From contig NC_011144.1 in assembly GCF_000017265.1 (NCBI RefSeq), positions 2,334,001-2,398,000 on the forward strand: 64,000 nucleotides of DNA, read 5' to 3'. The translations under genes were made by a program, and so were the position numbers. This document shows, one piece after another, positions 1 to 64,000 of the stretch; the first letter of the stretch is position 1; every line of letters begins with the position of its first letter. A model generated the notes under the pieces. That model was not told the DNA's origin and ran no database searches. It saw only the letters and a list, made by a program, of their open reading frames with translations. This DNA comes from Phenylobacterium zucineum HLK1 (GTDB lineage Bacteria; Pseudomonadota; Alphaproteobacteria; Caulobacterales; Caulobacteraceae).

Positions 1-690
1 GGGGACCTGCACGTCGGCGAAGGCGCCCGCCAGCCGTACCGCGAGCTGTTCGCGCGGATCAGCCAGGAGGCCGACGTGCTGGCGCTGTGCGGCGACCTGA
101 CCAACTTCGGCAAGACGCCCGAGGCCGAGATCCTGGCCGAGGACCTGCAGGCCTGCACGATCCCGGTCGTCGGCGTGCTGGGCAACCACGACCACGAGTG
201 CGGCCAGCCCCAGGAGGTCTCGCGCATCCTGCACCAGGCGGGCCTGAAGCTGCTCGACGGCGAGGCCTACGAGATCGACGGCGTCGGCTTCGCCGGCTGC
301 AAGGGCTTCATCGGCGGCTACGGCCGGCACATGCTCTCGGCCTTCGGCGAGCCCGAGATCAAGGCCTTCGTCCAGGCCGCCGTGGACGAGAACCTGAAGC
401 TCGAGAGCAGCCTGCGCATGCTGCGCAACGACCGCATCGTGGTCGTCACCCACTACGCCCCCGTTTTGGAGACCGTGGCCGGCGAGCCGCCCGAGATCTT
501 CGCCTTCCTGGGTTCGGCCCGCATGGGCGAGACGATCGACCGCTTCGACGGGGTCAAGGTCGCCGTGCACGGCCACGCCCACCGCGGCGCCTATGAAGGC
601 CGGACGGCGCGCGGGGTGCCGGTCTACAATGTCGCCAAGCCGGTGCTGAACCGGGACGTCGGCGTCGAGTTCGCCGTCTTCGACGTCTAG
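1..690 (+). CDS. Metallophosphoesterase, 5' end outside window
   Basis: Calcineurin-like phosphoesterase whose reading frame is open at base 1, so the true start lies upstream. The visible 229 residues carry the metal-binding signatures in order: DLH (residues 2-4), GDLTN (31-35), GNHD (61-64), a TH motif near 150 and HGHAH near 191-195. These match the DxH, GDxxN, GNHD/E, H and GHxH blocks of the dinuclear-metal hydrolase fold, so the domain is nearly complete. The substrate cannot be read from the sequence. Its stop overlaps by 4 bp the end of the convergent DUF1003 gene. Confidence 0.85.
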   Translation, partial: GDLHVGEGARQPYRELFARISQEADVLALCGDLTNFGKTPEAEILAEDLQACTIPVVGVLGNHDHECGQPQEVSRILHQAGLKLLDGEAYEIDGVGFAGCKGFIGGYGRHMLSAFGEPEIKAFVQAAVDENLKLESSLRMLRNDRIVVVTHYAPVLETVAGEPPEIFAFLGSARMGETIDRFDGVKVAVHGHAHRGAYEGRTARGVPVYNVAKPVLNRDVGVEFAVFDV

Positions 691-1238
691 GGCGGCTCGC
701 GCTCGTCCTGGGCCAGCTCCTCGAGCACGGCCTCGGGCGCGACCTCGCGGCTGATCTCGTCGATCTTGGGACGCTCGACCTCGACCCCGGCCTTCTCCGC
801 CAGGGCCGTCGTCATCTTCACGAGCTGGGTGATCTCGTACTCGGCGAGCAGGTTGATCTGCAGGTCCAGGGCCGCGCGCTTCTCGCCGATCGCGGCGTTG
901 CGGTTCTGGCTGATGAGCACGAAGGTCGAAAGGAAGATCGCCTCCACCGAGGCCACGGTGGCCAGGATCACAAAGGTCGGATCGAAGCGCTCGACCCCCG
1001 GCACGAACCCGAGGTTCACGGCCACCCACGCCGAGACCAGGGCCACGTGCAGGCAGACGAAGGTGAGCGAGCCGGTGAAGGCGGTGATCCGTTCGGCGAT
1101 GCGCTCGCCGATCCCCGCCTGCGCCTCCTCGCGCGCCCGCTGGGCCCGCATCGCCTCGATGTTCCGCCGCAGGACGAGGCCCATGTCCTCCGCGGCGGGC
1201 GGCGGGTAGGTCAGCTTCTCGTTCGCGGGCCGGGACAT
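687..1238 (-). CDS. DUF1003 family inner-membrane protein
   Basis: A 183-residue protein with two hydrophobic helices (about residues 57-78 and 88-111). They are followed by a family-typical SQNRNAAIGEKRA stretch and a charged amphipathic C-terminal tail, as in DUF1003 proteins. Members are small bitopic or hairpin inner-membrane proteins without an established biochemical role. The segment before the first helix is Arg/Glu rich and probably cytoplasmic. It converges on the phosphoesterase with a 4-bp overlap and lies just downstream of the glycan-cluster minus arm in the same orientation. Confidence 0.75.
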   Translation of the reverse strand: MSRPANEKLTYPPPAAEDMGLVLRRNIEAMRAQRAREEAQAGIGERIAERITAFTGSLTFVCLHVALVSAWVAVNLGFVPGVERFDPTFVILATVASVEAIFLSTFVLISQNRNAAIGEKRAALDLQINLLAEYEITQLVKMTTALAEKAGVEVERPKIDEISREVAPEAVLEELAQDEREPP

Positions 1239-1275
1239 GGCCGAGGAATTCCCGTGAGCGGGCGCCGTTCCGCCC

Positions 1276-2286
1276 TCAGGCCGAGAGCCGCACGACGTCC
1301 GCCCGCTTGCCTTTCCGGTCGCGGCCCTCGCGGGCCTCGAACCAGGCGATGGTGGCGCGAAGCCCCTGCTCCAGCGGCGTCTTCGGAGTCCAGCCCAGCA
1401 GCCGCTCGGCCTTGGAGATGTCGGGCCGCCGGCGCCTGGGATCGTCCACCGGCAGCGGCCGGTGGACCACCTCGGACGTCGAGCCGGTCATGGCGAGCAC
1501 CAGGTCCACCAGCTCCAGGATCGTCCGCTCGGCGGGATTGCCGATGTTCACCGGCCCCGGCTGGGCGCCGTCGTATTCCATCAGCCGGACGAGGCCGTCG
1601 ATCTGGTCGTCCACGTAGCAGAAGGAGCGGGTCTGCGAGCCGTCGCCGAAGACGGTGATGTCCTCGCCCGCCAGGGCCTGGCTGACCACGTTCGACACCA
1701 CCCGCCCGTCGCTGGCGTCGAGACGGGGGCCGTAGGTGTTGAAGATCCGCACGACCCGTACCTCGGCCTTGCCCAGCCGGTCGTAGTCGAAGCAGAGCGT
1801 CTCGGCGGCCCGCTTGCCCTCGTCGTAGCAGGCCCGGGGGCCGGTGCAGTTGACGTTGCCCCAATAGCTCTCGGGCTGGGGATGGCTCGCCGGATCGCCG
1901 TAGATCTCGCTGGTGGAGGCCTGCAGGAACCGCGCGCCGGAGGCCTCGGCCAGCTTCAGCAGCTGCCGGGTCCCGATGACGCTGGTCATCAGGGTGTGTT
2001 CGGGGTCGGCCTGGTACAGCGGCGGCGAGGCGGCGCAGGCCAGGTTGTAGACGCGGTCGAAGCGCATCTTGGCCAGGCGCGACGGCAGGGCGTCGACGAT
2101 GTCGGCCTCGACCACCTGGAAGCCGTCGCGCCCCTCCAGCCGCTGCAGGTTCTCTCGCCGGCCGGTCTGGAAGTTGTCGAGGCAGACGACATGGGCGCCC
2201 TCGGCCGCCAGGCGCTCGCACAGGTGGGAGCCCAGGAAGCCCGCGCCGCCGGCGACGAGGATGTTCTTGCCGTGTCCGTTCTTCAT
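1276..2286 (-). CDS. NAD-dependent epimerase/dehydratase, UDP-glucuronate decarboxylase-like
   Basis: Extended SDR enzyme of 336 residues. It has an N-terminal Rossmann GGAGFLGSH motif, the substrate-region STSEIYGDP and an active-site YDEGK (YxxxK). The run HPQPESYWGNVN followed by GPR-CYDEGKR is characteristic of the UDP-xylose synthase (UXS) branch, which oxidises and decarboxylates UDP-glucuronate to UDP-xylose. It is the last gene of the minus-strand glycan arm, 11 bp downstream of the third CgeB-like transferase, so it probably supplies a donor sugar to the neighbouring transferases. Exact product (UDP-xylose, UDP-4-ketopentose or another) is inference. Confidence 0.8.
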   Translation of the reverse strand: MKNGHGKNILVAGGAGFLGSHLCERLAAEGAHVVCLDNFQTGRRENLQRLEGRDGFQVVEADIVDALPSRLAKMRFDRVYNLACAASPPLYQADPEHTLMTSVIGTRQLLKLAEASGARFLQASTSEIYGDPASHPQPESYWGNVNCTGPRACYDEGKRAAETLCFDYDRLGKAEVRVVRIFNTYGPRLDASDGRVVSNVVSQALAGEDITVFGDGSQTRSFCYVDDQIDGLVRLMEYDGAQPGPVNIGNPAERTILELVDLVLAMTGSTSEVVHRPLPVDDPRRRRPDISKAERLLGWTPKTPLEQGLRATIAWFEAREGRDRKGKRADVVRLSA

Positions 2287-2297
2287 GGAAAAACCCT

Positions 2298-3395
2298 TCA
2301 GCGCCCGTCGCCTGCCAGCAGAAGTTCAGGAGAGTTGCGAGCCCCGGCCGCCGACAGATGCGCCTCCAGCTCGGCCGCCCGGTGGACGGCGGTGTGCCCG
2401 CAAAGGATCCGCCGGCGCGCGCCCTCGGCCATCGCGTCGCGCGCGGCGTCCGGCATGGCGAGCGCCGCCAGCACCTCGTCCGGCGCCTCCGCCAGGACGA
2501 TCTCGCGCCCGGGCTCGAACAGCGTCTCCAGTCCCTCCCAGACGTCGGAGATCAGCGGGGCGGCGCAGGCGCCGGCCTCGAACAGCCGCACGCTGGGGCT
2601 CCAGCCCGCCGCGATCATGTCGGCTCGGGTGACGTTCAGCGCGAACCGGCTGGCCGAGTAGAACGCCGGGTGCTCGGCGGGCGGCACGTGCTCCAGACGC
2701 TCGACGTTGGCCGGCCAGTCGATGTCGGCGGGATACTGGGGTCCGGCGACGCAGAACCGCAGGTGCGGCGCGCGCCGGGCGGGCTCCAGCAGCAGGCGCT
2801 CGAGCGTCGGCTGGCGGTCCGGGCTGTAGGTGCCGAGGTAGCTGAGATCCCAGCGGTGGGGCGTCGGCGTGGGCCGGTAGGCCTCCTCGTCCACCGAGCA
2901 GTAGAGCGCCCGCGCCGCCGGGGAGCCGTAGCGCCGCTCCAGTTCGCGCAGGGTCGGACCGCCCGTGAAGGAGAGATAGACGCCATAGCCGGGAATGACC
3001 TCCGGCGAGAGATACTCGTGGTCGCCCGCCGCCAGTTTGGCCAGGGTGACCGGGGTGTCGATGTCGTAGAAGGCGGTCACGCCCCGTGCGGTCGCCTGCA
3101 CCCAGCGGCCGACCTCGACGCCCTCGGGGACGTACGAGCCGACGATCACGGCGTCGGCGCGCTCGACCGCGCCCGCCCAATGTCGCCTCAGCTCTTCGAG
3201 ATCGCGATAGAGGGCGAGCTGGCAGAAGCCGGGCTCGGGCAGGTCGCGGTGGCTCGCGTACCAGGGGGCGTCGCGCTCCAGGAACACCACCTGATGGCCG
3301 CGCGCCGCGAAGGCCCGCAGCAGCGCCCGGTAGGTGGTGGCGTGGCCGTTGCCCCAGGAGGACGACAGCGTCAGGCCAAGGACGACCAGCTTCAC
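2298..3395 (-). CDS. CgeB-like glycosyltransferase (third of three tandem paralogs)
   Basis: A 365-residue GT-B-type transferase starting at a GTG that overlaps the upstream paralog's stop by 4 bp (GTGA), which is why this start is chosen over the much longer open frame. The N-terminus (VKLVVLGLTLSSSWGNGHA) is a Rossmann strand/loop. The C-terminal third has the family block RLFEAGACAAPLISD-WEG-ETLF-PG followed by an HTAVHRAAEL tail, as in Glyco_trans_1_2/CgeB proteins. Cytoplasmic enzyme using a nucleotide sugar; acceptor unknown. It shares its whole architecture with the next two upstream genes, indicating local duplication. Confidence 0.8.
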   Translation of the reverse strand: MKLVVLGLTLSSSWGNGHATTYRALLRAFAARGHQVVFLERDAPWYASHRDLPEPGFCQLALYRDLEELRRHWAGAVERADAVIVGSYVPEGVEVGRWVQATARGVTAFYDIDTPVTLAKLAAGDHEYLSPEVIPGYGVYLSFTGGPTLRELERRYGSPAARALYCSVDEEAYRPTPTPHRWDLSYLGTYSPDRQPTLERLLLEPARRAPHLRFCVAGPQYPADIDWPANVERLEHVPPAEHPAFYSASRFALNVTRADMIAAGWSPSVRLFEAGACAAPLISDVWEGLETLFEPGREIVLAEAPDEVLAALAMPDAARDAMAEGARRRILCGHTAVHRAAELEAHLSAAGARNSPELLLAGDGR

Positions 3396-4486
3396 GCGAG
3401 GCTCCTTTCCCGCCTGGCGGCGGCTTCCTGCCTGAGGAGGGCGTCCACCTCGGCGGCCCGGCGGGCGTAGGTGTGCTCGGAGGCGATCCGCTGGCGCGCC
3501 GCCTCGCCGATGGCGCGGGCGCGCTCGGGCGTGAGGGCCTGCAGGTGCTCGGCCACGTCCTGGCCGTCCCGGGCCACCAGCACCTCCTCGCCCGGGGTGA
3601 GGAACAGCTCGATCCCCTCCCAGGCGTCGGTGATCAGGCAGGCGCCCGCGCCCGCCGCCTCGAACACGCGCGTCGCGGGCGAGAAGCCCACGTCGGCCAT
3701 GGAGTCCCGGGCGACGTTCAGCACCGCCCGACCCGAGCAGTTGAAGGCGTTGTGGTCGTTGGTCCCCACGTGGCCCAGGCGCCGGACGTTGGCCGGCATC
3801 GGCTTGTCGTCCCAGCCGTTGCCGCCCAGCACGAAGCGGCGGTCGGCGAGCCGTTCGGCGGGCTTGAGGAAGAACTCCTCGACGCGCGCTTCGCGGTCGG
3901 GCAGCCGGTTGGCCAGGAAGTTGAGGTCGCCCGCGAACCGCTCCTGCGAAGGCGCCGGGTGGTGGGTGGCAGGATCCAGGGCGTTGTAGATCGGCCGGCA
4001 CAGCCGGGCGCCGAAGCCTTCGTACGCCCGCACGACCGGCGGCCCGCCGCCGTAGGTCAGGACCATGTCGAGCTGCGGCAGCACCCGGTGCAACACCGCC
4101 TCGGGGCTGGCCCGCAGCTCCGCCAGGGTGGCCGGCGCGTCGACGTCCCAGAAGATTTTCACCGCGTGCGGCCGGGCGAGCGCCATGACGCCCTCCAGCA
4201 GCTCGTCGTCGAAGACCCCCACGCCGCTGGCCTTGACCACCACGTCGGCCTCGGCGGCCGCGCCCATCACCGTCTGCAGGGCCGTCTCGGTCGCCGGATA
4301 GACGACCACCTTCGCCCAGTCCGGCGGATCGATGTCGCGGTGCTTCTGCCGGTCGAAGGCGTCGGGCTCGTAGAAGGTCACGTCGTAGCCGCGCCGGGCC
4401 AGCTCGCTCAGCATGCCCCGGTAGTAGGTGGCCGCGCCGTTCCAGTAGGCGGACAGCAGGCTCGATCCATAGAAGGCGATCTTCAT
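3392..4486 (-). CDS. CgeB-like glycosyltransferase (second of three tandem paralogs)
   Basis: A 364-residue paralog of its two neighbours. It begins MKIAFYGSSLLSAYWNGAA, with the same Ser-rich-then-WNGxA N-terminal loop, and carries the C-terminal block RVFEAAGAGACLITDAWEGIE followed by FLTPGEEVLVA and a HTYARRAAEVD tail. ATGA overlaps couple it translationally at both ends. The three paralogs diverge mostly in the middle, as expected if each recognises a different acceptor in a sequential sugar assembly. Donor and acceptor are unknown. Confidence 0.8.
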   Translation of the reverse strand: MKIAFYGSSLLSAYWNGAATYYRGMLSELARRGYDVTFYEPDAFDRQKHRDIDPPDWAKVVVYPATETALQTVMGAAAEADVVVKASGVGVFDDELLEGVMALARPHAVKIFWDVDAPATLAELRASPEAVLHRVLPQLDMVLTYGGGPPVVRAYEGFGARLCRPIYNALDPATHHPAPSQERFAGDLNFLANRLPDREARVEEFFLKPAERLADRRFVLGGNGWDDKPMPANVRRLGHVGTNDHNAFNCSGRAVLNVARDSMADVGFSPATRVFEAAGAGACLITDAWEGIELFLTPGEEVLVARDGQDVAEHLQALTPERARAIGEAARQRIASEHTYARRAAEVDALLRQEAAARRERSLA

Positions 4487-5592
4487 CCGGCGACCTCGAG
4501 TTCGGGGGCGGAGAGCCGGCGGGCCACCGCCAGCAGTTCGTCGGCGCGGTGCGCGCAGGTGTGGCGGGAAAGGATGGTCTCCAGCCCCGAGCGGACGAGT
4601 TCCGCGCGCAGACCGGGATCTTCGCTCAGGGCGCGAAGATGCGACGTCATCTCGTTGGAATCCCTGGCGATCAGATAGTCACGCCCCGGGCGGAAGAGCG
4701 CCTCGGAGTCGCTCCAGGGGGCCGAGACCAGCGGGACGCCGCACGCCAGCGCCTCGAACACCCGGATCGTCGGGATGCCGGGCAGGACCTGGGTGTAGAA
4801 CCGCCGCGGCACGTGGACCGTGGCCAGGTGGCGGGCGAAGACCTGCGGCGCGCGGGCGTTCGGCAGCCAGCCGCGGTAGCGGGCGCCGTGCCGGGCCAGC
4901 ATCGCCAGCGCCGCCTTGGGATAGCGCACCCCGTAGACGTCGAGCGGCAGGCCCGCGGCCCGGGCCGGCGCGAACAGGAACGCCTCCAGCTCGGCCGTGC
5001 GCTCGCCGTCGCCCCAGTTGCCGATCCAGACGAGGCCCTCGCGCGGGCCCTCCTCGGCCGGCGGACGGAACAGGCGCACGTCGGCGGCCTCGTGCCAGGT
5101 GAAGACCCGGTCCTTCCAGCCCCAGCGCCGGTAGACCTCGGACAGCGTCTCGCCGAAGGCCAGCACGCCGTCATAGCCGGACAGGTCGAAGGCGCGGATC
5201 GCCTCGGGATCGCTCACCGCGCGGTGGTGGGTGTCGTGGAACAGCAGGGTGAAGCGCCCGCCCGCGGCCCGGCGGCGGCCGACGGCGGCGACCAGCTTCG
5301 GATCGTTCCACTCATGGACGATGACGAGGTCGGCGCCGTCCAGCGCGCGGTCGAGGTCGAGATCCGGCCCGAAGGTCTCGGACGCCAGCTCGGGATAGGC
5401 CTCGCGGTAGGCCGCGAGCCCGGCCTCGCCGTGATCGTCCAGCAGGTTCTGCAGGCTCCAGGCGCCCTCAGGCTCCAGGACGCGAACGTCGTGGCCGCGG
5501 GCGATCAGCTCGCGCAGCACGCCGCGCAGGAAGTGGGCGTTGCCGTGGTTCCAGCACGAGGCCAGGGAATGGGTGAAGTAGACGACCCTCAC
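4483..5592 (-). CDS. CgeB-like glycosyltransferase (first of three tandem paralogs)
   Basis: A 369-residue transferase beginning MRVVYFTHSLASCWNHGNA. The C-terminal Glyco_trans_1_2-like segment contains RVFEALACGVPLVSAPWSDSE followed by LFRPGRDYLIARD and ends with RHTCAHRADELL, closely parallel to the other two copies. Its ATG overlaps the upstream GT4 stop by 4 bp (bases 5589-5592). The HDTHHR segment in the middle resembles acceptor-loop sequences in CgeB-like enzymes. Role is inferred from the cluster: one of several sequential glycosyl transfers in the cytoplasm. Confidence 0.8.
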   Translation of the reverse strand: MRVVYFTHSLASCWNHGNAHFLRGVLRELIARGHDVRVLEPEGAWSLQNLLDDHGEAGLAAYREAYPELASETFGPDLDLDRALDGADLVIVHEWNDPKLVAAVGRRRAAGGRFTLLFHDTHHRAVSDPEAIRAFDLSGYDGVLAFGETLSEVYRRWGWKDRVFTWHEAADVRLFRPPAEEGPREGLVWIGNWGDGERTAELEAFLFAPARAAGLPLDVYGVRYPKAALAMLARHGARYRGWLPNARAPQVFARHLATVHVPRRFYTQVLPGIPTIRVFEALACGVPLVSAPWSDSEALFRPGRDYLIARDSNEMTSHLRALSEDPGLRAELVRSGLETILSRHTCAHRADELLAVARRLSAPELEVAG

Positions 5593-6689
5593 GCCGCCGC
5601 CTCCTGGCCGGCCCGGGCGAAGAGCTGCGGGCGAAGGCGGCGGTAGACATCCAACATGCCGGCGCTCATCGCCTGGACGGAATAGGTCCCCGCCCGGACC
5701 CGCGCCTGCTCGGCCAGCGCCGCGCGCGCGGGCTCGTCCGCCAGCAGGCGTTCGATGGCGCGAACGAAGGCGGCGGGATCGTAGGGATCGACGAAGACCG
5801 CCGCGCCCTCCCAGAGCTCGCGAAAGGTGGGGATGTCGGACAGCACGAGGGCGCAGCCGGCCTGGGCCGCCTCCAGCACGCCCAGGCCGAAGGGCTCATA
5901 GAGGGCCGAGGACGCGAAGATGGGCGCGCGCCCGAGCCACTCCGCCACCCTGCCCGCCGGCAGCCGCCCCAGCGCCTGGGCATGCTCCAGGCGGGTGCGC
6001 GCGCCGTTCGGCCCCTCGACGGGGCCCGCCGCGTAGAGCGGGACCGGAAGCCGAGCGGCGGCGGCGTCGAGGACGGCGAGGTTCTTGCCCTCGTCCCACA
6101 GGCGGCCGGAGGTGAATACCATCGCCTCGCGCTCGGCGGCCGCGACGTCCGCCGGGGTCCGCCCGTTCCACACCACCTGCGGCGCGGGCAGTTCGTAGGT
6201 GAGCGCCGTCGCCTCGGCGAAGGCGCGCGTCGGGGCGACCAGCACGTCGCAGGCGTGAAGGCCCTGCCACAGCGCCTGGGTCCGCCAGCGGAAGTCGTCG
6301 GGCATCGGGCCGTCCTTCACCGCCGCCCACCAGGTGGCGAGGCAGGAATGGCAGGCGCCCACCACCGGCGCCGGGAAGCCGCCGATCGCCGCCAGCGCCG
6401 GACTGTTCAGGTGGATCAGGCTTGCGCCGACCCCGCGGGCAAGGCCGCGAATGGCCGCGCCGACCTCCAGGATCTCGGCTGGCTCGGTGGCGGTCCAGTC
6501 CAGCGGCAGGCCGGTGTCGACCAGCTCCAGGCCGGCGACCTGCTGGGCGGCGCGCACCTGGTCGGCGCGCGGCGGCGGGCCCAGGTTCACCAGCGTGGTG
6601 CGCACGCCGGCGCCGGCGAGGCCGGCCGCAAGATCCAGGGCGTAGGTCCAGACGCCGCCGACGGCGTCGGCCGTCATCAGCACCCGCAT
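5589..6689 (-). CDS. GT4 family glycosyltransferase
   Basis: A 366-residue GT-B retaining transferase. The chosen ATG shares one base with the upstream stop (TGATG). The N-terminus MRVLMTADAVGGVWTYALDL is the glycine-rich acceptor-side loop of GT4 enzymes, and SSALYEPFGLGVLEAAQAG contains the EX7E-type donor-binding motif. A mid-protein GRLWDEGKNL stretch matches the linker strand of the C-terminal domain. Nucleotide-sugar-dependent and cytoplasmic; acceptor unknown. It sits between the epimerases and the CgeB-like trio in one coupled operon. Confidence 0.85.
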   Translation of the reverse strand: MRVLMTADAVGGVWTYALDLAAGLAGAGVRTTLVNLGPPPRADQVRAAQQVAGLELVDTGLPLDWTATEPAEILEVGAAIRGLARGVGASLIHLNSPALAAIGGFPAPVVGACHSCLATWWAAVKDGPMPDDFRWRTQALWQGLHACDVLVAPTRAFAEATALTYELPAPQVVWNGRTPADVAAAEREAMVFTSGRLWDEGKNLAVLDAAAARLPVPLYAAGPVEGPNGARTRLEHAQALGRLPAGRVAEWLGRAPIFASSALYEPFGLGVLEAAQAGCALVLSDIPTFRELWEGAAVFVDPYDPAAFVRAIERLLADEPARAALAEQARVRAGTYSVQAMSAGMLDVYRRLRPQLFARAGQEAAA

Positions 6690-7735
6690 CAGGCGGCCTC
6701 GACGGGGCGGCGCGCCGTCCCGGCCGGTCCGCGCTCGGCCGCCAGCCACCGGGCGAGGTCGGCGACGCCTGCGCGCCAGTCGCGCGGATCGGCGAGCTGC
6801 AGCGCCTGCTTGGCCGCGGACGGATCCGAGACGTAGTAGCGCTGGTCGCCGGCGCGCCAGTCCGAGAACCCGACCTCGACCTTCCGGCCGATCACCTCCT
6901 CGATGTAGCCCAGCAGCTGCAGCAGGCTCACCGCATTGCCGGGGCCGCCGCCCAGGTTGAAGGCGCGACCGGCGACCTCCTCGATGCGCCGCCAGGCGGC
7001 CATGTAGGCGTCCACCGTATCGCCGACATGCATGATGTCGCGCACCTGCCGGCCGTCGCCGTAGACGACGATGGGCTGTCCCTCCAGGGCGCGGATCAGG
7101 AAGTGGGCGACCCAGCCCTGGTCCTCGGTGCCCATCTGGCGCGGGCCGTAGATGCAGCTCATCCGCAGGACGCAGGTGGGCAGGTCGAAGCTGCGGGCGT
7201 AGTCCAGCACGTACTGGTCGGCCGCCCCCTTGGAGCAGCCGTAGGGCGTGTGGAAGTCCAGCGGCCGGGCCTCGGAGACGCCCCGCGCGCGCAGGTCCGC
7301 ATCCTTGGGACGATAGGCCTCGCCCGCGAGCTCCAGCGGAACGTCCGCCAGGTCGCCGTAGACCTTGTTCGTGCTGGCGAAGATCACCGGCGTGCGGCGC
7401 CTGCGCGCCGCCTCCAGCACGTTCAGCGCGCCGCGGACGTTGATCTCGAAGTCGTCCATGGGCTGCACGAGGCTGGTGGTCACCGCCACCTGGGCCGCCA
7501 GGTGGAAGATCACCTGGACGTCCCGGGCCGCCTCGGCGACGGCGCGGGCGTCCCGCACGTCGGCCTGGACGCTGGTGATCTTGCGGCCGTGCCGGGCCTT
7601 CAGCCAGGCGAGGTTCCGCTCGACCCCGGGCCGCGCCAGCGCATCGAAGACCACGACCTCGCAGCCCTCGGACGCCAGCCGGTCGGCCAGGTTGGCGCCG
7701 ATGAAGCCCGCCCCGCCTGTGACGAGCGCCCTCAT
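6689..7735 (-). CDS. NAD-dependent epimerase/dehydratase, CDP-paratose/tyvelose epimerase-like
   Basis: A 348-residue extended SDR beginning MRALVTGGAGFIGANLADRL, with YGCSK as the catalytic YxxxK. The signature regions FASTNKVYGD, MSCIYGPRQMGTEDQGWVAHF and the C-terminal RAGDQRYYVSDPSAA are typical of the CDP-paratose 2-epimerase/RfbE branch that inverts C2 of a nucleotide sugar. The start overlaps the upstream stop by 4 bp. It probably makes one of the unusual donor sugars used by the downstream transferases. The actual nucleotide and sugar are not determinable here. Confidence 0.8.
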   Translation of the reverse strand: MRALVTGGAGFIGANLADRLASEGCEVVVFDALARPGVERNLAWLKARHGRKITSVQADVRDARAVAEAARDVQVIFHLAAQVAVTTSLVQPMDDFEINVRGALNVLEAARRRRTPVIFASTNKVYGDLADVPLELAGEAYRPKDADLRARGVSEARPLDFHTPYGCSKGAADQYVLDYARSFDLPTCVLRMSCIYGPRQMGTEDQGWVAHFLIRALEGQPIVVYGDGRQVRDIMHVGDTVDAYMAAWRRIEEVAGRAFNLGGGPGNAVSLLQLLGYIEEVIGRKVEVGFSDWRAGDQRYYVSDPSAAKQALQLADPRDWRAGVADLARWLAAERGPAGTARRPVEAA

Positions 7736-8844
7736 GCGACCAGCCCGCGCATTTCGAGTTCGCGCCGCGCCTCGACGACGCGGTCCTCGGCCTCCTGGCG
7801 GGCGACCCACTCGGCGAGCTCGGCGAGGCCTTCGGCGAAGTCCTCCCGGGCCTCGTAGCCCAGCACGTCGCGGGCCTTGGCCAGGTCGGGGATGCAGTGG
7901 CGGATGTCGCCCGCCCGCGCCTTCCCGGCGATCTCGGGCGTCAGGTCGGGGCGGCCCATGGCCTTGGCCTGCAGAAGCGCCACCTCCTCGACCGTGCGAT
8001 CGACGCCCGAGCCGATGTTGAACACCTCTCCGTCGGCCCGCGGGTTGTCCAGGGCGAGCAGGAAGGCCCGCGCCACGTCGCGGACATGGACGAAGTCGCG
8101 CCGCTGCTGGCCGTCCTCGAAGACCATCGGCGCCTGGCCGTTGGCGATCCGCGAGGCGAAGATGGCGAGCACGCCGGTGTAGGGGTTCGACAGCGCCTGG
8201 CCGGGCCCGTAGGCGTTCCAGAGCCGCAGGGCCGAGCCGCCCATGCCGTACTGCTGCGTGAGGGTGAGCGTCAGCCGCTCCTGCACGAACTTGCCGATGG
8301 CGTAGACCGACTTCAGCCCGCCGGCCTTGGTCTCGGGCGTGTGGACCGGGGTCATCGGCCTGCCCTGCTCGTCCAGCGGATCCCACGAGCCGTCCGGATT
8401 GCGCCCCCCGCGGATCACGTCGTCCCGCAACTCGCCGTCGGCGGTGCGATAGAGCCCCTCCCCGTAGATCGACATGGACGAGGCCACGACGACCCGCTCG
8501 ACCGGATTGTCGATGAGCTGCTGGAAGAGGACGGCCGTGCCGTAGTCGTTGACAGAGGTGTAGCGGTCGACCGCGTACATGCTCTGGCCCACGCCGACCT
8601 CGGCCGCCAGGTGGACAACCTGGTCCACGCCGGACAGCGCCTTCAGCACGGCGGCCTCGTCGCGGACGTCGCCGACGATCAGCTCGGCGTCCGCGGCCAG
8701 TTCGGCCGGACGGGCGCGGGTGGGGTGGACCTGCTCGATGAGGCTGTCGAGGATGCGGACGCGGTCGCCCCGCGCCAGCAGCGCCTGGGCCACGTGACGG
8801 CCGATGAACCCGGCGCCGCCGGTGATCAGGATGGTCTTGCTCAT
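7732..8844 (-). CDS. NAD-dependent epimerase/dehydratase, dTDP-rhamnose 4-epimerase-like
   Basis: First gene of the minus-strand glycan operon. It is a 370-residue SDR with TGGAGFIGRHV at the N-terminus, the substrate region VVASSMSIYGEG and catalytic YAIGK. The long insert after YGEG and the LWNAYGPGQALSNPYTGV-type stretch resemble dTDP-L-rhamnose 4-epimerase-like proteins of O-antigen clusters. A GGAG element lies about 10 nt before the ATG. Its promoter must lie in the 8845-9336 region that also serves the inositol-phosphate synthase arm in the other direction. Confidence 0.75.
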   Translation of the reverse strand: MSKTILITGGAGFIGRHVAQALLARGDRVRILDSLIEQVHPTRARPAELAADAELIVGDVRDEAAVLKALSGVDQVVHLAAEVGVGQSMYAVDRYTSVNDYGTAVLFQQLIDNPVERVVVASSMSIYGEGLYRTADGELRDDVIRGGRNPDGSWDPLDEQGRPMTPVHTPETKAGGLKSVYAIGKFVQERLTLTLTQQYGMGGSALRLWNAYGPGQALSNPYTGVLAIFASRIANGQAPMVFEDGQQRRDFVHVRDVARAFLLALDNPRADGEVFNIGSGVDRTVEEVALLQAKAMGRPDLTPEIAGKARAGDIRHCIPDLAKARDVLGYEAREDFAEGLAELAEWVARQEAEDRVVEARRELEMRGLVA

Positions 8845-9336
8845 ATACGGCCTACTCCGCGTCCAGGATTTCGGCGCGGCCCGGGCCGGGCGCCGCAGGT
8901 CCTTGCAGGTGGAGGAAGAGGTTCGGCCGCGGCGCTGTTCCTTCGCGTGCTAGGCGCCGGGGGCCGGCCGCCGCGCCCCCTTCCCCGCAACTGCGGATCG
9001 CGTCATGGTGGATCTGCTTCTTCGCCTGGCGCATTGCGTCCCTCGCAGCTGCCTTCCCGCCAAGCTAACCCTTCATCTTCATGTAAGTTCCCGCCCCTGC
9101 GGCAGTATTCGTTCCATCGGATACAGCTTTGCTGTCGCGAAAATTCTCGTGATCCGGAACACGCGAAACAAATGATGCAACCTCAGCCGTTCGCATAACT
9201 GTATTCCTCAAGCTCGACCTCCCAGATCAATTGATACAGTCGTTCCAACGGTGGAGCTCGCCAGGAACAAACCTTCTGCCAAGCTGTTTGTAGGGAACTG
9301 CCGGCGTGGGGGCCGGCAGGAGAATGCAGGGGTCCG
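8845..9336. promoter_or_regulatory. Divergent control region of the glycan cluster, no supported gene
   Basis: 492 bp separate the two divergent arms. The half nearest the inositol-phosphate synthase (about 9060-9290) is visibly richer in A/T than its surroundings, as expected for promoters. A perfect hairpin, CTGCCGGC (9298-9305) with GCCGGCAG (9312-9319), sits immediately before the ribosome binding site of the plus arm and could influence translation. Short open frames in the minus-side half lack a family match or ribosome binding site and are not called. Confidence 0.5.
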
Positions 9337-10485
9337 ATGAGCCGCAGGAAGCTTCGAGTTGGGATCGTCGGCGTGGGGAACTGCGCCTCCTCCTTCGTCC
9401 AGGGGTTGTCCTATTACGGCGAGGCCACGGCCAACGAACCGCCGCCGGGCCTCATGCACGTGGAACTCGGCGGCTATCACGTCGGGGACATCGAGCTCGC
9501 CTCGGCCTTCGACGTCCACGCCGGCAAGGTCGGCCGCGACCTGGGCGAGGCGGCGCTCGCCCCGCCGAACAACACCATGGTCTTCGCCAAACCCGGCAGG
9601 ACGGGGGTGACGGTCGAGCGCGGCCCGACCTTGGACGGCATCGGCCAGTACCTCGCCGGAGACATCGAAGAGGCCGACGTCCCGCCCGTGGACGTCGCCG
9701 AGACGCTGAAGCGGACAGGCACCGAGATCCTGGTCTCGTACCTGCCCGTCGGCTCGCAGCGGGCGACGGAATACTACGCCGCCCAGGCGCTGGAGGCGGG
9801 CTGCGCCTTCGTCAACTGCATCCCGGTGTTCATCGCCTCGGACCCGGTGTGGGCGAAGCGGTTCGAAAAGCGCGGCGTGCCGATCATCGGCGACGACATC
9901 AAGAGCCAGGTCGGCGCCACCATCGTCCACCGGGTGCTCGCCAACCTGTTCCGGGAGCGCGGCGTGCGCATCGACCGGACCTATCAGCTCAACTTCGGCG
10001 GCAACTCCGACTTCAAGAACATGCTCGAGCGCGAGCGCCTGAGCTCGAAGAAGATCTCCAAGACCCAGGCCGTCACCAGCCAATTCGACGTGCCCCTCGA
10101 CGCCGACGACGTCCACGTGGGGCCCAGCGATTTCGTCCCCTGGCTGACCGACCGCAAGTGGGCGCACATCCGCGTGGAGGGCACGACCTTCGGCGGCGCG
10201 CCGCTGAACGTCGAGCTGAAGCTGGAGGTGTGGGACAGCCCCAACTCGGCCGGCATCGTGATCGATGCGGTCCGCTGCGCCAAGCTCGGGCTGGACCGTC
10301 GGCTCGGCGGCCCTCTGCTCGGCCCGTCCAGCTACTTCATGAAGTCCCCGCCCGAGCAGTACACCGACAACGAGGCGCGCGAGCGGACGCTGCGGTTCAT
10401 CGCGGGCGACGACCAGCCCCTGCCGACCCCCGTGGTCGCCCCCGGGGCCGCCAAGATGCGCGCGAAGGTGCAGCTGGCCTCCTGA
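9337..10485 (+). CDS. ino1: myo-Inositol-1-phosphate synthase (inositol-3-phosphate synthase)
   Basis: Converts glucose 6-phosphate to 1L-myo-inositol 1-phosphate with bound NAD. The 382-residue length fits bacterial and archaeal enzymes. The N-terminal Rossmann motif is [12 protein letters not shown]. Conserved family blocks include [39 protein letters not shown] (catalytic Asp/Lys region), the [13 protein letters not shown] block and a C-terminal [12 protein letters not shown]. It is the first gene of the plus arm and shares one base with the methyltransferase start (TGATG). It commits hexose phosphate to inositol, so the arm downstream probably acts on inositol or an inositol-lipid. Confidence 0.9.
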
Positions 10486-11261
10486 TGACGACGCTATCGA
10501 AAGACGAGATCCGGTCGCGGGCGCGGGCCCTTGGCCAATGGTTCCACAACATCGACCTGGACGGCGTGCCCACGGCGCCCGACCACTTCCTGAACGACTA
10601 TCCGAACGTGAAGTGGCAGCGGTTCCGCCACGCCATCCCCGAGGACCTGTCGGGCAAGACGGTGCTCGATATCGGCTGCAACGCCGGCTTCTACTCGATC
10701 GAAATGAAGCGACGCGGCGCGGACCGGGTGGTGGGCGTCGACTTCGACGACCGCTATCTCGAGCAGGCCCGCTTCGCCGCCGAAGTAAAAGGCGCCGACA
10801 TCGAGTTCCGCAAGCTGTCGGTCTACGACGTGGCCGAGCTGGGCGAGCGGTTCGACATCGTCCTCTTCATGGGGGTGCTCTACCACCTGCGCCATCCGCT
10901 GCTGGCCCTGGACCTGATCCACGACCACGTGGCCGGCGACCTCCTGATCTACCAGTCGATGCAGCGCGGCTCGCCCGAGGAGGCCCCGGTCCGCCGGGAC
11001 TACGACTTCTTCGAGCAGGACCACTTCGACGCCGCCGGCTATCCGAAGCTGCACTTCATCGAGCACGAGTACGCCGGCGACTGGACCAACTGGTGGGCGC
11101 CCAACGCCGCCTGCTCGGCCGCCATGCTGCGCAGCGCCGGCTTCGAGATCCTCGAGCATCCGGAGGAGGAGGTGTTCGTCTGCCGGGTGACCGAACGGCC
11201 GAAGCCCTGGGGCGCCGTCTATCCGGCCCGGCCGCGAACCAACGGGAAGGGGCACGCGTGA
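10485..11261 (+). CDS. SAM-dependent methyltransferase (TIGR04290-like, CmoB-type fold)
   Basis: A 258-residue class I methyltransferase. KTVLDIGCNAGFYS is the SAM-binding motif I, VVGVDFDD the acidic motif II, and FDIVLFMGVLYHLRHPLLAL motif IV and following helix. The sequence DFFEQDHFDAAGYPKLHFIEHEYAGDW and NWWAPN later on are characteristic of a small family found beside glycosyltransferases (TIGR04290, from memory). Its ATG overlaps the preceding stop by one base and its stop is embedded in the next GTG start (GTGA). It likely methylates the inositol- or sugar-bearing product; acceptor unknown. Confidence 0.8.
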   Translation: MTTLSKDEIRSRARALGQWFHNIDLDGVPTAPDHFLNDYPNVKWQRFRHAIPEDLSGKTVLDIGCNAGFYSIEMKRRGADRVVGVDFDDRYLEQARFAAEVKGADIEFRKLSVYDVAELGERFDIVLFMGVLYHLRHPLLALDLIHDHVAGDLLIYQSMQRGSPEEAPVRRDYDFFEQDHFDAAGYPKLHFIEHEYAGDWTNWWAPNAACSAAMLRSAGFEILEHPEEEVFVCRVTERPKPWGAVYPARPRTNGKGHA

Positions 11262-12178
11262 TCGAAGCCGCCAAGATCTGGAACGAGCCGAACAACAAGT
11301 CGCACTGGGACCCGAACCTCGACCCCGAGTGGGACCTGTTCGCGAACATGACGAGGCTCGCCGGCCAGGCCATCGCCGCCGAGAACGGCGGCCTCACGCG
11401 CGTCCTGGGCGGGATGTCGCCGATCGATCCGCACTTCCTGAAGCGGCTGGAAGCCCGCGGCGTGATGGACCACGTCGACGTGGTCGCCGTCCACGGGTTC
11501 CCGCTGGACTGGAACCTCTGGCAGATCGACGAGTGGCCGGCCAAGGTGGACGAGATCGCCGCCGTCACCGACAAGCCCGTCTGGATCACCGAGGTCGGCG
11601 TCTCCAGCTTCGGCTCGGAAGAGGTGCAGGCCTGGGGCGTGACGAAGACCGCCGAGCTCCTGGTGGGCAAGGTCCCGACGATCCACTGGTACTCGCTGTA
11701 CGACCTGCCCAAGACCTGGGAGGCCACGACCCGGCACAAGGAGGCCGAGGGCTCGTCCTACTATCGGCACTTCCACATGGGCCTGCTGCGCGAGGACGGC
11801 TCGCCGAAGCCGTCGCTGGAGGCCTATGCGCCCCACGCGGCCGACATGGGCCTGTGCCAATGGTTCCACTTCGAGGATCACCGGCTGGACGAGGCGGTCG
11901 CCTGGATGAAGCGCCTGGGCGTGCGCAAGCTGCGCACCGGCCTCTCCTGGGCCGACAGCTTCCGGCCGGACGCCGACCGCTGGTTCGACCGGCAGATGGA
12001 GGCTCTGGCGGACTTCGACGTCACCGTCACCTTCTGCTTCACCCCCGAGCACCGCGGGATCGAGCCGCACCACACGAGCCCGCCGCAGGTCGCCGAGGAG
12101 TTCGCCGAGTTCTGTGCATCCATGGTTCGGCGCTATGCGCCCGCCACGGCCGGCCGGGCCGCCTTCGCGGCGGAGTGA
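11258..12178 (+). CDS. Glycosidase-like TIM-barrel protein, apparently circularly permuted
   Basis: A 306-residue protein starting at a GTG coupled to the methyltransferase stop. IWNEPNN at residues 7-13 has the clan GH-A acid/base NEP signature, and WITEVGVSS near residue 110 supplies the nucleophile-type Glu. The segment expected at the start of such barrels (LDEAVAWMKRLGVRKLRTGL followed by WADSFRP, then FDVTVTFCFTPEHRG and EFAEFC) is instead at the C-terminus, so the barrel elements are rotated. No signal peptide, so a cytoplasmic role in the glycan pathway is likely: hydrolysis, transglycosylation or binding. Confidence 0.65.
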   Translation: MIEAAKIWNEPNNKSHWDPNLDPEWDLFANMTRLAGQAIAAENGGLTRVLGGMSPIDPHFLKRLEARGVMDHVDVVAVHGFPLDWNLWQIDEWPAKVDEIAAVTDKPVWITEVGVSSFGSEEVQAWGVTKTAELLVGKVPTIHWYSLYDLPKTWEATTRHKEAEGSSYYRHFHMGLLREDGSPKPSLEAYAPHAADMGLCQWFHFEDHRLDEAVAWMKRLGVRKLRTGLSWADSFRPDADRWFDRQMEALADFDVTVTFCFTPEHRGIEPHHTSPPQVAEEFAEFCASMVRRYAPATAGRAAFAAE

Positions 12179-12180
12179 CG

Positions 12181-12702
12181 ATGCAGGGCTTCTCGCCCAA
12201 CTTCAGCTGGATCACCCATGACCTCGCGGTGGGCGGCGCCTTCCCGCGCGGCGCGGCGGCGATCCTGGCCAAGGACCACGGCGTCGGCGCGGTGGTGGAC
12301 GTGCGGCTCGAGGACTGCGACGACCCGGACGAGCTCGCCGCCTGCGGCCTCAGCTTCCTGCACCTGCCGACCGTGGACCTCTGCGGTGTGAGCCAGCCCA
12401 TGCTGGACGCCGGCGTCCGGTTCGCCCGGACCGTAGCGGCCGAGGGGCGGCGCCTGCTGGTCCACTGCCAGCACGGCATCGGCCGCTCGGCCACGGTCGC
12501 GCTCTGCGTGATGGTCGACCGGGGCTACGAGCCGCTCGATGCGCTGTCCGTCGCCAAGGACGCCCGGGCCCTCGTTTCGCCCAGCCAGGCGCAATACGAG
12601 GCCTGGACCGCCTGGATGCGCCGGCGCGCGCCCCAGGCCGCCATCCCCAGCTATCACGAGTTCGGCTGCATCGCTTACCGGCGCCTCGCCCAGCAGGCGT
12701 GA
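12181..12702 (+). CDS. Dual-specificity-type protein/sugar phosphatase
   Basis: A 173-residue cysteine phosphatase with the P-loop HCQHGIGRS (HCx5RS) near residues 99-107, a general-acid candidate Asp in the preceding PTVDLCG loop, and an N-terminal region (ITHDLAVGGAFP) typical of tyrosine/dual-specificity phosphatases. It is cytoplasmic, 2 bp after the glycosidase-like gene and 1 bp before the next ATG. Given an inositol-phosphate synthase in the operon, dephosphorylation of an inositol phosphate or phosphosugar is as plausible as a protein substrate. That choice is inference. Confidence 0.8.
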   Translation: MQGFSPNFSWITHDLAVGGAFPRGAAAILAKDHGVGAVVDVRLEDCDDPDELAACGLSFLHLPTVDLCGVSQPMLDAGVRFARTVAAEGRRLLVHCQHGIGRSATVALCVMVDRGYEPLDALSVAKDARALVSPSQAQYEAWTAWMRRRAPQAAIPSYHEFGCIAYRRLAQQA

Positions 12703-12703
12703 G

Positions 12704-14251
12704 ATGCTGGTCTACGGCGACCACGTGCGGGCCGTCGACGTGGCGCGGACGCTTGCGGCTCCTGCGGGCGATCCCACGGCCGACTTCATCGCGCTCTCCG
12801 AGCTGGCCCAGGGCCTCCTGGACGCCGAGTTCGAGGCGCGCGGGTGCGACGACCTCACGCCCCTGCACGCCGCCGCCGTCGCCGACCTGAGAGCCCGCGC
12901 GGCCCGGATCGCCGCCGCCTGGGACGGGCGGCCCGCGCCGCCACCGCCCGTCGCCGCGCTGACGGGGCTCGCCCTGCCGCAGACCGTCAAGGCGAAGACC
13001 GCCGAGGGTCACGCCTTCTACGCGGTCTACCCCGAGGCCTACCTGGAAGCGGCGCGCGCGGTGGGATGGGCCGCCCCGCCGTTCGTGCTCGGCCTGCGCA
13101 GCATCGGCCTGGGCCTCGCGGCCATGGTGGCCGAGGGCGCAGGCGCCGCCGAGGTGGTCAGCCTGCGTCCGGTCGGCCCGCCGTTCCGGCGCGAGCTGCG
13201 GATCGCGCCGGGCCTGCGGGCGCGGCTGGCGGCGCACGCGGGCCCCTTCGCCGTGGTGGACGAGGGCCCCGGGCTTTCGGGCAGCTCCTTCGGCGCGGTC
13301 CTCGACCTGCTGGAGGGCCTGGGCGTCGGGCGCGAGCGGATCGTCGTCTTCCCCAGCCACGCGGGCGATCCGGGGCCCGAGGCCTCCGCCGCCCACCGGG
13401 CGCGCTGGGCCGGCCTGCGCAAGGCGGCCGTGGACTTCCCCGCGCTCGCGGCCCGGCGTCCCCTGCCGACGCGGTTCGAGGACGTGACCGGACCCGTTCA
13501 CGCCGTGGAGGACCTCTCCGGCGGCGCCTGGCGGGCGGGACGTCCCCTCCCCGCCTTCCCCCGGCAGGAGCGGCTGAAGTTCAGGCTGCGCACCGCCTCG
13601 GGCGACTGGCTCGTCCGGTTCGCGGGGCTCGGCGCGGCGGGCGAGGCCAAGCTGGCGCGGGCCCGGGCCCTGCACGCCGCCGGGTGGGGTCCGGAGGCGG
13701 CGGCCCTGCGCTGGGGCTTCCTGCTGCTGCGCTGGGTGGACGGGGCGCCGGCGCGCCCCCGCCCCGACGAGCTGGCCGGCTATCTCGCCTTTCGCGCCTC
13801 GCTGGAGGGCGGCGCCGGGGCGTCCCTGGACGAGCTGGCCGACATGGTGCGCGTGAACGCTGGCGAGCTGGGGCTGGACGTCCGCGCGCAGGTCCCGGCC
13901 GTGACGCCGCGGCCGGTGCAGGTGGACGCTCGGCTGCACGCCTGGGAGTGGCTGAGGACGGCGGGCGGCCGGCTCCTCAAGACCGACGCCCTGGACCACG
14001 CCTGCGCGCACGACCTCGTCGGATGCCAGGACATCGCCTGGGACGTCGCGGGCGCGGCGGTCGAGCTGGGACTTTCGGAGCCGGAGGTCCGGGCGCTGGC
14101 GCAGGCCGCGGGGGCCGACATGCGGCTCGTGGCCTTCCACCGCCTCGCCTACCCGGCCTTCCAGGCGGGCCTGTGGACCTTCGCCGGCGAGACGGCCGAG
14201 GTCGCCCGCTACCGCGCAGCGCTCGACGGTGCGAGCCGGGCCGCGGCGTGA
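12704..14251 (+). CDS. Phosphoribosyltransferase-like / aminoglycoside-kinase-like fusion, function unknown
   Basis: A 515-residue protein ending the plus arm. Residues about 95-260 resemble a type I phosphoribosyltransferase fold: FVLGLRSIGLGLAAMV is a possible strand/loop pair, and FAVVDEGPGLSGSSFGAV has the acidic-pair-then-Gly/Ser loop that binds PRPP. The C-terminal half has a fold reminiscent of APH/choline kinases, with RWVDGAPARPRP as hinge, VQVDARLHAWEWL as a possible degenerate catalytic loop and HDLVGCQDIAWDVAGAAVEL as the metal/Asp region. The N-terminal 90 residues have no recognised domain. It may activate or phosphorylate the pathway product; I do not know its reaction. Confidence 0.6.
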   Translation: MLVYGDHVRAVDVARTLAAPAGDPTADFIALSELAQGLLDAEFEARGCDDLTPLHAAAVADLRARAARIAAAWDGRPAPPPPVAALTGLALPQTVKAKTAEGHAFYAVYPEAYLEAARAVGWAAPPFVLGLRSIGLGLAAMVAEGAGAAEVVSLRPVGPPFRRELRIAPGLRARLAAHAGPFAVVDEGPGLSGSSFGAVLDLLEGLGVGRERIVVFPSHAGDPGPEASAAHRARWAGLRKAAVDFPALAARRPLPTRFEDVTGPVHAVEDLSGGAWRAGRPLPAFPRQERLKFRLRTASGDWLVRFAGLGAAGEAKLARARALHAAGWGPEAAALRWGFLLLRWVDGAPARPRPDELAGYLAFRASLEGGAGASLDELADMVRVNAGELGLDVRAQVPAVTPRPVQVDARLHAWEWLRTAGGRLLKTDALDHACAHDLVGCQDIAWDVAGAAVELGLSEPEVRALAQAAGADMRLVAFHRLAYPAFQAGLWTFAGETAEVARYRAALDGASRAAA

Positions 14252-14281
14252 AAAAAAGGCCGCGCCGGTGAGGGCGCGGCC
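14251..14281 (-). terminator. Intrinsic terminator of the MFS gene (minus strand)
   Basis: A perfect 9-bp stem (14258-14266 with 14273-14281, loop GGTGAG) is followed on the minus strand by seven T residues (14257-14251). It lies about 100 bp downstream of the MFS stop and right after the convergent fusion gene, whose transcripts it may also stop. A smaller GCCC-AAAA-GGGC hairpin lies at 14301-14312. Confidence 0.8.
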
Positions 14282-14379
14282 AAGTCATTAGGGAGGAAAC
14301 GCCCAAAAGGGCGAGACCTTCATGCCTCTTTGCTGCACTGCACGCAAGTCACAAATTCAGCCCCACGTGAAATGATGCG

Positions 14380-15654
14380 TTACTCGACCCAGTCGTGGTG
14401 CAGCCGCCGCGCCGCCAGGACGAACAGCCCGGCGCTGACCAGATAGAAGCCGAGACCGGAATAGATCGCGTAACGTAGCGATTCCGCACCGAAATGCGGC
14501 GCGAGCGCATCCGAGACAGCGCCGAAGAACCAGGTCCCCAGCCCCAGACCGATCAGGTTGTTGACGAACAGGAAGCAGGCCGAGGCCGTCGAGCGTTCGG
14601 CGGGCGCGACAAGATGCTGCACCGCAGTAATCACCGGCCCCAGCCAGACCAGGTTGAGCCCGGTGGGGATGAGGAACAGGACGAAGGCCAGCCACAGGTT
14701 CTGGGCCTGGATGGCCAGGAAGAAGCAGGGCAGCGCCACGAGGAAGGCCGCCGCCGGCACCAGCAGGTAGAAGGCCGGGCGGGCCCGGCCCAGGCGGTCG
14801 CCCAGCCAGCCTCCGAGCCAGACCCCGGCGACGCCGCCGACGAGGGTCATCGAGCCCAGGAAGAGCGAGCGGTCCACGAGGTTCATGCCCAGGCTGCGCT
14901 CGAAGAACGACGGCAGCCAGAAGGCCACGCCGTAGCCGCAGACCGACGAGGCGGCCGCGCCCAGCGAGATGAGCCAGAACGCGGGCTTGGCGAGCAGCCG
15001 GCCGATGCCGCCGCGCGGTGGGGCGGCGCCGGCGGGGATGGGGGCCGCCGGCCCTTCCATGGCGCCCCGCGGCGGCTCCTTGACCACGAGGCGGAAGATC
15101 GGCGCCAGGGCGACCCCGGCGAGGCCGACCACGATGAAGGCCGCCCGCCAGTCGATGGCGTGGGCGATCAGGCCGCCGAACAGGATGCCGAGGGCCGAGC
15201 CGATCGGGATGCCGAACGAATAGGCCGCGAGCGCCCTCGCCCGCTGCTCCTTCGGGAAGTAGTCGGCGATCAGCGAATAGGCCGGGGCGACGCCGCCCGC
15301 CTCGCCCACGCCAACGCCCATGCGGCACAGGAACAGCTGCCAGAAGCCGCCGGCTAGGCCGCACAGGGCGGTGAATCCGCTCCACAGCGCCAGCGCCCCG
15401 GTCATGATCCAGGTCCGGCTCCAGCGGTCGGCCAGCCAGGCGATCGGAATGCCGAGCCCAGTGTAGAACAGCGCGAAGGCCAGGCCCCCCATCAGCCCGA
15501 GCTGGCTGTCGGTGAGCCCCAGCTCCTGCTTGATGGGCCCGGCGAGGATCCCGAGGATCTGCCGGTCGAGGAAGTTGAAGGTGTAGGCGAGGATCAGGAT
15601 CGCGAGCACGACGATCCGGTAGCCGCCGCTGGCGGCGCGGGCGTCCTGGGCCAT
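14380..15654 (-). CDS. MFS transporter, spinster-like
   Basis: A 424-residue major facilitator with twelve predicted membrane segments. The first helix carries LAYTFNFLDRQILGILAGP and is followed by LGLTDSQLGLMGGLAFALFY, then WLADRWSRTWI (the loop 2-3 motif), all typical of the spinster-like/YceI-type MFS subfamily common in sphingomonads and Caulobacterales. RMGVGVGEAGGVAPAYSLI is the helix-4/5 motif. It follows the TonB receptor on the same strand, with a hairpin between them. The pair probably moves one unidentified substrate across outer and inner membranes. Confidence 0.85.
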   Translation of the reverse strand: MAQDARAASGGYRIVVLAILILAYTFNFLDRQILGILAGPIKQELGLTDSQLGLMGGLAFALFYTGLGIPIAWLADRWSRTWIMTGALALWSGFTALCGLAGGFWQLFLCRMGVGVGEAGGVAPAYSLIADYFPKEQRARALAAYSFGIPIGSALGILFGGLIAHAIDWRAAFIVVGLAGVALAPIFRLVVKEPPRGAMEGPAAPIPAGAAPPRGGIGRLLAKPAFWLISLGAAASSVCGYGVAFWLPSFFERSLGMNLVDRSLFLGSMTLVGGVAGVWLGGWLGDRLGRARPAFYLLVPAAAFLVALPCFFLAIQAQNLWLAFVLFLIPTGLNLVWLGPVITAVQHLVAPAERSTASACFLFVNNLIGLGLGTWFFGAVSDALAPHFGAESLRYAIYSGLGFYLVSAGLFVLAARRLHHDWVE

Positions 15655-15673
15655 GGAGACTCCGGCGAAGGAA

Positions 15674-15701
15674 AACGCCCGGCTCGGGTGAGCCGGGCGT
15701 T
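15674..15701 (-). terminator. Hairpin between TonB receptor and MFS gene
   Basis: A perfect 12-bp stem (15674-15685 with 15690-15701) and a 4-nt loop follow the receptor stop. On the minus strand only about four T/U residues follow, so termination is probably partial and could reduce MFS expression relative to the receptor. Confidence 0.6.
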
Positions 15702-15709
15702 GGCCGATA

Positions 15710-17929
15710 CTAGAACTTCGCTTCGAGCGAGAGCGTCACGGTCCGCGGCGGGCCGTAGTAGGCCGTCACCGAGTTGCCGAACAGGCCGCCGGGGAAGTTG
15801 TAGCCGCCGATGCGGTACTCCTCGTCGGTCAGGTTCCGGCCGTGCAGGCCGACGCGGTACTTGTCGTCGGCCGAGGTCCACACCACGCTGGCGTCCACCA
15901 GCCAATAGCCGTCCTGGTCGAGGATCGAAGGCACCTCGAACATGTTGAACGACGAGCGGTAGGACGCCGAGGGAATGAACGCGATCGAGCCGTTGTCGCC
16001 GAGGTCGTGGGTGTAGGTGAGGTTCACCGACCCGTTCCAGTCGGGCGTGTTCTGGAACACGCGGCTGTCGGCGAAGTCCTCGGTCTGGCCGGTGGCCGGG
16101 TTGAAGGCCTGGTACTCGTCGAACTCGGCCTTGATGTAGCCGAGCGAGAAGTTGGCGGTCAGGCTGTCGGCGAGGACCGCCGAGCCTTCCACTTCCAGGC
16201 CGTACATGTGCGACTTGCCCACGTTCAGCACCTGGCTGGCGATCGACGTGCCGACGGGGGTCTGGATGGTGACCTGCTGGTCCTCGTACTTGGCGTAGAA
16301 CACCGCGGTGTTCAGCGTCAGGCGACGGTCGAAGAAGTAGCCCTTCAGGCCGCCCTCGTACGACTGCACCTTCTCCGGCTGGTAGCCGTCGGCCGAGTCC
16401 GGCGTCAGGATCTGGTCGGCGCGCATGTCGAAGCCGCCCGATTTGAAGCCCTGGCTGTACGAGACGTAGCCGGTCAGGTCCGGGCTGATCTCGTAGCTGG
16501 CGCTCACCCGCGGGGTGAACTTCTCGTAGGTGTCGGAGCTGGTGAAGTTCGACCGGAGCAGGCCCGGGACGGCGAGATTGTTGCCGAACAGCGGGCTCTT
16601 CAGGCCGGTGAAGTTCTGGCGATAGACCTGGCCGGTCTTCTCGTCGCGGGTGTAGCGGCCGCCGACCGACAGCGACAGCTGCTCGGTCACGTCGTAGCTG
16701 ACGTCGCCGAACACCGACCAGCTTTCGGTGTCCACGTGACCGGCCGTGGCGGTCGTGGTGTTGAGCTGGCCCAGCACCGTGTCGAAGGCGCCGGCGGCGG
16801 TGGCGTTCAGGTAGTAGACGCCGAACACGCCCTGCAGCCGGTCGCCCGAGTACAGCAGCTGCAGTTCCTGGGTGAACTGGTGGTCGTTGTAGCGGGCCGG
16901 AATGTCGAGGTACGGCGCCTGCTCGGCGTCGAAGTCGATGGTGCCCTCGGTTTCGCCGGCGCGGTAGGCGCTGATCGACTTCAGGGTGATCACGTCGTTG
17001 ACGTTCCATTCGCCCAGGAACGAGACGCCGCGGGCTTCCACGAAGTTGTGGTCGCCCGAGCCGGCGCGGGTGTCATAGACGTCGTCCAGCACCTCGCCGC
17101 CCGGAACGGGCTGGCCGAGGACGTTCAGCGTCGGCAGCTCGCGGTGGCCGTGGCGGGGGTTGGAGCGGTCGGTGACGATGTCGCCCGCCAGGCGGAAGAA
17201 CAGGTCCTCGGTCGGGGTGAACTCGAGGGTGGCCCGGGCGGCGGTCACGTCCTTGTCGTAGTGCTCGGCGCCCGTGACGATGTTCTTGCCGAAGCCGTCA
17301 CGGTTGAAGCTGGCCCAGGTGAGGCCCACGCCGACGTAATCGTTCACCCGGCCCTTGGCCGAGGCGACGATGTCGCGCTGGTCGTACGAGCCGACCTGGC
17401 CCTTCAGCTTCAGCTCGGGCTCGCCCTCGATCTTGGCGGTGACGTACTTGATGGCGCCGCCGATGGTGTTGCGGCCGTAGAGCGTGCCCTGCGGCCCGCG
17501 CAGCACTTCCACCCGCTCGATGTCGAAGATGTCGAGCACCGCGCCCTGGGGACGGGCGATGTAGACGTCGTCGATGTAGAGGCCGACGCCCGGCTCGAAG
17601 CCCCACAGCGGATCCTGCTGGCCGACGCCGCGGATGAAGGAGATCAGGGTCGAGTTCGAGCCGCGGGCGACCTGCACGGTCGTGTTCGGCGTCGACTGCT
17701 GGAGCGTGGTCAGGTCCACGGCGCCGGTCGCGGCCAGGCGCTCGCCCGACAGCGCGGTCACGGCGACCGGGACGTCCTTCAGGCTCTCTTCGCGGCGCCG
17801 CGCAGTGACCACCAGCTCCTCGACCAGGCCGGGCTCTTCCGCGGCGACCTGGGCTTGGGCGAGAGCCGGAACGGCGGACCAGGCGGCGCCCGCGAAGAGG
17901 GCCGCCTTCACAAAGGCTTTCATCTGCAT
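15710..17929 (-). CDS. TonB-dependent receptor
   Basis: A 739-residue outer-membrane receptor with signal peptide (MQMKAFVKAALFAGAAWSAV region, cleavage near ALAQAQ). A VEELVVTARRREES TonB-box/plug start follows. The plug block is FIRGVGQQDPLWGFEPGVG, then VEVLRGPQGTLYGRNTIGGA. The C-terminal barrel strand ends TVTLSLEAKF with the terminal Phe required by the BAM machinery. It transports an unidentified ligand. The TetR-type regulator gene lies upstream on the same strand and the MFS gene downstream, suggesting a ligand-responsive uptake unit. Confidence 0.9.
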   Translation of the reverse strand: MQMKAFVKAALFAGAAWSAVPALAQAQVAAEEPGLVEELVVTARRREESLKDVPVAVTALSGERLAATGAVDLTTLQQSTPNTTVQVARGSNSTLISFIRGVGQQDPLWGFEPGVGLYIDDVYIARPQGAVLDIFDIERVEVLRGPQGTLYGRNTIGGAIKYVTAKIEGEPELKLKGQVGSYDQRDIVASAKGRVNDYVGVGLTWASFNRDGFGKNIVTGAEHYDKDVTAARATLEFTPTEDLFFRLAGDIVTDRSNPRHGHRELPTLNVLGQPVPGGEVLDDVYDTRAGSGDHNFVEARGVSFLGEWNVNDVITLKSISAYRAGETEGTIDFDAEQAPYLDIPARYNDHQFTQELQLLYSGDRLQGVFGVYYLNATAAGAFDTVLGQLNTTTATAGHVDTESWSVFGDVSYDVTEQLSLSVGGRYTRDEKTGQVYRQNFTGLKSPLFGNNLAVPGLLRSNFTSSDTYEKFTPRVSASYEISPDLTGYVSYSQGFKSGGFDMRADQILTPDSADGYQPEKVQSYEGGLKGYFFDRRLTLNTAVFYAKYEDQQVTIQTPVGTSIASQVLNVGKSHMYGLEVEGSAVLADSLTANFSLGYIKAEFDEYQAFNPATGQTEDFADSRVFQNTPDWNGSVNLTYTHDLGDNGSIAFIPSASYRSSFNMFEVPSILDQDGYWLVDASVVWTSADDKYRVGLHGRNLTDEEYRIGGYNFPGGLFGNSVTAYYGPPRTVTLSLEAKF

Positions 17930-17983
17930 CCTCCCGATGACGCGGTTGCCGATCCCCCTCTGGGTCCGGTGGCGTCAGGCAAT

Positions 17984-17999
17984 TTCACCAATAGGCGAA
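17984..17999. promoter_or_regulatory. Inverted repeat upstream of TonB receptor
   Basis: TTCACC-AATA-GGCGAA is a 16-bp imperfect palindrome (5 of 6 arm bases match), 55-70 bp before the receptor start. It is a candidate operator for the neighbouring TetR protein. A second imperfect repeat, CCTGACC-N7-GATCAGG, lies at 18055-18075. Confidence 0.35.
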
Positions 18000-18116
18000 T
18001 TAGCCGCAGTGTTGAGTGATCCGCGGGCGGCGCGCCAGAGGGCGGCGGACACCGCCTGACCGTTTTTTGATCAGGTGATGAATTTTTGTCACAGCACCGC
18101 TTGGCGGCCTTGCGGC

Positions 18117-18830
18117 CTACGGCTTGCGGCGGACGACCTCGCTGATTCCCGCGGCGCAGTAGGCGTAGAGCCGTGCGCGGACCGCCTCCAGGTCGGTCGA
18201 GCGGCACAGGCCGTCCGACAGCTGGTCGATGCGGCCGGTCTCGGACAGCGCCAGCATCATCGAGCCCGTGAGGAACTGGTAGCACCAGTAGAGGTCGCGG
18301 ATCTCGGCGTCGGGCAGCGCCTGCTTCAGCGTGTCGATCAGCTTGTGCACCACGGGATCGAAGAACCGGTGCATCGTCTCGCCGCCCCAGGCGGGCGTGT
18401 TGTTCACCAGCGCCACGAGGCGGAAGTAGTTCGTCCAGCCCTCGTCGTTGGTCATCGACAGGTCCAGGAGCGGGCCGATGAAGGCCTCGATGACGCCCTC
18501 CACCTCCAGCCGCCCGGCGTTAGCCGCCTTGTAGGCGCGCATGGCCTCGAGGCGCGCGGTGTTGAGGATCTCGGCGCGGCGGGCGAAGACGCTGTCGAAC
18601 AGCTCGCGCTTGGCGCCGAAGTAGTAGTGGATCAGGGCCGTGTCGACGCCGGCCTCGGACGCCACCTGGCGCACGGTCACGCCGTAGAAGCCGTGGCGCG
18701 AGAACAGGGCCTCGGCCGCGTCCAGGATGGACTCCCGCAGGTCCGGTCCCTGCCCCTTGGGCCGCCGTCCCCGCGCCGCCGCGCCCGATTTTCCGTCCGC
18801 CCGCGCCATCCGCTCCCGCCCAAGCCTCAT
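18117..18830 (-). CDS. TetR family transcriptional regulator
   Basis: A 237-residue repressor-type protein. The N-terminal HTH region ILDAAEALFSRHGFYGVTVR, VASEAGVDTALIHYYFGAKR is canonical TetR_N, and the C-terminal ligand domain contains NYFRLVALVNNTPAW and an all-helical remainder. An internal ATG at 18809, preceded by GGGAG, is an alternative start, so the first seven residues are uncertain. It lies immediately upstream of the TonB receptor on the same strand. Candidate operators are between them. Confidence 0.85.
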   Translation of the reverse strand: MRLGRERMARADGKSGAAARGRRPKGQGPDLRESILDAAEALFSRHGFYGVTVRQVASEAGVDTALIHYYFGAKRELFDSVFARRAEILNTARLEAMRAYKAANAGRLEVEGVIEAFIGPLLDLSMTNDEGWTNYFRLVALVNNTPAWGGETMHRFFDPVVHKLIDTLKQALPDAEIRDLYWCYQFLTGSMMLALSETGRIDQLSDGLCRSTDLEAVRARLYAYCAAGISEVVRRKP

Positions 18831-18959
18831 CCGGCGCTAGGTCGCAGAAACCCGCCGGTCAAGCCCCCTGGCCAAGGTCCATAGGGGTAACGCGGTTCGC
18901 CGACGTTGACATGCCGCGCGGGGCGCACATGCTCGCCCGCTCAACGGGGGAAGCAAGGA

Positions 18960-20243
18960 ATGTCGGCCGCCACGACGCCCGCGGGCGAGCGTCACCAGTC
19001 CATCGACGCCGTGCGCGGCTTCGCCGTGCTGGGCATCCTGCTGATGAACATCGTCGGCATGGGCCTGCCCTCGTTCGCCTACCTGGACCCCACCTACGCC
19101 GGCGGCGCCGAGGGCGCCGACCTGTGGACCTGGGCGGCCAGCAACGTCCTCGTCGACGGCAAGATGCGGGCGCTCTTCACCATGCTGTTCGGGGCCAGCG
19201 CCGTGCTGATCGCGGAGCGCGCAGCGCGCAGCGAGGGGGGCCTAGGCCCCGCCCAGACCCACTATCGCCGACTGTTCTGGCTGCTGCTGTTCGGCTTGGC
19301 GCACGCCTTCCTGGCCTGGTACGGCGACGTGCTGACCCTGTACGCGGTGGCGGGCCTGCTCATCTTCCCGTTCCGCAAGCTGCCCGCGCGGATGCAGATC
19401 GCCCTGGGCGCGGCGATCCTCCTGCTCCTGCTGACCAAGAACGTCTGGATGTCGGGCCAGATCGAGGCCCTGCGGGCCGCCGCGCTTGCGCCCGGCGCCG
19501 CCGCCGAGACCGTCCAGGCCTGGCGCGAGACCTCGATGACGATCTCGCCCCCGCCCGAGGCGAAGGCCGCGGAGATCGCCCTCTTCCAGGGGAGCTTCGC
19601 CGACGCGATCCAGGCGCGGGCGAACCTGCTGGGGCTGTTCTACGCCTTCCTGTTCCCGACCGAGATGCTGCCCGAGGCCGTGGGCCAGATGTTCGTCGGC
19701 ATGGGCCTGTTCCGGCTGGGCTTCTTCACCCTGGGCTGGAGCGGCCGCGCCTACGGCGCCCTGATCGCCTTCGGCTACCTGGTCTGCGTCCCGGTCACGG
19801 CCTGGCTGGCGTGGCTGATCTGGAAGAGCGGGTTCGATCCCCTGACGCTGCACGAAATGCAGGTGTGGCAGCAGCTCACCCGCCCGTTCATCGGCCTGGC
19901 GCACGCCGCCGTGCTGCTGCTGGTCGTCCGGGCCGGCGTCGCACGCGGACTGGTCGGGCGGCTGGCCGACGCCGGCCGGATGGCGTTCAGCAACTATCTG
20001 ATGAGCTCGGTCCTCACGAGCCTGGTGTTCTGCGGCTACGGCCTAGGCCTGTTCGGCGAGCTGTCGCGCTTCCAGCTCCTGGGCGTGGTCGCCGGGGTGT
20101 GGGCGTTCATGCTGGGATGGAGCACGCCGTGGCTGCGGCGCTTCCACTACGGCCCGTTCGAGTGGGCCTGGCGCTCGCTGGTGCAGTGGCGGCTGCAGCC
20201 GTTCACCCGCAGGCCGGCGGGAGCCGCCGCGGCCGCGGGATAG
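18960..20243 (+). CDS. DUF418 family integral membrane protein
   Basis: A 427-residue polytopic membrane protein beginning at an ATG directly after a GGGGGAAGCAAGGA stretch. IDAVRGFAVLGILLMNIVGM is the DUF418 N-terminal signature, and the C-terminal part has GRMAFSNYLMSSVLTSLVF, also family typical, with about ten hydrophobic helices. DUF418 proteins resemble acyltransferase-3-type membrane proteins and have no settled activity. It is monocistronic and converges on the secretin-like gene with a gap of about 20 bp. Confidence 0.85.
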   Translation: MSAATTPAGERHQSIDAVRGFAVLGILLMNIVGMGLPSFAYLDPTYAGGAEGADLWTWAASNVLVDGKMRALFTMLFGASAVLIAERAARSEGGLGPAQTHYRRLFWLLLFGLAHAFLAWYGDVLTLYAVAGLLIFPFRKLPARMQIALGAAILLLLLTKNVWMSGQIEALRAAALAPGAAAETVQAWRETSMTISPPPEAKAAEIALFQGSFADAIQARANLLGLFYAFLFPTEMLPEAVGQMFVGMGLFRLGFFTLGWSGRAYGALIAFGYLVCVPVTAWLAWLIWKSGFDPLTLHEMQVWQQLTRPFIGLAHAAVLLLVVRAGVARGLVGRLADAGRMAFSNYLMSSVLTSLVFCGYGLGLFGELSRFQLLGVVAGVWAFMLGWSTPWLRRFHYGPFEWAWRSLVQWRLQPFTRRPAGAAAAAG

Positions 20244-20264
20244 GTCGACCGGCCGCCTACGCCG

Positions 20265-21671
20265 TCACCTGCGGCCGCGGGCGACGAGGGCCTCAAGCCC
20301 CGGATCCGGCGTGTCGGACGGCCGCGCGCCGTAGGCGGCCGGGGCCGGCAGAACCTCTCCGAACAGCCGCCCCGCCACGGCGGCGGCGTCGAACGCCGGG
20401 CCGCTGTCGTCCTCGGCGCGGCGGACCGAGATCAGCGCCAGCACGTCCCGGCGGCTGGCGCCTCGCCCCTTGGTGGAGAGGCCCGGAACCGGCGCCGCCG
20501 TGAGCGAGCCGGTGCGCGTCTTGCGGCGGGTCAGCGAGCCGGTGGAGCCCACGACCACCGCCTTGCCGAAGGGCACACGGGCGGAGGCCTCGACCCGCGA
20601 CTTGTCGGTCTGCAGGAGGCTCGCGCCGCGGCCGGCGTTGTTGACGCTCTGGCCGGTGATGTTCGACAGCTCCAGCGCCACCGTCAGGTCCACGTCGTGC
20701 TCCCCGATCCGCTCGGGCGTCACCTCGAGCGAGATGCCGACATCCCGCTCCACCGGATCGCTGTCGTCGGACAGCGGCACGATCAGCACCGAGCCCCCCT
20801 CCAGGAACTTCGACGTCTTGCCCTGCCGCGCGAGCACGACGGGGCTCGCCTCGAGCGAGACCCGCGAAAGGTCGCGGCTGGCCAGGTTCAGGGAATAGGT
20901 CACCGCCGGCAGGGTGACGGTCACCTGGCCGTCTGTCCCTTCATCCTCCCCGCCGTAGCTGTAGTTGACGAGGGTCCCCTCGAACTGCAGGGCCAGGCTC
21001 TCCAGCAGGTTGACGCCCTCGTTGAAGTTGGCGCTGCGCGTGTCGCGGATCAGGAACGCCTCGATGAGGATGTTGCGTTCCTCGTCGGCCGCGACGGGCG
21101 GCCGCGCAGCCGGCGCCGGCTGCGGGCGCCAGGCCTCGCCCCCGGCGAACGCCTGGCGAAGGAACGGCGCCTCGCCGCCGGCCGCCTCGGCCTGCCGGAA
21201 GGCGAGCCGGGCGAGCTCGGGCTCCTGCGCGCGGTAGGCCGCCAGCGCATAGGGCAGCGCCAGGTCGCCGAGGCCGCCACGCCGCTCGGCCGCTTCGGAC
21301 AGCGCCGCCAGGGCCTCCCGGTATTCGCCCAGGCGGTAGTGCGCCGCCGCGAGCGCCGCCATCGGCTCCCACAGGTCGGGCGCCAGGCGGCCCGCTGTGC
21401 CGAAGGCGCTCTTGGCGAGCTCGACGTCGGCGCGCGTACGGCCGGCCCGCTCCATCAGCGCAAGGCCCGTGGTCAGGTGGGCGCGCGCGTTCAGCGGCTC
21501 GCGCCGGGCGGCGTCGAAGCCAGCCGGCTCGCCCGGGACGCCGGCCAGCGCCATCGACCGTTCGAGGCCCGGGGCGGCGCACCCGCCCATCGTCGCGGCG
21601 AGCGCCGCCAACGAGACGGCGAACGCGGCCGCCCGTCGGTCCCGCGCACTGTTGCGAGCAAATCCGTCCAC
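20265..21671 (-). CDS. Secretin-domain lipoprotein (type II/III secretion system family-like)
   Basis: A 468-residue protein. The GTG at 21671 is chosen because GGGGGA lies 5 nt upstream and it places a signal peptide (RRAAAFAVSLAALAAT) before a lipobox-like MGG-Cys31. TPR-like helices follow (about 50-170). The second half has strand-rich secretin features: GGSVLIVPLSDDS, ISLEVTPERIGEHDVDLTVAL, then VPFGKAVVVGST and a C-terminal APVPGLSTKGR before VLALISVRR, which parallels the end of secretin domains. It is shorter than gate-forming secretins. The CCCAT-N4-ATGGG site at 21730-21743 lies at its promoter, linking it to the four-Cys proteins. Confidence 0.6.
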   Translation of the reverse strand: MDGFARNSARDRRAAAFAVSLAALAATMGGCAAPGLERSMALAGVPGEPAGFDAARREPLNARAHLTTGLALMERAGRTRADVELAKSAFGTAGRLAPDLWEPMAALAAAHYRLGEYREALAALSEAAERRGGLGDLALPYALAAYRAQEPELARLAFRQAEAAGGEAPFLRQAFAGGEAWRPQPAPAARPPVAADEERNILIEAFLIRDTRSANFNEGVNLLESLALQFEGTLVNYSYGGEDEGTDGQVTVTLPAVTYSLNLASRDLSRVSLEASPVVLARQGKTSKFLEGGSVLIVPLSDDSDPVERDVGISLEVTPERIGEHDVDLTVALELSNITGQSVNNAGRGASLLQTDKSRVEASARVPFGKAVVVGSTGSLTRRKTRTGSLTAAPVPGLSTKGRGASRRDVLALISVRRAEDDSGPAFDAAAVAGRLFGEVLPAPAAYGARPSDTPDPGLEALVARGRR

Positions 21672-21729
21672 CACCGTCCCCCGTGTCAGCCCAGCCGACG
21701 CGATAGTCAGCGGGACGGCTGAGGGACAT

Positions 21730-21743
21730 CCCATGTTTATGGG
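21730..21743 (-). promoter_or_regulatory. CCCAT-N4-ATGGG operator before the secretin-like lipoprotein
   Basis: Perfect 5-4-5 palindrome CCCAT-GTTT-ATGGG. Read on the minus strand it is followed directly by ATGTCC, a possible -10 element in the same position as the GATAC element after the sites in front of the three four-Cys genes. It begins about 59 bp before the chosen GTG start. Confidence 0.55.
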
Positions 21744-21753
21744 ACCGCCGTGG

Positions 21754-23682
21754 CTAGGAGACGGCTTCGCGCTCGGTCCCCTGCCCCGCCCCCTGCCCCA
21801 CCCCCTGCCCCACCGGGGCGGCCGGCAGCCGCAGGACGACGCTGGTCTCGCCGTCGGACCGGCCGACGGTCAGGCTCGCTCCCAAGCGCTCGGCCCTGGC
21901 TTTCATGTTGCCGAGGCCGCGCCCGGCTCCCTCCGCCTCGAACGGCGCGTCCGCGAGCTCCTGCCCGTCGTCGCGCACGGCGACGACGACGCCGTCCTCG
22001 TCGGCGAAGACCTCGACCCGCACCCGCGTGGCGCGGGCGTGCTTGACCACGTTGGTGACCGCCTCCTGGACGATGCGCAGCACGTCGAGGGCCTGGGCCG
22101 GGCCCAGGGTCTCCAGCGCCGGCACGTCGCCGACGCGCCACTCCAGCGTCAGGCCCGAGGCGCGAAGCTGCGGTTCGGCGCGCTCGCGCCAGGCGCCGAG
22201 CACCAGCGACAGATCCCCGCCGTAGTCCTCCAGCGAGCCGATGATCAGCCGCATGTCGGTCAGGGCGGCGCGGGCGTGGCCGGCGATCTCGCGGTGCGAC
22301 GGGTCCGGGCTGTCGGCCAGGGCCAGGATCGAAGCCAGCTCCCCGCCCAGCCCGTCGTGCAGGTCGCGCATCAGGCGCGCGCGCTCGCGCTCCACGGCCT
22401 CCGCCTCGCGGCGGGCGCGCAACTCCTCGAAGGTCTCGCGCAGCTGGGCCTCGACCTCGGCCACCCGCTCGCGCAGCACGTCCGCCGTCTCGTCCACCTT
22501 CCGCATGGCCCGGATGAAGCGCAGGGTCATCAGGGTGGCGACGGTCGCCAGGAAGCCCGTGTAGGCCACCCGCATCAGGAAGACCCGCGAGGGATCGGCG
22601 GTCGCCACCATCATCACGTCCCGCGCCAGGAACACGAGCACCATGACGAGGCCCAGCGAGACCAGCAGCGCGTCGCGGTCCCCGCGGAAGGCGGCGCGAA
22701 GCAGGATCAGGGTCGAGGCCGTGAAGTAGAGGGCGACCGTCGCCACCGCCGCCCGCAGGACCCAGAAGACGACTTCGGGCGGCGGCCAGGCGACGAAGAT
22801 GGCGGTGAAGGCCAGCGGGGGGACGGCCAGCAGCCAGCTCCAGCGGCCCGGCCGCTGGCCGCTCAGGACCCGGCAGAACATCAGCGTCGCGGCCGCCTCC
22901 CAGCCGACCAGGACGTTCCAGAACGGGCGCTCCAGCGCGCCCAGGCCGAAGTCGGGAATCAGCACCGAGCCGCGCAGGGCCGCCAGCATCATGGCGGCCG
23001 CGAGCCAGCCGAACTCGGTCTCCCGCGGCCGCGCCACCCAGATCAGGCCGAACATGCAGGCCAGGGCGATCTCGGCGCCGACGGCCACCGTGGGCGCGAC
23101 CGCCGCCGCGAACCACCGGGCGTGGTAGAACGGCCGCAGCTTGTCCCTCGGGCCGATGAAGATGCGGTCCAGGGCGATCGGCCGGCCCGGCCGCGCCGAG
23201 ACCATGATCTTGAACTGGTTCGCTCCCGGCTCCAGCACCTCGGCCAGGTTGGGCACATAGGCCGGCAGGGTCGCGAACCTGAGGTCGCGCATCATGTACA
23301 GCTCGGCCATGGCGATGCGCCGCCCGTTCACCTGGATCGCCACCGCATCGGCGAAGGAGGGGATCAGGAGCGCCGCGTCCCGCGCCTCGTCCTTCGTGAG
23401 CCGCAGCTCGAAATCGCACTCCAGATGGCTGCGGTCGCCCGGGTTCGACCGCGTCGCGAACGGCAGATGAAAGATCTTGGCCTGGCCTTCGAACGCGTCG
23501 GGGACAACGCGCCGGCACTCCACGGTCTGGACCGCAAGGCTGTAGTCGGGCTCGCGCGAGGCGGTCAGCATGCTCGCCACGCCCAGCAGCGCCAGGACCG
23601 CGATCATCCAGCCGAGGGCGATCGCCTGGCGCCATGCCGCCGTCGAGGCGGACCCGCCGCTCAGATCCGGATCAGGCCGCAC
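21754..23682 (-). CDS. Sensor histidine kinase, NarX/UhpB-type with jelly-roll sensor and 7TM region
   Basis: A 642-residue kinase. The GTG start at 23682 overlaps the response-regulator end and has GAGG 7 nt upstream; an internal ATG at 23607 is the alternative. After a first membrane segment (about 18-40) comes a periplasmic beta-sandwich (residues about 45-190, with IQVNGRRIAM and GANQFKIMV), then about seven membrane helices, a coiled coil and the HisKA_3 box RLMRDLHDGLGGELASILAL. The ATPase has IVQEAVTNVVKHA (N box), VRDDGQEL and GRGLGNMKARA (G boxes). The C-terminus has short Gly-Gln repeats. It phosphorylates the adjacent NarL-type regulator. The ligand is unknown. Confidence 0.85.
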   Translation of the reverse strand: MRPDPDLSGGSASTAAWRQAIALGWMIAVLALLGVASMLTASREPDYSLAVQTVECRRVVPDAFEGQAKIFHLPFATRSNPGDRSHLECDFELRLTKDEARDAALLIPSFADAVAIQVNGRRIAMAELYMMRDLRFATLPAYVPNLAEVLEPGANQFKIMVSARPGRPIALDRIFIGPRDKLRPFYHARWFAAAVAPTVAVGAEIALACMFGLIWVARPRETEFGWLAAAMMLAALRGSVLIPDFGLGALERPFWNVLVGWEAAATLMFCRVLSGQRPGRWSWLLAVPPLAFTAIFVAWPPPEVVFWVLRAAVATVALYFTASTLILLRAAFRGDRDALLVSLGLVMVLVFLARDVMMVATADPSRVFLMRVAYTGFLATVATLMTLRFIRAMRKVDETADVLRERVAEVEAQLRETFEELRARREAEAVERERARLMRDLHDGLGGELASILALADSPDPSHREIAGHARAALTDMRLIIGSLEDYGGDLSLVLGAWRERAEPQLRASGLTLEWRVGDVPALETLGPAQALDVLRIVQEAVTNVVKHARATRVRVEVFADEDGVVVAVRDDGQELADAPFEAEGAGRGLGNMKARAERLGASLTVGRSDGETSVVLRLPAAPVGQGVGQGAGQGTEREAVS

Positions 23683-24386
23683 TGGACCGCCTCGTAGACC
23701 GCCTCGCCTCGGGTCGCGACCTGGAGCTTGCGATAGATGGCCTTGATGTGGCTGGGAACGGTGTGGCGCGAGAGGCCGAGCCGGTCGGCGATCTCGTTGT
23801 AGGTCAGTCCCTTGGCGATGCCCCAGAGGATGTCCAGCTCGCGCGGGGTCAGGTGGGGCGCCTCCTGCACGGGGGCGGGACGCGCGCCGCTTTCGGCGCG
23901 GGCGCGCTTGACGATGAACCGGGCGATCGAGGGGGAGATGGGCGAGCCTCCCGCCAGCACCTCGAGCGCGGTCGCATGGACGTCCTCGGGCAGCGCGTCC
24001 TTCAGGATGTAGCCCGAGGCGCCGGCCGCGATGGCCGCCAGGATGGTGGTCTCGTCGCCGAGGACCGAGATCACCAGGATCTCCACCTGCGGATAGCGTT
24101 CCCGCGCCTCGGCCAGCAGGTCGATGGCCAGGCCGTCGGGCAGCCGAATGTCGGCGACGATCAGGTCGAAGGCGCGCGCCTCCAGGAGCCTGCGCCCCTC
24201 GGCGAGGGTCGCCGCGGTCGAGACCGCGCAGTCGCCCGGCTCGGACAGGGCCGCCGCCAGACGCTCGCGGATCGCCCGCTCGTCCTCCACCAGGAGCACC
24301 TGATGGGTCCTGCCGCCTCCAGCCCCCGCGCCGACGCCCATTCCGGCCCCGGCCGCCCCGGCGCCCACTGCCTCGTCCCCCGCCAT
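23661..24386 (-). CDS. NarL/LuxR-type response regulator
   Basis: A 241-residue regulator. The receiver domain has VLLVEDERA (acidic pocket), DLIVADIRLPDG with the phospho-acceptor Asp, and GASGYILKDA with the switch Lys. The C-terminal LuxR HTH contains LTPRELDILWGIAKGL and LSRHTVPSHIKAIYRKLQV. The first 25 residues are an unusual Gly/Ala-rich leader, so the real start may be an internal codon just before HQVLLVEDE. It shares an overlapping junction with the kinase gene. A tandem palindrome at 24424-24451 lies in its own upstream region, consistent with autoregulation and control of the divergent four-Cys gene. Confidence 0.9.
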   Translation of the reverse strand: MAGDEAVGAGAAGAGMGVGAGAGGGRTHQVLLVEDERAIRERLAAALSEPGDCAVSTAATLAEGRRLLEARAFDLIVADIRLPDGLAIDLLAEARERYPQVEILVISVLGDETTILAAIAAGASGYILKDALPEDVHATALEVLAGGSPISPSIARFIVKRARAESGARPAPVQEAPHLTPRELDILWGIAKGLTYNEIADRLGLSRHTVPSHIKAIYRKLQVATRGEAVYEAVQCGLIRI

Positions 24387-24423
24387 GGCGCAAGCTTAGC
24401 CGCAGCCGGCGGGCTCGGGCCAC

Positions 24424-24451
24424 CCCATGAATATGGGACCATGGTCATGGG
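24424..24451. promoter_or_regulatory. Tandem CCCAT-N4-ATGGG operators between response regulator and four-Cys gene 1
   Basis: Two abutting 14-bp sites: CCCAT-GAAT-ATGGG (24424-24437) and ACCAT-GGTC-ATGGG (24438-24451). GATACT follows at once as a plausible -10 element for the plus-strand gene, so the sites would overlap the -35 region. The same pair, with more drift in the distal site, precedes the two other paralogs. Confidence 0.6.
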
Positions 24452-24489
24452 ATACTGGCGGGACGCTGCCTGGCGCATGTCCTTCGCCG

Positions 24490-24502
24490 CCCCGATCCGG
24501 GG
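24490..24502 (+). promoter_or_regulatory. Conserved 5' leader hairpin, paralog 1
   Basis: CCCCG-ATC-CGGGG lies about 25 bp before the ATG and is followed by a CGAGGTACGAC stretch that abuts the start codon in all three paralogs. Conservation of hairpin and start context suggests a shared translational control or a very recent duplication of the whole transcription unit. Confidence 0.45.
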
Positions 24503-24526
24503 GACCGCAGGATATCGAGGTACGAC

Positions 24527-25066
24527 ATGCGCATCCTATTCATGGCCGGGGCCGCCGCGGCCGTGCTCGTCACCACGCCCGCCACGGCGAAGGAGCTGCA
24601 CTGCAACGTCCGCAAGGACATCGTCGACCAGATCGACGGCAAGGAGCTCAAGCTGATCAATGAGAAGTACAACATCAAGGTCAAGGACACGTACACGAAG
24701 AAGAAGGACCGGGTGACGAGCAACGACTACAACAAGTTCGTCCACATCAAGTTCGGGGAAGAACTGTCTAAGGACTACTGGACCAACGTGCAGATCCGCC
24801 CGCGCACCAGCGGCGAATGCCTCAACAGGATCACCGGAAGCGACAGGCGGTACGGGGACGTCGACATGTGGTCCGGCGCCTACTGCGACACCCGGCAGCA
24901 CAAGCGCGCCGGGAAGCTTGGAATGGAGCCGACCGCCACGCCCGACAGGCTCTGGGTGGCCGTGGGCAAGGCGTTCACGACCACGAAGATCAGCCACTTC
25001 GCGAGCTTCTGGGATGACACTCACGACGGGTTCGTCCTCGTGGGCGTCTGCGTCGAGAACAAATAG
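24527..25066 (+). CDS. Secreted four-cysteine protein, paralog 1
   Basis: A 179-residue protein of no family I recognise. It has a Sec signal peptide (MRILFMAGAAAAVLVTTPATA, cleavage near residue 21), then a mature domain with four cysteines conserved in all three copies, in the contexts LHCNV, ECLN, AYCDT and VCVENK. Two disulfides and a periplasmic or extracellular location are likely. Conserved surfaces include IDGKE, KVKDT, DYNKFVHIKFG, IRPR and the C-terminal CVENK. Lysine and charged residues are abundant. It is preceded by the tandem operators, a -10-like GATACT and a hairpin leader, and there is a hairpin downstream (25095-25135). Confidence 0.8.
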   Translation: MRILFMAGAAAAVLVTTPATAKELHCNVRKDIVDQIDGKELKLINEKYNIKVKDTYTKKKDRVTSNDYNKFVHIKFGEELSKDYWTNVQIRPRTSGECLNRITGSDRRYGDVDMWSGAYCDTRQHKRAGKLGMEPTATPDRLWVAVGKAFTTTKISHFASFWDDTHDGFVLVGVCVENK

Positions 25067-25094
25067 CGCCCCTCACGCCGCCTCGACGGCGCGC

Positions 25095-25135
25095 GGGTCT
25101 GCGGCGGAGGCGCATCAGCCCACCGACGCAGACCC
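25095..25135 (+). terminator. Hairpin after four-Cys gene 1
   Basis: GGGTCTGCG (25095-25103) pairs perfectly with CGCAGACCC (25127-25135) across a 23-nt loop. There is no T tract and the right arm runs into the operator of gene 2, so a role as a terminator or attenuator is tentative. Confidence 0.35.
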
Positions 25136-25138
25136 GGT

Positions 25139-25166
25139 CCCATGATCGGGGCGCCATCTTCATGGG
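25139..25166. promoter_or_regulatory. Tandem operators before four-Cys gene 2
   Basis: Distal site CCCAT-GATC-GGGGC is degenerate on its right arm; proximal site GCCAT-CTTC-ATGGG is intact on its right arm and is followed by ATAC. Layout and spacing to the conserved leader match the other two paralogs. Confidence 0.5.
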
Positions 25167-25205
25167 ATACAGTCCGGCCGCGGCCCGGCGCATGTCCTCA
25201 TCCCA

Positions 25206-25218
25206 CCCCGATCCGGGG
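25206..25218 (+). promoter_or_regulatory. Conserved 5' leader hairpin, paralog 2
   Basis: CCCCG-ATC-CGGGG, same sequence and similar distance from the ATG as in paralogs 1 and 3, followed by ATCGAGGTACGAC before the start codon. Confidence 0.45.
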
Positions 25219-25239
25219 GGACGCACATCGAGGTACGAC

Positions 25240-25776
25240 ATGCGCATCATCGTCACCGCCGCGGCCGCCGCCGCGCTCCTGGCCGCCGCGCCCGCTGCCG
25301 CCAAGGAGATGCACTGCAACGTCGATCGGGACATCGCCGGCCAGATCGACGGCAAGGTGGTCAAGCACCACGGCACGACCTACCGGCTGAAGGTCAAGGA
25401 CAAGTTCAAGGGGACGCCCGACGGCGTGTCCACCCGGGACTACAACCGGTTCGTCAACGTCAAGTTCGGAACGGAGAAGTCACCGCTGCACGACCCCAAC
25501 ATCAACGCGCGCGTCCGGCCACGCCGTGGGGACGAGTGCCTCAACCGCATCGAAGCGATCCACCCCGACCAGGTCGTTCCGCTCTGGGAGGGCGCGCACT
25601 GCAACACCAAGCAGCACAAGAAGGCCGAAGCGGTTTGGCTGGTTCCGATCGGGGAGCCGATCTTCTGGGGCGTCGGCGCCGCCCGCACCACCACGAAGGT
25701 CAGCCATTTCGCCACCCTGTATGTGAAGCAGGACGATGGCTACCACCTGAGCGGCGCCTGCGTGGAGAACAGGTAG
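25240..25776 (+). CDS. Secreted four-cysteine protein, paralog 2
   Basis: A 178-residue paralog starting at the ATG embedded in the shared CGAGGTACGAC-ATG context; an in-frame ATG at 25162 falls inside the operator and is rejected. The signal peptide is MRIIVTAAAAAALLAAAPAA. The mature part keeps the four cysteines (MHCNV, ECLN, AHCNT, ACVENR), IDGKV, KVKDKFKG, DYNRFVNVKFG, VRPR and TTTKVSHFA. It shares the KG-TPDGVST/GVPDSVST loop with paralog 3, which paralog 1 lacks, so 2 and 3 look most closely related. Function unknown; secreted. Confidence 0.8.
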   Translation: MRIIVTAAAAAALLAAAPAAAKEMHCNVDRDIAGQIDGKVVKHHGTTYRLKVKDKFKGTPDGVSTRDYNRFVNVKFGTEKSPLHDPNINARVRPRRGDECLNRIEAIHPDQVVPLWEGAHCNTKQHKKAEAVWLVPIGEPIFWGVGAARTTTKVSHFATLYVKQDDGYHLSGACVENR

Positions 25777-25786
25777 CCGCGCAAGG

Positions 25787-25827
25787 CCCGGACGCCGGGG
25801 CGGCCAAGGCTGCCCCCGGCGCGCCGC
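25787..25827 (+). terminator. Imperfect hairpin after four-Cys gene 2
   Basis: The GC-rich stretch contains CGCCGGGGC upstream of a complementary GCCCCCGGCG and could form a strong stem just after the stop. No T run follows, so termination is uncertain. Confidence 0.35.
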
Positions 25828-25836
25828 CCCCGCCAT

Positions 25837-25864
25837 CCCATGAACGGGGGACCATGGTCATGGG
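25837..25864. promoter_or_regulatory. Tandem operators before four-Cys gene 3
   Basis: CCCAT-GAAC-GGGGG (distal, degenerate right arm) and ACCAT-GGTC-ATGGG (proximal, identical to the proximal site of gene 1), followed by ATACCC. Same geometry as the other two copies. Confidence 0.55.
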
Positions 25865-25902
25865 ATACCCGCAATCGGCCGAGCGGCGCATTTCCTCGCC
25901 CA

Positions 25903-25915
25903 CCCCGATCCGGGG
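25903..25915 (+). promoter_or_regulatory. Conserved 5' leader hairpin, paralog 3
   Basis: CCCCG-ATC-CGGGG again, followed by a CCGAGGTACGAC start context. Third instance of the leader element. Confidence 0.45.
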
Positions 25916-25939
25916 GGAACGCACACACCGAGGTACGAC

Positions 25940-26467
25940 ATGCGCATCATCTTCACCGCCGCGGCCGCCGCGGCCCTCATGATCGGCACGCCCGCCCTGG
26001 CCAAGGACATGCACTGCAACGTCAACAAGGACTTCGCGCCGATGATCGACGGCAAGGAGGTCAAGTCGGGCGGCACGACCTACAAGTTCAAGGTCAAGGA
26101 CACGTTCAAGGGCGTTCCCGACAGCGTGTCGACCAGCGACTACAACGGCTTCGTCAACATCAAGTTCGGCGCCGAGCGGACGACGAGCAAGTCGGTGAAC
26201 GTCCAGGTCCGCCCACGCAAGTCGAGCGAATGCCTGAACGGCGTCTACGACGACAACAAGAAGCAGATCTGGGGCGGCGCCTACTGCGACACCAGCAACC
26301 ACAAGAAGGCGTCCAGCCTGACCCTTCGGAAGTCGGACTCGAACCCGGCGCTGTACATCGCCGCCGGCGCCGCGACGACCACCTCGAAGCAGAACCACCT
26401 CATGGGGCTCTACACGCTCCAGGGCTCGGAGTACGTGCTCTCCGGCGCCTGCGTCGAGAACAAGTAG
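25940..26467 (+). CDS. Secreted four-cysteine protein, paralog 3
   Basis: A 175-residue member of the tandem family: signal peptide MRIIFTAAAAAALMIGTPALA, then MHCNV, ECLN, AYCDT and ACVENK cysteine contexts, IDGKE, KVKDTFKG, DYNGFVNIKFG and VQVRPRKS. The TTTKxSHFA block is altered to TTSKQNHLM. No enzymatic motif is seen. Net charge, disulfides and small size could suit a secreted binding, inhibitor or surface-layer protein, but that is speculation. A strong hairpin follows. Confidence 0.8.
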   Translation: MRIIFTAAAAAALMIGTPALAKDMHCNVNKDFAPMIDGKEVKSGGTTYKFKVKDTFKGVPDSVSTSDYNGFVNIKFGAERTTSKSVNVQVRPRKSSECLNGVYDDNKKQIWGGAYCDTSNHKKASSLTLRKSDSNPALYIAAGAATTTSKQNHLMGLYTLQGSEYVLSGACVENK

Positions 26468-26473
26468 CCCCAC

Positions 26474-26504
26474 GCCTCGCCCGCCCCCGCGGGGCGGGCG
26501 AGGC
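26474..26504. terminator. Strong hairpin after four-Cys gene 3
   Basis: Perfect 14-bp GC-rich stem (26474-26487 with 26491-26504), 3-nt loop. It lies 7 bp after the stop and between convergent genes. No T tract on either side, so it is terminator-like rather than classical. Confidence 0.55.
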
Positions 26505-26534
26505 TCTCCGGCGCGAGCGCCAAGCGGCGCGCGC

Positions 26535-26789
26535 CTAGAAGAACCGTTCGCCGATGCGGATGGTGTCGCCGGGCGCGACCTGGGTGGTGCTGGTCAGGGG
26601 GAAGGATTCCTCCTCGTCCCCATCGGCGCGCTTGATGAACACCTTGTTCTTGTTGGCCCGGTAGGTGAAGCCCTCGGCGGTGGCGACGGCGTTCAGCACC
26701 GTCAGCCCGTTGGTGTAGGGGTACTCGCCCGGCTTGTTGACCTCGCCGTCCGGATCGAACGGAGGACCTCCAGAGCCACAATCTCCCAC
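26535..26789 (-). pseudogene. 3' remnant of a polysaccharide export protein gene (Wza-like)
   Basis: Only the last about 70 residues of a Wza/SLBB-type outer-membrane export protein are present: GEVNKPGEYPYTNGLTVLNA followed by AEGFTYRANKNKVFIKR and the natural terminus GDTIRIGERFF. Homology starts abruptly near base 26747. The upstream 14 codons (MGDCGSGGPPFDPD) have no relation to the family and no signal peptide or export domain precedes them. The surviving part is free of stops or frameshifts, so truncation appears recent. It borders the recombinase-like gene, and may mark the edge of an inserted segment. Confidence 0.7.
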
Positions 26790-26935
26790 TTCTCAAGTAG
26801 ATTCCGCGACTTACCGGCCGAATAGCCGAGCCGGCGGCCGCCGCCGGGCCGGTTTGGCGGGCGAATTTCCGGGCGCCGGCCGAGGGGTTTTGGCCCCGAT
26901 CCGCGTCTCTACCTTGAAGGCCGGGAAGGGCGGAC

Positions 26936-29089
26936 ATGGACGAGAGATGGCGCGACCCCGCGCTCGGGCGGCGCATGGCCGACTTCGCGCACCGACGCGC
27001 GAGCGCGCTCCTCTCGCCGCCGGAAGCGCGCGCCTTGAGCGACTACCTCCAGCAGCTGGTCCGCGAGGGACGCGCCCCGCCGCCGCGCGGCCGCGGCTTC
27101 GACTGGCGCGCCATCGCCGCGGCCACGGCCATCCCGCTCGAGAGCCTGCAGCGGGCCCGCGACGGCCTGCTCCCCGGCCTGCAGGCGCTCCGCCGCGAAC
27201 TGCGCAAGCCGCCGAGGCTCCGCCCGCCCCGCCCCCCACGGGGACGCCCCTGCGGGCCCATCGAGGACCTGCCCCCCGCCGCCCACGACCCCACGCCCGA
27301 GCCGGCGGCCTTCCACCTGTCCCTGGCCCGGCAGATGCGCCGACACGGCGACACCGTGCACGGCCTGACCCGCTGGCTGCGCGCCAAGGGCCACCCCACG
27401 GCCCGAGGCACGCTGAAGGCCTGGCTGCGAGGGACCAAGGCGCCGCGCCACCGCGACAGCCTGGCCGTCCTCGCCCGCCTGGAGACCCGCTGGGGCCTGG
27501 CGGCCGGCCATTTCCGCGCCAGGCTGCCCCATCCGGGCCGCGCCGTCGCCGGCCAGAGGCTGGAGGCCGTCCCCGAAAGCGAGCGCCGGCACCTCGCCTG
27601 GCACCTGCCCGAGGATTTCGACCGCCGCCCCGCCACCGAGCAGGAGGAGATCCTGGCCTGGGTGCACCGGGTGATCATGCGCGGCGCCACCGACTACCGC
27701 CGCTACCAGGCCTTCGCCGTGCGCGCCCGCTACGGCCTGCGGTTCCCCGGGCTCCAGCCGGTCGGCGAGGCCGCCCGCCTCGCCCCGCCTGGCCTTACCG
27801 CCGAGGTCGAGGCGCTGGTGGCCTTCAAGACCGCCCGCTTCGCCCCGGTGGGCCTCGCGCGCGAGGGGGTCTGGTCGGCGGCGACCGCCGGCCAGAAGGC
27901 GACCCATCTGGGCCTCTTCTTCGGCGCCCTGGCGGCCGCCCCCGAGGGGCCGGCGCGCGGCTACGGCGCCCCGGCCGAGGCCTTCACCCTGGCCATGCTG
28001 GTCTTCCCGCGGCTCTGGGACTGGCACCTGGCCTGGCGCGAGGCGCGTCGCGGCTTCTTCACCGCCTGGGAGTACGACATGCTGGCCTTCGCCCGCAGTC
28101 TCACGGCCGCCCAGACCGGCTGGCTCACCCAGTCGCCGCAGCTGGCGCAGCGACTTTCCCCCCTCCCCGGCCTGATCGAAGCCTCCGACATCGCCCGGGC
28201 GCAGGCGGACTGGGCGCGGGCCTGCGCCGACTTCCATCGCCATGCCGGCGTCCGGCGCCGCGAGATCGACCGCCTGCGGCGCGTCCACAACGATCCCTTC
28301 GAGCCGATCGCGCCCGTCCTGGAGGCCCAGAGCCCGCTCGGCGAATACCGCAAGATCGCCGAAGAGGTGGCGCGCCGGCGGCCCTGTCCCCGCCGCTATC
28401 CCCTGGCCGCGGCCGAGGCCAGCCGGGCCGTGCTGATGATCCGGCTGGGCCTGCACCTGGGCTTCCGGCAGCGGAACCTGCGCGAGCTGCTGGTCTGCCG
28501 GCGCGGCGCCCGGCCGCGATCGGAACGGGAGCTTGCGGAGCTGCGGCGCGGGGAGCTGCGCTGGAGCGAGAGGGCGGGCGGCTGGGAGGTGTTCGCGCCG
28601 TGCCTGGCCTTCAAGAACGCCCGCTCCTCGTTCTTCAGCGGCCGGCCGTATCGCCTGGTCCTGCCGGACGTGGCCGGCCTCTACGACGAGATCGAGGCCT
28701 ATCTGGCCGAGGCGCGGCCGCGCCTGCTGCGCGGCGCTGACGATCCCGGGACGTTCTTCGTCAAGACGATGAAGTCGCCGAACGGCGCGGCGGCCTACGA
28801 CGGCACGGCCTTCTACCAGGCCTGGCGATGGATCATCCAGCGGCACGGGGTCTTCAACCCCTGGACGGGCCGCGGCGCGATCGCGGGCCTCCTGCCGCAC
28901 GGGCCGCACAGCGTGCGCGACGTGCTCGCCGCCCATGTGCTGAAGCACACCGGCTCCTTCGAGCTTGCGAGCTATGCGATCCAGGACACGCCCGAGACCG
29001 TGGCCCGCCACTACGGCCGGTTCCTCCCTCAGGACAAGGCGGAGCTGGCCGGGCGGGTGCTGAACGCCGCCTGGAGCGATGAAGACTGA
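26936..29089 (+). CDS. Tyrosine-recombinase-like protein with N-terminal HTH-like region
   Basis: A 717-residue protein. The C-terminal third matches the tyrosine recombinase catalytic layout: Arg511 in LGFRQRNLREL, Lys560 in CLAFKNARSS, HSVRD with His658 and Arg661, then YAIQDTPETVARHYGRF with nucleophile candidate Tyr693. The position normally occupied by the second His/Trp (LGH) is AIQ, so the active site is non-canonical. Residues about 115-170 (LARQMRRHGDTVHGLTRWLR, then TLKAWLRGTKAP) look like a DNA-binding helix-turn-helix. The first 100 residues are very Arg/Pro rich. It is not paired with obvious att sites here. An integrase or a domesticated DNA-binding relative are both possible. 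Confidence 0.65.
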   Translation: MDERWRDPALGRRMADFAHRRASALLSPPEARALSDYLQQLVREGRAPPPRGRGFDWRAIAAATAIPLESLQRARDGLLPGLQALRRELRKPPRLRPPRPPRGRPCGPIEDLPPAAHDPTPEPAAFHLSLARQMRRHGDTVHGLTRWLRAKGHPTARGTLKAWLRGTKAPRHRDSLAVLARLETRWGLAAGHFRARLPHPGRAVAGQRLEAVPESERRHLAWHLPEDFDRRPATEQEEILAWVHRVIMRGATDYRRYQAFAVRARYGLRFPGLQPVGEAARLAPPGLTAEVEALVAFKTARFAPVGLAREGVWSAATAGQKATHLGLFFGALAAAPEGPARGYGAPAEAFTLAMLVFPRLWDWHLAWREARRGFFTAWEYDMLAFARSLTAAQTGWLTQSPQLAQRLSPLPGLIEASDIARAQADWARACADFHRHAGVRRREIDRLRRVHNDPFEPIAPVLEAQSPLGEYRKIAEEVARRRPCPRRYPLAAAEASRAVLMIRLGLHLGFRQRNLRELLVCRRGARPRSERELAELRRGELRWSERAGGWEVFAPCLAFKNARSSFFSGRPYRLVLPDVAGLYDEIEAYLAEARPRLLRGADDPGTFFVKTMKSPNGAAAYDGTAFYQAWRWIIQRHGVFNPWTGRGAIAGLLPHGPHSVRDVLAAHVLKHTGSFELASYAIQDTPETVARHYGRFLPQDKAELAGRVLNAAWSDED

Positions 29090-29192
29090 CCGTATCCACC
29101 GCATACGTCCCGCAGCTGGCGCGCCTCCCGCCACAAAGGTCGACGGCTCGGCGCCCTGGCGGTCGGGCGCTGGGTCGGCAGGCCCCGCGCCT

Positions 29193-29260
29193 TACAGACA
29201 AACCTCTCGATGGTGTCTGTAATTGGATGTATACAGACACGATACAAGGACCTGTCTGTA
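29193..29260 (+). promoter_or_regulatory. Four alternating TACAGACA/TGTCTGTA half-sites
   Basis: TACAGACA at 29193-29200, TGTCTGTA at 29214-29221, TACAGACA at 29232-29239 and TGTCTGTA at 29253-29260. The central pair extends to a perfect 9-bp inverted repeat, GTGTCTGTA with TACAGACAC, at 29213-29240. Successive half-sites are 21, 18 and 21 bp apart, about two helical turns. The last one touches the start codon of the nucleotidyltransferase gene, so a bound protein would block its expression. Confidence 0.6.
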
Positions 29261-30252
29261 TGTCCCTCGACACCCTTTCACCGGCCCTGCAGACCTTGTT
29301 CGCCGAGCTGCTGCAGCAGACGGAAACCGCGCCGCAGGCCGGTTCGGTCTACCGCCGGACGCTCGCCGGCGGCGAATACATCTACGCCAAGGTTCCCGTA
29401 GGGGCGACGCGCATCGACCGCTTCGTCGGCAGGAGCGGCGACCCGGAGGCGGAAGCCCGCGCCGCCGCCTTCCAGCAGGGCGCCCGGCTGGCCGCCCAAC
29501 GCCGGCGGCTCGTGGGGATGCTGCGACGTGAACGGCTCTCGGCGCCGGATCGCACCACCGGGGCCGTGCTCGACGCCCTGGCCCAGGCGGGCCTGTTCCG
29601 GGCCGGAGCCGTTCTGGTGGGCACCGCCGCCTATCTCCTCAGCGAGCCGCTTGTCGGCGCACGCCTGCCGTCCGCGACCTTGATGACCGCGGACCTAGAC
29701 CTTGCAGCGGCCAGCGTCGCCCTTGCAGCGGAACCGCCCGAACCGCTCGAGACCATCCTCAAGCGGGCGGATCCCTCCTTCGAGGGCGTGCCGCAACTGA
29801 CGCCGAAGGCGCCGCCGTCACGATACCGCAACGCCCAAGGGTACCTCGTCGACCTCGTCACCCCCACCCGCACGCGGAACGACTCCAACCCCGTGCCGCT
29901 CCAGGGGCTGGACGCCGGCGCGGCCCCTCTCCAGCACCTGGCATGGCTGATCGAGACGCCTGTGCGCACGGTCTCGCTCTGGGGAGCCGGGGCGGCGGTG
30001 ACCGTGCCGCACCCGGCCCGCTTCGCGACCCACAAGCTGATCCTCGCCCAAAAACGGGACGGCGCCGGCCGCCTGAAGCGCGCGAAGGATCTCGCCCAGG
30101 CGCGCGCCCTCATCGAGGCCCTGCAGACGCAGGATCCCTTCGCCCTCGAAGACGCCATCCAGGACGCCGCCGGACGGGGGGAGAGTGGATGGCGCGCGCC
30201 CCTCATGCGATCGCTGAAGGAGCTTGGCCTCGTCCACCTCCTCGAAGGGTGA
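29260..30252 (+). CDS. GSU2403-family nucleotidyltransferase-fold protein
   Basis: A 330-residue protein. The ATG at 29260 is preferred to the one at 29227 because AGGA lies 9 nt before it. VLVGTAAYLLSEPLVGARL, then TLMTADLDLAAA gives the helix-plus-Asp-x-Asp signature of the GSU2403 nucleotidyltransferase fold. PHPARFATHKLILAQKRD is the second conserved block. The N-terminal YRRTLAGGEYIYAKV, GATRIDRFVG region is typical of this family. Members sit beside helix-turn-helix proteins in mobile or defence-like contexts; molecular target unknown. The four-half-site operator overlaps its start. Confidence 0.7.
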   Translation: MSLDTLSPALQTLFAELLQQTETAPQAGSVYRRTLAGGEYIYAKVPVGATRIDRFVGRSGDPEAEARAAAFQQGARLAAQRRRLVGMLRRERLSAPDRTTGAVLDALAQAGLFRAGAVLVGTAAYLLSEPLVGARLPSATLMTADLDLAAASVALAAEPPEPLETILKRADPSFEGVPQLTPKAPPSRYRNAQGYLVDLVTPTRTRNDSNPVPLQGLDAGAAPLQHLAWLIETPVRTVSLWGAGAAVTVPHPARFATHKLILAQKRDGAGRLKRAKDLAQARALIEALQTQDPFALEDAIQDAAGRGESGWRAPLMRSLKELGLVHLLEG

Positions 30253-30539
30253 ACGCCGTTAAATCGTCATCGCGGCTGACCTCGCCGGCTATAATCGCCG
30301 GAGCTCCGCCCGCAGATCCCCGGCAGACGGCCTGCCCCCGGGACCTGGCCTGCGCCGATCTCGATCAGGCGCGCCGCGCGGAGGTCCTGGCACGATTGCG
30401 CAGTGCGCTTTCCTCTAACAAGACCTTCAACAAGTTCGACACCATCGACAATCAGGTCGCCCGTGATTTCGACGAGTACGAGCTCGAGCGCGAGACGGCC
30501 GGTCCGGTCTTCCAGCTCGGGGCGCGGATGACGTTCTGA
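30249..30539 (+). CDS. Small hypothetical protein
   Basis: A 96-residue frame starting at a GTG that overlaps the nucleotidyltransferase stop by 4 bp (GTGA). The C-terminal half (SSNKTFNKFDTIDNQVARDF, then ELERETAGPVFQLGARMTF) has natural-looking composition, and the last ten residues resemble a terminal outer-membrane beta strand ending in Phe. There is no signal peptide in the visible N-terminus. It could be real or the tail of a lost outer-membrane protein gene. I do not recognise a family. Confidence 0.35.
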   Translation: MNAVKSSSRLTSPAIIAGAPPADPRQTACPRDLACADLDQARRAEVLARLRSALSSNKTFNKFDTIDNQVARDFDEYELERETAGPVFQLGARMTF

Positions 30540-30936
30540 GCCGCACCCGCGGCCGCGGGGCGGCCCGGCCCGGGGGGCGCCAGGCCGAACTACGGCGTCG
30601 GAGACCGCCACTTCGTCGAGAGCGCCCCGAGCGGCCGGCCTCGCCCGACATCACCCGCAAGCACATCTATGAGGAGCGCGCGGCCGCGCCCCGGGCCGCC
30701 GACGAGGTGCGCACTCGATGCCGAAGGACTTCCCGGACGCAGTTCACGGATCCATCGCCCGCGCGATCGCCGCGCGTCTCCATCGTCTGAACACCGCCGA
30801 TGAGCCCCTCCGCGCCTGACGCGCCTGGGCGCGATCCAAGGCCGTCGCGAGCAGCGCCGAGGATGACCTCCTAGGATCAATGGGCTAGCTTGGCGCGCCC
30901 TGGCGCCCGGCGCCTGTGACTTTCCGACGAGGTGAG
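30540..30936. other. Gene-poor stretch, possible decayed sequence
   Basis: About 400 bp with no supported gene. Short frames are interrupted in every phase and none matches a family I know. High GC without codon-position structure suggests decayed coding DNA. The TetR promoter must lie at its right end. Confidence 0.4.
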
Positions 30937-31614
30937 ATGCCCAAGCGCGCCACGACCGCGGAGACGGCCCCGGTTGAACTCGACGCCCGCGCCATCCCCT
31001 CCCAAAGTCGGGCCCGCAACACCTACGAGGCGGTTCTGACGACCGCCGGGGAGCTGCTCGGCGAGGTGGGGTTCGAGCGGCTGTCGACGAACCTGGTCTG
31101 CGAGCGTGCGGGGATGACTCCGCCGGCCCTCTACCGGTACTTCCCGAACAAGTACGCGATCCTCAGCGCGCTGGCGCGGCGTCTGATGGAGGCGCAGGAC
31201 GAGGCCGTATTCGCCTGGGTGCAGGCGGGCGGCCTGCAGGCGGCGAGCCTGCAGGAAAACGTCGAGAAGAACGCCCGGATGCAGCAGGAGGTGAACGAGA
31301 TCACCCGCCGCAGCCCCGGCGGCGTCTGGATCATGCGCGCCCTGCGCGCGGTGCCCCTGCTCCGCGACATCCGCATCGAGTCCCGCGACAAGGTCGCCGC
31401 CCACATCAGCGCCCAGCTGACGGCCATCTATCCGCACGTGCCCGAGGCCGAACTGTTCCGCGCCGCCCGGCTCACCACCGAGATGATGTACGCGGCGACC
31501 GAGATGGTGCTCGAGGATCCCGCCGAGGACGAGGCGCGGATCAATGAGGACGTCTGCTGGATGGTGGTCCTGCACTACCAGCGGCTGTCCGACCGCTACG
31601 CCGCCGCCCGCTAG
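30937..31614 (+). CDS. TetR family transcriptional regulator
   Basis: A 225-residue regulator. The ATG at 30937 follows a good GAGGTGAG ribosome binding site, better than the GTG at 30916. SRARNTYEAVLTTAGELLGEVGFERL and LVCERAGMTPPALYRYFPNK form the TetR_N HTH. The C-terminal ligand domain is helical (EVNEITRRSPGGVWIMRALR region). It converges on the MFS gene, overlapping it by 4 bp, and is the only regulator by the aldolase-kinase-MFS operon. Target unproven. Confidence 0.85.
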   Translation: MPKRATTAETAPVELDARAIPSQSRARNTYEAVLTTAGELLGEVGFERLSTNLVCERAGMTPPALYRYFPNKYAILSALARRLMEAQDEAVFAWVQAGGLQAASLQENVEKNARMQQEVNEITRRSPGGVWIMRALRAVPLLRDIRIESRDKVAAHISAQLTAIYPHVPEAELFRAARLTTEMMYAATEMVLEDPAEDEARINEDVCWMVVLHYQRLSDRYAAAR

Positions 31615-32774
31615 AGCGCCACGGCCGCGCGACGGCGGGCCGTCACCGCGACGACGCCGACGATCAGGGTCAGCGCCAGGACCAGGCAGGCCCCCGCCAG
31701 CTTCATCGCGCCCGCCGCGTCGCTGTCGCCGACGAGAAGCGAGGCCGCCAGCGGTCCGGCGCTGCTGCCCAGCAGCTGGGCGGCGCCCAGCTGCATGGCG
31801 GCGCGGCGCGACGGGTCGATGGCGATCAGCAGCACGGTGTGGAACGGCAGCACGAACAGCCAGAGGAAGCCGAACACCGCCACCAGGCCCATGAACGCCG
31901 CCCCGGAGGGGTGCGAGGACAGCGCGGCGACGAGGCCGAGGTTGATCAACCCGGCGCCGATCAGCACCGGACCGGGCCGGAGGCGGCCGCCGGCGACGGT
32001 GGCCACCAGCCCGCCGAGCACCTGCATGGCGAGCGCCGCGGCGACGGCGTCGTGCGCCTGGGCGGGCGGCAGGCCCGCCGCGGCGGCCAGGGGCTCGAGG
32101 TACACCCAGATGGCGACGATGAAGGCCATGTAGAGGAAGACCGCGGCCAGCCCCGCCCAGGCCAGCGGCGACAGGCCGCCGCCGCCTTCCGCACGGTGCG
32201 GCAGCGGGGCGTATCCCCGGGGCGCCGCCAGGGCCGCGCCGGCCGCCGTCGCGGAGATCACCGCCAGGACCACGAGCGCGCCGTCGACGCCCCAGGCCGC
32301 CATCGCGGTCCGGGGCAGCAGCGCCGCCAGCACCATCTGCGCGAGGGTCTGGACGGTGACGAAGACCCCGGCCTGCCGTTCGGGCCGCGCCGAGCGCGCG
32401 ATCATCCCGACGGTGGACCAGAGCATCACCCCCGCGAAGACGCCGGTGGCGGCGCGCAGGCCGATCAGCGCGCCGTCCGCCATCCACAGCGTCGCCAGGT
32501 TGCACAGGGCGTGGGCCAGGGCCGCGACCGCCAGCTTGGCCCGCAGCCCCGTCGGGCGCAGGAGCGCGGCCGACGCCCCGCAGGCCAGGCCCAGCGCCAG
32601 CAGCTCGACGGTGGCGGCCACCCCGATCCCGGCGACGGAGAGGCGGCCCGCCTCCATCAGCCCGCCCAGCACCACCGGCTGCAGGCCCGCGATCAGCAGG
32701 GCGACCACGCCGATGTAGAGGACGGGAAGGCTCAGCGGCTGCGGGGTGCGCAGCGGCTCGGCCGTCACGCTCAC
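31611..32774 (-). CDS. MFS transporter
   Basis: A 387-residue membrane protein of about twelve helices, starting at a GTG coupled to the aldolase stop (GTGA at 32771-32774). The long upstream open frame is rejected because it overlays the aldolase gene. Segments such as LYIGVVALLIAGLQPVVLGG and ATGVFAGVMLWSTVGMIARS are helix-like with MFS-type small-residue packing. Its position in one operon with the aldolase and the sugar kinase suggests import of the sugar acid or polyol those enzymes use. Confidence 0.75.
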   Translation of the reverse strand: MSVTAEPLRTPQPLSLPVLYIGVVALLIAGLQPVVLGGLMEAGRLSVAGIGVAATVELLALGLACGASAALLRPTGLRAKLAVAALAHALCNLATLWMADGALIGLRAATGVFAGVMLWSTVGMIARSARPERQAGVFVTVQTLAQMVLAALLPRTAMAAWGVDGALVVLAVISATAAGAALAAPRGYAPLPHRAEGGGGLSPLAWAGLAAVFLYMAFIVAIWVYLEPLAAAAGLPPAQAHDAVAAALAMQVLGGLVATVAGGRLRPGPVLIGAGLINLGLVAALSSHPSGAAFMGLVAVFGFLWLFVLPFHTVLLIAIDPSRRAAMQLGAAQLLGSSAGPLAASLLVGDSDAAGAMKLAGACLVLALTLIVGVVAVTARRRAAVAL

Positions 32775-33421
32775 GCCTTCTGCCCGTAGGCGCGGAACTG
32801 GACCATGATCTCTTCCATCTGGGCCTCGGAAAGCAGCTTGGGCCCGCCGATGGCGAGGCAGCCCCAGTAGACCGCCGCCTGTTCCTCGATCTCCTCGGCG
32901 ATGAGCAACGCATGACCCAGGCTCGGCGCCACGGCGATCTGTCCGTGGTTGGCCATCAGGGCGGCGTTGCGCCCGTCGAGCGCCTCGACCACCGCGTCGG
33001 CGAGGGCTTCCGAGCCGAAGGTCGCGTAGGGCGCCACGGGCACGCTCGCGCCGCCGCTGACGCCGACCATGTAGTGCACCGCCGGGATCGGCCGCCCGGC
33101 GCAGGCCAGGATCGTCGCGTGGCGCGAGTGGCAGTGGACCACCGCCCCCGCGTCCGGGCGCCGTCGCAGGATCTGCAGGTGCATCCGCCATTCGCTCGAC
33201 GGCTTCAGCTGTCCCTCGGCCACGGCGCCGTCGGCGCCGACCCGCACGATCGTTTCCGGCGTCAGCCGCTCGGGTGGAACCCCGCTCGGGGTCACCAGCA
33301 TGCCGTCGCCGCAGCGGGCCGAGACATTGCCCGAGGTGCCGCGGTTGAGACCGCGGGCGTCCATCGCCCGCATCACCTCGACGATCCGGACCCGGAGCTT
33401 CTCCTCGTCGGGCGCGGTCAT
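32771..33421 (-). CDS. Class II aldolase/adducin family protein
   Basis: A 216-residue zinc-dependent aldolase-type protein. GLNRGTSGNVSAR is the phosphate-binding loop, VVHCHSRHATILACAG carries the HxH zinc ligands, and the third His lies in the ALMANHGQIAVA segment. The family includes L-fuculose/L-ribulose phosphate aldolase and epimerase and 3-oxo-tetronate 4-phosphate decarboxylase. ATGA/GTGA overlaps couple it to the kinase upstream and the MFS gene downstream, which supports a kinase-then-aldolase two-step pathway for a sugar acid. Confidence 0.85.
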   Translation of the reverse strand: MTAPDEEKLRVRIVEVMRAMDARGLNRGTSGNVSARCGDGMLVTPSGVPPERLTPETIVRVGADGAVAEGQLKPSSEWRMHLQILRRRPDAGAVVHCHSRHATILACAGRPIPAVHYMVGVSGGASVPVAPYATFGSEALADAVVEALDGRNAALMANHGQIAVAPSLGHALLIAEEIEEQAAVYWGCLAIGGPKLLSEAQMEEIMVQFRAYGQKA

Positions 33422-34365
33422 CCGGCGGCGTCCTTCAGGGTCATGGTCTTCATCGCCTCCAGCACCCCCGCGTAGCTCTCCAGGCGGCCGAGCGTCGCCA
33501 AGCCCTGGGCCACCAGGGCCGCGACCGCGGTCGCGAAACGCGCCGCCTCGAGGGGCGCCATTCCTCGGTCGAGCGCGGCGATGAACCCCGCGCAGTAGGA
33601 GTCGCCGCAGCTGGTGGTGTCCAGCGGGGTGATGTCATAAGCCGGCAGCATCGTCCGCTCGGCGCCGAGCGCGACGTACGATCCCGCGCCGCCGTTCTTG
33701 ATCAGCACCGCGCCCGCGCCGAGCGCAAGGAAGAACTCCGCCGCCGCGTCCAGGCGCTCGGCCCCCGACAATGCGAAGGCCTCGCTGACGCTGGGCATGA
33801 AGTAGTCGACGTGCGGCAGCAGGCGCTCCAGTTCGGCCAGCGCCGTCGGCTGGGGCGAGATCAGGTCGCAGGTCACGATCGCCCCGGCGGCCTTGGCCGC
33901 CTCCACGACGGCGAGACCGGGCCCCCCGTCCGCGCCCGGCCCGCCGATCGCCGCATAGTGCAGGAAACGGCACCGCCCGGCGGCGGCGATCACCGCCTCT
34001 CCAGTGGGCGCGAACAAGCCCGCGCCCAGGGCATGGAAGTTCGGGCGCCGGCCCTGGGAGTCGATCGTCAGGACCGTCGCCGACGTGGGATAGCGGTCCA
34101 GGACCGCCAGGAGGCCGGTGTCGATCCCCTGCTCTTCCAGGCCCAGGCGCACCACGCGCCCCATGAAGTCGGCGCCGATGCTTCCGGCCAGCCGCGTCGC
34201 GACGCCCAGCCGGGCGGCGACCATCGCGGCGCCCGCCGCCGTGCCGGCCGGGGCGACGGCGATGCCATCCACCAGCCGCGTGCCCTCGCCCGTCGGCAAG
34301 GCGTCGATCGGCCGGGCCACCATGTCCAGCGTGGTCAGCCCGATCGCGAGAAGCCCGTGACCCAT
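33418..34365 (-). CDS. PfkB family carbohydrate kinase
   Basis: A 315-residue ribokinase-type enzyme. GVATRLAGSIGADFMG is the N-terminal substrate-side signature, and DTTSCGDSYCAGFIAAL is the C-terminal catalytic motif with the general base Asp. The usual GAGD reads SCGD here, a conservative change of the anion-hole residues. It phosphorylates a sugar or sugar acid with ATP. It heads the operon with the aldolase and MFS transporter, and is divergent from the class III aminotransferase. Confidence 0.85.
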   Translation of the reverse strand: MGHGLLAIGLTTLDMVARPIDALPTGEGTRLVDGIAVAPAGTAAGAAMVAARLGVATRLAGSIGADFMGRVVRLGLEEQGIDTGLLAVLDRYPTSATVLTIDSQGRRPNFHALGAGLFAPTGEAVIAAAGRCRFLHYAAIGGPGADGGPGLAVVEAAKAAGAIVTCDLISPQPTALAELERLLPHVDYFMPSVSEAFALSGAERLDAAAEFFLALGAGAVLIKNGGAGSYVALGAERTMLPAYDITPLDTTSCGDSYCAGFIAALDRGMAPLEAARFATAVAALVAQGLATLGRLESYAGVLEAMKTMTLKDAAG

Positions 34366-34449
34366 GATCCCCCCTGATGAACTCCGGTTGATTTGTACCC
34401 ACGCGGCGATAAGCTAGTCAAAACTATCTTTCTGCCTGGGGGCTGACCG

Positions 34450-35727
34450 ATGTCCTGGACGAACAGCAAGAACACGGACCTCGTCGAACGGGCCCAGGCG
34501 GTGATCCCGATGGGCATGTACGGGCACCAGTCCGTGCTCCTGCTGCCGGACGACTATCCGCAGTTCTTCCGCCGGGCGAAAGGCGTCCATCTCTGGGACG
34601 TCGACGGCAACCGCTATCTCGATTTCCTCTGCGGCTACGGGCCGAACCTGTTCGGCTACGGCGACCCCGAGATCGACGACGCCTACATCGCCCAGCTGCG
34701 CGAGGGCGACACCATGACCGGGCCGGGCGAGGTCATGGTCGAGCTGGCCGAGGCGATGGTCGGCCTCATCGCTCACGCCGACTGGGCCATGTTCTGCAAG
34801 AACGGCACCGACGCCACCACCATGGCGCTGATGATCGCGCGGAACCACACCGGCCGGAACACCGTCGTGCTGGCGCGGGGCGCCTACCACGGTGCCGCGC
34901 CCTGGTGCACCCCGCTGAAGAAGGGGGTCGCGCCCGGCGACCGGGCGAACCAGGTGTTCTACGACTACAACGACGTCGAGAGCCTCGAGGCGGCGGTGCG
35001 CGAGGCCGGCGACGACCTGGCGGCGATCTTCGCCTCGCCGATCAAGCACGACACCTTCGTCGACCAGGAGCTGCCCGATCCGGCGTACGCCCGCCGGGCC
35101 CGCGAGCTGTGCGACGAGCGCGGCGCGCTGCTGATCGTCGACGACGTGCGGGCCGGCTTCCGCCTCGCGCGCGACTCGAGCTGGTCGCTGGTGGGCGTGA
35201 AGCCCGACCTGTCGAGCTGGGGCAAGGCGATCGCCAACGGCCACCCGATCTCGGCCCTGCTGGGCGCGGACATCTGCCGGATGGCGGCGGCGACCATCTA
35301 CGCCACCGGCTCGTACTGGTTCTCGGCGGCGCCTATGGCGGCGGCGCTGAAGACCCTGGCCCGCATCCGCGACACCGACTACCTGGAGCGCACGCAGGCG
35401 CTCGGCCGGCGCCTGCGCGAGGGGCTGGACGAGAGCGCCGCCCGACATGGACTGGCGCTCCGTCAGACCGGCCCGGCCGAGCTGCCGCTGATCATGGTGG
35501 ACGACGATCCGACGCTCGCGAAGGGCTATTTCTGGACCCAGGCGCTGATGAAGCGCGGGGTCTACTTCCACCCCTGGCACAACATGTTCATCTGCGCGGC
35601 CATGACCGAGGCCGACATCGACTTCGCCGTCGAGGCGGCGGACGAGGCGTTCAAGCTGCTGAAGGCCGCCGGTCCGCTGGAGGCGCCCGCCAAGCTGGGC
35701 TTCATGAACCAGATGCTCGACCACTAG
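34450..35727 (+). CDS. Class III aminotransferase, glutamate-1-semialdehyde aminomutase-like
   Basis: A 425-residue PLP enzyme of fold type I. GANxxxY-type regions include FCKNGTDATTMALMIARNHTG, ILIVDDVRAGFR-like LLIVDDVRAGFR with the PLP-pyridine Asp, and LSSWGKAIANGHPISALLG with the Schiff-base Lys. A short linker DVDGNRYLDFLCGYGPNLFG is typical of the GSA-aminomutase branch, but a biosynthetic HemL would lack this catabolic context. It lies between the sugar kinase operon and the dimethylformamidase-like gene. Substrate unknown; probably an amino-sugar, amino-ketone or amine. Confidence 0.85.
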   Translation: MSWTNSKNTDLVERAQAVIPMGMYGHQSVLLLPDDYPQFFRRAKGVHLWDVDGNRYLDFLCGYGPNLFGYGDPEIDDAYIAQLREGDTMTGPGEVMVELAEAMVGLIAHADWAMFCKNGTDATTMALMIARNHTGRNTVVLARGAYHGAAPWCTPLKKGVAPGDRANQVFYDYNDVESLEAAVREAGDDLAAIFASPIKHDTFVDQELPDPAYARRARELCDERGALLIVDDVRAGFRLARDSSWSLVGVKPDLSSWGKAIANGHPISALLGADICRMAAATIYATGSYWFSAAPMAAALKTLARIRDTDYLERTQALGRRLREGLDESAARHGLALRQTGPAELPLIMVDDDPTLAKGYFWTQALMKRGVYFHPWHNMFICAAMTEADIDFAVEAADEAFKLLKAAGPLEAPAKLGFMNQMLDH

Positions 35728-35735
35728 GTCCGGCG

Positions 35736-35757
35736 GGAGGGGCTTGCGCGCCCCTCC
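35736..35757. terminator. Bidirectional hairpin between convergent genes
   Basis: GGAGGGGC (35736-35743) pairs perfectly with GCCCCTCC (35750-35757), loop TTGCGC, exactly between the aminotransferase stop and the stop of the dimethylformamidase-like gene. No T tract. Confidence 0.5.
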
Positions 35758-35775
35758 TGCGGCCGTCCTCGCCGC

Positions 35776-37326
35776 TCACGCCGGCCGTCCGGGCCGGCTC
35801 ACCCCGAACCGGCGCAGCACGTTGTGGGTGACGCCCTCCACGAAGGGGTCGCGGGCGCCGAGGCCGTGGGCCCATTCGGTCGTGCCGCTGTTGAACACCT
35901 CGCCCTTGCCGCGCCTGAAGCTGGCCAGCACCGCGTGCCCGCGCAGCACCTTCTGCTGGGCCTTCGCGCTCGTATCGCCGAACATGACGTCGGCGATCAC
36001 GTCCAGCTTCTCGGGGGGAATGATCGGATTGTAGCCGCGGCCCGCCTCCTCGCCGAAGGCGCAGGGCGCGACGCCGATGATCTCCAGGTTCGCGGGCACG
36101 CCCAGGGCGGGGATCGCCCGCGGAAGGCCGTCGTCGCCGAACTCGAACCGGCAGCCGTCGCTCTCGTAGCCGATCAGCGGCAGGTCCGCGCCCAGCAGAT
36201 CCCCGTAGAAGAGGTCCGTGCCTTCCAGCGCCCAGTGCCGGTCGTCGTAGACGGTGAAGCCGCCCTGTCCGCGGGATACGCACATGCCGAGCCGGTGGTA
36301 GCCGGCGAACACGAAGCTGAGGCCGGTGATCTCAGCCTCGGGCTTTCCGAAGGCGGGATGCGACCACAGGTGCGTGGCCTCGGCCGGAGGCGCGTCTTCG
36401 GCCTCGAAGCCCTTCCACTTGTGGCAGACGTAGGTCTTCCCGCCGTCCTCCCACCGGACCTTCCAGAAGCAGGTGTTGCCGGAGAAGATCGCGGCGTAGC
36501 CGCCGGCGTCCACGAACCGCTCGACCTGCTCGCGCTGGCCGGCCGACCAGTACTCGCTGTGACCGACGAACAGGACCGCCGCGTAGCCGGACAGCAGGTC
36601 GGGCTCGGCCTCCAGATCGTAGTCGGTGGCGTAGTCCAGCGTGTAGCCCTCCGCCTCGGCCCAGGCGACGAAGACGTGCTCCCACTTGTGGAGGAAGCCG
36701 GCCGACCCGTCGTAGGGCGAAGCGCGATGGGCGGCCATCCACGCGGGATCCGAGGCCCACGGCTTTTCGCGGAAGCCGCGCTTGCGCAGGTTCACCAGGC
36801 GGGGCGGATCGGCCGGCGGAGCAACGATCAGGGGCGGAAACGGCCGCTGCGTCGACAGCACCCCGATCGCCTGGTCCATCGCCTGGGCGAACGGGACCTC
36901 CCCGCTCATCAGTCCGGCGACGTTGGCGTAGGCGTTCGCGCCGCCCCAGTAGTTGTAGGACTGGTAGGTGTTGGTCGCCAGCACCAGCAGGGCGGTGGCG
37001 CGCCGCTCGCCCACGGGCGGCTTCACGCACACGAAGTGGTGGGCGTCCTCGCCGTCGGCGTCGGTCAGCACGATGTCGTAGTAGCCGGACGCCCAGTCCC
37101 GGCCGACCTCGACCTCCAGCGCGGCGGGCCAGCCGCAGCCGTCGCGGTCGGCGTGCGGCGGGACGGGATGGTCGCCCACCTCGATCCCCTCGAGCCGCAG
37201 CACCTCGGCGCGGGCCGCGCCCACCCGGGCGACGGACAGCCGGCAGGGGCTGCGCGCCGCGCTGGCGTGCAGCGTGAACGTCTCGCCGGGGCGGACGCTG
37301 AGGCGGTCGGTGTAGCAGGCTGGCAT
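35776..37326 (-). CDS. N,N-dimethylformamidase large-subunit-like protein
   Basis: A 516-residue protein starting at the ATG at 37326, which has GAGGGAG 6 nt upstream. Residues about 20-90 form an Ig-like N-terminal region. From TNTYQSYNYWGGANAYANV on it matches the DMFase beta-subunit-like domain: YALDYATDYDLE-type run YTLDYATDYDLEAEPDLLSG, FVGHSEYWSAGQREQVERFV (glutamine-amidotransferase-like fold) and GNTCFWKVRW. Known DMFases are iron amidohydrolases that release dimethylamine and formate. The small subunit gene is not seen here, so the true substrate may be a different amide. A TonB receptor lies divergently next door. Confidence 0.75.
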   Translation of the reverse strand: MPACYTDRLSVRPGETFTLHASAARSPCRLSVARVGAARAEVLRLEGIEVGDHPVPPHADRDGCGWPAALEVEVGRDWASGYYDIVLTDADGEDAHHFVCVKPPVGERRATALLVLATNTYQSYNYWGGANAYANVAGLMSGEVPFAQAMDQAIGVLSTQRPFPPLIVAPPADPPRLVNLRKRGFREKPWASDPAWMAAHRASPYDGSAGFLHKWEHVFVAWAEAEGYTLDYATDYDLEAEPDLLSGYAAVLFVGHSEYWSAGQREQVERFVDAGGYAAIFSGNTCFWKVRWEDGGKTYVCHKWKGFEAEDAPPAEATHLWSHPAFGKPEAEITGLSFVFAGYHRLGMCVSRGQGGFTVYDDRHWALEGTDLFYGDLLGADLPLIGYESDGCRFEFGDDGLPRAIPALGVPANLEIIGVAPCAFGEEAGRGYNPIIPPEKLDVIADVMFGDTSAKAQQKVLRGHAVLASFRRGKGEVFNSGTTEWAHGLGARDPFVEGVTHNVLRRFGVSRPGRPA

Positions 37327-37486
37327 TGTCGGCTCCCTCACATCGCTGAAACTTGGCTGTCACCGTCGCCCGAGACCGTCCCTCAATCGGCCTCGACCTT
37401 TCGGCGCCTGCCCGGGCGTCACCGCCACGGCAGGGCGCCGCAAATCACGCCACCGGCGGCCGGCCCCAAGGCCGTCGTCGGCGAAC

Positions 37487-37515
37487 TTGGCTTTTCATAG
37501 CTTTTACTATCGTAT
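37487..37515 (+). promoter_or_regulatory. Candidate promoter of TonB receptor
   Basis: TTGGCT (37487-37492) and TCGTAT (37510-37515) are separated by 17 bp in a distinctly AT-rich patch 30-60 bp before the receptor start. Neither hexamer is a perfect sigma-70 match. Confidence 0.35.
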
Positions 37516-37543
37516 ACCTCTCGTCGCAAACACGACACGGGGG

Positions 37544-39781
37544 ATGACCATGAGAGCCATACTGCTTGCCGGCTGCGCGGCCTTCGCGCTGACCGCCGGG
37601 ACCGCCGCCGCGCAGGACGGCCCCGAGTTCGCGATCGAAGAAGTCGTGGTGACGGCGCAGAAGCGCAGTGAGAACCTGCAGGACGTGCCCGTCTCGGTGA
37701 CCGCGCTGTCCGGCGAGGCCCTGGCGGACCGGGGCGTCACCAACGTCACCGGGCTCAACAACCTGGCGCCCGGGCTGCGGGTCAGCAGCGGCGACGCCGC
37801 CGCCAACCCCAAGATCTTCATCCGCGGCGTCGGCCTCAGCGACTTCAACCCCAATTCGTCCAGCGGCGTCGGCATCTATGTCGACGGCGTCTACGTGAGC
37901 TCGCCGCTGGCGCAGATGGCGGGCTTCTTCGACATCGGCCAGATCGAGATCCTGCGCGGGCCCCAGGGCACGCTGTACGGCCGGAACACCAACGGCGGGG
38001 CGGTGAACGTCACGACCAAGCGCCCGACCCGCAGCTTCTCGGCCGAGGCCTCGGCCGAGTACGCCACCTACGACGCGGTCAATCTGACCGGCGCGGTGAG
38101 CGGGCCGCTCATCGAGGACGTGCTCTTGGTCCGCGCCGCGGGCCAGCTGGTGAAGGACGACGGCTACACCTACAACCGCTTGACCGGGAACGACCTGAAC
38201 GACACCGACTATTGGGCCGTGCGCCTGTCGGCGCTCTACACGCCCCGCGAGGACGTCGAGGCGCTGTTCCAGGTGAACCGCTTCGCGAACCGGGGCGACG
38301 CCACCCAGCCGCAGCATCGCGCCCTGTTCCCCCTGACGGCGGAAGCCGCCGGTGCCGACGGCTTCTGCGCGCCGGGCTTCTATGGCTCTGGCCAGTGCGG
38401 CGACGCCTTCGGCTACGCCGATCTCGACGACGACGACCGGGCGACGGCGGTGAACCAGGAGGGCAAGGACAAGATCGACCTCTTCGGCGCGTCCGCCCAC
38501 GTCACCTGGGACCTCGGCCCTGTCTCGCTGGTGTCCGTGACCGCCTACTCGTGGGCGCACCGCAACGCCTTCGAGAACACCGATTCCAGCCCTGCCCGGA
38601 TGATCGAGATCAACTATCTCGCGCGGCAGCGGCAGTTCACCCAGGAACTGCGGCTGCAGTCCGACGGCGGTCCGGACGCCCGCCTCAACTGGGTGCTCGG
38701 CGGCTACTACATGGACGAGACGGTGAAGGACGCCTCCACCCAGGACGTGCTGGGCGATCTGCGCCCGCTGTTCCCCGACGGCTTCAGCCTCGCCGACAGC
38801 GTGGGGGCGTTCAGCTATCCCTACACCCAGGAGACCAAGAGCTATGCGATCTTCGGCCAGGCCGACTACCGCCTGACGGAGCGCCTCGTGGGGACCGTCG
38901 GCCTGCGCTATTCGGCCGACGACAAGTCCTTCGATTATCGCAGCCAGGCCGAGGGCGGCCTCATCGTCCTGCTCACCTCGCAGCAGGACAAGACCTTCTC
39001 GGCCTGGTCCGGCCGCCTCGGCCTGCGCTACGAGGTCAGCGACGACCTCAACGTCTATGCGACCTACAACCGGGGCTTCAAGAGCGGCGGCTTCTTCGGG
39101 GGCCTGGCCACGACGCCCGAGGAGCTCATCCCCTACGACAACGAGCAGCTCGACGCCTACGAGGTCGGCCTGAAGTCGCAGCTGTTCGACCGCCGCCTGC
39201 GCCTCAACCTCTCGGCCTTCTACTACGACTACCAGGACCAGCAGGTCTTCGCCCAGGCGCTGCGCAACGGGCTGACCGTGCTGGTGCTCGACAACGCCGC
39301 GAACTCCGAGGTGTACGGCGCCGAGGTGGAGGCCACGGCCCGGCTCAGTCGGAACCTGACGATCGACGCGGGCCTGTCGCTTCTGGACGCCAAGTACGGC
39401 CAGTATGTCTCGGAAGGCGACGATTTCACGGGCAATCGCCTGCCGCAGTCGCCGAAGGTCACGTTCAACGCCGCCGCCAACTACGTCCGCCCCCTGCCCT
39501 GGGGCGGCGACGTGGTGGCCACGGTGGACGCCGCCTATTCGTCGAAGATCTACTTCGACAACTCCAACGCCCAGCGCCTGTCGCAGGACGGGGTCTGGGT
39601 GTTCGGGGCGCAGGCCGGCTGGCGCGCTCCCGGCGGCGGGCTTGAAGCTGGCCTCTTCGCCCGCAATCTCTTCGACGAGACCTACGCCGTGTCGATCTCG
39701 AACATCGACAGCCTCGGGGTTGACCTGCTGACCCTCAACCGGCCGCGCAGCCTCGGCGTCTATGTGCGGTATCGCTACTAG
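37544..39781 (+). CDS. TonB-dependent receptor
   Basis: A 745-residue outer-membrane receptor with a signal peptide (TMRAILLAGCAAFALTAGT, cleavage after AAAQ). EEVVVTAQKRSENLQDVPVS is the plug start. Plug block IFIRGVGLSDFNPNSSSGVG then IEILRGPQGTLYGRNTNGGA follows, and the barrel ends SLGVYVRYRY with a terminal aromatic. It belongs to the same branch as the receptor at 15710-17929. Two ATGs six bases apart are possible starts, preceded by GGGGG. Divergent pairing with the dimethylformamidase-like gene hints at uptake of that enzyme's substrate. Confidence 0.9.
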   Translation: MTMRAILLAGCAAFALTAGTAAAQDGPEFAIEEVVVTAQKRSENLQDVPVSVTALSGEALADRGVTNVTGLNNLAPGLRVSSGDAAANPKIFIRGVGLSDFNPNSSSGVGIYVDGVYVSSPLAQMAGFFDIGQIEILRGPQGTLYGRNTNGGAVNVTTKRPTRSFSAEASAEYATYDAVNLTGAVSGPLIEDVLLVRAAGQLVKDDGYTYNRLTGNDLNDTDYWAVRLSALYTPREDVEALFQVNRFANRGDATQPQHRALFPLTAEAAGADGFCAPGFYGSGQCGDAFGYADLDDDDRATAVNQEGKDKIDLFGASAHVTWDLGPVSLVSVTAYSWAHRNAFENTDSSPARMIEINYLARQRQFTQELRLQSDGGPDARLNWVLGGYYMDETVKDASTQDVLGDLRPLFPDGFSLADSVGAFSYPYTQETKSYAIFGQADYRLTERLVGTVGLRYSADDKSFDYRSQAEGGLIVLLTSQQDKTFSAWSGRLGLRYEVSDDLNVYATYNRGFKSGGFFGGLATTPEELIPYDNEQLDAYEVGLKSQLFDRRLRLNLSAFYYDYQDQQVFAQALRNGLTVLVLDNAANSEVYGAEVEATARLSRNLTIDAGLSLLDAKYGQYVSEGDDFTGNRLPQSPKVTFNAAANYVRPLPWGGDVVATVDAAYSSKIYFDNSNAQRLSQDGVWVFGAQAGWRAPGGGLEAGLFARNLFDETYAVSISNIDSLGVDLLTLNRPRSLGVYVRYRY

Positions 39782-39890
39782 AGGGTAGAGGGCCGCCGGG
39801 ACAGTCCTAGGCCGTCACCCCATGACCTAGGCAGCGCGAGGCGTTGAAGCGACGGCCCAGAGCGCCTCGTCCATTCCTCCTCCTTCGTCA

Positions 39891-39914
39891 ACGCCTTGAC
39901 CCCGCTCAAGGCGT
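39891..39914. terminator. Hairpin downstream of TonB receptor
   Basis: ACGCCTTGA (39891-39899) pairs with TCAAGGCGT (39906-39914), loop CCCCGC, about 110 bp after the stop. No T tract on either strand. Confidence 0.35.
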
Positions 39915-40021
39915 CCCCTGCTGCACTCGCCAGTCTGGCGGTGGGGGCGAGAGGGTGGAATGCGGACCTTCAGCTGCTTCACGACCGAACCGGGGGCCGC
40001 GGTCCCACGCTGTCCTTCGTC

Positions 40022-40483
40022 ATGGCGTCGGACGCCGCCCGCGCCCGCGCGCTCGCGCGCCGCGAACTGCGGGACTGCCGGGCGCCGGCGCGGATGGAAA
40101 TGTACGAGGGCGACGAGCTCGTCTTCGTGGAGGCCGGGGGCGACGGCGCCGCGCCGGCCGCCGCCCGGGGGGTCCACACGACCGCGGACCGGACCGCCGC
40201 ACGTCCCGACGAACTGGGGCGGCTAATCAATCGGCTGCAGATCTGGCGTTACAGCCTGGATCTCGCCCTCGCCCGGTCGTGGGCGCATCGCGCCCTGCTG
40301 GAGGCCTTGCTGCATCTGGAGAGGACGCGGTTCGCTCCGCCCCCTTCGGTCCCGGAAGCGGCCGAGGCCCTGCGGGCGCTCCGGCGCGCCCGCCAGGGCC
40401 GCCTTGCCCGATTGAGGCCAAGAAAAAGGGGGCCGGCGCGAGCCGGCCCCCGATGGAGCGTCAAGTCCCTGTGTGGGGCCTAG
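40022..40483 (+). CDS. Uncertain small hypothetical protein
   Basis: An open frame running through the otherwise empty 39782-40479 gap. From the ATG at 40022 it reads MASDAARARALARRELRDCR followed by APARMEMYEGDELVFVEAGG, which has the helix-then-strand pattern of small conserved hypothetical proteins. The last about 20 residues are encoded by the receptor's terminator hairpin and look non-natural, so the true stop or the gene itself is doubtful. Frame is open further upstream with only TTG or GTG starts. Confidence 0.35.
   Translation: MASDAARARALARRELRDCRAPARMEMYEGDELVFVEAGGDGAAPAAARGVHTTADRTAARPDELGRLINRLQIWRYSLDLALARSWAHRALLEALLHLERTRFAPPPSVPEAAEALRALRRARQGRLARLRPRKRGPARAGPRWSVKSLCGA
40422..40451 (-). 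terminator. Intrinsic terminator of the large TonB receptor
   Basis: Perfect 10-bp stem (40428-40437 with 40442-40451), loop GCGA, followed on the minus strand by TTTTT (40427-40423). It lies 29 bp after the receptor stop. Confidence 0.8.
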
Positions 40484-43290
40484 AACTTGGCGCTCACGCC
40501 CACGAAGAGGTAGCGGCCGATCATGTCGTAGGTGTTCGGGTCCGTGTTGGACTCGATCGGCGACGACAGCATCGGCGGGTCCTTGTCGAACAGGTTCCGC
40601 ACCCCGCCGTAGACGGTGAACCGGTCGAGGTCGTAGGCCGCCCGGACGTTGTGGTACCAGTAGGCGCCGACCTTCGGATTGGCGATCCCCGCCTTCGGGT
40701 TGGCCACGCCGGCCGCCAGGTTGTTGGCGTACTTGCGGTCCTTCACCGACGACAGGTACTCGACGTTCCAGGTCAGCTCGAGGCCGGCCGAGGCGTAGTT
40801 CAGGGTCGCGTTGGCGCGCCATTCCGGGATCGCCGGCGTGTCGCCGCCCACCGTCCCGACCCGGTCCGTCGGCGCGGCGGTGTCGTTGGCGCGGAAGACG
40901 TTCTTGTCGACCCAGGTGCCCATCAGCGTCGCCCGCAGGTCGGCGTCGTCGTCGCCGATCCCCAGGCTGTCCATCGACCAGCGGTAGGACGCGGCCATGT
41001 CGACGCCCGAGGTCTTCAGGCTGGCGACGTTGGCGAGCGGCACGCCGAAGTCGACGATCTCGTAGGTCGTCGGCGAGCGCGAGAAGGTGCGGCAGAATGG
41101 GTTGTTCGCATCGCCCGAGGCGAAGCACCCGGCCAGCACGCCCTGGGCGCCGCCGCCCAGACGCTCGATCGCGTCCGAGATCTCGATGTCGTAGTAGTCC
41201 AGCGTCAGGCTGAGGCCCGGGATCTGCGAGGGCGTGTAGACCATGCCCAGCGTCAGCGTGTCGGACTTCTCGGGATCGAGGTTGGGGTTCGAGACCAGCC
41301 GCGCCTCGAGCGCCGCGCCGTTCTGCTGGTAGCTGCCCAGCGCCGAGGCCGGCACGCCCTGGGCGACGCAGAGCGCCGCGACCTGGCCCGACGGGTTGGC
41401 CGAGGCCGAGCAGGGGTCGACGATGAACGGATAGGTGTTCACCAGGCCGCCGAACAGCTCGGTGATGTTCGGCGCCCGCACCGCGCGCTGGTAGAGGGCG
41501 CGGAAGCGGATGTCGGGGTTCACCCGCCACTCGCCGCCGGCCTTGTACGTCCACACCTCGCCCGCGAGGGAGTAGTCGGAGTAGCGGGCCGCCAGCTCGA
41601 GGCCGACGTAGTCCATCATCGGGGCGTCGGCGATCAGCGGCACGATCGCCTCGCCGAACAGCTCCTTGACGCTGTACGAGCCGGCGGTGCGGTTGCGCTC
41701 GCCGAAGCCGGCCGAGGCGAAGTCGAGCAGCACCGGCGCCGGGTTGTCGACGCTGGAGATCTTCCGCCACTCGGCGCCGATGGCCGCCTTCACCTCGCCC
41801 GCGGGCAGGGTGAACAGGTCGCCGGTGGCGTAGGCCGAGGCCACCTGGTCGGTGATCTCGGTCGAGCTGATGTTGTCGACCAGCAGATAGTCGACCAGCT
41901 CGGGCGACCAGTTGGTCAGGTTGGTGACCAGCACGCAGCGCGGGTTGCCGTTGGCGCACTTGGTCGGATCGGCCGCGCTCGGCGTCGAGGCCTCGACGAA
42001 GGTCCGGCGGGAGATGTCGCCCTTCTGCACCTCGGTCGTGGCGACGTGGCTGTAGCTGTAGCTCACGCCCCACTGCCAGCTGTCGGACAGGCGGCCCTCG
42101 AAGCCGCCCAGCAGGCGGTAGATGTCGCGGTTGAAGGCGATCTCGCGCTTGGGGAACGGCTCGGGCGCCAGGAAGCGCAGCGAGAACGGCGCGTTCGGAT
42201 CGGGCCGGGCGTTCAGCAGCGCGCGGATCTCGGGCGTGATGAACGAGGCGTTCGCCGGCAGGCCGGGGACGTTGGTCGTCTGGCGGATGTTCGGCGCGGT
42301 CGGCGACAGGATCGCCCGCGAGTCGAGGTTGTTGTAGGTCACCTCGACGAAGCCGGAGATGTCCGGGGTGAACTCGTACTCGCCGCGGCCGTAGACGTTG
42401 ACGCGGTCGAGCGGGATCTGGATCGCGTAGTCGCCGCGGGCGTCGAAGTTGAAGTCGGAGTTCACGAACGGACGCGGGATCATGTTGTCCAGCGCGTAGT
42501 CGCGGTTGACGAAGCCGCCCGAGCCGTTCGGCGTCGGAATGCCGACCAGGGTGCCGCCAAGGCGGCCGGCCGAGCCGGACGGCACGAAGTTGCCGTTGGC
42601 GTCGATGTAGCTGACGACCGAGATCGGACGCTCGGTGCCGCGCAGCTTCTTGCGCTGCTCCAGGCTGACGTGCAGCCAGGCCGAGGCCTTCTCACCCGCC
42701 GCGCCCATGGTGGCCGAGGCGTTCCAGGCGTCGGCGTCGCCCTCGTCAGAGACGCCGTACTGGGCGTCCATCTCGAGGCCCTGGAAGCGGTCCTTCAGGA
42801 TGAAGTTCACGACGCCGGCCATGGCGTCCGAGCCGTACACGGCCGAGGCGCCGCCGGTGACCACCTCGACGCGCTCGACGAGCGAGGCCGGGATGTTGTT
42901 GACGTCGACGATGCCTTCCTGGGTGGTCGGCACGAAGCGGCGGCCGTTCACCAGCACCAGCGTCCGCTTGGCGCCCAGGCCGCGCAGGTTCAGCGTCGCG
43001 GTCGCGTCGGCCGAGCCGGCCACGTTGGTCGACTTGGTCGCGCCGGCGATCAGCTGCGGCAGCGAGTTGAGATACTCCTCGACGTTGTTGGCGCCGACGA
43101 CCGCGATCTCCTCCTGGCTCACGGTGGCCACCGGGCTGGAGCTCACCAGGTCCTGGCGCGCGATGCGCGAGCCGGTGACCACGACCTCGGCGACTTCGCC
43201 GTCCTGGGCCTGTGCCGCGGGCGCGACCGCCAGCAGCGCCGCGGTCGCGGTGGAGGCGGCCAGCGCCCCCCGCCATGCGGATCGAAGCAT
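40480..43290 (-). CDS. TonB-dependent receptor, large
   Basis: A 936-residue outer-membrane receptor: signal peptide ending VAPAAQAQ, EVVVTGSRIAR as TonB box/plug start, LNLRGLGAKRTLVLVNGRRF and VTGGASAVYGSDAMAGVVNF as plug signatures, and a C-terminal FVGVSAKF strand. This plug type is abundant in alphaproteobacteria and is often found with peptidases. Here a TPR protein and an M19 dipeptidase are upstream on the same strand, so a peptide-derived ligand is a reasonable inference. Terminator follows. Confidence 0.9.
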   Translation of the reverse strand: MLRSAWRGALAASTATAALLAVAPAAQAQDGEVAEVVVTGSRIARQDLVSSSPVATVSQEEIAVVGANNVEEYLNSLPQLIAGATKSTNVAGSADATATLNLRGLGAKRTLVLVNGRRFVPTTQEGIVDVNNIPASLVERVEVVTGGASAVYGSDAMAGVVNFILKDRFQGLEMDAQYGVSDEGDADAWNASATMGAAGEKASAWLHVSLEQRKKLRGTERPISVVSYIDANGNFVPSGSAGRLGGTLVGIPTPNGSGGFVNRDYALDNMIPRPFVNSDFNFDARGDYAIQIPLDRVNVYGRGEYEFTPDISGFVEVTYNNLDSRAILSPTAPNIRQTTNVPGLPANASFITPEIRALLNARPDPNAPFSLRFLAPEPFPKREIAFNRDIYRLLGGFEGRLSDSWQWGVSYSYSHVATTEVQKGDISRRTFVEASTPSAADPTKCANGNPRCVLVTNLTNWSPELVDYLLVDNISSTEITDQVASAYATGDLFTLPAGEVKAAIGAEWRKISSVDNPAPVLLDFASAGFGERNRTAGSYSVKELFGEAIVPLIADAPMMDYVGLELAARYSDYSLAGEVWTYKAGGEWRVNPDIRFRALYQRAVRAPNITELFGGLVNTYPFIVDPCSASANPSGQVAALCVAQGVPASALGSYQQNGAALEARLVSNPNLDPEKSDTLTLGMVYTPSQIPGLSLTLDYYDIEISDAIERLGGGAQGVLAGCFASGDANNPFCRTFSRSPTTYEIVDFGVPLANVASLKTSGVDMAASYRWSMDSLGIGDDDADLRATLMGTWVDKNVFRANDTAAPTDRVGTVGGDTPAIPEWRANATLNYASAGLELTWNVEYLSSVKDRKYANNLAAGVANPKAGIANPKVGAYWYHNVRAAYDLDRFTVYGGVRNLFDKDPPMLSSPIESNTDPNTYDMIGRYLFVGVSAKF

Positions 43291-43338
43291 AGAAAACCCC
43301 CTTCTCTCTCGTTGTGTGTAGGTGTCGTCAGGTCATGC

Positions 43339-43360
43339 GGGGGCGGCCGCGGCCGCCCCC
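43339..43360. terminator. GC hairpin between TPR gene and TonB receptor
   Basis: A perfect palindrome of two 10-nt arms (43339-43348, 43351-43360) with two central bases, 35 bp after the TPR stop on the minus strand. No T tract; perhaps partial termination or mRNA processing between the two genes. Confidence 0.4.
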
Positions 43361-43394
43361 ATGGTCTGGCCTCGTGGTACGGCTTGGGGTCCCG

Positions 43395-44444
43395 TCAGGG
43401 GGCCTCGGCGCCGTAGAGCAGCACCCAGTCCGCCTCGGCCTGCACCCGGGCGAAGAAGCTCCAGGTGTCGATCTGCATGGCGCGGCGCAGGTGCTCCTTC
43501 GCCTTCTCGGTCTCGCCCTTGATCAGCCAGTAGTTGGCCAGGCTGTAGCTGGACGAGGCCTTGATCCCGTCCGAGGTGGAGAAGGCCTTTCCGGAGTCGC
43601 GGTCCGAGAAGAAGTCGGCCGGATCGCGCAGATGCTTGAACAGCATCACGCCGTCGAAATAGTTGTTGCCCTCGAGGTTGGTGCTGAGGTCGCGCAGGTC
43701 GTAGTCGTAGGCGTCGAGCAGGGCCTCGGCCTTGTCGGTCTCGCCGCCCCGCGCCAGCGCCAGGTACTGCCAGTAGGTCGCGGCGGTCACGTCGGGCGCG
43801 CCGCCGGTGGCCAGCGCCACCTCGCGCGACTTGCTGAACCACTTGGCCGCATCGTCGTAGTCGTGCTTGGCGAAGTAGGCCTGGCCGAGGTGGTAGTAGA
43901 GGTAGAACTGCACCACGTCCGGCGTGGACGGGAAGTAGTCGGGGCCCAGCTTCTCGCGCTCGAGCGGCTTGTCCTTGTAGAGCTCGGCGGCGCGCAGGCC
44001 GTCCTGGATCGACTTGTCGAACTCGCGCAGGTTGAAATAGCGGTGCGCCCGGTGGCGGAGCAGCTTGGCCGAGTTCGGGTACTTCTTCAGGCCGGCGCTG
44101 TAGACCTCGATCGATTCGCGCGCGAGGCCCTGGTAGCCCAGCAGGCGGCCGTACCAGGTGGCGCTGTCGATCGTCATGTCGCGCTCGTAGGCGGCCTTGG
44201 CCTCGGCGACGGCGCGCAGCAGGTTGTCGGTCGCTCCGACGTTCACCGGGTTGGGGCCGCGGGTGTACATGGGCCGGCCGAACAGGTCCTTGCCCTGATA
44301 GACCTGCGGCTCGGCGCTCTGCTGGCTCCCTTGGGCCTGACTTCCCTGGGCCTGACTTCCCTGGGCCTGAGCTCCCTGGGCCAGGGCGACGCCCGGCAGG
44401 GCGAGCAGGACGGCGGCCGCGATCGGCGCAAGCTGACGATGCAT
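43395..44444 (-). CDS. Periplasmic TPR-repeat protein
   Basis: A 349-residue protein with signal peptide (APIAAAVLLALPGVALAQ), then a low-complexity QAQGS repeat encoded by near-identical 15-nt units (about 44335-44380), then tetratricopeptide-like helix pairs: SIEVYSAGLKKYPNSAKLLR, YHLGQAYFAKHDYDDAAKWF and ANYWLIKGETEKAKEHLRRA. Likely a periplasmic scaffold. It begins after GAGGGGAG and lies 29 bp downstream of the dipeptidase and about 100 bp upstream of the TonB receptor on the same strand, so it may assist the same uptake or hydrolysis process. Confidence 0.75.
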   Translation of the reverse strand: MHRQLAPIAAAVLLALPGVALAQGAQAQGSQAQGSQAQGSQQSAEPQVYQGKDLFGRPMYTRGPNPVNVGATDNLLRAVAEAKAAYERDMTIDSATWYGRLLGYQGLARESIEVYSAGLKKYPNSAKLLRHRAHRYFNLREFDKSIQDGLRAAELYKDKPLEREKLGPDYFPSTPDVVQFYLYYHLGQAYFAKHDYDDAAKWFSKSREVALATGGAPDVTAATYWQYLALARGGETDKAEALLDAYDYDLRDLSTNLEGNNYFDGVMLFKHLRDPADFFSDRDSGKAFSTSDGIKASSSYSLANYWLIKGETEKAKEHLRRAMQIDTWSFFARVQAEADWVLLYGAEAP

Positions 44445-44473
44445 GGAACTCCCCTCGTTCGCGGGCGGCCGGC

Positions 44474-45541
44474 TCAGCCGACCACCTCCGCGTAGATGCG
44501 GCGCACGTTCGCGCCCAGAAGCTTGTCGAGTTCGGACGGGCGGAAGCCGCGCTTGCGCAGCTCGTCCCGCACGACGGTCATCCGGTGCGGCCCGTTCAGC
44601 CCCTCGAGGTACATGGGCCAGTCCGCGGCCGAGAGCTGGGGGCCCTCCTCCTTCAGCAGGATCCGCAGCTCCTCCTCGGTGTCCGGGATGACGCGGTGGT
44701 CGCGGTCGCTGCCGATGCCGACGTGCTCGATCCCGGCGACCTTCACCGCATGGACGATGTGGTCGAAGTAGAAGCCGAGGTTGTCGCGCTTCAGGTCGGT
44801 GACGAACCGGCGGATCTGGGTGATGCCGATCACGCCGCCCTTGGCCGCCACCGCCCGCAGGTTCGCGTCGGTGGTGTTGCGCGCATGGTCGCGCAGGTCC
44901 TTGCAGGCGGTGTGCGAGATGATCATCGGCCGCCGCGCCGCCGCGATGGCCTCGGCCATGGTCTTCATGCCCGCGTGGGACAGGTCGAGCAGGACGCCCT
45001 CGGCCTCCAGCCGAGCGATCAGCTCGCGGCCGTGGGCGGTGAGCCCGACGTCCTGCGGCGCGTAGCAGCCCGACCCCGACAGGTTGGTGTCGTTGTAGGT
45101 CAGCTGGATGCTGGTGACCCCGCGGGCCTTCAGGGCCGGCAGCCGGGCCGCATCGCCCTCGACCGGCGTGGAGTTCTGCAGGTTGTAGTAGACGGCCAGC
45201 TTGCCCTCGCGCGCCGCGCGTTCGGCGTCGGCGATCCGGCGCGCGCGGATGTAGTGGCGCGGCATGCTGTCGAGATAGCGGTCGTAGAGGTCGAGGTCGG
45301 CGTTGGTCTGGGCGTAGGCCTCGGCCGCGGCCACCTTCGGGTCGGTCACCGTCACCGCGATGGCGCGGGTCCCGCTGGCCAGGATCTGGTCCACCAGCTC
45401 GGGCGTGTAGACCGTCCGGATCTCGCCAAGGGCGTCGAACACCAGCGGCGGTTTCGGGGCGGCGGCGCGGGCCGCGCCGGCCGCCGTCAACGCCAGCAGG
45501 CCGCCCGCCAGAAGGCGGCGACGATCCAGACCCTGCGACAT
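44474..45541 (-). CDS. Membrane dipeptidase, M19 (renal dipeptidase) family
   Basis: A 355-residue zinc dipeptidase. The ATG at 45541 gives a twin-arginine-type leader (LDRRRLLAGGLLALTAAGAA), so export in folded form is likely. Family blocks: AYNLQNSTP-like YYNLQNSTPVEGDAARL, LTYNDTNLSGSGC, LLDLSHAGMKTMAEAI, PMIISHTACKDLRDHARNTT and a final HVGIGSDRDHRV with metal-binding Asp. It cleaves dipeptides in the periplasm. First gene of the operon with the TPR protein and receptor. The promoter region also serves the divergent DUF885 gene. Confidence 0.85.
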   Translation of the reverse strand: MSQGLDRRRLLAGGLLALTAAGAARAAAPKPPLVFDALGEIRTVYTPELVDQILASGTRAIAVTVTDPKVAAAEAYAQTNADLDLYDRYLDSMPRHYIRARRIADAERAAREGKLAVYYNLQNSTPVEGDAARLPALKARGVTSIQLTYNDTNLSGSGCYAPQDVGLTAHGRELIARLEAEGVLLDLSHAGMKTMAEAIAAARRPMIISHTACKDLRDHARNTTDANLRAVAAKGGVIGITQIRRFVTDLKRDNLGFYFDHIVHAVKVAGIEHVGIGSDRDHRVIPDTEEELRILLKEEGPQLSAADWPMYLEGLNGPHRMTVVRDELRKRGFRPSELDKLLGANVRRIYAEVVG

Positions 45542-45618
45542 CCTCTCCCCCTGTTTTCCGGCCCGCGCGGCTTGATCCGAGGCGAGAATTCCCGCACCAA
45601 TCAATCCGCCGGCGAGCT

Positions 45619-45633
45619 CTTACAATCTGTAAG
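45619..45633. promoter_or_regulatory. Palindrome upstream of dipeptidase gene
   Basis: CTTACA-ATC-TGTAAG, a perfect 6-3-6 palindrome in the divergent dipeptidase/DUF885 region, downstream of the minus-strand -10-like element. Candidate operator. Confidence 0.45.
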
Positions 45634-45655
45634 CGAAACCTCGCTAGTTCTTGAC

Positions 45656-45661
45656 ATATTA
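45656..45661 (-). promoter_or_regulatory. -10-like element of the dipeptidase operon
   Basis: On the minus strand TAATAT with a TTGCCA 19 bp upstream; a TTGACA (45651-45656) on the plus strand with a weak -10 could serve the DUF885 gene. Both lie in the AT-rich centre of the divergent region. Confidence 0.4.
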
Positions 45662-45750
45662 GTGACCATCTTTTCCTTTTTGGCAAGCGCCTCCCGCTTG
45701 TCAGCCCACTTCTGTGCGGCAGCCGAGGTCGGCGCGGGGGGATTCTGCAG

Positions 45751-47526
45751 ATGCGACTTTCCATTTTGGCAATCCGGAGCGCCGCAGCGGGCGTGGCCGC
45801 CCTGCTGGCGACGACCGCCTGGGCCGAGCCGTCCGCGGACGGCCGGTTCGATTCGCTCGCCCGGGAGCACTGGGAAGCCTTCATCCAGGAGCGGCCGCTG
45901 TTCGCCACGGACGCCGGCGATCCCCGCTACGACGATCGCCTCGAGCGCGTCCGTCCCGAGGACTTCCAGCGCCGCGGCGCCCTGGCGGCCCGCTATCTGG
46001 AGCGGCTGCGCGCAATGGATCCCGCCACGCTCGGACCCGAGCGCCGCACGGCGTACCGGGCGCTGGAGCGCGACCTGACGCTGCAGGCCGAGATGGGCTT
46101 AAGCCCCGGCGCGCTGCTGCCGCGCCTCTATCCGATCAACTGGCACCAGACGTTCGTCGAGTACGCGCACCGCGTCCGCCTGCAGACTCCCGAGCAGCAC
46201 CGGACCTATGTCGGAAGGCTCGAGGCCTTCGCGGTGCAGCTCGACGATTTCCGCGTCCTGCTCGAGGCGGGCCTGCGGCGCGGCTACACCCAGCCGTGTG
46301 GCAGCCTCGACCACTTCTCGGCCGAACTGCGCGCCGCCCGCAGCCGGACGCCCGAGGAGAGCGGCTATTTCACGCCCCTGCGCGCGCCGGCGGACCTGCC
46401 CGCCGCGACCGCGGCCGAGCTGCAAGCGGCGGCGGCCGGAACGATCCGGGAGCGGATCCATCCGGCGCTGGATCGCCTGATCGCCTTCGTGGACGGGCCC
46501 TACCGCACCCGCTGCCGCACCAGGGTCGGCCTTTCGGAGGTCCCGGGCGGGGCCGCCTGGTATGCGACCCTCGCGCGCCACTACACCACCACCGACACGC
46601 CGGTGGCCGAAATCGAGGCCCTGGGCCTGGCCGAGGTCGCGCGCCTGCGCGGCGAGATGGAAGCGGTCATGCGCGAGACCGGCTTCACCGGCGACTTCCA
46701 GGCCTTCGCGGCGATGCTGCGCGAGGATCCGCGCTTCTACGCCACGACCGAGGCCGACTACCTGGCCCGCTCGGCGGTCGTGGCCAAGGCGGCGGACGCG
46801 GTCCTGCTGCGCTACTTCCACCCGGAGGACCTGCCGCGGCTGCCGTTCGCGATCGAGCCGATCCCGGCCGAGCTCGCGCCGGGCGCCTCGGCGACCAACT
46901 TCTACCCGCCGAACGCCGGCGAGCGGAAACCGGGGATCCTCTACCTCAACACCTACGACCTGAAGGCGCGGCCGCTCTACGAACTGCCCGGCCTGACGCT
47001 GCACAACGCCATGCCGGGCCACCACCTGCAGATCGTCCTGCAGCAGGCCATGGCCGACCTGCCGCCGCAGGTGCGCTACGGCGACATGGTCGCCTACACC
47101 GAGGGCTGGTCGCTCTACGCCGAGTGGCTCGGCGGCGAGATGGGCCTCTACTCCGATCCCTACGTGCGGTTCGGCCAGCTCAACATGGAGATGTGGCGCG
47201 CGCTGCGGCTGGTGGTCGATCCGGGCCTGCACCTGCACGGTTGGACCCGCGAGCAGGCGGTGACCTACATGCTGGAGAACTCGGCCATGTCCCGCCGGGC
47301 GATCGAGCACGAGGTCGACCGCTACATCTCCTGGCCGGCGCAGTCGCTGTCCTACCGGCTGGGGGACCTGAAGTTCCGCGAGCTGCGGGCCAGGGCCGAG
47401 GCCCGGCTGGGCGAGCGGTTCGACATCCGCGACTTCCACCACGCCGTGCTGGCCACCGGGACGGTCCCGCTGTCGGCCCTCGATGCGGCCGTGGAGGACT
47501 GGCTCGCCGCGCAGGAGGCTCCCTAG
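45751..47526 (+). CDS. DUF885 family exported peptidase-like protein
   Basis: A 591-residue exported protein with signal peptide (SILAIRSAAAGVAALLATTA, cleavage after WA). The DUF885 domain spans the rest. It has the conserved PGHHLQ and MVAYTEGWSLYAEWLGGEMG blocks. In most members the zinc motif is HEAxPGHH; here it reads HNAMPGHH, so one expected glutamate is Asn, and catalysis may differ or be lost. ENSAMSRRAIEHEVDRYISW and YRLGDLKF are family-typical. Divergent from the dipeptidase operon and likely part of the same peptide utilisation block. Confidence 0.85.
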   Translation: MRLSILAIRSAAAGVAALLATTAWAEPSADGRFDSLAREHWEAFIQERPLFATDAGDPRYDDRLERVRPEDFQRRGALAARYLERLRAMDPATLGPERRTAYRALERDLTLQAEMGLSPGALLPRLYPINWHQTFVEYAHRVRLQTPEQHRTYVGRLEAFAVQLDDFRVLLEAGLRRGYTQPCGSLDHFSAELRAARSRTPEESGYFTPLRAPADLPAATAAELQAAAAGTIRERIHPALDRLIAFVDGPYRTRCRTRVGLSEVPGGAAWYATLARHYTTTDTPVAEIEALGLAEVARLRGEMEAVMRETGFTGDFQAFAAMLREDPRFYATTEADYLARSAVVAKAADAVLLRYFHPEDLPRLPFAIEPIPAELAPGASATNFYPPNAGERKPGILYLNTYDLKARPLYELPGLTLHNAMPGHHLQIVLQQAMADLPPQVRYGDMVAYTEGWSLYAEWLGGEMGLYSDPYVRFGQLNMEMWRALRLVVDPGLHLHGWTREQAVTYMLENSAMSRRAIEHEVDRYISWPAQSLSYRLGDLKFRELRARAEARLGERFDIRDFHHAVLATGTVPLSALDAAVEDWLAAQEAP

Positions 47527-47535
47527 CGGGAGCCT

Positions 47536-47991
47536 CTAGGCGGGCTCCCTCGGAGCAGGCTCCGCCATCAGCCGATCGCCCAGCACCATGTAGGTCTGGG
47601 TCCTCTCCACGCCGTCGAGCATCTCGATCCCATGCAGTATGCCCTCCAGGTCCTCGTACCGATCGGTCTGCAGTTCGACGAGCACGTCGAACTCGCCGGT
47701 CACGGTGCAGACGTAGCGCACCTGCGGGAAGCGCCGGATCACCTCGAGGATCTCGGTGGCTTTCTGCGGATTGCGATTGAGCAGGACGTAGGCCCGGATC
47801 GCCGTTCGCGAGAAGCTGGGCTTGAGCTCGACGGTGTAGCGTTCGATCGCCACCTCCTCGAGCTTGCGCAGCATGTTCTGGAGCGTGGGCCGCGAGACGT
47901 TGAGGTCGCGGGCCAGGTCCGAGACCGTCCGGCGCGCGTTCTGGCGCAGCAGGTCGAGCAGCTGGTGCTCCTTGCGCGTGAGCGTCGTCAT
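47536..47991 (-). CDS. Lrp/AsnC family transcriptional regulator
   Basis: A 151-residue regulator starting at the internal ATG at 47991. The HTH is LTRKEHQLLDLLRQNARRTV, DLARDLNVSRPTLQNMLRKL. The C-terminal RAM ligand-binding domain has VRYVCTVTGEFDVLVELQTD. Such proteins respond to amino acids. It is divergent from the ALDH7-type dehydrogenase, with a perfect 15-bp inverted repeat between them, so it very probably controls that gene and its own. Confidence 0.85.
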   Translation of the reverse strand: MTTLTRKEHQLLDLLRQNARRTVSDLARDLNVSRPTLQNMLRKLEEVAIERYTVELKPSFSRTAIRAYVLLNRNPQKATEILEVIRRFPQVRYVCTVTGEFDVLVELQTDRYEDLEGILHGIEMLDGVERTQTYMVLGDRLMAEPAPREPA

Positions 47992-48085
47992 CCGTCCTGT
48001 CCGCACCGCCTCTCGGGCCTGGTCCCGGAACGGTGTCACAGCCCCGCCCCAAGGTCATCCGCCCTGCCCGCGCCCTCCGGCGCGC

Positions 48086-48122
48086 GCCGCCAATCTGCCA
48101 ATCGCAATGGCAGATTGGCGGC
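48086..48122. promoter_or_regulatory. 15-bp perfect inverted repeat, Lrp operator candidate
   Basis: GCCGCCAATCTGCCA (48086-48100) and its exact complement TGGCAGATTGGCGGC (48108-48122) are separated by 7 bp (ATCGCAA). It lies about 50 bp before the dehydrogenase ATG and about 95 bp before the regulator start. Symmetry and position suit a dimeric activator/repressor that senses an amino acid. Confidence 0.7.
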
Positions 48123-48173
48123 CACTCTGCAAACAGCACCCAAAAAAGTGTCAAATTTCGAGTTGGAGATTCC

Positions 48174-49712
48174 ATGAGCGTGCGTCCCACCTTTTCCGCC
48201 GCGCCGGCCGAGCCGGCCGCGACTCAGGCCGTTCGCATCCTGCAGAGCTGGGGGCTCGACGGCCTCGATACGGGCGACCTTGAGGTCCGGAGCCCGATCG
48301 ACGGGACGCGCCTGGCGCGCCTGGCCTGCGACAGCCCCGAGGACATCGACGCCAAGGTGGGCCGCGCGCAGGCGGCGTTCGAGACCTGGCGGCAGACTCC
48401 GGCCCCGGTGCGGGGCGCCTTCGTCCGCGAGCTGGCCGAGGTGCTGCGCGAGCTGAAGTCCGAGCTCGCCGCCCTGGTCACCCTCGAATGCGGCAAGATC
48501 CGCAGCGAGGCCGAGGGCGAGGTGCAGGAGATGATCGACATCTGCGACTTCGCCGTCGGGCTGTCGCGGCAGCTCCACGGCCTGACGATCGCGTCCGAGC
48601 GCCCGCAGCACAAGATGTTCGAGACCTGGCACCCGATCGGCCCGGTGGGGGTCATCTCGGCCTTCAACTTCCCGGTCGCCGTGTGGTCCTGGAACGCCGC
48701 CCTGGCGCTCGTGTGCGGCGACAGCATCGTCTGGAAGCCGTCGGAGAAGACGCCGCTGACCGCCCTGGCCTGCGCCCGCGCCTTCGCCGAGGCGGCGCGC
48801 CGGTTCGGCCGCGCCCCCGAAGGCCTGCTGGAGGTCGTGATCGGCCGCGCCGAGGCCGGCGCCCAGCTCGCCGCCGACCGGCGCCTGCCGCTGATCAGCG
48901 CCACCGGCAGCACCGCCATGGGCCGCAAGGTGGCGCAGGCCGTCGGCGCCCGGCTCGGCCGCAGCCTGCTGGAACTGGGCGGCAACAACGCCATCGTCCT
49001 GACGCCCAGCGCCGACCTCGACCTCGCCGTCCAGGCCATCGCCTTCGGCGCCATCGGCACGGCCGGCCAGCGCTGCACCACGACCCGCCGCCTGTTCGTG
49101 CACGAGACCGTCTACGACGAGACCCTGGCCCGGCTGGAGGCGGCCTACGGCCGGGCGCCGGTCGGCGACCCCTTCGAGGCGCAGACCCTGGTCGGGCCCC
49201 TGATCGACCGGCAGGCGTTCGAGGGCATGCAGGCGGCCCTGGCCAAGGCGGCCCAGGACGGCGGGCGCGTCGTCGGCGGCGAGCGGGTGCGGGAGGACCT
49301 GGGGGCCGAGGCCTACTACGTGCGGCCGGCGCTGGTGGCGCACTCGGGCGCGGAGAACGTCTTCGAGGAGACCTTCGCCCCGATCCTGCACGTGTTCCGC
49401 TATCGCGACCTGGAGGACGCCATCCGCCGCAACAACGACGCGCCCCAGGGACTCTCGTCGGCGATCTTCACCACCGACCTGCGCGAGGCCGAGCTGTTCA
49501 CCTCTGCGACGGGCAGCGACTGCGGCATCGCCAACGTCAACATCGGCACCAGCGGGGCCGAGATCGGCGGGGCGTTCGGGGGCGAGAAGGACACCGGCGG
49601 CGGGCGCGAGAGCGGCAGCGACGCCTGGAAGGCCTACATGCGGCGCCAGACCCAGACGACCAACTACGGACGGACGCTGCCGCTGGCGCAGGGCGTGCGG
49701 TTCGAGCTCTAG
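48174..49712 (+). CDS. amaB: Aldehyde dehydrogenase, ALDH7/L-piperidine-6-carboxylate dehydrogenase-like
   Basis: A 512-residue NAD(P)-dependent dehydrogenase. The catalytic Glu region is LLELGGNNAIV and the nucleophile is in TAGQRCTTTRRLFVHE. That Cys context with TTT-RRLFVH and the AFNFPVAVWSWNAALALVCG cofactor loop are typical of the ALDH7 (antiquitin) branch, which oxidises alpha-aminoadipate semialdehyde/piperidine-6-carboxylate in lysine catabolism. The Lrp regulator divergent to it fits an amino-acid pathway. The symbol is a homology-based guess. Confidence 0.75.
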   Translation: MSVRPTFSAAPAEPAATQAVRILQSWGLDGLDTGDLEVRSPIDGTRLARLACDSPEDIDAKVGRAQAAFETWRQTPAPVRGAFVRELAEVLRELKSELAALVTLECGKIRSEAEGEVQEMIDICDFAVGLSRQLHGLTIASERPQHKMFETWHPIGPVGVISAFNFPVAVWSWNAALALVCGDSIVWKPSEKTPLTALACARAFAEAARRFGRAPEGLLEVVIGRAEAGAQLAADRRLPLISATGSTAMGRKVAQAVGARLGRSLLELGGNNAIVLTPSADLDLAVQAIAFGAIGTAGQRCTTTRRLFVHETVYDETLARLEAAYGRAPVGDPFEAQTLVGPLIDRQAFEGMQAALAKAAQDGGRVVGGERVREDLGAEAYYVRPALVAHSGAENVFEETFAPILHVFRYRDLEDAIRRNNDAPQGLSSAIFTTDLREAELFTSATGSDCGIANVNIGTSGAEIGGAFGGEKDTGGGRESGSDAWKAYMRRQTQTTNYGRTLPLAQGVRFEL

Positions 49713-49768
49713 GCCGTCCGCGCCTCCCGGCCCGCGTCGCGATCAGCCGCGTGGGCCGGGCGCCTCGC

Positions 49769-50449
49769 TCAGAGCGCCCGCGCCAGGGAGGTGAAGTCGC
49801 GCGGATCCTGCATGGCCCAGTCGCCCAGCCGCCGGGCCCACCAGCTCTCGCCGCCGTGGGCCAGGGACAGGGCGCGCAGCCGGCGGGTGAGGCGGTGCAG
49901 CACGTACTCGTCGCTGACGCCGATGGCGCCGTGGACGGCGTGGGCGATGGCCGCCACCCGGCCGGCGGCCTGGTTGCAGCGGATCTTGGCCGCCGCGGCC
50001 CGGCGTTCGGAGACCTCCAGGGGGCCCCCGACGAAGGCCGCCTGGGCCGCCATGCGCGCGGCCATCGCCTCCTCGGCGAGGACCGCGATCTGGTGCTGGA
50101 CCGCCTGGAAGCGGCCGATCTCGCGGCCGAACTGCTTGCGGGTCAGGGCGTAGTCCGCGGTCAGCGCCTGCACCGCCTGCATCGCCCCGGCCATCTCCCC
50201 GGCCGCCAGCGTGGCGGCCAGCGCCCGCGGGACCGGATCGGCCGCCCGCGCCGCCATGGCCTGCAGCACGTCGGGCGCGCCGGCCTTCGCCCCTGTCGCC
50301 AGGGCGAGCGGGAAGACCTCCTCCAGCGTGAGGCCGGCGTCGGCGGTCAAGAGGTCCAGGAAGCCGGACTCCTCGAGCGCGGGCCAGGGATCGTCCGCCG
50401 GCAGGCTGTCCAGCAGGCGCGCGTACTGTTCGGCGATCAGGTCGCTCAT
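49769..50449 (-). CDS. Acyl-CoA dehydrogenase, small subunit-like
   Basis: A 226-residue protein, much shorter than a full acyl-CoA dehydrogenase (about 380). It keeps the C-terminal helical domain signatures ALTADYALTRKQFGREIGRF and QHQIAVLAEE and HAVHGAIGVSDEYVLHRLTR. The N-terminal alpha/beta domains are missing or degenerate. Such short partners form heteromeric alpha2beta2 dehydrogenases with an adjacent full-length gene, as in steroid side-chain degradation. The full-length gene lies 5 bp upstream. Substrate unknown. Confidence 0.8.
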   Translation of the reverse strand: MSDLIAEQYARLLDSLPADDPWPALEESGFLDLLTADAGLTLEEVFPLALATGAKAGAPDVLQAMAARAADPVPRALAATLAAGEMAGAMQAVQALTADYALTRKQFGREIGRFQAVQHQIAVLAEEAMAARMAAQAAFVGGPLEVSERRAAAAKIRCNQAAGRVAAIAHAVHGAIGVSDEYVLHRLTRRLRALSLAHGGESWWARRLGDWAMQDPRDFTSLARAL

Positions 50450-50454
50450 TCGGG

Positions 50455-51606
50455 TCACCTCAGGCCGAGGCCGCGGGCGATGATCCCGCGCAGGATCTCG
50501 CGCGTGCCGCCGCGCAGGGAGAACGTCGGGCACATGCCGGCCACGTATTCCAATGCCGCCAGCAGGTGACCCGGGACCGAGCCCTCGGGCTCGCCCGCCA
50601 GATGGTCGGCGATCAGGGCGGGGATCTGCTGTTCGAAGGCGGTCCCCAGGTCCTTCACGACCGAGGCCTCGACCACCGGGCTCTTGCCCGCCGCGAGCAT
50701 GGCGGTGACCGAGAGCGACATGTTCCGCAGGGCCGAAAGCTCGGCCAGCAGCCGGCCGGCCAGCACGCGCTCGGCGTCGGTGACGTTCCCCCTGCCCCGC
50801 ACATGGTCCAGCCAGGCGTCCACCAGCACGGTGGAGGAATAGATCCGCTCGGGGCCCGAACGCTCGAAGGCCAGCTCGGCGTTCACCTGCTCCCAGCCGG
50901 CGCCCTCGCGGCCCAGCAGCGCGTCCTCGGGCAGGACAACCTCGTCGAAGTGCACCTCCGAGAAGTGCTCGTCGCCCGCGAGGTCGCGGATCGGCCGCGC
51001 CGTCACGCCCGGGGCGCGCATGTCGATCAGCATCTGGGACAGCCCGGCCGAGCGGTCCTCGGGCGTCCCGCTGGTGCGCACCAGGGCGATCATGAAGTCG
51101 GCCTTGTGGCCGTAGGTCGTCCAGATCTTCGTGCCCGACAGCTTCCAGCCGCCGTCCACCTTCTCGGCGCGGCTCCGCACGCTGGCCAGGTCCGAGCCCG
51201 AGTTCGGCTCGCTCATGCCGATGCAGAAGAAGGCCTCGCCGCGGCACACCGCCGGCACGATGCGCTGCTTCTGGGCCTCGGTCCCGTAGCGCAGGATCAG
51301 CGGCGCGCTCTGGCGCTCGGCGATCCAGTGGGCGGCCACCGGCGCCCCGGCCGCCAGCAGCTCCTCGATCAGCACGAAGCGGGCGAAGTGGCTGCGCCCG
51401 CCCCCGCCGTACGCCTGCGGCAGCGTCAGGCCGACCCAGCCCTTGGCCGCGAGGGCGCGGGTGAATTCGGCGTCGAAGCCCATCCAGGTGCGGGCGCGGG
51501 TCGCGGCGGGAACGCCGGCCAGCCGCTCGGCCAGGAAGGCGCGGACGGGGCCGCGCAGCGCCTCGTCCTCGGGCGGAATGGTCGCAAGATCCAGGGTCTC
51601 CAGCAT
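50455..51606 (-). CDS. Acyl-CoA dehydrogenase
   Basis: A 383-residue FAD-dependent dehydrogenase. The ATG at 51606 starts MLETLDLATIPPEDEALRGP. Signatures: FFCIGMSEPNSGSDLASVRS (flavin/substrate loop), KIWTTYGHKADFMIALVRTS and a C-terminal SLRGGTREILRGIIARGLGL. It introduces a double bond alpha-beta to a CoA thioester. With the short partner it probably forms one heteromer. Two CCAATAT repeats 21 bp apart (51641, 51662) lie at its promoter, between it and the LysR gene. Confidence 0.85.
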   Translation of the reverse strand: MLETLDLATIPPEDEALRGPVRAFLAERLAGVPAATRARTWMGFDAEFTRALAAKGWVGLTLPQAYGGGGRSHFARFVLIEELLAAGAPVAAHWIAERQSAPLILRYGTEAQKQRIVPAVCRGEAFFCIGMSEPNSGSDLASVRSRAEKVDGGWKLSGTKIWTTYGHKADFMIALVRTSGTPEDRSAGLSQMLIDMRAPGVTARPIRDLAGDEHFSEVHFDEVVLPEDALLGREGAGWEQVNAELAFERSGPERIYSSTVLVDAWLDHVRGRGNVTDAERVLAGRLLAELSALRNMSLSVTAMLAAGKSPVVEASVVKDLGTAFEQQIPALIADHLAGEPEGSVPGHLLAALEYVAGMCPTFSLRGGTREILRGIIARGLGLR

Positions 51607-51640
51607 CGACGGCGACGCTACGGCCGGATGGCGCCCGGAG

Positions 51641-51668
51641 CCAATATCGAATTCGGGCAAACCAATAT
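51641..51668. promoter_or_regulatory. Two direct CCAATAT repeats before acyl-CoA dehydrogenase
   Basis: CCAATAT at 51641-51647 and 51662-51668, 21 bp apart (two helical turns), in front of the dehydrogenase pair. Related ATATTGGCC/GGCCAATA elements lie near the LysR start, so one regulator may bind both. Confidence 0.4.
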
Positions 51669-51673
51669 GCCGC

Positions 51674-52570
51674 CTAGATCGTTTGGGCGGCTTCCCGCGC
51701 CGTGGCCGCGAACGCCTGCACGGTGAGGCGGCGCTCCCCCTGCCGGGTCGCCAGGCCGAAGCCGATCTGCAGCGGACGTCCCGCGGCGGTGAGCTCCAGG
51801 CAATGGACCCGCCCCTCGGCCGCCCGCCGCATCACCGACGGGACGAAGGCCAGGCCCAGGCCGCTCTCCACCAGGGCGATGAGGGTGTGGATGTTGGCCG
51901 CCTCCTCCGCCACCCGCGGCAGGAAGCCCGCCGCCTCGCAGGCCATCAGCGTCTGGGCGCGGATGTTCGGCGCGTGCACCCGGTCGTACATGACGAAGGC
52001 CTCGTCCTTCAGGTCCTCCAGCCGGACGCGGCCGGCGGCGGGCGGTCCCCATGCCGGCGGCGCGATCAGCATCAGCGGCTCCTGGGAGAGCGGCTCCAGG
52101 GCCACCGAGGCCTCCTGCAGCAGCGGCGTGCGCACGAGGGCGACGTCGAGCTCGCCCGCCTCCAGGCCGCGCAGGCCCTCCAGGCTGGTCGCCTCCTTGA
52201 GACTGAGCTCGATGCCCGGATGCTGGGCGTGGAAGCGCGGCACGATGGCGGGCACCAGGCCGTAGGTGGCCGATCCGACGAAGCCGACGCGGACCCGCCC
52301 CCGCTCGCCCCGGGCGGTCTGGCGGGCCGCCTGCGCGGCTGCGTCGGCGGCGGCGAGGGCGTCGCGGGCGGGCCCCAGGGCCGCGCGCCCGGCCTCGGTC
52401 AGCGTCACGCCGCGGGCGTGCCGCTCGAACAGCGCCGCGCCCAGCTCGTCCTCCAGCTTGCGGATCGACAGGGACAGGGGCGGCTGGGTCATGTTCAGCG
52501 CCGCCGCCGCCCGGTGGAAGTTCAGGGTCTCGGCGAGGGTGACGAACTGCCGAAGCTGGCGCAGCTCCAC
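51674..52570 (-). CDS. LysR family transcriptional regulator
   Basis: A 298-residue LysR-type regulator. ELRQLRQFVTLAETLNFHRA and ALNMTQPPLSLSIRKLEDEL form the winged HTH. The substrate domain has VRVGFVGSATYGLVPAIVPR and LALVRTP and LAFVPSVM typical of benM/catM-like or gcvA-like ligand domains. It is divergent from a CoA transferase and upstream of the acyl-CoA dehydrogenase pair. ATCAT-N7-ATGAT at 52589-52605 is a T-N11-A-type box beside its own start. Inducer unknown. Confidence 0.85.
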   Translation of the reverse strand: MELRQLRQFVTLAETLNFHRAAAALNMTQPPLSLSIRKLEDELGAALFERHARGVTLTEAGRAALGPARDALAAADAAAQAARQTARGERGRVRVGFVGSATYGLVPAIVPRFHAQHPGIELSLKEATSLEGLRGLEAGELDVALVRTPLLQEASVALEPLSQEPLMLIAPPAWGPPAAGRVRLEDLKDEAFVMYDRVHAPNIRAQTLMACEAAGFLPRVAEEAANIHTLIALVESGLGLAFVPSVMRRAAEGRVHCLELTAAGRPLQIGFGLATRQGERRLTVQAFAATAREAAQTI

Positions 52571-52588
52571 GATATGCCTCCGCTATCG

Positions 52589-52632
52589 ATCATCGACGCA
52601 ATGATATTGGCCGGAGGCCCACGGGGCCAATA
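52589..52632. promoter_or_regulatory. LysR-box candidates in the divergent region
   Basis: ATCAT-N7-ATGAT (52589-52605) and TATTGGCC (52605-52612) with GGCCAATA (52625-52632). Both palindromes fall between the LysR start and the CoA transferase start. Confidence 0.45.
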
Positions 52633-52664
52633 GGGTCGCGCCGCAAAAGGAGGCCCGGGCCCGC

Positions 52665-53828
52665 ATGCTGCCGCTGGAAGGCGTGAGAATCCTGGATCTC
52701 GGCGCGGTGCTGATGGCGCCCTATGCGGCCCAGTGGCTGGCCGATTTCGGCGCCGAAGTCATCAAGGTCGAGCCGCCCGCCGGCGACACCACCCGCCGGA
52801 TCGGGCCGACCGCCGAGCCCGGCATGGCCTCGGTGTTCCTGGGGGCCAACCGCAACAAGAAGAGCATCGTCCTCGACCTGAAGACGCCGGCCGGCCGCGA
52901 TGCCCTGCTGGCGCTCGTCGACGGCGCCGATGCGCTGCTGCACAACAACCGGCCGCAGAAGATGAAGGCCCTGGGGCTCGGCCCCGAGACGCTGCGGGCG
53001 CGCAATCCGCGCCTCGTCTACGCCTGCCTGCACGGCTTCGGGGAGACAGGCCCCTACGGCGGCCGCCCGGCCTACGACGACATCATCCAGGGCATGTGCG
53101 GCCTGGCCGACCTGGCGGGCCAGCGGACCGGGGCGCCGGCCTACCTGCCCACGGCGGCCGCCGACAAGACCGCCGGGATGGTCGGCGCGATCGCCATCCT
53201 CTCGGCGCTCGTGCGCCAGCAGCGGACCGGCGAAGGCGCCTATGTCGAGGTCCCGATGTTCGAGGCGCTGGTCGCCTACACTGCCGTCGAGCACCTCTAC
53301 GGCCGCCACTTCGATCCGCCCAAGGGACCCGCCGCCTATCCGCGGGTGATGACGCCCGAACGGCGCCCCTTCGCCACGGCGGACGGCCACATCTGCGCCC
53401 TGCCCTACACCGACGCGCACTGGCGGCGGTTCTTCGAGGCGGCCGGGCGGCCCGAGCTGGCCGACGATCCCCGCTTCGACGGCGTGGCCGCCCGCACCGA
53501 GAACATCGGCGAACTCTACGCGATCGTGGCCGAGATCCTGGCGACCCGCACGACGGCCGAATGGACGAAAATCCTCGACGGGATCGAGGCGCCGAACGGG
53601 CCGGTGAACAGCCTCGACGACCTGATCGCCGACCCGCACCTGGAGGCGGTCGGCCTGTTCGAGACCCTGGAGCAGCCGGACGGGGCGCGGCTGCGCATGA
53701 CGGGCGTGCCGGTGCTCATCGACGGCGAGCGTCCACCGGTGCGCATGCCGCCGCGGCTGGGCGAACACACCCGCGAGGTGCTGCTCGCCGCCGGGCTCTC
53801 GCCGGAGCAGGTCGAGGCCCTGGCCTGA
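52665..53828 (+). CDS. CaiB/BaiF family (type III) CoA transferase
   Basis: A 387-residue enzyme. LPLEGVRILDLGAVLMAPYA and LADFGAEVIKVEPPAGDTTR are the N-terminal signature. KSIVLDLKTPAGRDALLAL and YDDIIQGMCGLADL follow, the latter with the catalytic Asp region, and GEGAYVEVPMFEAL is the central block. It transfers CoA between organic acids, forming an intertwined dimer. The LysR regulator is divergent. The next gene lies 149 bp downstream after GntR-type motifs, so it may be a separate transcription unit. Confidence 0.85.
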   Translation: MLPLEGVRILDLGAVLMAPYAAQWLADFGAEVIKVEPPAGDTTRRIGPTAEPGMASVFLGANRNKKSIVLDLKTPAGRDALLALVDGADALLHNNRPQKMKALGLGPETLRARNPRLVYACLHGFGETGPYGGRPAYDDIIQGMCGLADLAGQRTGAPAYLPTAAADKTAGMVGAIAILSALVRQQRTGEGAYVEVPMFEALVAYTAVEHLYGRHFDPPKGPAAYPRVMTPERRPFATADGHICALPYTDAHWRRFFEAAGRPELADDPRFDGVAARTENIGELYAIVAEILATRTTAEWTKILDGIEAPNGPVNSLDDLIADPHLEAVGLFETLEQPDGARLRMTGVPVLIDGERPPVRMPPRLGEHTREVLLAAGLSPEQVEALA

Positions 53829-53854
53829 CCGCACGAGAGGCCCTGGGGCGCAAT

Positions 53855-53932
53855 TTGCATCCAGTCGTCGCGGCGGAGTCGCCCCATCTCCGTGAAGAGA
53901 CCCTCGGAACGGATTGCATACTTGAATGCAAT
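53855..53932. promoter_or_regulatory. GntR-type sites before the phosphotransferase
   Basis: TTGCATCCAG (53855-53864), one mismatch from the TTGCATNCAA consensus, and the inverted repeat ATTGCAT-N6-ATGCAAT (53913-53932). They stand 46-120 bp before the phosphotransferase ATG at the head of the ligase operon. Confidence 0.55.
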
Positions 53933-53977
53933 CTTGAGTCCCAGCTAAGCTGGCGCCGACAACAAGGAAGGACGCCC

Positions 53978-55030
53978 ATGCCCTCGGAGACCGAGGCCCT
54001 GCCCCGCGCCGACGACGTCGACGCCACAGCGCTCGGACGCTGGATGCAAGGCTCCGTCGAGGGCTTCGCCGGACCGCTAGAGGTCCGCCGTTTCGCCGGC
54101 GGCCAGTCCAACCCCACCTATCAGCTCGTCACGCCCGACCGCCGGTACGTGCTGCGGCGCAAGCCGCCCGGCGCCCTGCTGGCCTCGGCCCACGCGGTCG
54201 ATCGCGAGTTCCGGGTGATGCACGCCCTGGGCCGCGCCGGCTACCCCGTCCCGCGGACCTACGCCCTGTGCGAGGACGAGGCCGTCATCGGCTCGATGTT
54301 CTACGTCATGGAGATGGTCGAGGGCCGCATCCTCTGGGACGGGCGCCTGCCCGACCATGCGCCCGAGGAAAGGGCCGGAATCTACGAGGCGCAGATCGAG
54401 GCGTTGGCCGCCCTGCACAGGCTGGAGCCGCAGGCCGTGGGGCTGGCGGACTTCGGCCGGCCCGGCAACTACTTCGGCCGCCAGGTCGCCCGCTGGACCC
54501 GGCAGTACCGCGCCTCGGCCGGGCCGGACTATCCCGAGATGGAACGGTTGATCGAGTGGCTGCCGCAGAGCCTGCCGCCCGAGCGGCCCGCCCGCGTGGT
54601 CCACGGCGACTTCCGCCTCGACAACATGGTCCTGCATCCCGACGAGCCGCGGGTCGTCGCGGTTCTGGACTGGGAGCTCTCGACCCTGGGCGATCCGATC
54701 GCCGACCTGACCTACTTCCTCATGCACTGGGTGACGCCGGCGCATGAGCGCAATTCGCTGAACGGCCTAGACCTGCCGGCGCTGGGCATCCCCACCCTGG
54801 AGCAGGCGCTGGAGCGCTACCTGGAGCTCACCGGCGACCGGATGGCGGTCTCGCTGGACTGGTGCCTGGCCTACAACCTCTTCCGCCTCGCGGCGATCCT
54901 GCAGGGCGTGGCGGGACGGGCCCGCGCCGGCGCCGCCAACAACGCCCGCGCCTTCCAGGCCCAGGACCGCGTCGGCCCGCTGGCGACCGCCGCCTGGAGC
55001 TTCGCACGCCGCGCCGGAGCCGCAGCATGA
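53978..55030 (+). CDS. Aminoglycoside-phosphotransferase-fold protein, ACAD10/FadE36-like
   Basis: A 350-residue kinase-fold protein. YVLRRKPPGALLASAHAVDR has the ATP-binding lysine and following helix, ARVVHGDFRLDNMVLHPDEP the catalytic HGDxxxxN loop, and VLDWELSTLGDPIADLTYFL the metal-binding Asp and the hallmark of the ACAD10-type phosphotransferases. In actinobacteria and proteobacteria these proteins sit with acyl-CoA dehydrogenases and may phosphorylate a 4-hydroxyacyl-CoA. AAGGAAGG precedes the ATG, and its stop overlaps the ligase start by 4 bp. Confidence 0.85.
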   Translation: MPSETEALPRADDVDATALGRWMQGSVEGFAGPLEVRRFAGGQSNPTYQLVTPDRRYVLRRKPPGALLASAHAVDREFRVMHALGRAGYPVPRTYALCEDEAVIGSMFYVMEMVEGRILWDGRLPDHAPEERAGIYEAQIEALAALHRLEPQAVGLADFGRPGNYFGRQVARWTRQYRASAGPDYPEMERLIEWLPQSLPPERPARVVHGDFRLDNMVLHPDEPRVVAVLDWELSTLGDPIADLTYFLMHWVTPAHERNSLNGLDLPALGIPTLEQALERYLELTGDRMAVSLDWCLAYNLFRLAAILQGVAGRARAGAANNARAFQAQDRVGPLATAAWSFARRAGAAA

Positions 55031-56724
55031 GCTGGCCGGCCGCAAGCATCGCCGAGACCCTGGCCCGGCTCACCGCGCCGGGCATGCCGTTCGAGACCGC
55101 GCCGGTGGAGGTCCATGGCCGGACGGTCCGCGCCTATGTCCGCGCCAAGCCGCACATGCGCGCGGTGCTCGACGAGAGCCGGCGCTTCGGGGACCGCCCT
55201 TATCTGGTGTTCGAGGACGAGCGCCTGTCGTTCGAGACCCACTGGCGCGCCGCCAGCGCCTTCGGCCGCCTGCTGGTCGAGCGGTACGGGATCGCGAAGG
55301 GCGACCGGGTCGCCGTGGCGATGCGCAACTTCCCCGAATGGTCGGTCTGCGCCTGGGGCGCGCTGGCCGTCGGGGCGGTGCTGACCCCGCTGAACGCCTG
55401 GGAGCCCGGCCCCGTGCTCGCCCGGATGCTGGCGGACAGCGGCGCCAAGGTGGTGGCGGTGGACGCCGAGCGGCTGGAGCGCCTGCGCGGCGAGGCTGTC
55501 GACGCCGAGCTGATCCTGGCCCGGGGCGCGGGAGACGCCCCGACGCTCGCGGACCTGATCGGCCCCTACGCGGACCTGCCGGACGCGCCGGCGCCCGATC
55601 CCGGCCTGTCGTCCGACGATCCCGCGACGATCTTCTACACCTCCGGCACCACCGGACAGGCCAAGGGCGCCTGGGGCACGCACCGGAACATCGCCACCAA
55701 TCTCGTGAACACAGGCTTCAGAGCGGCCCGGGCGGCGGTGCGCCGGGGGGATCCGTGGCCGCCGCCTGCCGCCGCGCTTCCCGCTCCCCGTGCGCAGCTC
55801 CTGCCCCTGCCCTTCTTCCACGTCACCGGATTCCATTCCGCGCTCGTCCCCGCCATGGCGAACGGCGGGACCCTGGTGCTGATGTACAAGTGGGACGCAG
55901 GCCGCGCGCTGGACCTGATCGCGCGGGAGCGCATCCAGGGACTGACGCTGGTGCCCACCCAGGCCTGGCAGCTGGTCGAGGCGGCCGAGGGCTCCGAGGT
56001 CGACCTCGGCTGCGTGGACACCGTGGGCTACGGCGGGGCCGCCGCCGCCCCCGAGCTGGCCGAACGGGTCCGCGCCGTCTTCCCGGCCGCCTGGCCCGGC
56101 CAGGGCTACGGCGCCACCGAGACCTCGTCCCTCACCGCCGCCAACAGCCACGAGGACATGATGGAACGCCCGGGCAGCGTAGGGATCGCCGCCCCCTGCT
56201 GCGACCTGCGCGTCGTGGACGCCGAGGGCAGCGACGTCGCGCCGGGCGAGCCCGGCGAGCTTTGGGTGTCCGGCCCCAACGTGGTGCTCGGCTACTGGAA
56301 CCAGCCCGAGGCCACCGAGGCGGCCTTCGGCGGCGGCTGGTACCGCACGGGCGACATCGTGCGCCGGGACGCCGAGGGGTTCATCACCCTCCTGGACCGC
56401 GCCAAGGACATGCTGATCCGCGGCGGCGAGAACATCTACTGCGTCGAGATCGAGGACGTCCTGATGAGCCATCCGGCGGTCGCCGAAGCCGCCGTGATGG
56501 GCGTGCCGGAGCGCGTCCTGGGCGAAGTGGTGGGCGCGGTCGTGCGCCTGCGGGACGGATGGGCCGCGGCGCCGGAGGATCTCAGGCGCCACGCCGCCGC
56601 CCGCCTGCCGTCCCACAAGGTCCCGGTGATCCTGCAGCTGCGGGACGCGCCGTTCCCCCGCAACGCCGCCGGCAAGGCGCTGAAGCGCGAGCTCCGGAGC
56701 GAGCTGCCGGCAAGGCTCGCCTGA
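55027..56724 (+). CDS. AMP-dependent acyl-CoA synthetase
   Basis: A 565-residue ANL-family ligase. ATIFYTSGTTGQAKGAWGTH is the P-loop (A3), PGQGYGATETSSLTAA the A5 motif, GGGWYRTGDIVRRDAEGFIT and DRAKDMLIRGGENIYCVEIE the A7/A8 region. The final NAAGKALKRELR contains the catalytic A10 Lys. It activates an organic acid to its CoA thioester. ATGA overlap with the phosphotransferase indicates coupled translation. Substrate unknown; the neighbouring monooxygenase suggests a cyclic or terpenoid-derived acid. Confidence 0.85.
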   Translation: MSWPAASIAETLARLTAPGMPFETAPVEVHGRTVRAYVRAKPHMRAVLDESRRFGDRPYLVFEDERLSFETHWRAASAFGRLLVERYGIAKGDRVAVAMRNFPEWSVCAWGALAVGAVLTPLNAWEPGPVLARMLADSGAKVVAVDAERLERLRGEAVDAELILARGAGDAPTLADLIGPYADLPDAPAPDPGLSSDDPATIFYTSGTTGQAKGAWGTHRNIATNLVNTGFRAARAAVRRGDPWPPPAAALPAPRAQLLPLPFFHVTGFHSALVPAMANGGTLVLMYKWDAGRALDLIARERIQGLTLVPTQAWQLVEAAEGSEVDLGCVDTVGYGGAAAAPELAERVRAVFPAAWPGQGYGATETSSLTAANSHEDMMERPGSVGIAAPCCDLRVVDAEGSDVAPGEPGELWVSGPNVVLGYWNQPEATEAAFGGGWYRTGDIVRRDAEGFITLLDRAKDMLIRGGENIYCVEIEDVLMSHPAVAEAAVMGVPERVLGEVVGAVVRLRDGWAAAPEDLRRHAAARLPSHKVPVILQLRDAPFPRNAAGKALKRELRSELPARLA

Positions 56725-56749
56725 CGGAGAGGACGCTCAGAACGCAACC

Positions 56750-56812
56750 TTGCATCCAAGTTTGCCCGCCGGACACGGGCAGGTGCTGAATTTCGCCAAT
56801 AATTGCATCCAA
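56750..56812. promoter_or_regulatory. Two TTGCATCCAA sites before the monooxygenase
   Basis: TTGCATCCAA at 56750-56759 and 56803-56812, 53 bp apart (about five helical turns), between the ligase stop and the monooxygenase start. Both match the palindromic consensus TTGCATNCAA of this region. Confidence 0.6.
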
Positions 56813-56885
56813 TAAATTGCGTGCGGTGGGCCGTTGAGCTAGGACTTGGGCAACCGTCACGGAACAGTGCGGAGGGAGGGCGCCG

Positions 56886-58376
56886 GTGAGCCACGCCTTG
56901 GAGAATGCAGACGCCGCAGCCGCCGGTCAGGGCCTGCGCCCGATCCGCGTGGCGGTGATCGGCGCGGGCATGGCCGGCATCCTGGCGGGCGCCAAGCTTC
57001 GCGAGCGCGGCGTCGACTGCGTGATCTTCGAGAAGGCGGACCGCGTCGGCGGGACCTGGCGCGAGAACACCTATCCGGGCCTGGCCTGCGACGTGCCGGC
57101 CCACTGGTACACCTATTCCTTCGCCCGCAATCCGGAGTGGGACACGCTGCTGGCCGCGGGGCCGGACATCCAGGCCTATTTCGAGCGTGTGGCGCGCGAC
57201 TACGGCGTGCTTCCGCTCGTCCGCTTCGGCGACGAGGTGGTGAGCCTCCGGTACGTCGACGGCGGCTGGGAGGTCGCCACCGCGTCGGGCCATCGCGACC
57301 GGTTCGACGTGGTGATCAGCGCCGCGGGAGTGCTGCACCATCCCAACATCCCCAAGTTCGAGGGGGCGGAGTCCTTCAAGGGGGCCATGTTCCACTCCGC
57401 GCGCTGGGATCACAGCACGCCGCTGGACGGGCGCCGCATCGGCGTGATCGGCACCGGTTCGACCGCCGCCCAGCTCACCGCCGCGCTCGTGCCGCGCGCC
57501 GAGCGTTTCGACCTCTTCCAGCGCACCGCCCAATGGGTGCTGCCGCGCCCGAACCTGGCCTACACCGACGAGGAGAAGGCAAGGTACCGGGCCGACCCCG
57601 CGGCCCTCGAGGCCCTCGTCCAGCAGTACCGCTCCAAGACGATCGACGGCTATGCGACCGCCGTCCTCGACTACGACTCCCCGCAGCTCGCCGAGATCGA
57701 GCGCCTGTGCCGGGAGAACCTGGAGACGGTGCGCGATCCCGACCTGCGCCGCCGGCTGACGCCGGACTACCGGGCCGCGTGCAAGCGGTTGGTGATCTCG
57801 AGCGAGTTCTACGGCGCGATCCAGCAGCCCAACGCCAACCTCGTCACCGCGCCCATCGCGCGGATCGAGCCGGAAGGCGTGCGGACGGCCGACGGGATCC
57901 TGCACGAACTGGACGTCCTGGTGCTCGCCACCGGCTTCCACACGGACCGCTTCATCCGCCCGGCCAAGGTGATCGGCCGTGGCGGCGCCGACCTGGACGC
58001 GGTGTGGGGCGACCACCCGGTCGCCTACCTCTCGGTGACGGTGCCGGACTTCCCGAACTTCTTCATGCTGGGCGGGCCGAACAGCCCGGTGGGGAACTTC
58101 TCGCTCATCGAGACCTGCGAGTGGCAGCTCGGCTACATCCTGCAGCTGCTCGAGGGCATGCGCCGCGGCGACTACCGCGAGGCGAGCGCCACCCACGAGG
58201 CGATGGACCGCTTCGAGGACGAGCGCCGGCGGGCGGCCGAGCGGACCGTGTGGGTGACCGGCTGCAAGAGCTGGTACCTCGACCGGCACGGCGTGCCGGC
58301 GTCCTGGACCTTCACCTACGCCCGCTTCGTGGAAGAGATGACCGCGCCGCGGATGGAGGACTTCGAGACACGATGA
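56886..58376 (+). CDS. Baeyer-Villiger-type flavin monooxygenase
   Basis: A 496-residue FAD/NADPH enzyme starting at GTG after GGAGGGAGGG. VAVIGAGMAGI is the FAD Rossmann motif, GGTWRENTYPGLACDVPAHW the class-typical segment, FKGAMFHSARWD the FxGxxxHxxxW-D fingerprint of Baeyer-Villiger monooxygenases, and IGVIGTGSTAAQ the NADP Rossmann motif. It inserts oxygen next to a ketone to give an ester or lactone. It precedes a SnoaL-like protein by 65 bp and is probably cotranscribed with the lipoyl/E1 genes. Confidence 0.85.
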   Translation: MSHALENADAAAAGQGLRPIRVAVIGAGMAGILAGAKLRERGVDCVIFEKADRVGGTWRENTYPGLACDVPAHWYTYSFARNPEWDTLLAAGPDIQAYFERVARDYGVLPLVRFGDEVVSLRYVDGGWEVATASGHRDRFDVVISAAGVLHHPNIPKFEGAESFKGAMFHSARWDHSTPLDGRRIGVIGTGSTAAQLTAALVPRAERFDLFQRTAQWVLPRPNLAYTDEEKARYRADPAALEALVQQYRSKTIDGYATAVLDYDSPQLAEIERLCRENLETVRDPDLRRRLTPDYRAACKRLVISSEFYGAIQQPNANLVTAPIARIEPEGVRTADGILHELDVLVLATGFHTDRFIRPAKVIGRGGADLDAVWGDHPVAYLSVTVPDFPNFFMLGGPNSPVGNFSLIETCEWQLGYILQLLEGMRRGDYREASATHEAMDRFEDERRRAAERTVWVTGCKSWYLDRHGVPASWTFTYARFVEEMTAPRMEDFETR

Positions 58377-58441
58377 GGCCGGCCGGTGCGGCCCGCCCTC
58401 GTGGCGGCGCTCCGGCGCGATGGACAACCAGGGAGGAGAGG

Positions 58442-58861
58442 ATGGTCACTCGGGAGATGATCGCCAGCGCTCTGCGGCGACTGAACGAGGCGGAGAACAA
58501 CCGCCCCCAATCCACCGTCGAGGAGACGAGCGCCCGCATCGACAAGCTGATGGCGCCGGACGTCCACGGCTGGCGCAACGGCGTGGCGGTCCCCGACCGC
58601 GCGACCGAGCGGGCGGCCGAACGCATCGGCTTCGGGGCGCTGGAGGACTACCACCGCACCATCGAGCACATGATCATCGAACCGCCGATGGCCTCCATCG
58701 GCTGGACGATCCGCGGCTCGTACAAGGACCACAAGGTCGTCGCCCCCGGCGCCTCGATCTTCGAGTTCGGCGATGACGGCCTCATCCGCCGCTACTGGAT
58801 GTACACCAACCCGGCCGACTTCTCGTACCGCGCCGACTACGCCGCGAGCCTCAAGACCTGA
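58442..58861 (+). CDS. SnoaL/NTF2-like domain protein
   Basis: A 139-residue single-domain protein starting after GGGAGGAGAGG. The residues ERIGFGALEDYHRTIEHMII and EFGDDGLIRRYWMYTNPADF fit the alpha+beta cone of SnoaL-like hydrolases/isomerases. Such proteins commonly accompany monooxygenases and rearrange or hydrate their products. No catalytic residue can be assigned with certainty. A GC hairpin (arms at 58880-58886 and 58900-58906) lies between it and the lipoyl gene. Confidence 0.7.
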   Translation: MVTREMIASALRRLNEAENNRPQSTVEETSARIDKLMAPDVHGWRNGVAVPDRATERAAERIGFGALEDYHRTIEHMIIEPPMASIGWTIRGSYKDHKVVAPGASIFEFGDDGLIRRYWMYTNPADFSYRADYAASLKT

Positions 58862-58937
58862 GCCGCGCCGCTCCCGACAGGCGGGGGCCGCGCGCCTGGC
58901 CCCGCCCCACATCCGACTACGACTGGAGAGACCCGAG

Positions 58938-59177
58938 ATGGCAGTCAGCGTGCTTTTTCCCAAGAGCGGGATGGGCATCACCGAAGGCACGATCGTGAAA
59001 TGGCTTAAGGCCGTCGGCGACCGCGTCGAGCAGTCCGAGATCATCGCCGAGATCGAGACGGCCAAGACCGTGCTCGAGATCGAGGCGCCGGTGGCCGGCG
59101 CGCTGGCGAGCATCCGCTTCCAGGAGGGCGACGAGGTCGAGGTCGAGGCCGAGATCGCCACGATCGAGGAAGGCTGA
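58938..59177 (+). CDS. Free-standing lipoyl-domain protein
   Basis: A 79-residue protein that is only a lipoyl domain: VSVLFPKSGMGITEGTIVKW, KAVGDRVEQSE and IAEIETAKTVLEIEAP, where Lys43 in ETAKT is the lipoylation site. There is no E3-binding domain, linker or acyltransferase domain. One base separates it from the E1 alpha gene. In classical 2-oxo acid dehydrogenase complexes the lipoyl domain is fused to E2, so this is a detached acyl carrier. It probably shuttles the acyl group from the adjacent E1, to an acceptor encoded elsewhere. Confidence 0.85.
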   Translation: MAVSVLFPKSGMGITEGTIVKWLKAVGDRVEQSEIIAEIETAKTVLEIEAPVAGALASIRFQEGDEVEVEAEIATIEEG

Positions 59178-59178
59178 C

Positions 59179-60162
59179 ATGGCGCTCGAGGCGGCCCAGC
59201 AGCTGGACCTGTTCGCTCGGATGCTCCGCATCCGACGGTTCGAGGAAGCGCTCATCGCGCATCGGCCGGTGGGGCACCTCAGCATCGGACAGGAAGCGGC
59301 CATTGCGGGCGCCTGCCTGGCGCTGCGCGACGACGACTACGTCACCGGCACCCACCGCTCCCACGGCCATCCGATCGGCAAGGGCGCCGAGATCGCCCCG
59401 CTGATGGCCGAGATCTTCGGCAAGCGCACCGGCATCTGCCGGGGGCTCGGCGGGTCCATGCACCTGACCGACACCAGCCGCGGCCTGATCGGCGAATCCG
59501 CCATCGTCGGCGGCGGCCTGCCGCTGGCCACCGGCGCGGGCCTGAGCATCCAGGTCCGCAAGACCGACCAGGTGAGCCTCTGCTTCTTCGGCGACGGCGC
59601 GGCCAACCAGGGCACCTTCGGCGAGAGCCTGAACATGGCCGCCGTCTGGAAGCTGCCGGTCATCTACTTCTGCGAGAACAACGGCTACGCGGTCACGACG
59701 CCCGTCGAGAAGTCGCACGGCCAGCCCGACATCGCCCGCCGGGCGAACGGCTACGGCATGCCCGGCGTGATCGTGGACGGCCAGGACGCCGAGGCGGTCT
59801 ACGACGTGACCCGCGCGGCCGTCACGAGGGCGCGTTCGGGCGCCGGCCCCACCCTCATCGAGGCCAAGACCTATCGCTTCGACGAACACTCCAACCGCCT
59901 GGCGATCCCCATCCGCTATCGCAGCGAGGAGGAGATCGAGCACCACCGGACCCAGCGCGACCCCATCACGCTCTATCGCGCGGTGCTGGTCTCGCGCGGG
60001 CTGCAGGCCGACGTGGAGGCGATCGAGGCCGAGGTCGCCGAGACCATGGCCGCGGCCGTCGAGTTCGCCAAGGAGAGCCCCGAGCCCGAACTGCAGGACC
60101 TGCTGGACTGCATGTACAGCCTTCCCATCCATTTTCCGCCGCGCGGCGAAGGGGTCTTCTGA
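59179..60162 (+). CDS. TPP-dependent dehydrogenase E1 component, alpha subunit
   Basis: A 327-residue E1 alpha. FEEALIAHRPVGHLSIGQEA, DYVTGTHRSHGHPIGKG, GGSMHLTD and the TPP/Mg motif FFGDGAANQGTFGESLNMAA are all present, with ENNGYAVTT following. This set resembles the acetoin/2-oxo acid (pyruvate-type) dehydrogenase branch. With the beta subunit it decarboxylates a 2-oxo acid or cleaves an alpha-hydroxyketone and transfers the product to lipoate. It is tightly spaced after the lipoyl gene and 1 bp before the beta gene. Confidence 0.9.
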   Translation: MALEAAQQLDLFARMLRIRRFEEALIAHRPVGHLSIGQEAAIAGACLALRDDDYVTGTHRSHGHPIGKGAEIAPLMAEIFGKRTGICRGLGGSMHLTDTSRGLIGESAIVGGGLPLATGAGLSIQVRKTDQVSLCFFGDGAANQGTFGESLNMAAVWKLPVIYFCENNGYAVTTPVEKSHGQPDIARRANGYGMPGVIVDGQDAEAVYDVTRAAVTRARSGAGPTLIEAKTYRFDEHSNRLAIPIRYRSEEEIEHHRTQRDPITLYRAVLVSRGLQADVEAIEAEVAETMAAAVEFAKESPEPELQDLLDCMYSLPIHFPPRGEGVF

Positions 60163-60163
60163 C

Positions 60164-61135
60164 GTGCGCAACTCGACCCAGAAGCTCACCTACTTGCAGG
60201 CGATCATCGAGGCCCAGCGCGAGGAGATGCGGCGCGACGAGCGCGTGATCCTCATGGGCGAGGACATCGCCGTCTACGGCGCCCAGACGCTGTTCGACGA
60301 GTTCGACGAGAGCCGGCTGCGCAACACGCCCATCTCGGAGAACAGCTTCACCGGCGTCGGCGTCGGCGCGGCGCTGACGGGCCTGCGGCCGGTCGTGGAC
60401 CTGACCATCGCCAGCTTCGTCTACCTGGCCTCCGACCAGATCATCAACCAGGCGGCCAAGCTGCGGTTCATGACCGGCGGCCAGCTGAAGGTGCCGCTCG
60501 TGGTGCGGACCAACACCTTCTACAACAACAGCACGGCCGCCCAGCACGCGGACCGCCCCTACCCCCTGTTCATGAACGTCCCCGGCCTGAAGGTCGTCGC
60601 GCCGGCCACGGCCGCCGACGCCAAGGGCCTGCTGAAGTCGGCCATCCGCGACGACGACCCGGTGATCGTCTTCGAGGACATGAACCTGTGGGCCAAGAAG
60701 GGCGAGGTGCCGGTCGACGACGAGTTCCTCGTGCCCATCGGCAAGGCCGACATCAAGCGGCCCGGCTCTGACGTGACGATCGTCTCGATCGCCGGCTGCC
60801 TGATCGCCGCCCTGGCCGCCGCCGAGACGCTGAGCCAGGAGGGGATCGAGGCCGAGGTGATCGACCTGCGGACGATCGCGCCGATGGACCGGGAGACCAT
60901 CCTCGGCTCGGTGGCCCGCACCGGCCGGCTGGTGATCGTGGACAACTCCCACAAGGTGGGCAGCGTGGCCTCGGAGATCGCGGCTGTCGTCGTCGAGGAG
61001 GCCTTCGAGAGCCTGCGCAAGCCAATCCGGCGGGTGGCCACGCCCTCGGTGCAGATCCCCTACAACCTGAACCTGGAAAAGCAGCTCTATCCGAACAAGG
61101 ACCGGGTCGCCGAGGCCGTCCGCAGCCTGCTGTAG
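60164..61135 (+). CDS. TPP-dependent dehydrogenase E1 component, beta subunit
   Basis: A 323-residue E1 beta starting at GTG one base after the alpha stop. LTYLQAIIEAQREEMRRDER, VILMGEDIAVYGA, ISENSFTGVGVGAALTGLRP and YNNSTAAQHADRPYPLFMNV are beta-subunit blocks, and VIDLRTIAPMDRETILGSV the C-terminal domain signature. It forms the active site with the alpha subunit. No E2 or lipoamide dehydrogenase gene follows. The operon ends here, and the toxin-antitoxin pair begins 56 bp downstream. Confidence 0.9.
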   Translation: MRNSTQKLTYLQAIIEAQREEMRRDERVILMGEDIAVYGAQTLFDEFDESRLRNTPISENSFTGVGVGAALTGLRPVVDLTIASFVYLASDQIINQAAKLRFMTGGQLKVPLVVRTNTFYNNSTAAQHADRPYPLFMNVPGLKVVAPATAADAKGLLKSAIRDDDPVIVFEDMNLWAKKGEVPVDDEFLVPIGKADIKRPGSDVTIVSIAGCLIAALAAAETLSQEGIEAEVIDLRTIAPMDRETILGSVARTGRLVIVDNSHKVGSVASEIAAVVVEEAFESLRKPIRRVATPSVQIPYNLNLEKQLYPNKDRVAEAVRSLL

Positions 61136-61161
61136 ACCGCGCCTTGAACCGCACGCGCCCA

Positions 61162-61178
61162 GGTGTCATTATGGCACC
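61162..61178 (+). promoter_or_regulatory. Imperfect palindrome before the toxin-antitoxin pair
   Basis: GGTGTCATTATGGCACC reads GGTG-n-CAT-n-ATG-n-CACC on both strands (14 of 17 positions symmetric). It ends 13 bp before the antitoxin ATG, as in autoregulated toxin-antitoxin operons. Confidence 0.55.
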
Positions 61179-61191
61179 CAAGGAGCGCGCC

Positions 61192-61560
61192 ATGGCCTCG
61201 TCATTCGCCACCGTGAAGCTGAACACCCGGCTCGTCGACGCCGCGCGAGAGGAAGCCGAGCTCTTTCACCGCTCCCTCTCGGGCCAGATCGAGCATTGGG
61301 CCACGCTCGGCCGGGCGCTGGAGACGGCGCAGGGGGTTTCGCTGGACCGGGTCCGCGCGGCCCTGGCCGGCGGCCTGAAGATCGAGGACCTGTCGGATGT
61401 GGAGCAGGACGCGTTCTTCGCGAACCTCGGCGAGGCGTTCGACAATCCGGCGCCGGACCTGAAGGCCGGCTACGCCGCGCTTGGCAGGCAGACCAAGGCG
61501 GCCAGGCGCAAGTCCTCCGGGCGCAAGTCCTCCGGGGCCAAGGGGCGCAACGCGGCCTAG
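61192..61560 (+). CDS. ParD-like antitoxin
   Basis: A 122-residue protein starting at the ATG at 61192, after AAGGAGCGCGCC. TVKLNTRLVDAAREEAELFH and RSLSGQIEHWATLGRALETA fit the ParD_like antitoxin family, a ribbon-helix-helix-type DNA-binding N-terminus. The C-terminus is a lysine-rich tail with an imperfect repeat (KSSGRKSSGAKGR). It is followed 3 bp later by a zeta-toxin-type ATPase. It probably neutralises that protein and represses at the palindrome in front. Confidence 0.75.
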   Translation: MASSFATVKLNTRLVDAAREEAELFHRSLSGQIEHWATLGRALETAQGVSLDRVRAALAGGLKIEDLSDVEQDAFFANLGEAFDNPAPDLKAGYAALGRQTKAARRKSSGRKSSGAKGRNAA

Positions 61561-61563
61561 GGC

Positions 61564-62190
61564 GTGGCCGCCCCGCTCTTCCACGTCATCGCCGGGCCGA
61601 ACGGCGCCGGCAAGACGACCTTCTACGAGCAATGGCTGCGGATCCGGAGCGCGGCCGAATTCGTGAATCCCGACCTGCTCGCCCGCGCCGCCCTCGGCCG
61701 TTGGTCGCGCACGCGTGAGGACGCCCAGCTCGGGCAGGACCTTGCCCAGGCGCGGCGGCAGGCCCTGATGGCCGCGGGCGAGAGCCTGGTGACGGAAAGC
61801 ACCTTCTCCCACCCCTCCAAGCTCGAGCTGCTGGCCGAGGCGAAGCGCGCGGGTTACCGGGTCGCGGTCTATCACCTCAGCGTCAGCGACGCGGACTTCG
61901 CCGTCGAGCGGGTCGCGGTCCGCACCGCGCTCGGGGGACATCCCGTTCCGGAGGCGAACATCCGCGGGCGCTACGCACGCAACGGCCCGCTCATCCGGTT
62001 GGCCGTCCTTGCGGCCGACTTTGGCCTGGTCTTCGACAACAGCGTCGATGGCCAGCCGCCCCGACAGCTGGCGACGTTCGCCTCCGGCGTCGCCACGCGC
62101 GCGGCGGCGGACCTGCCCGGCTGGGCGGAGGCGCTTTACGGGGACGATGTGGAGGCCGTGCGGCTGCCGGCCGCGCCGGGTAGACCCTGA
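61564..62190 (+). CDS. Zeta-toxin-family P-loop kinase
   Basis: A 208-residue P-loop protein starting at GTG. FHVIAGPNGAGKTTFYEQWL is the Walker A motif. NPDLLARAALGRW, SLVTESTFSHPSKLELLAEA and YRVAVYHLSVSDADFAVERV match zeta-toxin/UDP-N-acetylglucosamine kinase-like proteins. Classical zeta toxins phosphorylate UDP-GlcNAc and stop peptidoglycan synthesis. In this subgroup, often labelled only AAA/zeta, activity is not proven. Partner with the ParD-like antitoxin. Confidence 0.75.
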   Translation: MAAPLFHVIAGPNGAGKTTFYEQWLRIRSAAEFVNPDLLARAALGRWSRTREDAQLGQDLAQARRQALMAAGESLVTESTFSHPSKLELLAEAKRAGYRVAVYHLSVSDADFAVERVAVRTALGGHPVPEANIRGRYARNGPLIRLAVLAADFGLVFDNSVDGQPPRQLATFASGVATRAAADLPGWAEALYGDDVEAVRLPAAPGRP

Positions 62191-62232
62191 GGCCATACCC
62201 CGGCGCGCCGCCTAGGCCCGCGCCCCCCGGGC

Positions 62233-62769
62233 CTAGGAACCCACGCCTTCGGCGACCGGCTCCACCAGGCCGAAGGGCTGGGCCTCGTCCTGCCACGCTT
62301 CGCGCCGGGCGGCGGCCTTGTCGGCGATCTTCGCCCAGGCGGCCGGGTTCTTCGACTTGAAGACGATGTTCCAGGAATTGGCGTGGCGGAACTCGATGAA
62401 CTCCACGCCCTCAGCCCCGGTGAAAAAGGTGTAGGCCGACCCCGCCGGGACGAAGAAGCCGTCGCCCTTGCCGAGGGTCTCGGTCCCGACCGTGAGTTCG
62501 CCGGCGATGACGAGGTAGCAGCAGTCCACGTCGTGGCTGTGCAGCGGCAGGGGGTAGTCGCTCTTGTGCCAGGCGTAGGCCAGGCTGAACCCGGGCACGT
62601 TGATGAGGATCTTGGCGAAGCTGCCGTCCCTCACCCCGGCCGCGACGGCGCCCTTGAGCCCGTCGGAGATCTCCGGGGTGAGCCCCTCGAAGCGCAGCAC
62701 CTTGGACTCGTCGAGCGTCGGCGCCGTAGCGGCGCGAAACACCTGGAACCTGGGCTTCTCGTCGGCCAT
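62233..62769 (-). CDS. Cupin domain protein
   Basis: A 178-residue single cupin. The ATG at 62769 is preceded by GGAGCG. PLPLHSHDVDCCYLVIAGEL is cupin motif 1 with the metal ligands (HxH then E shifted), and GKGDGFFVPAGSAYTFFTGA motif 2. It may be a dioxygenase, isomerase or a simple ligand-binding protein. The palindrome CTGCATGCAG (62793-62802) lies 24-33 bp upstream and TTGCATGCAA lies at 62858-62867, tying it to the GntR regulon. Confidence 0.8.
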   Translation of the reverse strand: MADEKPRFQVFRAATAPTLDESKVLRFEGLTPEISDGLKGAVAAGVRDGSFAKILINVPGFSLAYAWHKSDYPLPLHSHDVDCCYLVIAGELTVGTETLGKGDGFFVPAGSAYTFFTGAEGVEFIEFRHANSWNIVFKSKNPAAWAKIADKAAARREAWQDEAQPFGLVEPVAEGVGS

Positions 62770-62792
62770 GGGAGCGCTCCGGTTTCGCAAGA

Positions 62793-62802
62793 CTGCATGC
62801 AG
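62793..62802. promoter_or_regulatory. CTGCATGCAG palindrome before the cupin gene
   Basis: Perfect 10-bp palindrome differing from TTGCATGCAA only at its outer bases. Located between the cupin start and the GntR gene end. Confidence 0.5.
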
Positions 62803-62857
62803 ACTAACGCGCCCAGTCAAGGCGGTCCACACGTCAGCGACAAGGAAATCCCTGCCC

Positions 62858-62867
62858 TTGCATGCAA
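62858..62867. promoter_or_regulatory. TTGCATGCAA perfect palindrome
   Basis: Perfect match to the symmetric form of the regional motif, 14 bp after the GntR stop and about 90 bp before the cupin start on the minus strand. Strongest single example of the motif. Confidence 0.6.
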
Positions 62868-62881
62868 TGGGCGCTGAGGCC

Positions 62882-63571
62882 CTATCCGGCCGCCCTATCC
62901 GGCGCGGCCTGGGCCTGCGAGGCCGCCTCGGTGGCGAACGAGCGAAGCAGCGCGTTGCGGCCCGAGAGGATGTGGCTGGTCATCACGCTGCGGGCCCAGA
63001 CGCCGTCCCGCGCCGCGATGGCGGCGACGAGCTCCAGGTGCTGGGCGGCGCTGCGGCGCATCTCCTCGAGGCTGTAGCGGCGGAAGGTGCGCAGCACGAG
63101 CGGCACCTCCACGATCGAGGCGAGGGCCACATCCAGGCGGGGGTTGGCGGCGGCGGCGATCACCAGCCGGTGGAAGTCGCTGTTGATCTGCGCCACCTGG
63201 TCGACCACGTCGGCGTCCTGGCGCTCGACCGCGTCGGCCATTTCGCGCGCGAGGCGCGTCAGCTCGGCGACGGCGGCCTCGTCCGCCTCGAGCGCGGCGG
63301 CTTCGGCGGCGTACCCCTCCAGCAGGACCCGCAGGTCGTAGATCTTGTGGATGTCCCGTTCGTTCCAGCTGGCGACGAAGGCGCCGCGGTTCGGGTAGAT
63401 CACGATGAGACCTTCCGACTGCAGCCGCCGCATCGCCTCCCGCACGGGAGTGCGGGAAAGCCCGCTCGCCGCCGCCAGGTCCTGCGCGGTGATGTGCGCC
63501 CCCTGGGGGTACAGCCCGTTCATGATGCCGTCGCGAATGGTCCGATAGGCCCGCTCAACCGCATCCGCCAT
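62882..63571 (-). CDS. GntR family regulator, FadR/FCD subfamily
   Basis: A 229-residue regulator starting at the ATG at 63571. The winged HTH has AYRTIRDGIMNGLYPQGAHI, DLAAASGLSRTPVREAMRRL and LQSEGLIVIYPNRGAFVAS. The FCD ligand domain has IHKIYDLRVLLEGYAAEAAA, INSDFHRLVIAAAANPRL and HLELVAAIAARD with His ligands for a metal. FCD proteins sense organic acids and bind short palindromes such as TTGNATNCAA. Such sites recur from 53.9 to 63.8 kb, so this protein is the likely regulator of the neighbouring pathway. Confidence 0.85.
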   Translation of the reverse strand: MADAVERAYRTIRDGIMNGLYPQGAHITAQDLAAASGLSRTPVREAMRRLQSEGLIVIYPNRGAFVASWNERDIHKIYDLRVLLEGYAAEAAALEADEAAVAELTRLAREMADAVERQDADVVDQVAQINSDFHRLVIAAAANPRLDVALASIVEVPLVLRTFRRYSLEEMRRSAAQHLELVAAIAARDGVWARSVMTSHILSGRNALLRSFATEAASQAQAAPDRAAG

Positions 63572-63821
63572 GACGCCTTCGCCCCCGTCCGTCTCACCGG
63601 ATTGAGTACGACATCCGGGCGCTCGTCGTCGAGCGCAGGCGACTCGGCGCGCCACCTTGCGCCATATGGATACAAATCTCGGATCGGCCGATTGCCGGCC
63701 CGCGCAGCAGCCCGCAACCAAAGCCCCTCAAGATGGCGCATTCGTTTGTTGTTTTTATTGGCTTTATGAGATGATCGGCCGCGATGAAGCGCCACAGACG
63801 GGTTGCGCCCCCTTCCAATGA

Positions 63822-63831
63822 TCGCATACAA
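63822..63831 (+). promoter_or_regulatory. TCGCATACAA near-match before the last CoA transferase
   Basis: One mismatch from TTGCATNCAA, about 53 bp before the CoA transferase ATG. A second, weaker related sequence (ATGGATACAA) lies at 63666-63675. Confidence 0.4.
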
Positions 63832-63883
63832 TTTCATCGAAGCGCTCGAGCAGGGCGCCACGGGAAGCGTTGGGGGATCGAGC

Positions 63884-64000
63884 ATGGCGGCGCAGCAGGG
63901 TCAGGGCGCGGGCCGCGCCTTGGAGGGCGTGACGGTCATCGACCTCACCCACATGCTCTCCGGCCCCTACGCCACCATGCTGATGGCCGACCTGGGCGCC
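63884..64000 (+). CDS. CaiB/BaiF family CoA transferase, 3' end outside window
   Basis: The first 39 codons of a type III CoA transferase: after MAAQQGQGAGRA comes LEGVTVIDLTHMLSGPYATM, LMADLGA, the standard N-terminal signature of the family. It is the second such enzyme in the window, and its promoter carries the TTGCATNCAA-like site, so it probably belongs to the same GntR regulon. Nothing can be said about its catalytic region from this window. Confidence 0.85.
   Translation, partial: MAAQQGQGAGRALEGVTVIDLTHMLSGPYATMLMADLGA

Follow-up and report, generated by a model that had tools for sequence, protein, structure and literature searches.

Three tandem Phenylobacterium zucineum genes encoding small secreted four-cysteine proteins could be the lineage-specific cargo of a secretion cassette that is run by a two-component system and also makes its own outer-membrane secretin, a reading to which we give about an even chance. 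It draws on signal peptides, conserved cysteines, gene order and shared palindromes seen in the window (the whole 64,000-nucleotide stretch of DNA analysed), and on a gene set that recurs in one other genus.

The three genes are consecutive paralogs on the plus strand, as the first-pass annotation of this stretch had described. They encode proteins of 179 (paralog 1, 24527-25066), 178 (paralog 2, 25240-25776) and 175 residues (paralog 3, 25940-26467). The mechanical open reading frame of paralog 2 begins at 25162, and alignments of the leaders and of the N-termini place its start at 25240. Paralog 3 is 54% identical to paralog 2 and 47% to paralog 1. As a query against its own genome (4,379,231 bases, in contigs of 3,996,255 and 382,976), it recovered the other two at E 3e-54 and 8e-47, so their resemblance is not due to chance; with the same query no fourth copy was found, the next row standing at E 0.5. 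The motifs HCNV, IDGK, KVKD, DYN-FV-(I/V)KFG, ECLN and (A)YC/HC-T and the C-terminal CVEN(K/R), all listed in that annotation, were found in the trio. The four cysteines, C4, C76, C94 and C149 in the numbering of mature paralog 3, are invariant in the alignment and plausibly form the two disulfides that had been suggested. The 5' leaders, previously called nearly identical, are alike and contain completely conserved blocks. By eye, all three N-termini look like Sec-type signal peptides that end near AK(E/D), and the distant relative described below begins in the same way, in support of the secretion proposed earlier. Export across the inner membrane is very probable.

By sequence, the family is nearly an orphan. 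No Pfam or NCBIfam family was found above its cut-off for the trio. The weak Pfam matches were dismissed as far under cut-off, as was an NCBIfam LipL71 match of paralog 1 (17.5 bits, cut-off 600). PHROGs matched the four mature sequences (the trio and its relative in the genome G160) only at E 0.011 or worse, PADLOC gave no match among nine proteins, and the best E value in a sequence search of solved-structure families with the trio was 0.58. A clear match to a characterised family was looked for as evidence against the earlier description, and none was found in Pfam, NCBIfam or the structure searches. In the genus, 9 of 101 genomes, including that of P. zucineum, matched at E up to 0.1, and no credible relative was identified in the 100 others: the eight further matches (E 0.006-0.083) all lie within positions 1-52 of the 178 profile positions and were not accepted. 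This stretch of the profile comprises the signal peptide plus the beginning of the mature sequence. In a scan of 385 class genomes with an E limit of 0.01, three gave a match, namely P. zucineum itself, G160 (9e-10) and G249 (0.004, over 46 positions), and G160 holds the one confirmed relative among the 384 other genomes. With the G160 protein added to the profile, a scan of 398 genomes of the phylum matched P. zucineum alone. None of the pattern matches was confirmed as a relative in the genome contig scans (0 of 273 and 0 of 303) or in viral contigs (0 of 57 and 0 of 168). Plasmids gave one match at E 0.5 with paralog 3, which was not confirmed, and none with the G160 protein; phages gave no match with paralog 2. 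The G160 protein retains all four cysteines, the RPR and TT-K blocks and the C-E-N-K end. It has six cysteines in total, and the extra two, which align with V6 and V30 of mature paralog 3, would suit one additional disulfide.

The mature domain was modelled with AlphaFold for paralog 3. A first model of the trio domain reached a pLDDT of 72.7 and had no clear structural match. A better one, based on the four mature sequences (the trio and G160), has a mean pLDDT of 85.3 and a pTM of 0.82, with twelve strands and one short helix. Foldseek found nothing in the PDB at E 0.001 or below (best 0.037), and the best BFVD match of the model was at E 0.005. The best VIA-align match, an Asf1 chain (Z 5.5, rmsd 3.4 over 95 residues), is middling according to the program's own note. 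Asf1, other beta-sandwich proteins, GH2 beta domains, lipocalins and phage fibre-like proteins appeared as weak rows and were not accepted as relatives. The earlier statement that the fold is not recognised has so far survived the Foldseek, VIA-align and BFVD searches: the trio domain is predicted to be all-beta and has no clear structural counterpart, which does not imply a new fold.

Three genes on the minus strand, apparently one operon, diverge from paralog 1. The regulator gene (23661-24386) encodes a receiver domain (Response_reg, 69.7 bits, Pfam cut-off 30.2) and a GerE (LuxR) helix-turn-helix (56.4 bits, cut-off 23.5), the combination that makes it a NarL/LuxR-type response regulator. 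The sensor histidine kinase follows after 53 bases (21754-23607, start not certain), with HisKA_3 at 24.5 bits (cut-off 24) and HATPase_c at 47.2 bits (cut-off 26.4); its sensor is probably of the 7TM type, with a 7TMR-DISM_7TM score of 27.6 bits that is under the cut-off of 29. The third gene (20265-21674) encodes a lipoprotein with a C-terminal secretin domain (PF00263, 35.5 bits, cut-off 27.5), a putative outer-membrane channel. Its frame is open from ATG 21734, and start codons and alignment with relatives point to GTG 21674 or 21671, about 80 bases from the kinase end, as the likely start. The protein has a lipoprotein-like start by eye (lipobox MGGC). Its front half is TPR-like, with TPR matches that are all under cut-off, and no N0/N-domain of the GspD/PilQ type was matched in Pfam at E up to 1. 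No gene for an inner-membrane platform or ATPase was recognised by eye in the window's gene list, a minority of whose genes were covered by domain scans.

Trio and operon are linked by palindromes, which we take as putative operators. The palindrome CCCATGA-N14-TCATGGG lies at 24424-24451, between paralog 1 and the divergent regulator operon, at 25139-25166 upstream of paralog 2 and at 25837-25864 upstream of paralog 3. Its exact matches in the whole genome number three, each preceding a different paralog; allowing up to two mismatches raises the count to 15, compared with one for a control pattern. The window contains six copies of the core CCAT-N4-ATGG, whereas 100 shuffles averaged 0.32 and never exceeded 3. 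Four of these sites are in the trio leaders (two in the first), one is at 21731, between kinase and secretin, and one is elsewhere, at 63975; a 400 kb control from the same chromosome has eight. The longer form CCAT-N4-ATGGGA, chosen after the sites were known, has five sites in the window, all upstream of a trio gene (24425 and 24439, 25154, 25852) or of the secretin gene, and none in the 400 kb control. The secretin-gene site, TCCCAT-N4-ATGGGA at 21729-21744, lies between the kinase stop and the probable secretin start, and it is more telling than the others because it played no part in finding the core. The palindromes end about 75 bases before the paralog starts and about 57 before the probable secretin start. 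The first-pass annotation had proposed that the trio responds to the adjacent kinase, and the divergent regulator-kinase operon and the palindrome common to all three genes lend this support. The palindrome before the secretin gene was absent from that annotation and changes the likely mechanism. Co-regulation of trio and secretin gene is very likely.

Kinase matches occurred in 9 of 100 genus genomes (E up to 1e-20) and in 6 of 385 class genomes (E up to 1e-30), P. zucineum included in both counts. All 13 other loci were read with their flanks, over 8-20 kb, some ending at contig ends; the G095 sequence covers an incomplete kinase gene and what lies downstream of it. The trio profile matched nothing there at E up to 1. 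G157 and G383, two genomes from a single genus in a different family, share the gene order regulator, kinase, secreted seven-cysteine protein and secretin. The regulators are 49-50% identical to that of the window, and the secreted protein has 383-390 residues, with one cysteine inside the signal peptide; G157 has one copy and G383 has two (68% identical). CCAT-N4-ATGG stands upstream of each of these three cargo genes, and CCAT, ATGG and the following AT are invariant when their promoters are aligned with the four of the window. Secretin relatives were found in no other kinase region, so that 2 of 13, both from one genus, counts against the cassette reading.

Several other loci carry different secreted proteins. 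In G175, the regulator (50% identical) and kinase are followed by a 1790-residue protein with a TPS domain (TpsA) and by a ShlB/POTRA exporter (TpsB), so the slot can carry a cargo plus a known dedicated exporter. No CCAT-N4-ATGG was present in the 19.5 kb read from this genome. Besides the eight control sites, L028, L101 and L130 have copies of the core that are not next to cargo genes. Both points weigh against the cassette. Three tandem PEP-CTERM paralogs are divergent to the regulator gene in G012, and their leaders hold three of the four ATCACC-N6-GGTGA sites of that genome, one in each. In G031 and G002, an eight-cysteine secreted protein is found, with ATCACC-N6-GGTGA in the divergent intergenic stretch; G031 has this pattern at five other places and G002 at one. 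In five other genomes searched, its matches were not at the kinase contig or locus. PEP-CTERM genes are also present at the kinase loci of G079 (two) and G095 (one). G496 has a pair of secreted-type proteins, of which one carries a ricin-type lectin domain, G016 has a 153-residue secreted protein and one CCAT-N4-ATGG in the divergent stretch, and G091 has a convergent secreted gene. No secreted-type neighbour was seen in G164 or in G088, whose contig ends early. Profile comparison did not support the exchanged cargoes as distant trio relatives (E 0.47 for G157/G383, 0.28 for G031).

Overall, a secreted-type gene adjoins the regulator-kinase pair in 12 of the 14 loci, window included, and the cargo families are unrelated. 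A crude signal-peptide rule flagged a flanking gene in 9 of the 12 loci with a script-called kinase, L098, L099 and L103 being judged by eye; it also flagged 72 of 337 P. zucineum control genes. With close relatives merged, 9 of 11 groups have a secreted neighbour (chance 0.004), a rough figure because the rule is permissive and flagged even a LysR gene.

We use the name TPR-like secretin for window-type secretins, including the relatives in G160 and G383. The search for homologs and their neighbourhoods that had been recommended for the trio led to a single confirmed relative, and this gene, in G160 (L028, 5740-6270, minus strand), is followed after 10 bp by a lipoprotein-like secretin gene (4215-5729, minus strand). 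The G160 secretin is 26% identical to that of the window over 284 residues (E 3e-16), and its TPR match likewise stays under cut-off. The genes on its flanks resemble a helicase and a phosphoesterase and are unrelated. The G383 secretin has no TPR match and aligns with that of the window over its full length at about 25% identity. At E 1e-5, secretin matches were found in 31 of 385 genomes of the class and in 5 of 100 of the genus, P. zucineum included, and some of these resemble ordinary pilus secretins by their neighbours. No trio relative was found in 20 larger secretin regions (from the 30 matched class genomes other than P. zucineum) or in the four genus regions. For the survey of secretin neighbours, three of 24 regions were dropped as no secretin was called there. 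A search of the 30 short secretin loci L029-L058 found only the G160 relative. Secreted pentapeptide proteins stand beside secretins in L062 and L065 (Pfam-confirmed) and, by eye, in L060, L063 and L064, and proteins of NMT1_3 type beside several (confirmed in L062). In G104, a 59% identical secretin follows genes of BufB/BufC type (bufferin-type), and the regulator relative is at most 32% identical. On these neighbourhoods, the window-type secretin is not tied to the trio cargo, though secreted neighbours recur. Two secretin loci count against the cassette: that of G104, with no trio relative or kinase in the 19 kb read, and that of G160, with no kinase or regulator noticed by eye in 15 kb.

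Three other explanations were weighed. The trio could be periplasmic feedback or accessory sensors of the kinase, which bind either a ligand or the kinase's sensor domain, adjust its signal and are not released from the cell. They adjoin the kinase operon, share an operator region with it and carry no surface-anchor motif in Pfam or NCBIfam, as such sensors might; but kinase relatives adjoin unrelated cargo, the secretin gene has the same palindrome, and the G160 relative is paired with a secretin, with no kinase noticed by eye in the 15 kb read, which makes this role unlikely. The 10-bp pair in G160, the nearby secretin in P. zucineum and the common palindrome would also be expected if the trio proteins were secretin parts or assembly factors (a plug, pilot or periplasmic ring) and the real substrate was encoded elsewhere. 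We find this rather improbable: a swapped cargo accounts better than a machine component for the presence of three copies that have diverged and for the unrelated secreted family that takes this slot in G157 and G383, and the G104 secretin has no trio relative in the 19 kb read.

Finally, the family might be a lineage-specific envelope family whose closeness to the secretin is incidental, acting in envelope defence, for example as an enzyme or toxin inhibitor. The mature parts of the trio have pN of 0.35-0.39 and pS of 0.34-0.43, near-equal values as in proteins that follow changing targets, and appear to have changed fast relative to synonymous sites. This evidence is weak because a GC3 of 92-98% depresses pS. 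Fourfold sites are alike at 31/47, 27/38 and 20/39 positions, where 23.0, 18.6 and 19.2 are expected at saturation. For the secretin orthologs of P. zucineum and G104, pN is 0.28 and pS 0.47, and 106 of their 196 fourfold sites agree, where 98 would be expected. As the secretin gene has the palindrome and the gene set recurs in a second lineage, we regard envelope defence as very unlikely. The cassette reading is favoured by the palindrome enrichment, the trio-secretin pair of G160, the gene set of G157 and G383, the TPS pair of G175 and the secreted neighbours of 12 of 14 kinase loci.

In the cassette reading, the membrane kinase would sense a signal and activate the NarL-type regulator, which would bind the CCAT-N4-ATGGGA operators in front of the secretin gene and of every cargo gene, and cargo and channel would be made together. 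The cargo would cross the inner membrane by Sec, take on its all-beta fold and presumably be oxidised in the periplasm, and then pass the outer membrane through the secretin lipoprotein or be held by it at the surface, where it may act as a structural, adhesive or binding protein. The TPR-like front half of the secretin may recruit the cargo. To passage through the secretin we assign a little less than an even chance. More speculatively, TPR-like secretin lipoproteins might form a minimal pathway in which a single outer-membrane channel exports Sec-delivered, disulfide-bonded, dedicated cargo independently of type II, type III and pilus machines, as a cassette driven by a conserved kinase-regulator pair and operator, with cargo and even exporter type exchanged between lineages; we put this forward only tentatively. 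If the reading is right, a near-orphan family gains a testable role, and a group of secretins without a machine seen here gains a candidate cargo. The operator and exchangeable cargo beside a kinase-regulator pair would give a handle on secreted proteins invisible to homology searches, and the locus would exemplify a signalling system that is kept as the proteins secreted under it are exchanged.

The literature searched, which covers few of the subscription journals, showed no description of such a gene set. Secretins are usually parts of larger machines, which tells against the cassette. The window secretin shares with GspD, PilQ and CpaC (type II and III secretion, type IV pili) a C-terminal secretin domain above the Pfam cut-off, but differs in its TPR-like N-terminal part (under cut-off), its lipoprotein-like start and its lack of an N-domain match, and it scores far under both NCBIfam secretin cut-offs listed. 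As in two-partner secretion (TpsA/TpsB, FhaB/FhaC type), a dedicated cargo would adjoin a dedicated outer-membrane exporter, whereas the trio has no TPS domain match and the linked channel is a secretin rather than a ShlB/POTRA protein. The curli system combines a LuxR-type regulator (CsgD), an outer-membrane lipoprotein channel (CsgG) and small secreted paralogs (CsgA). The window would supply all three kinds of component, as an analogy only; Pfam scans found no curli family in the trio or the secretin. In PMC3684757, BmfSR of Rubrivivax gelatinosus, a 7TM histidine kinase with a LuxR-type regulator, is reported to be positively involved in making extracellular matrix; the window pair, with its probable 7TM sensor, resembles it in this description. 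BmfSR is betaproteobacterial and is described there around the matrix. Finally, although the trio has no PEP-CTERM sorting signal in Pfam or NCBIfam, three tandem PEP-CTERM surface protein genes hold the same place in G012, beside a related regulator-kinase pair.

Directly past the trio of tandem secreted four-cysteine paralogs lies a short SLBB-domain ORF of 84 aa (26535-26789, minus strand; 33 bits, cut-off 27), which resembles a portion of polysaccharide-export proteins and is possibly a fragment. Further on, a 717-aa ORF (26936-29089, plus strand) gave no Pfam match at E up to 0.1; its C-terminal end resembles a tyrosine recombinase in its motif, as judged by eye. It adjoins a nucleotidyltransferase gene (29227-30252, PF12281), and the two may be the trace of a mobile element near the trio.

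The G160 pair of a distant trio relative (cargo) and a secretin gene (L028 4215-6270, minus strand) is flanked by an ORF that by eye resembles a large helicase (1777-4194) and by a phosphoesterase-like gene with a weak Pfam match (6460-7149). The pair resembles an insertion within a DNA-repair-type cluster.

Different cargo was found at related regulator-kinase pairs. In G175, the pair is followed by a TPS exoprotein of 1790 aa, with DUF5650 repeats in eleven stretches, and a ShlB-type exporter (L129 7843-17699, plus strand). In G012, three tandem PEP-CTERM paralogs (L100 2573-4975, minus strand) are divergent from the regulator-kinase operon, and the palindrome ATCACCCAAACAGGTGA is common to all three leaders.

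At L060, L062, L063, L064 and L065, secretin genes adjoin genes for secreted proteins of the pentapeptide-repeat type that carry the motif CxLCDLRY; several of these loci have an NMT1_3-type binding protein on the opposite side (confirmed in L062, by eye in the others). Finally, in G104, another Phenylobacterium genome, an MbnB/TglH/ChrH-type gene precedes a DUF2063 gene, whose end is overlapped by the orthologous secretin gene (L084 7825-10834, minus strand); we take this operon to be of the bufferin type, with the secretin as its last gene.
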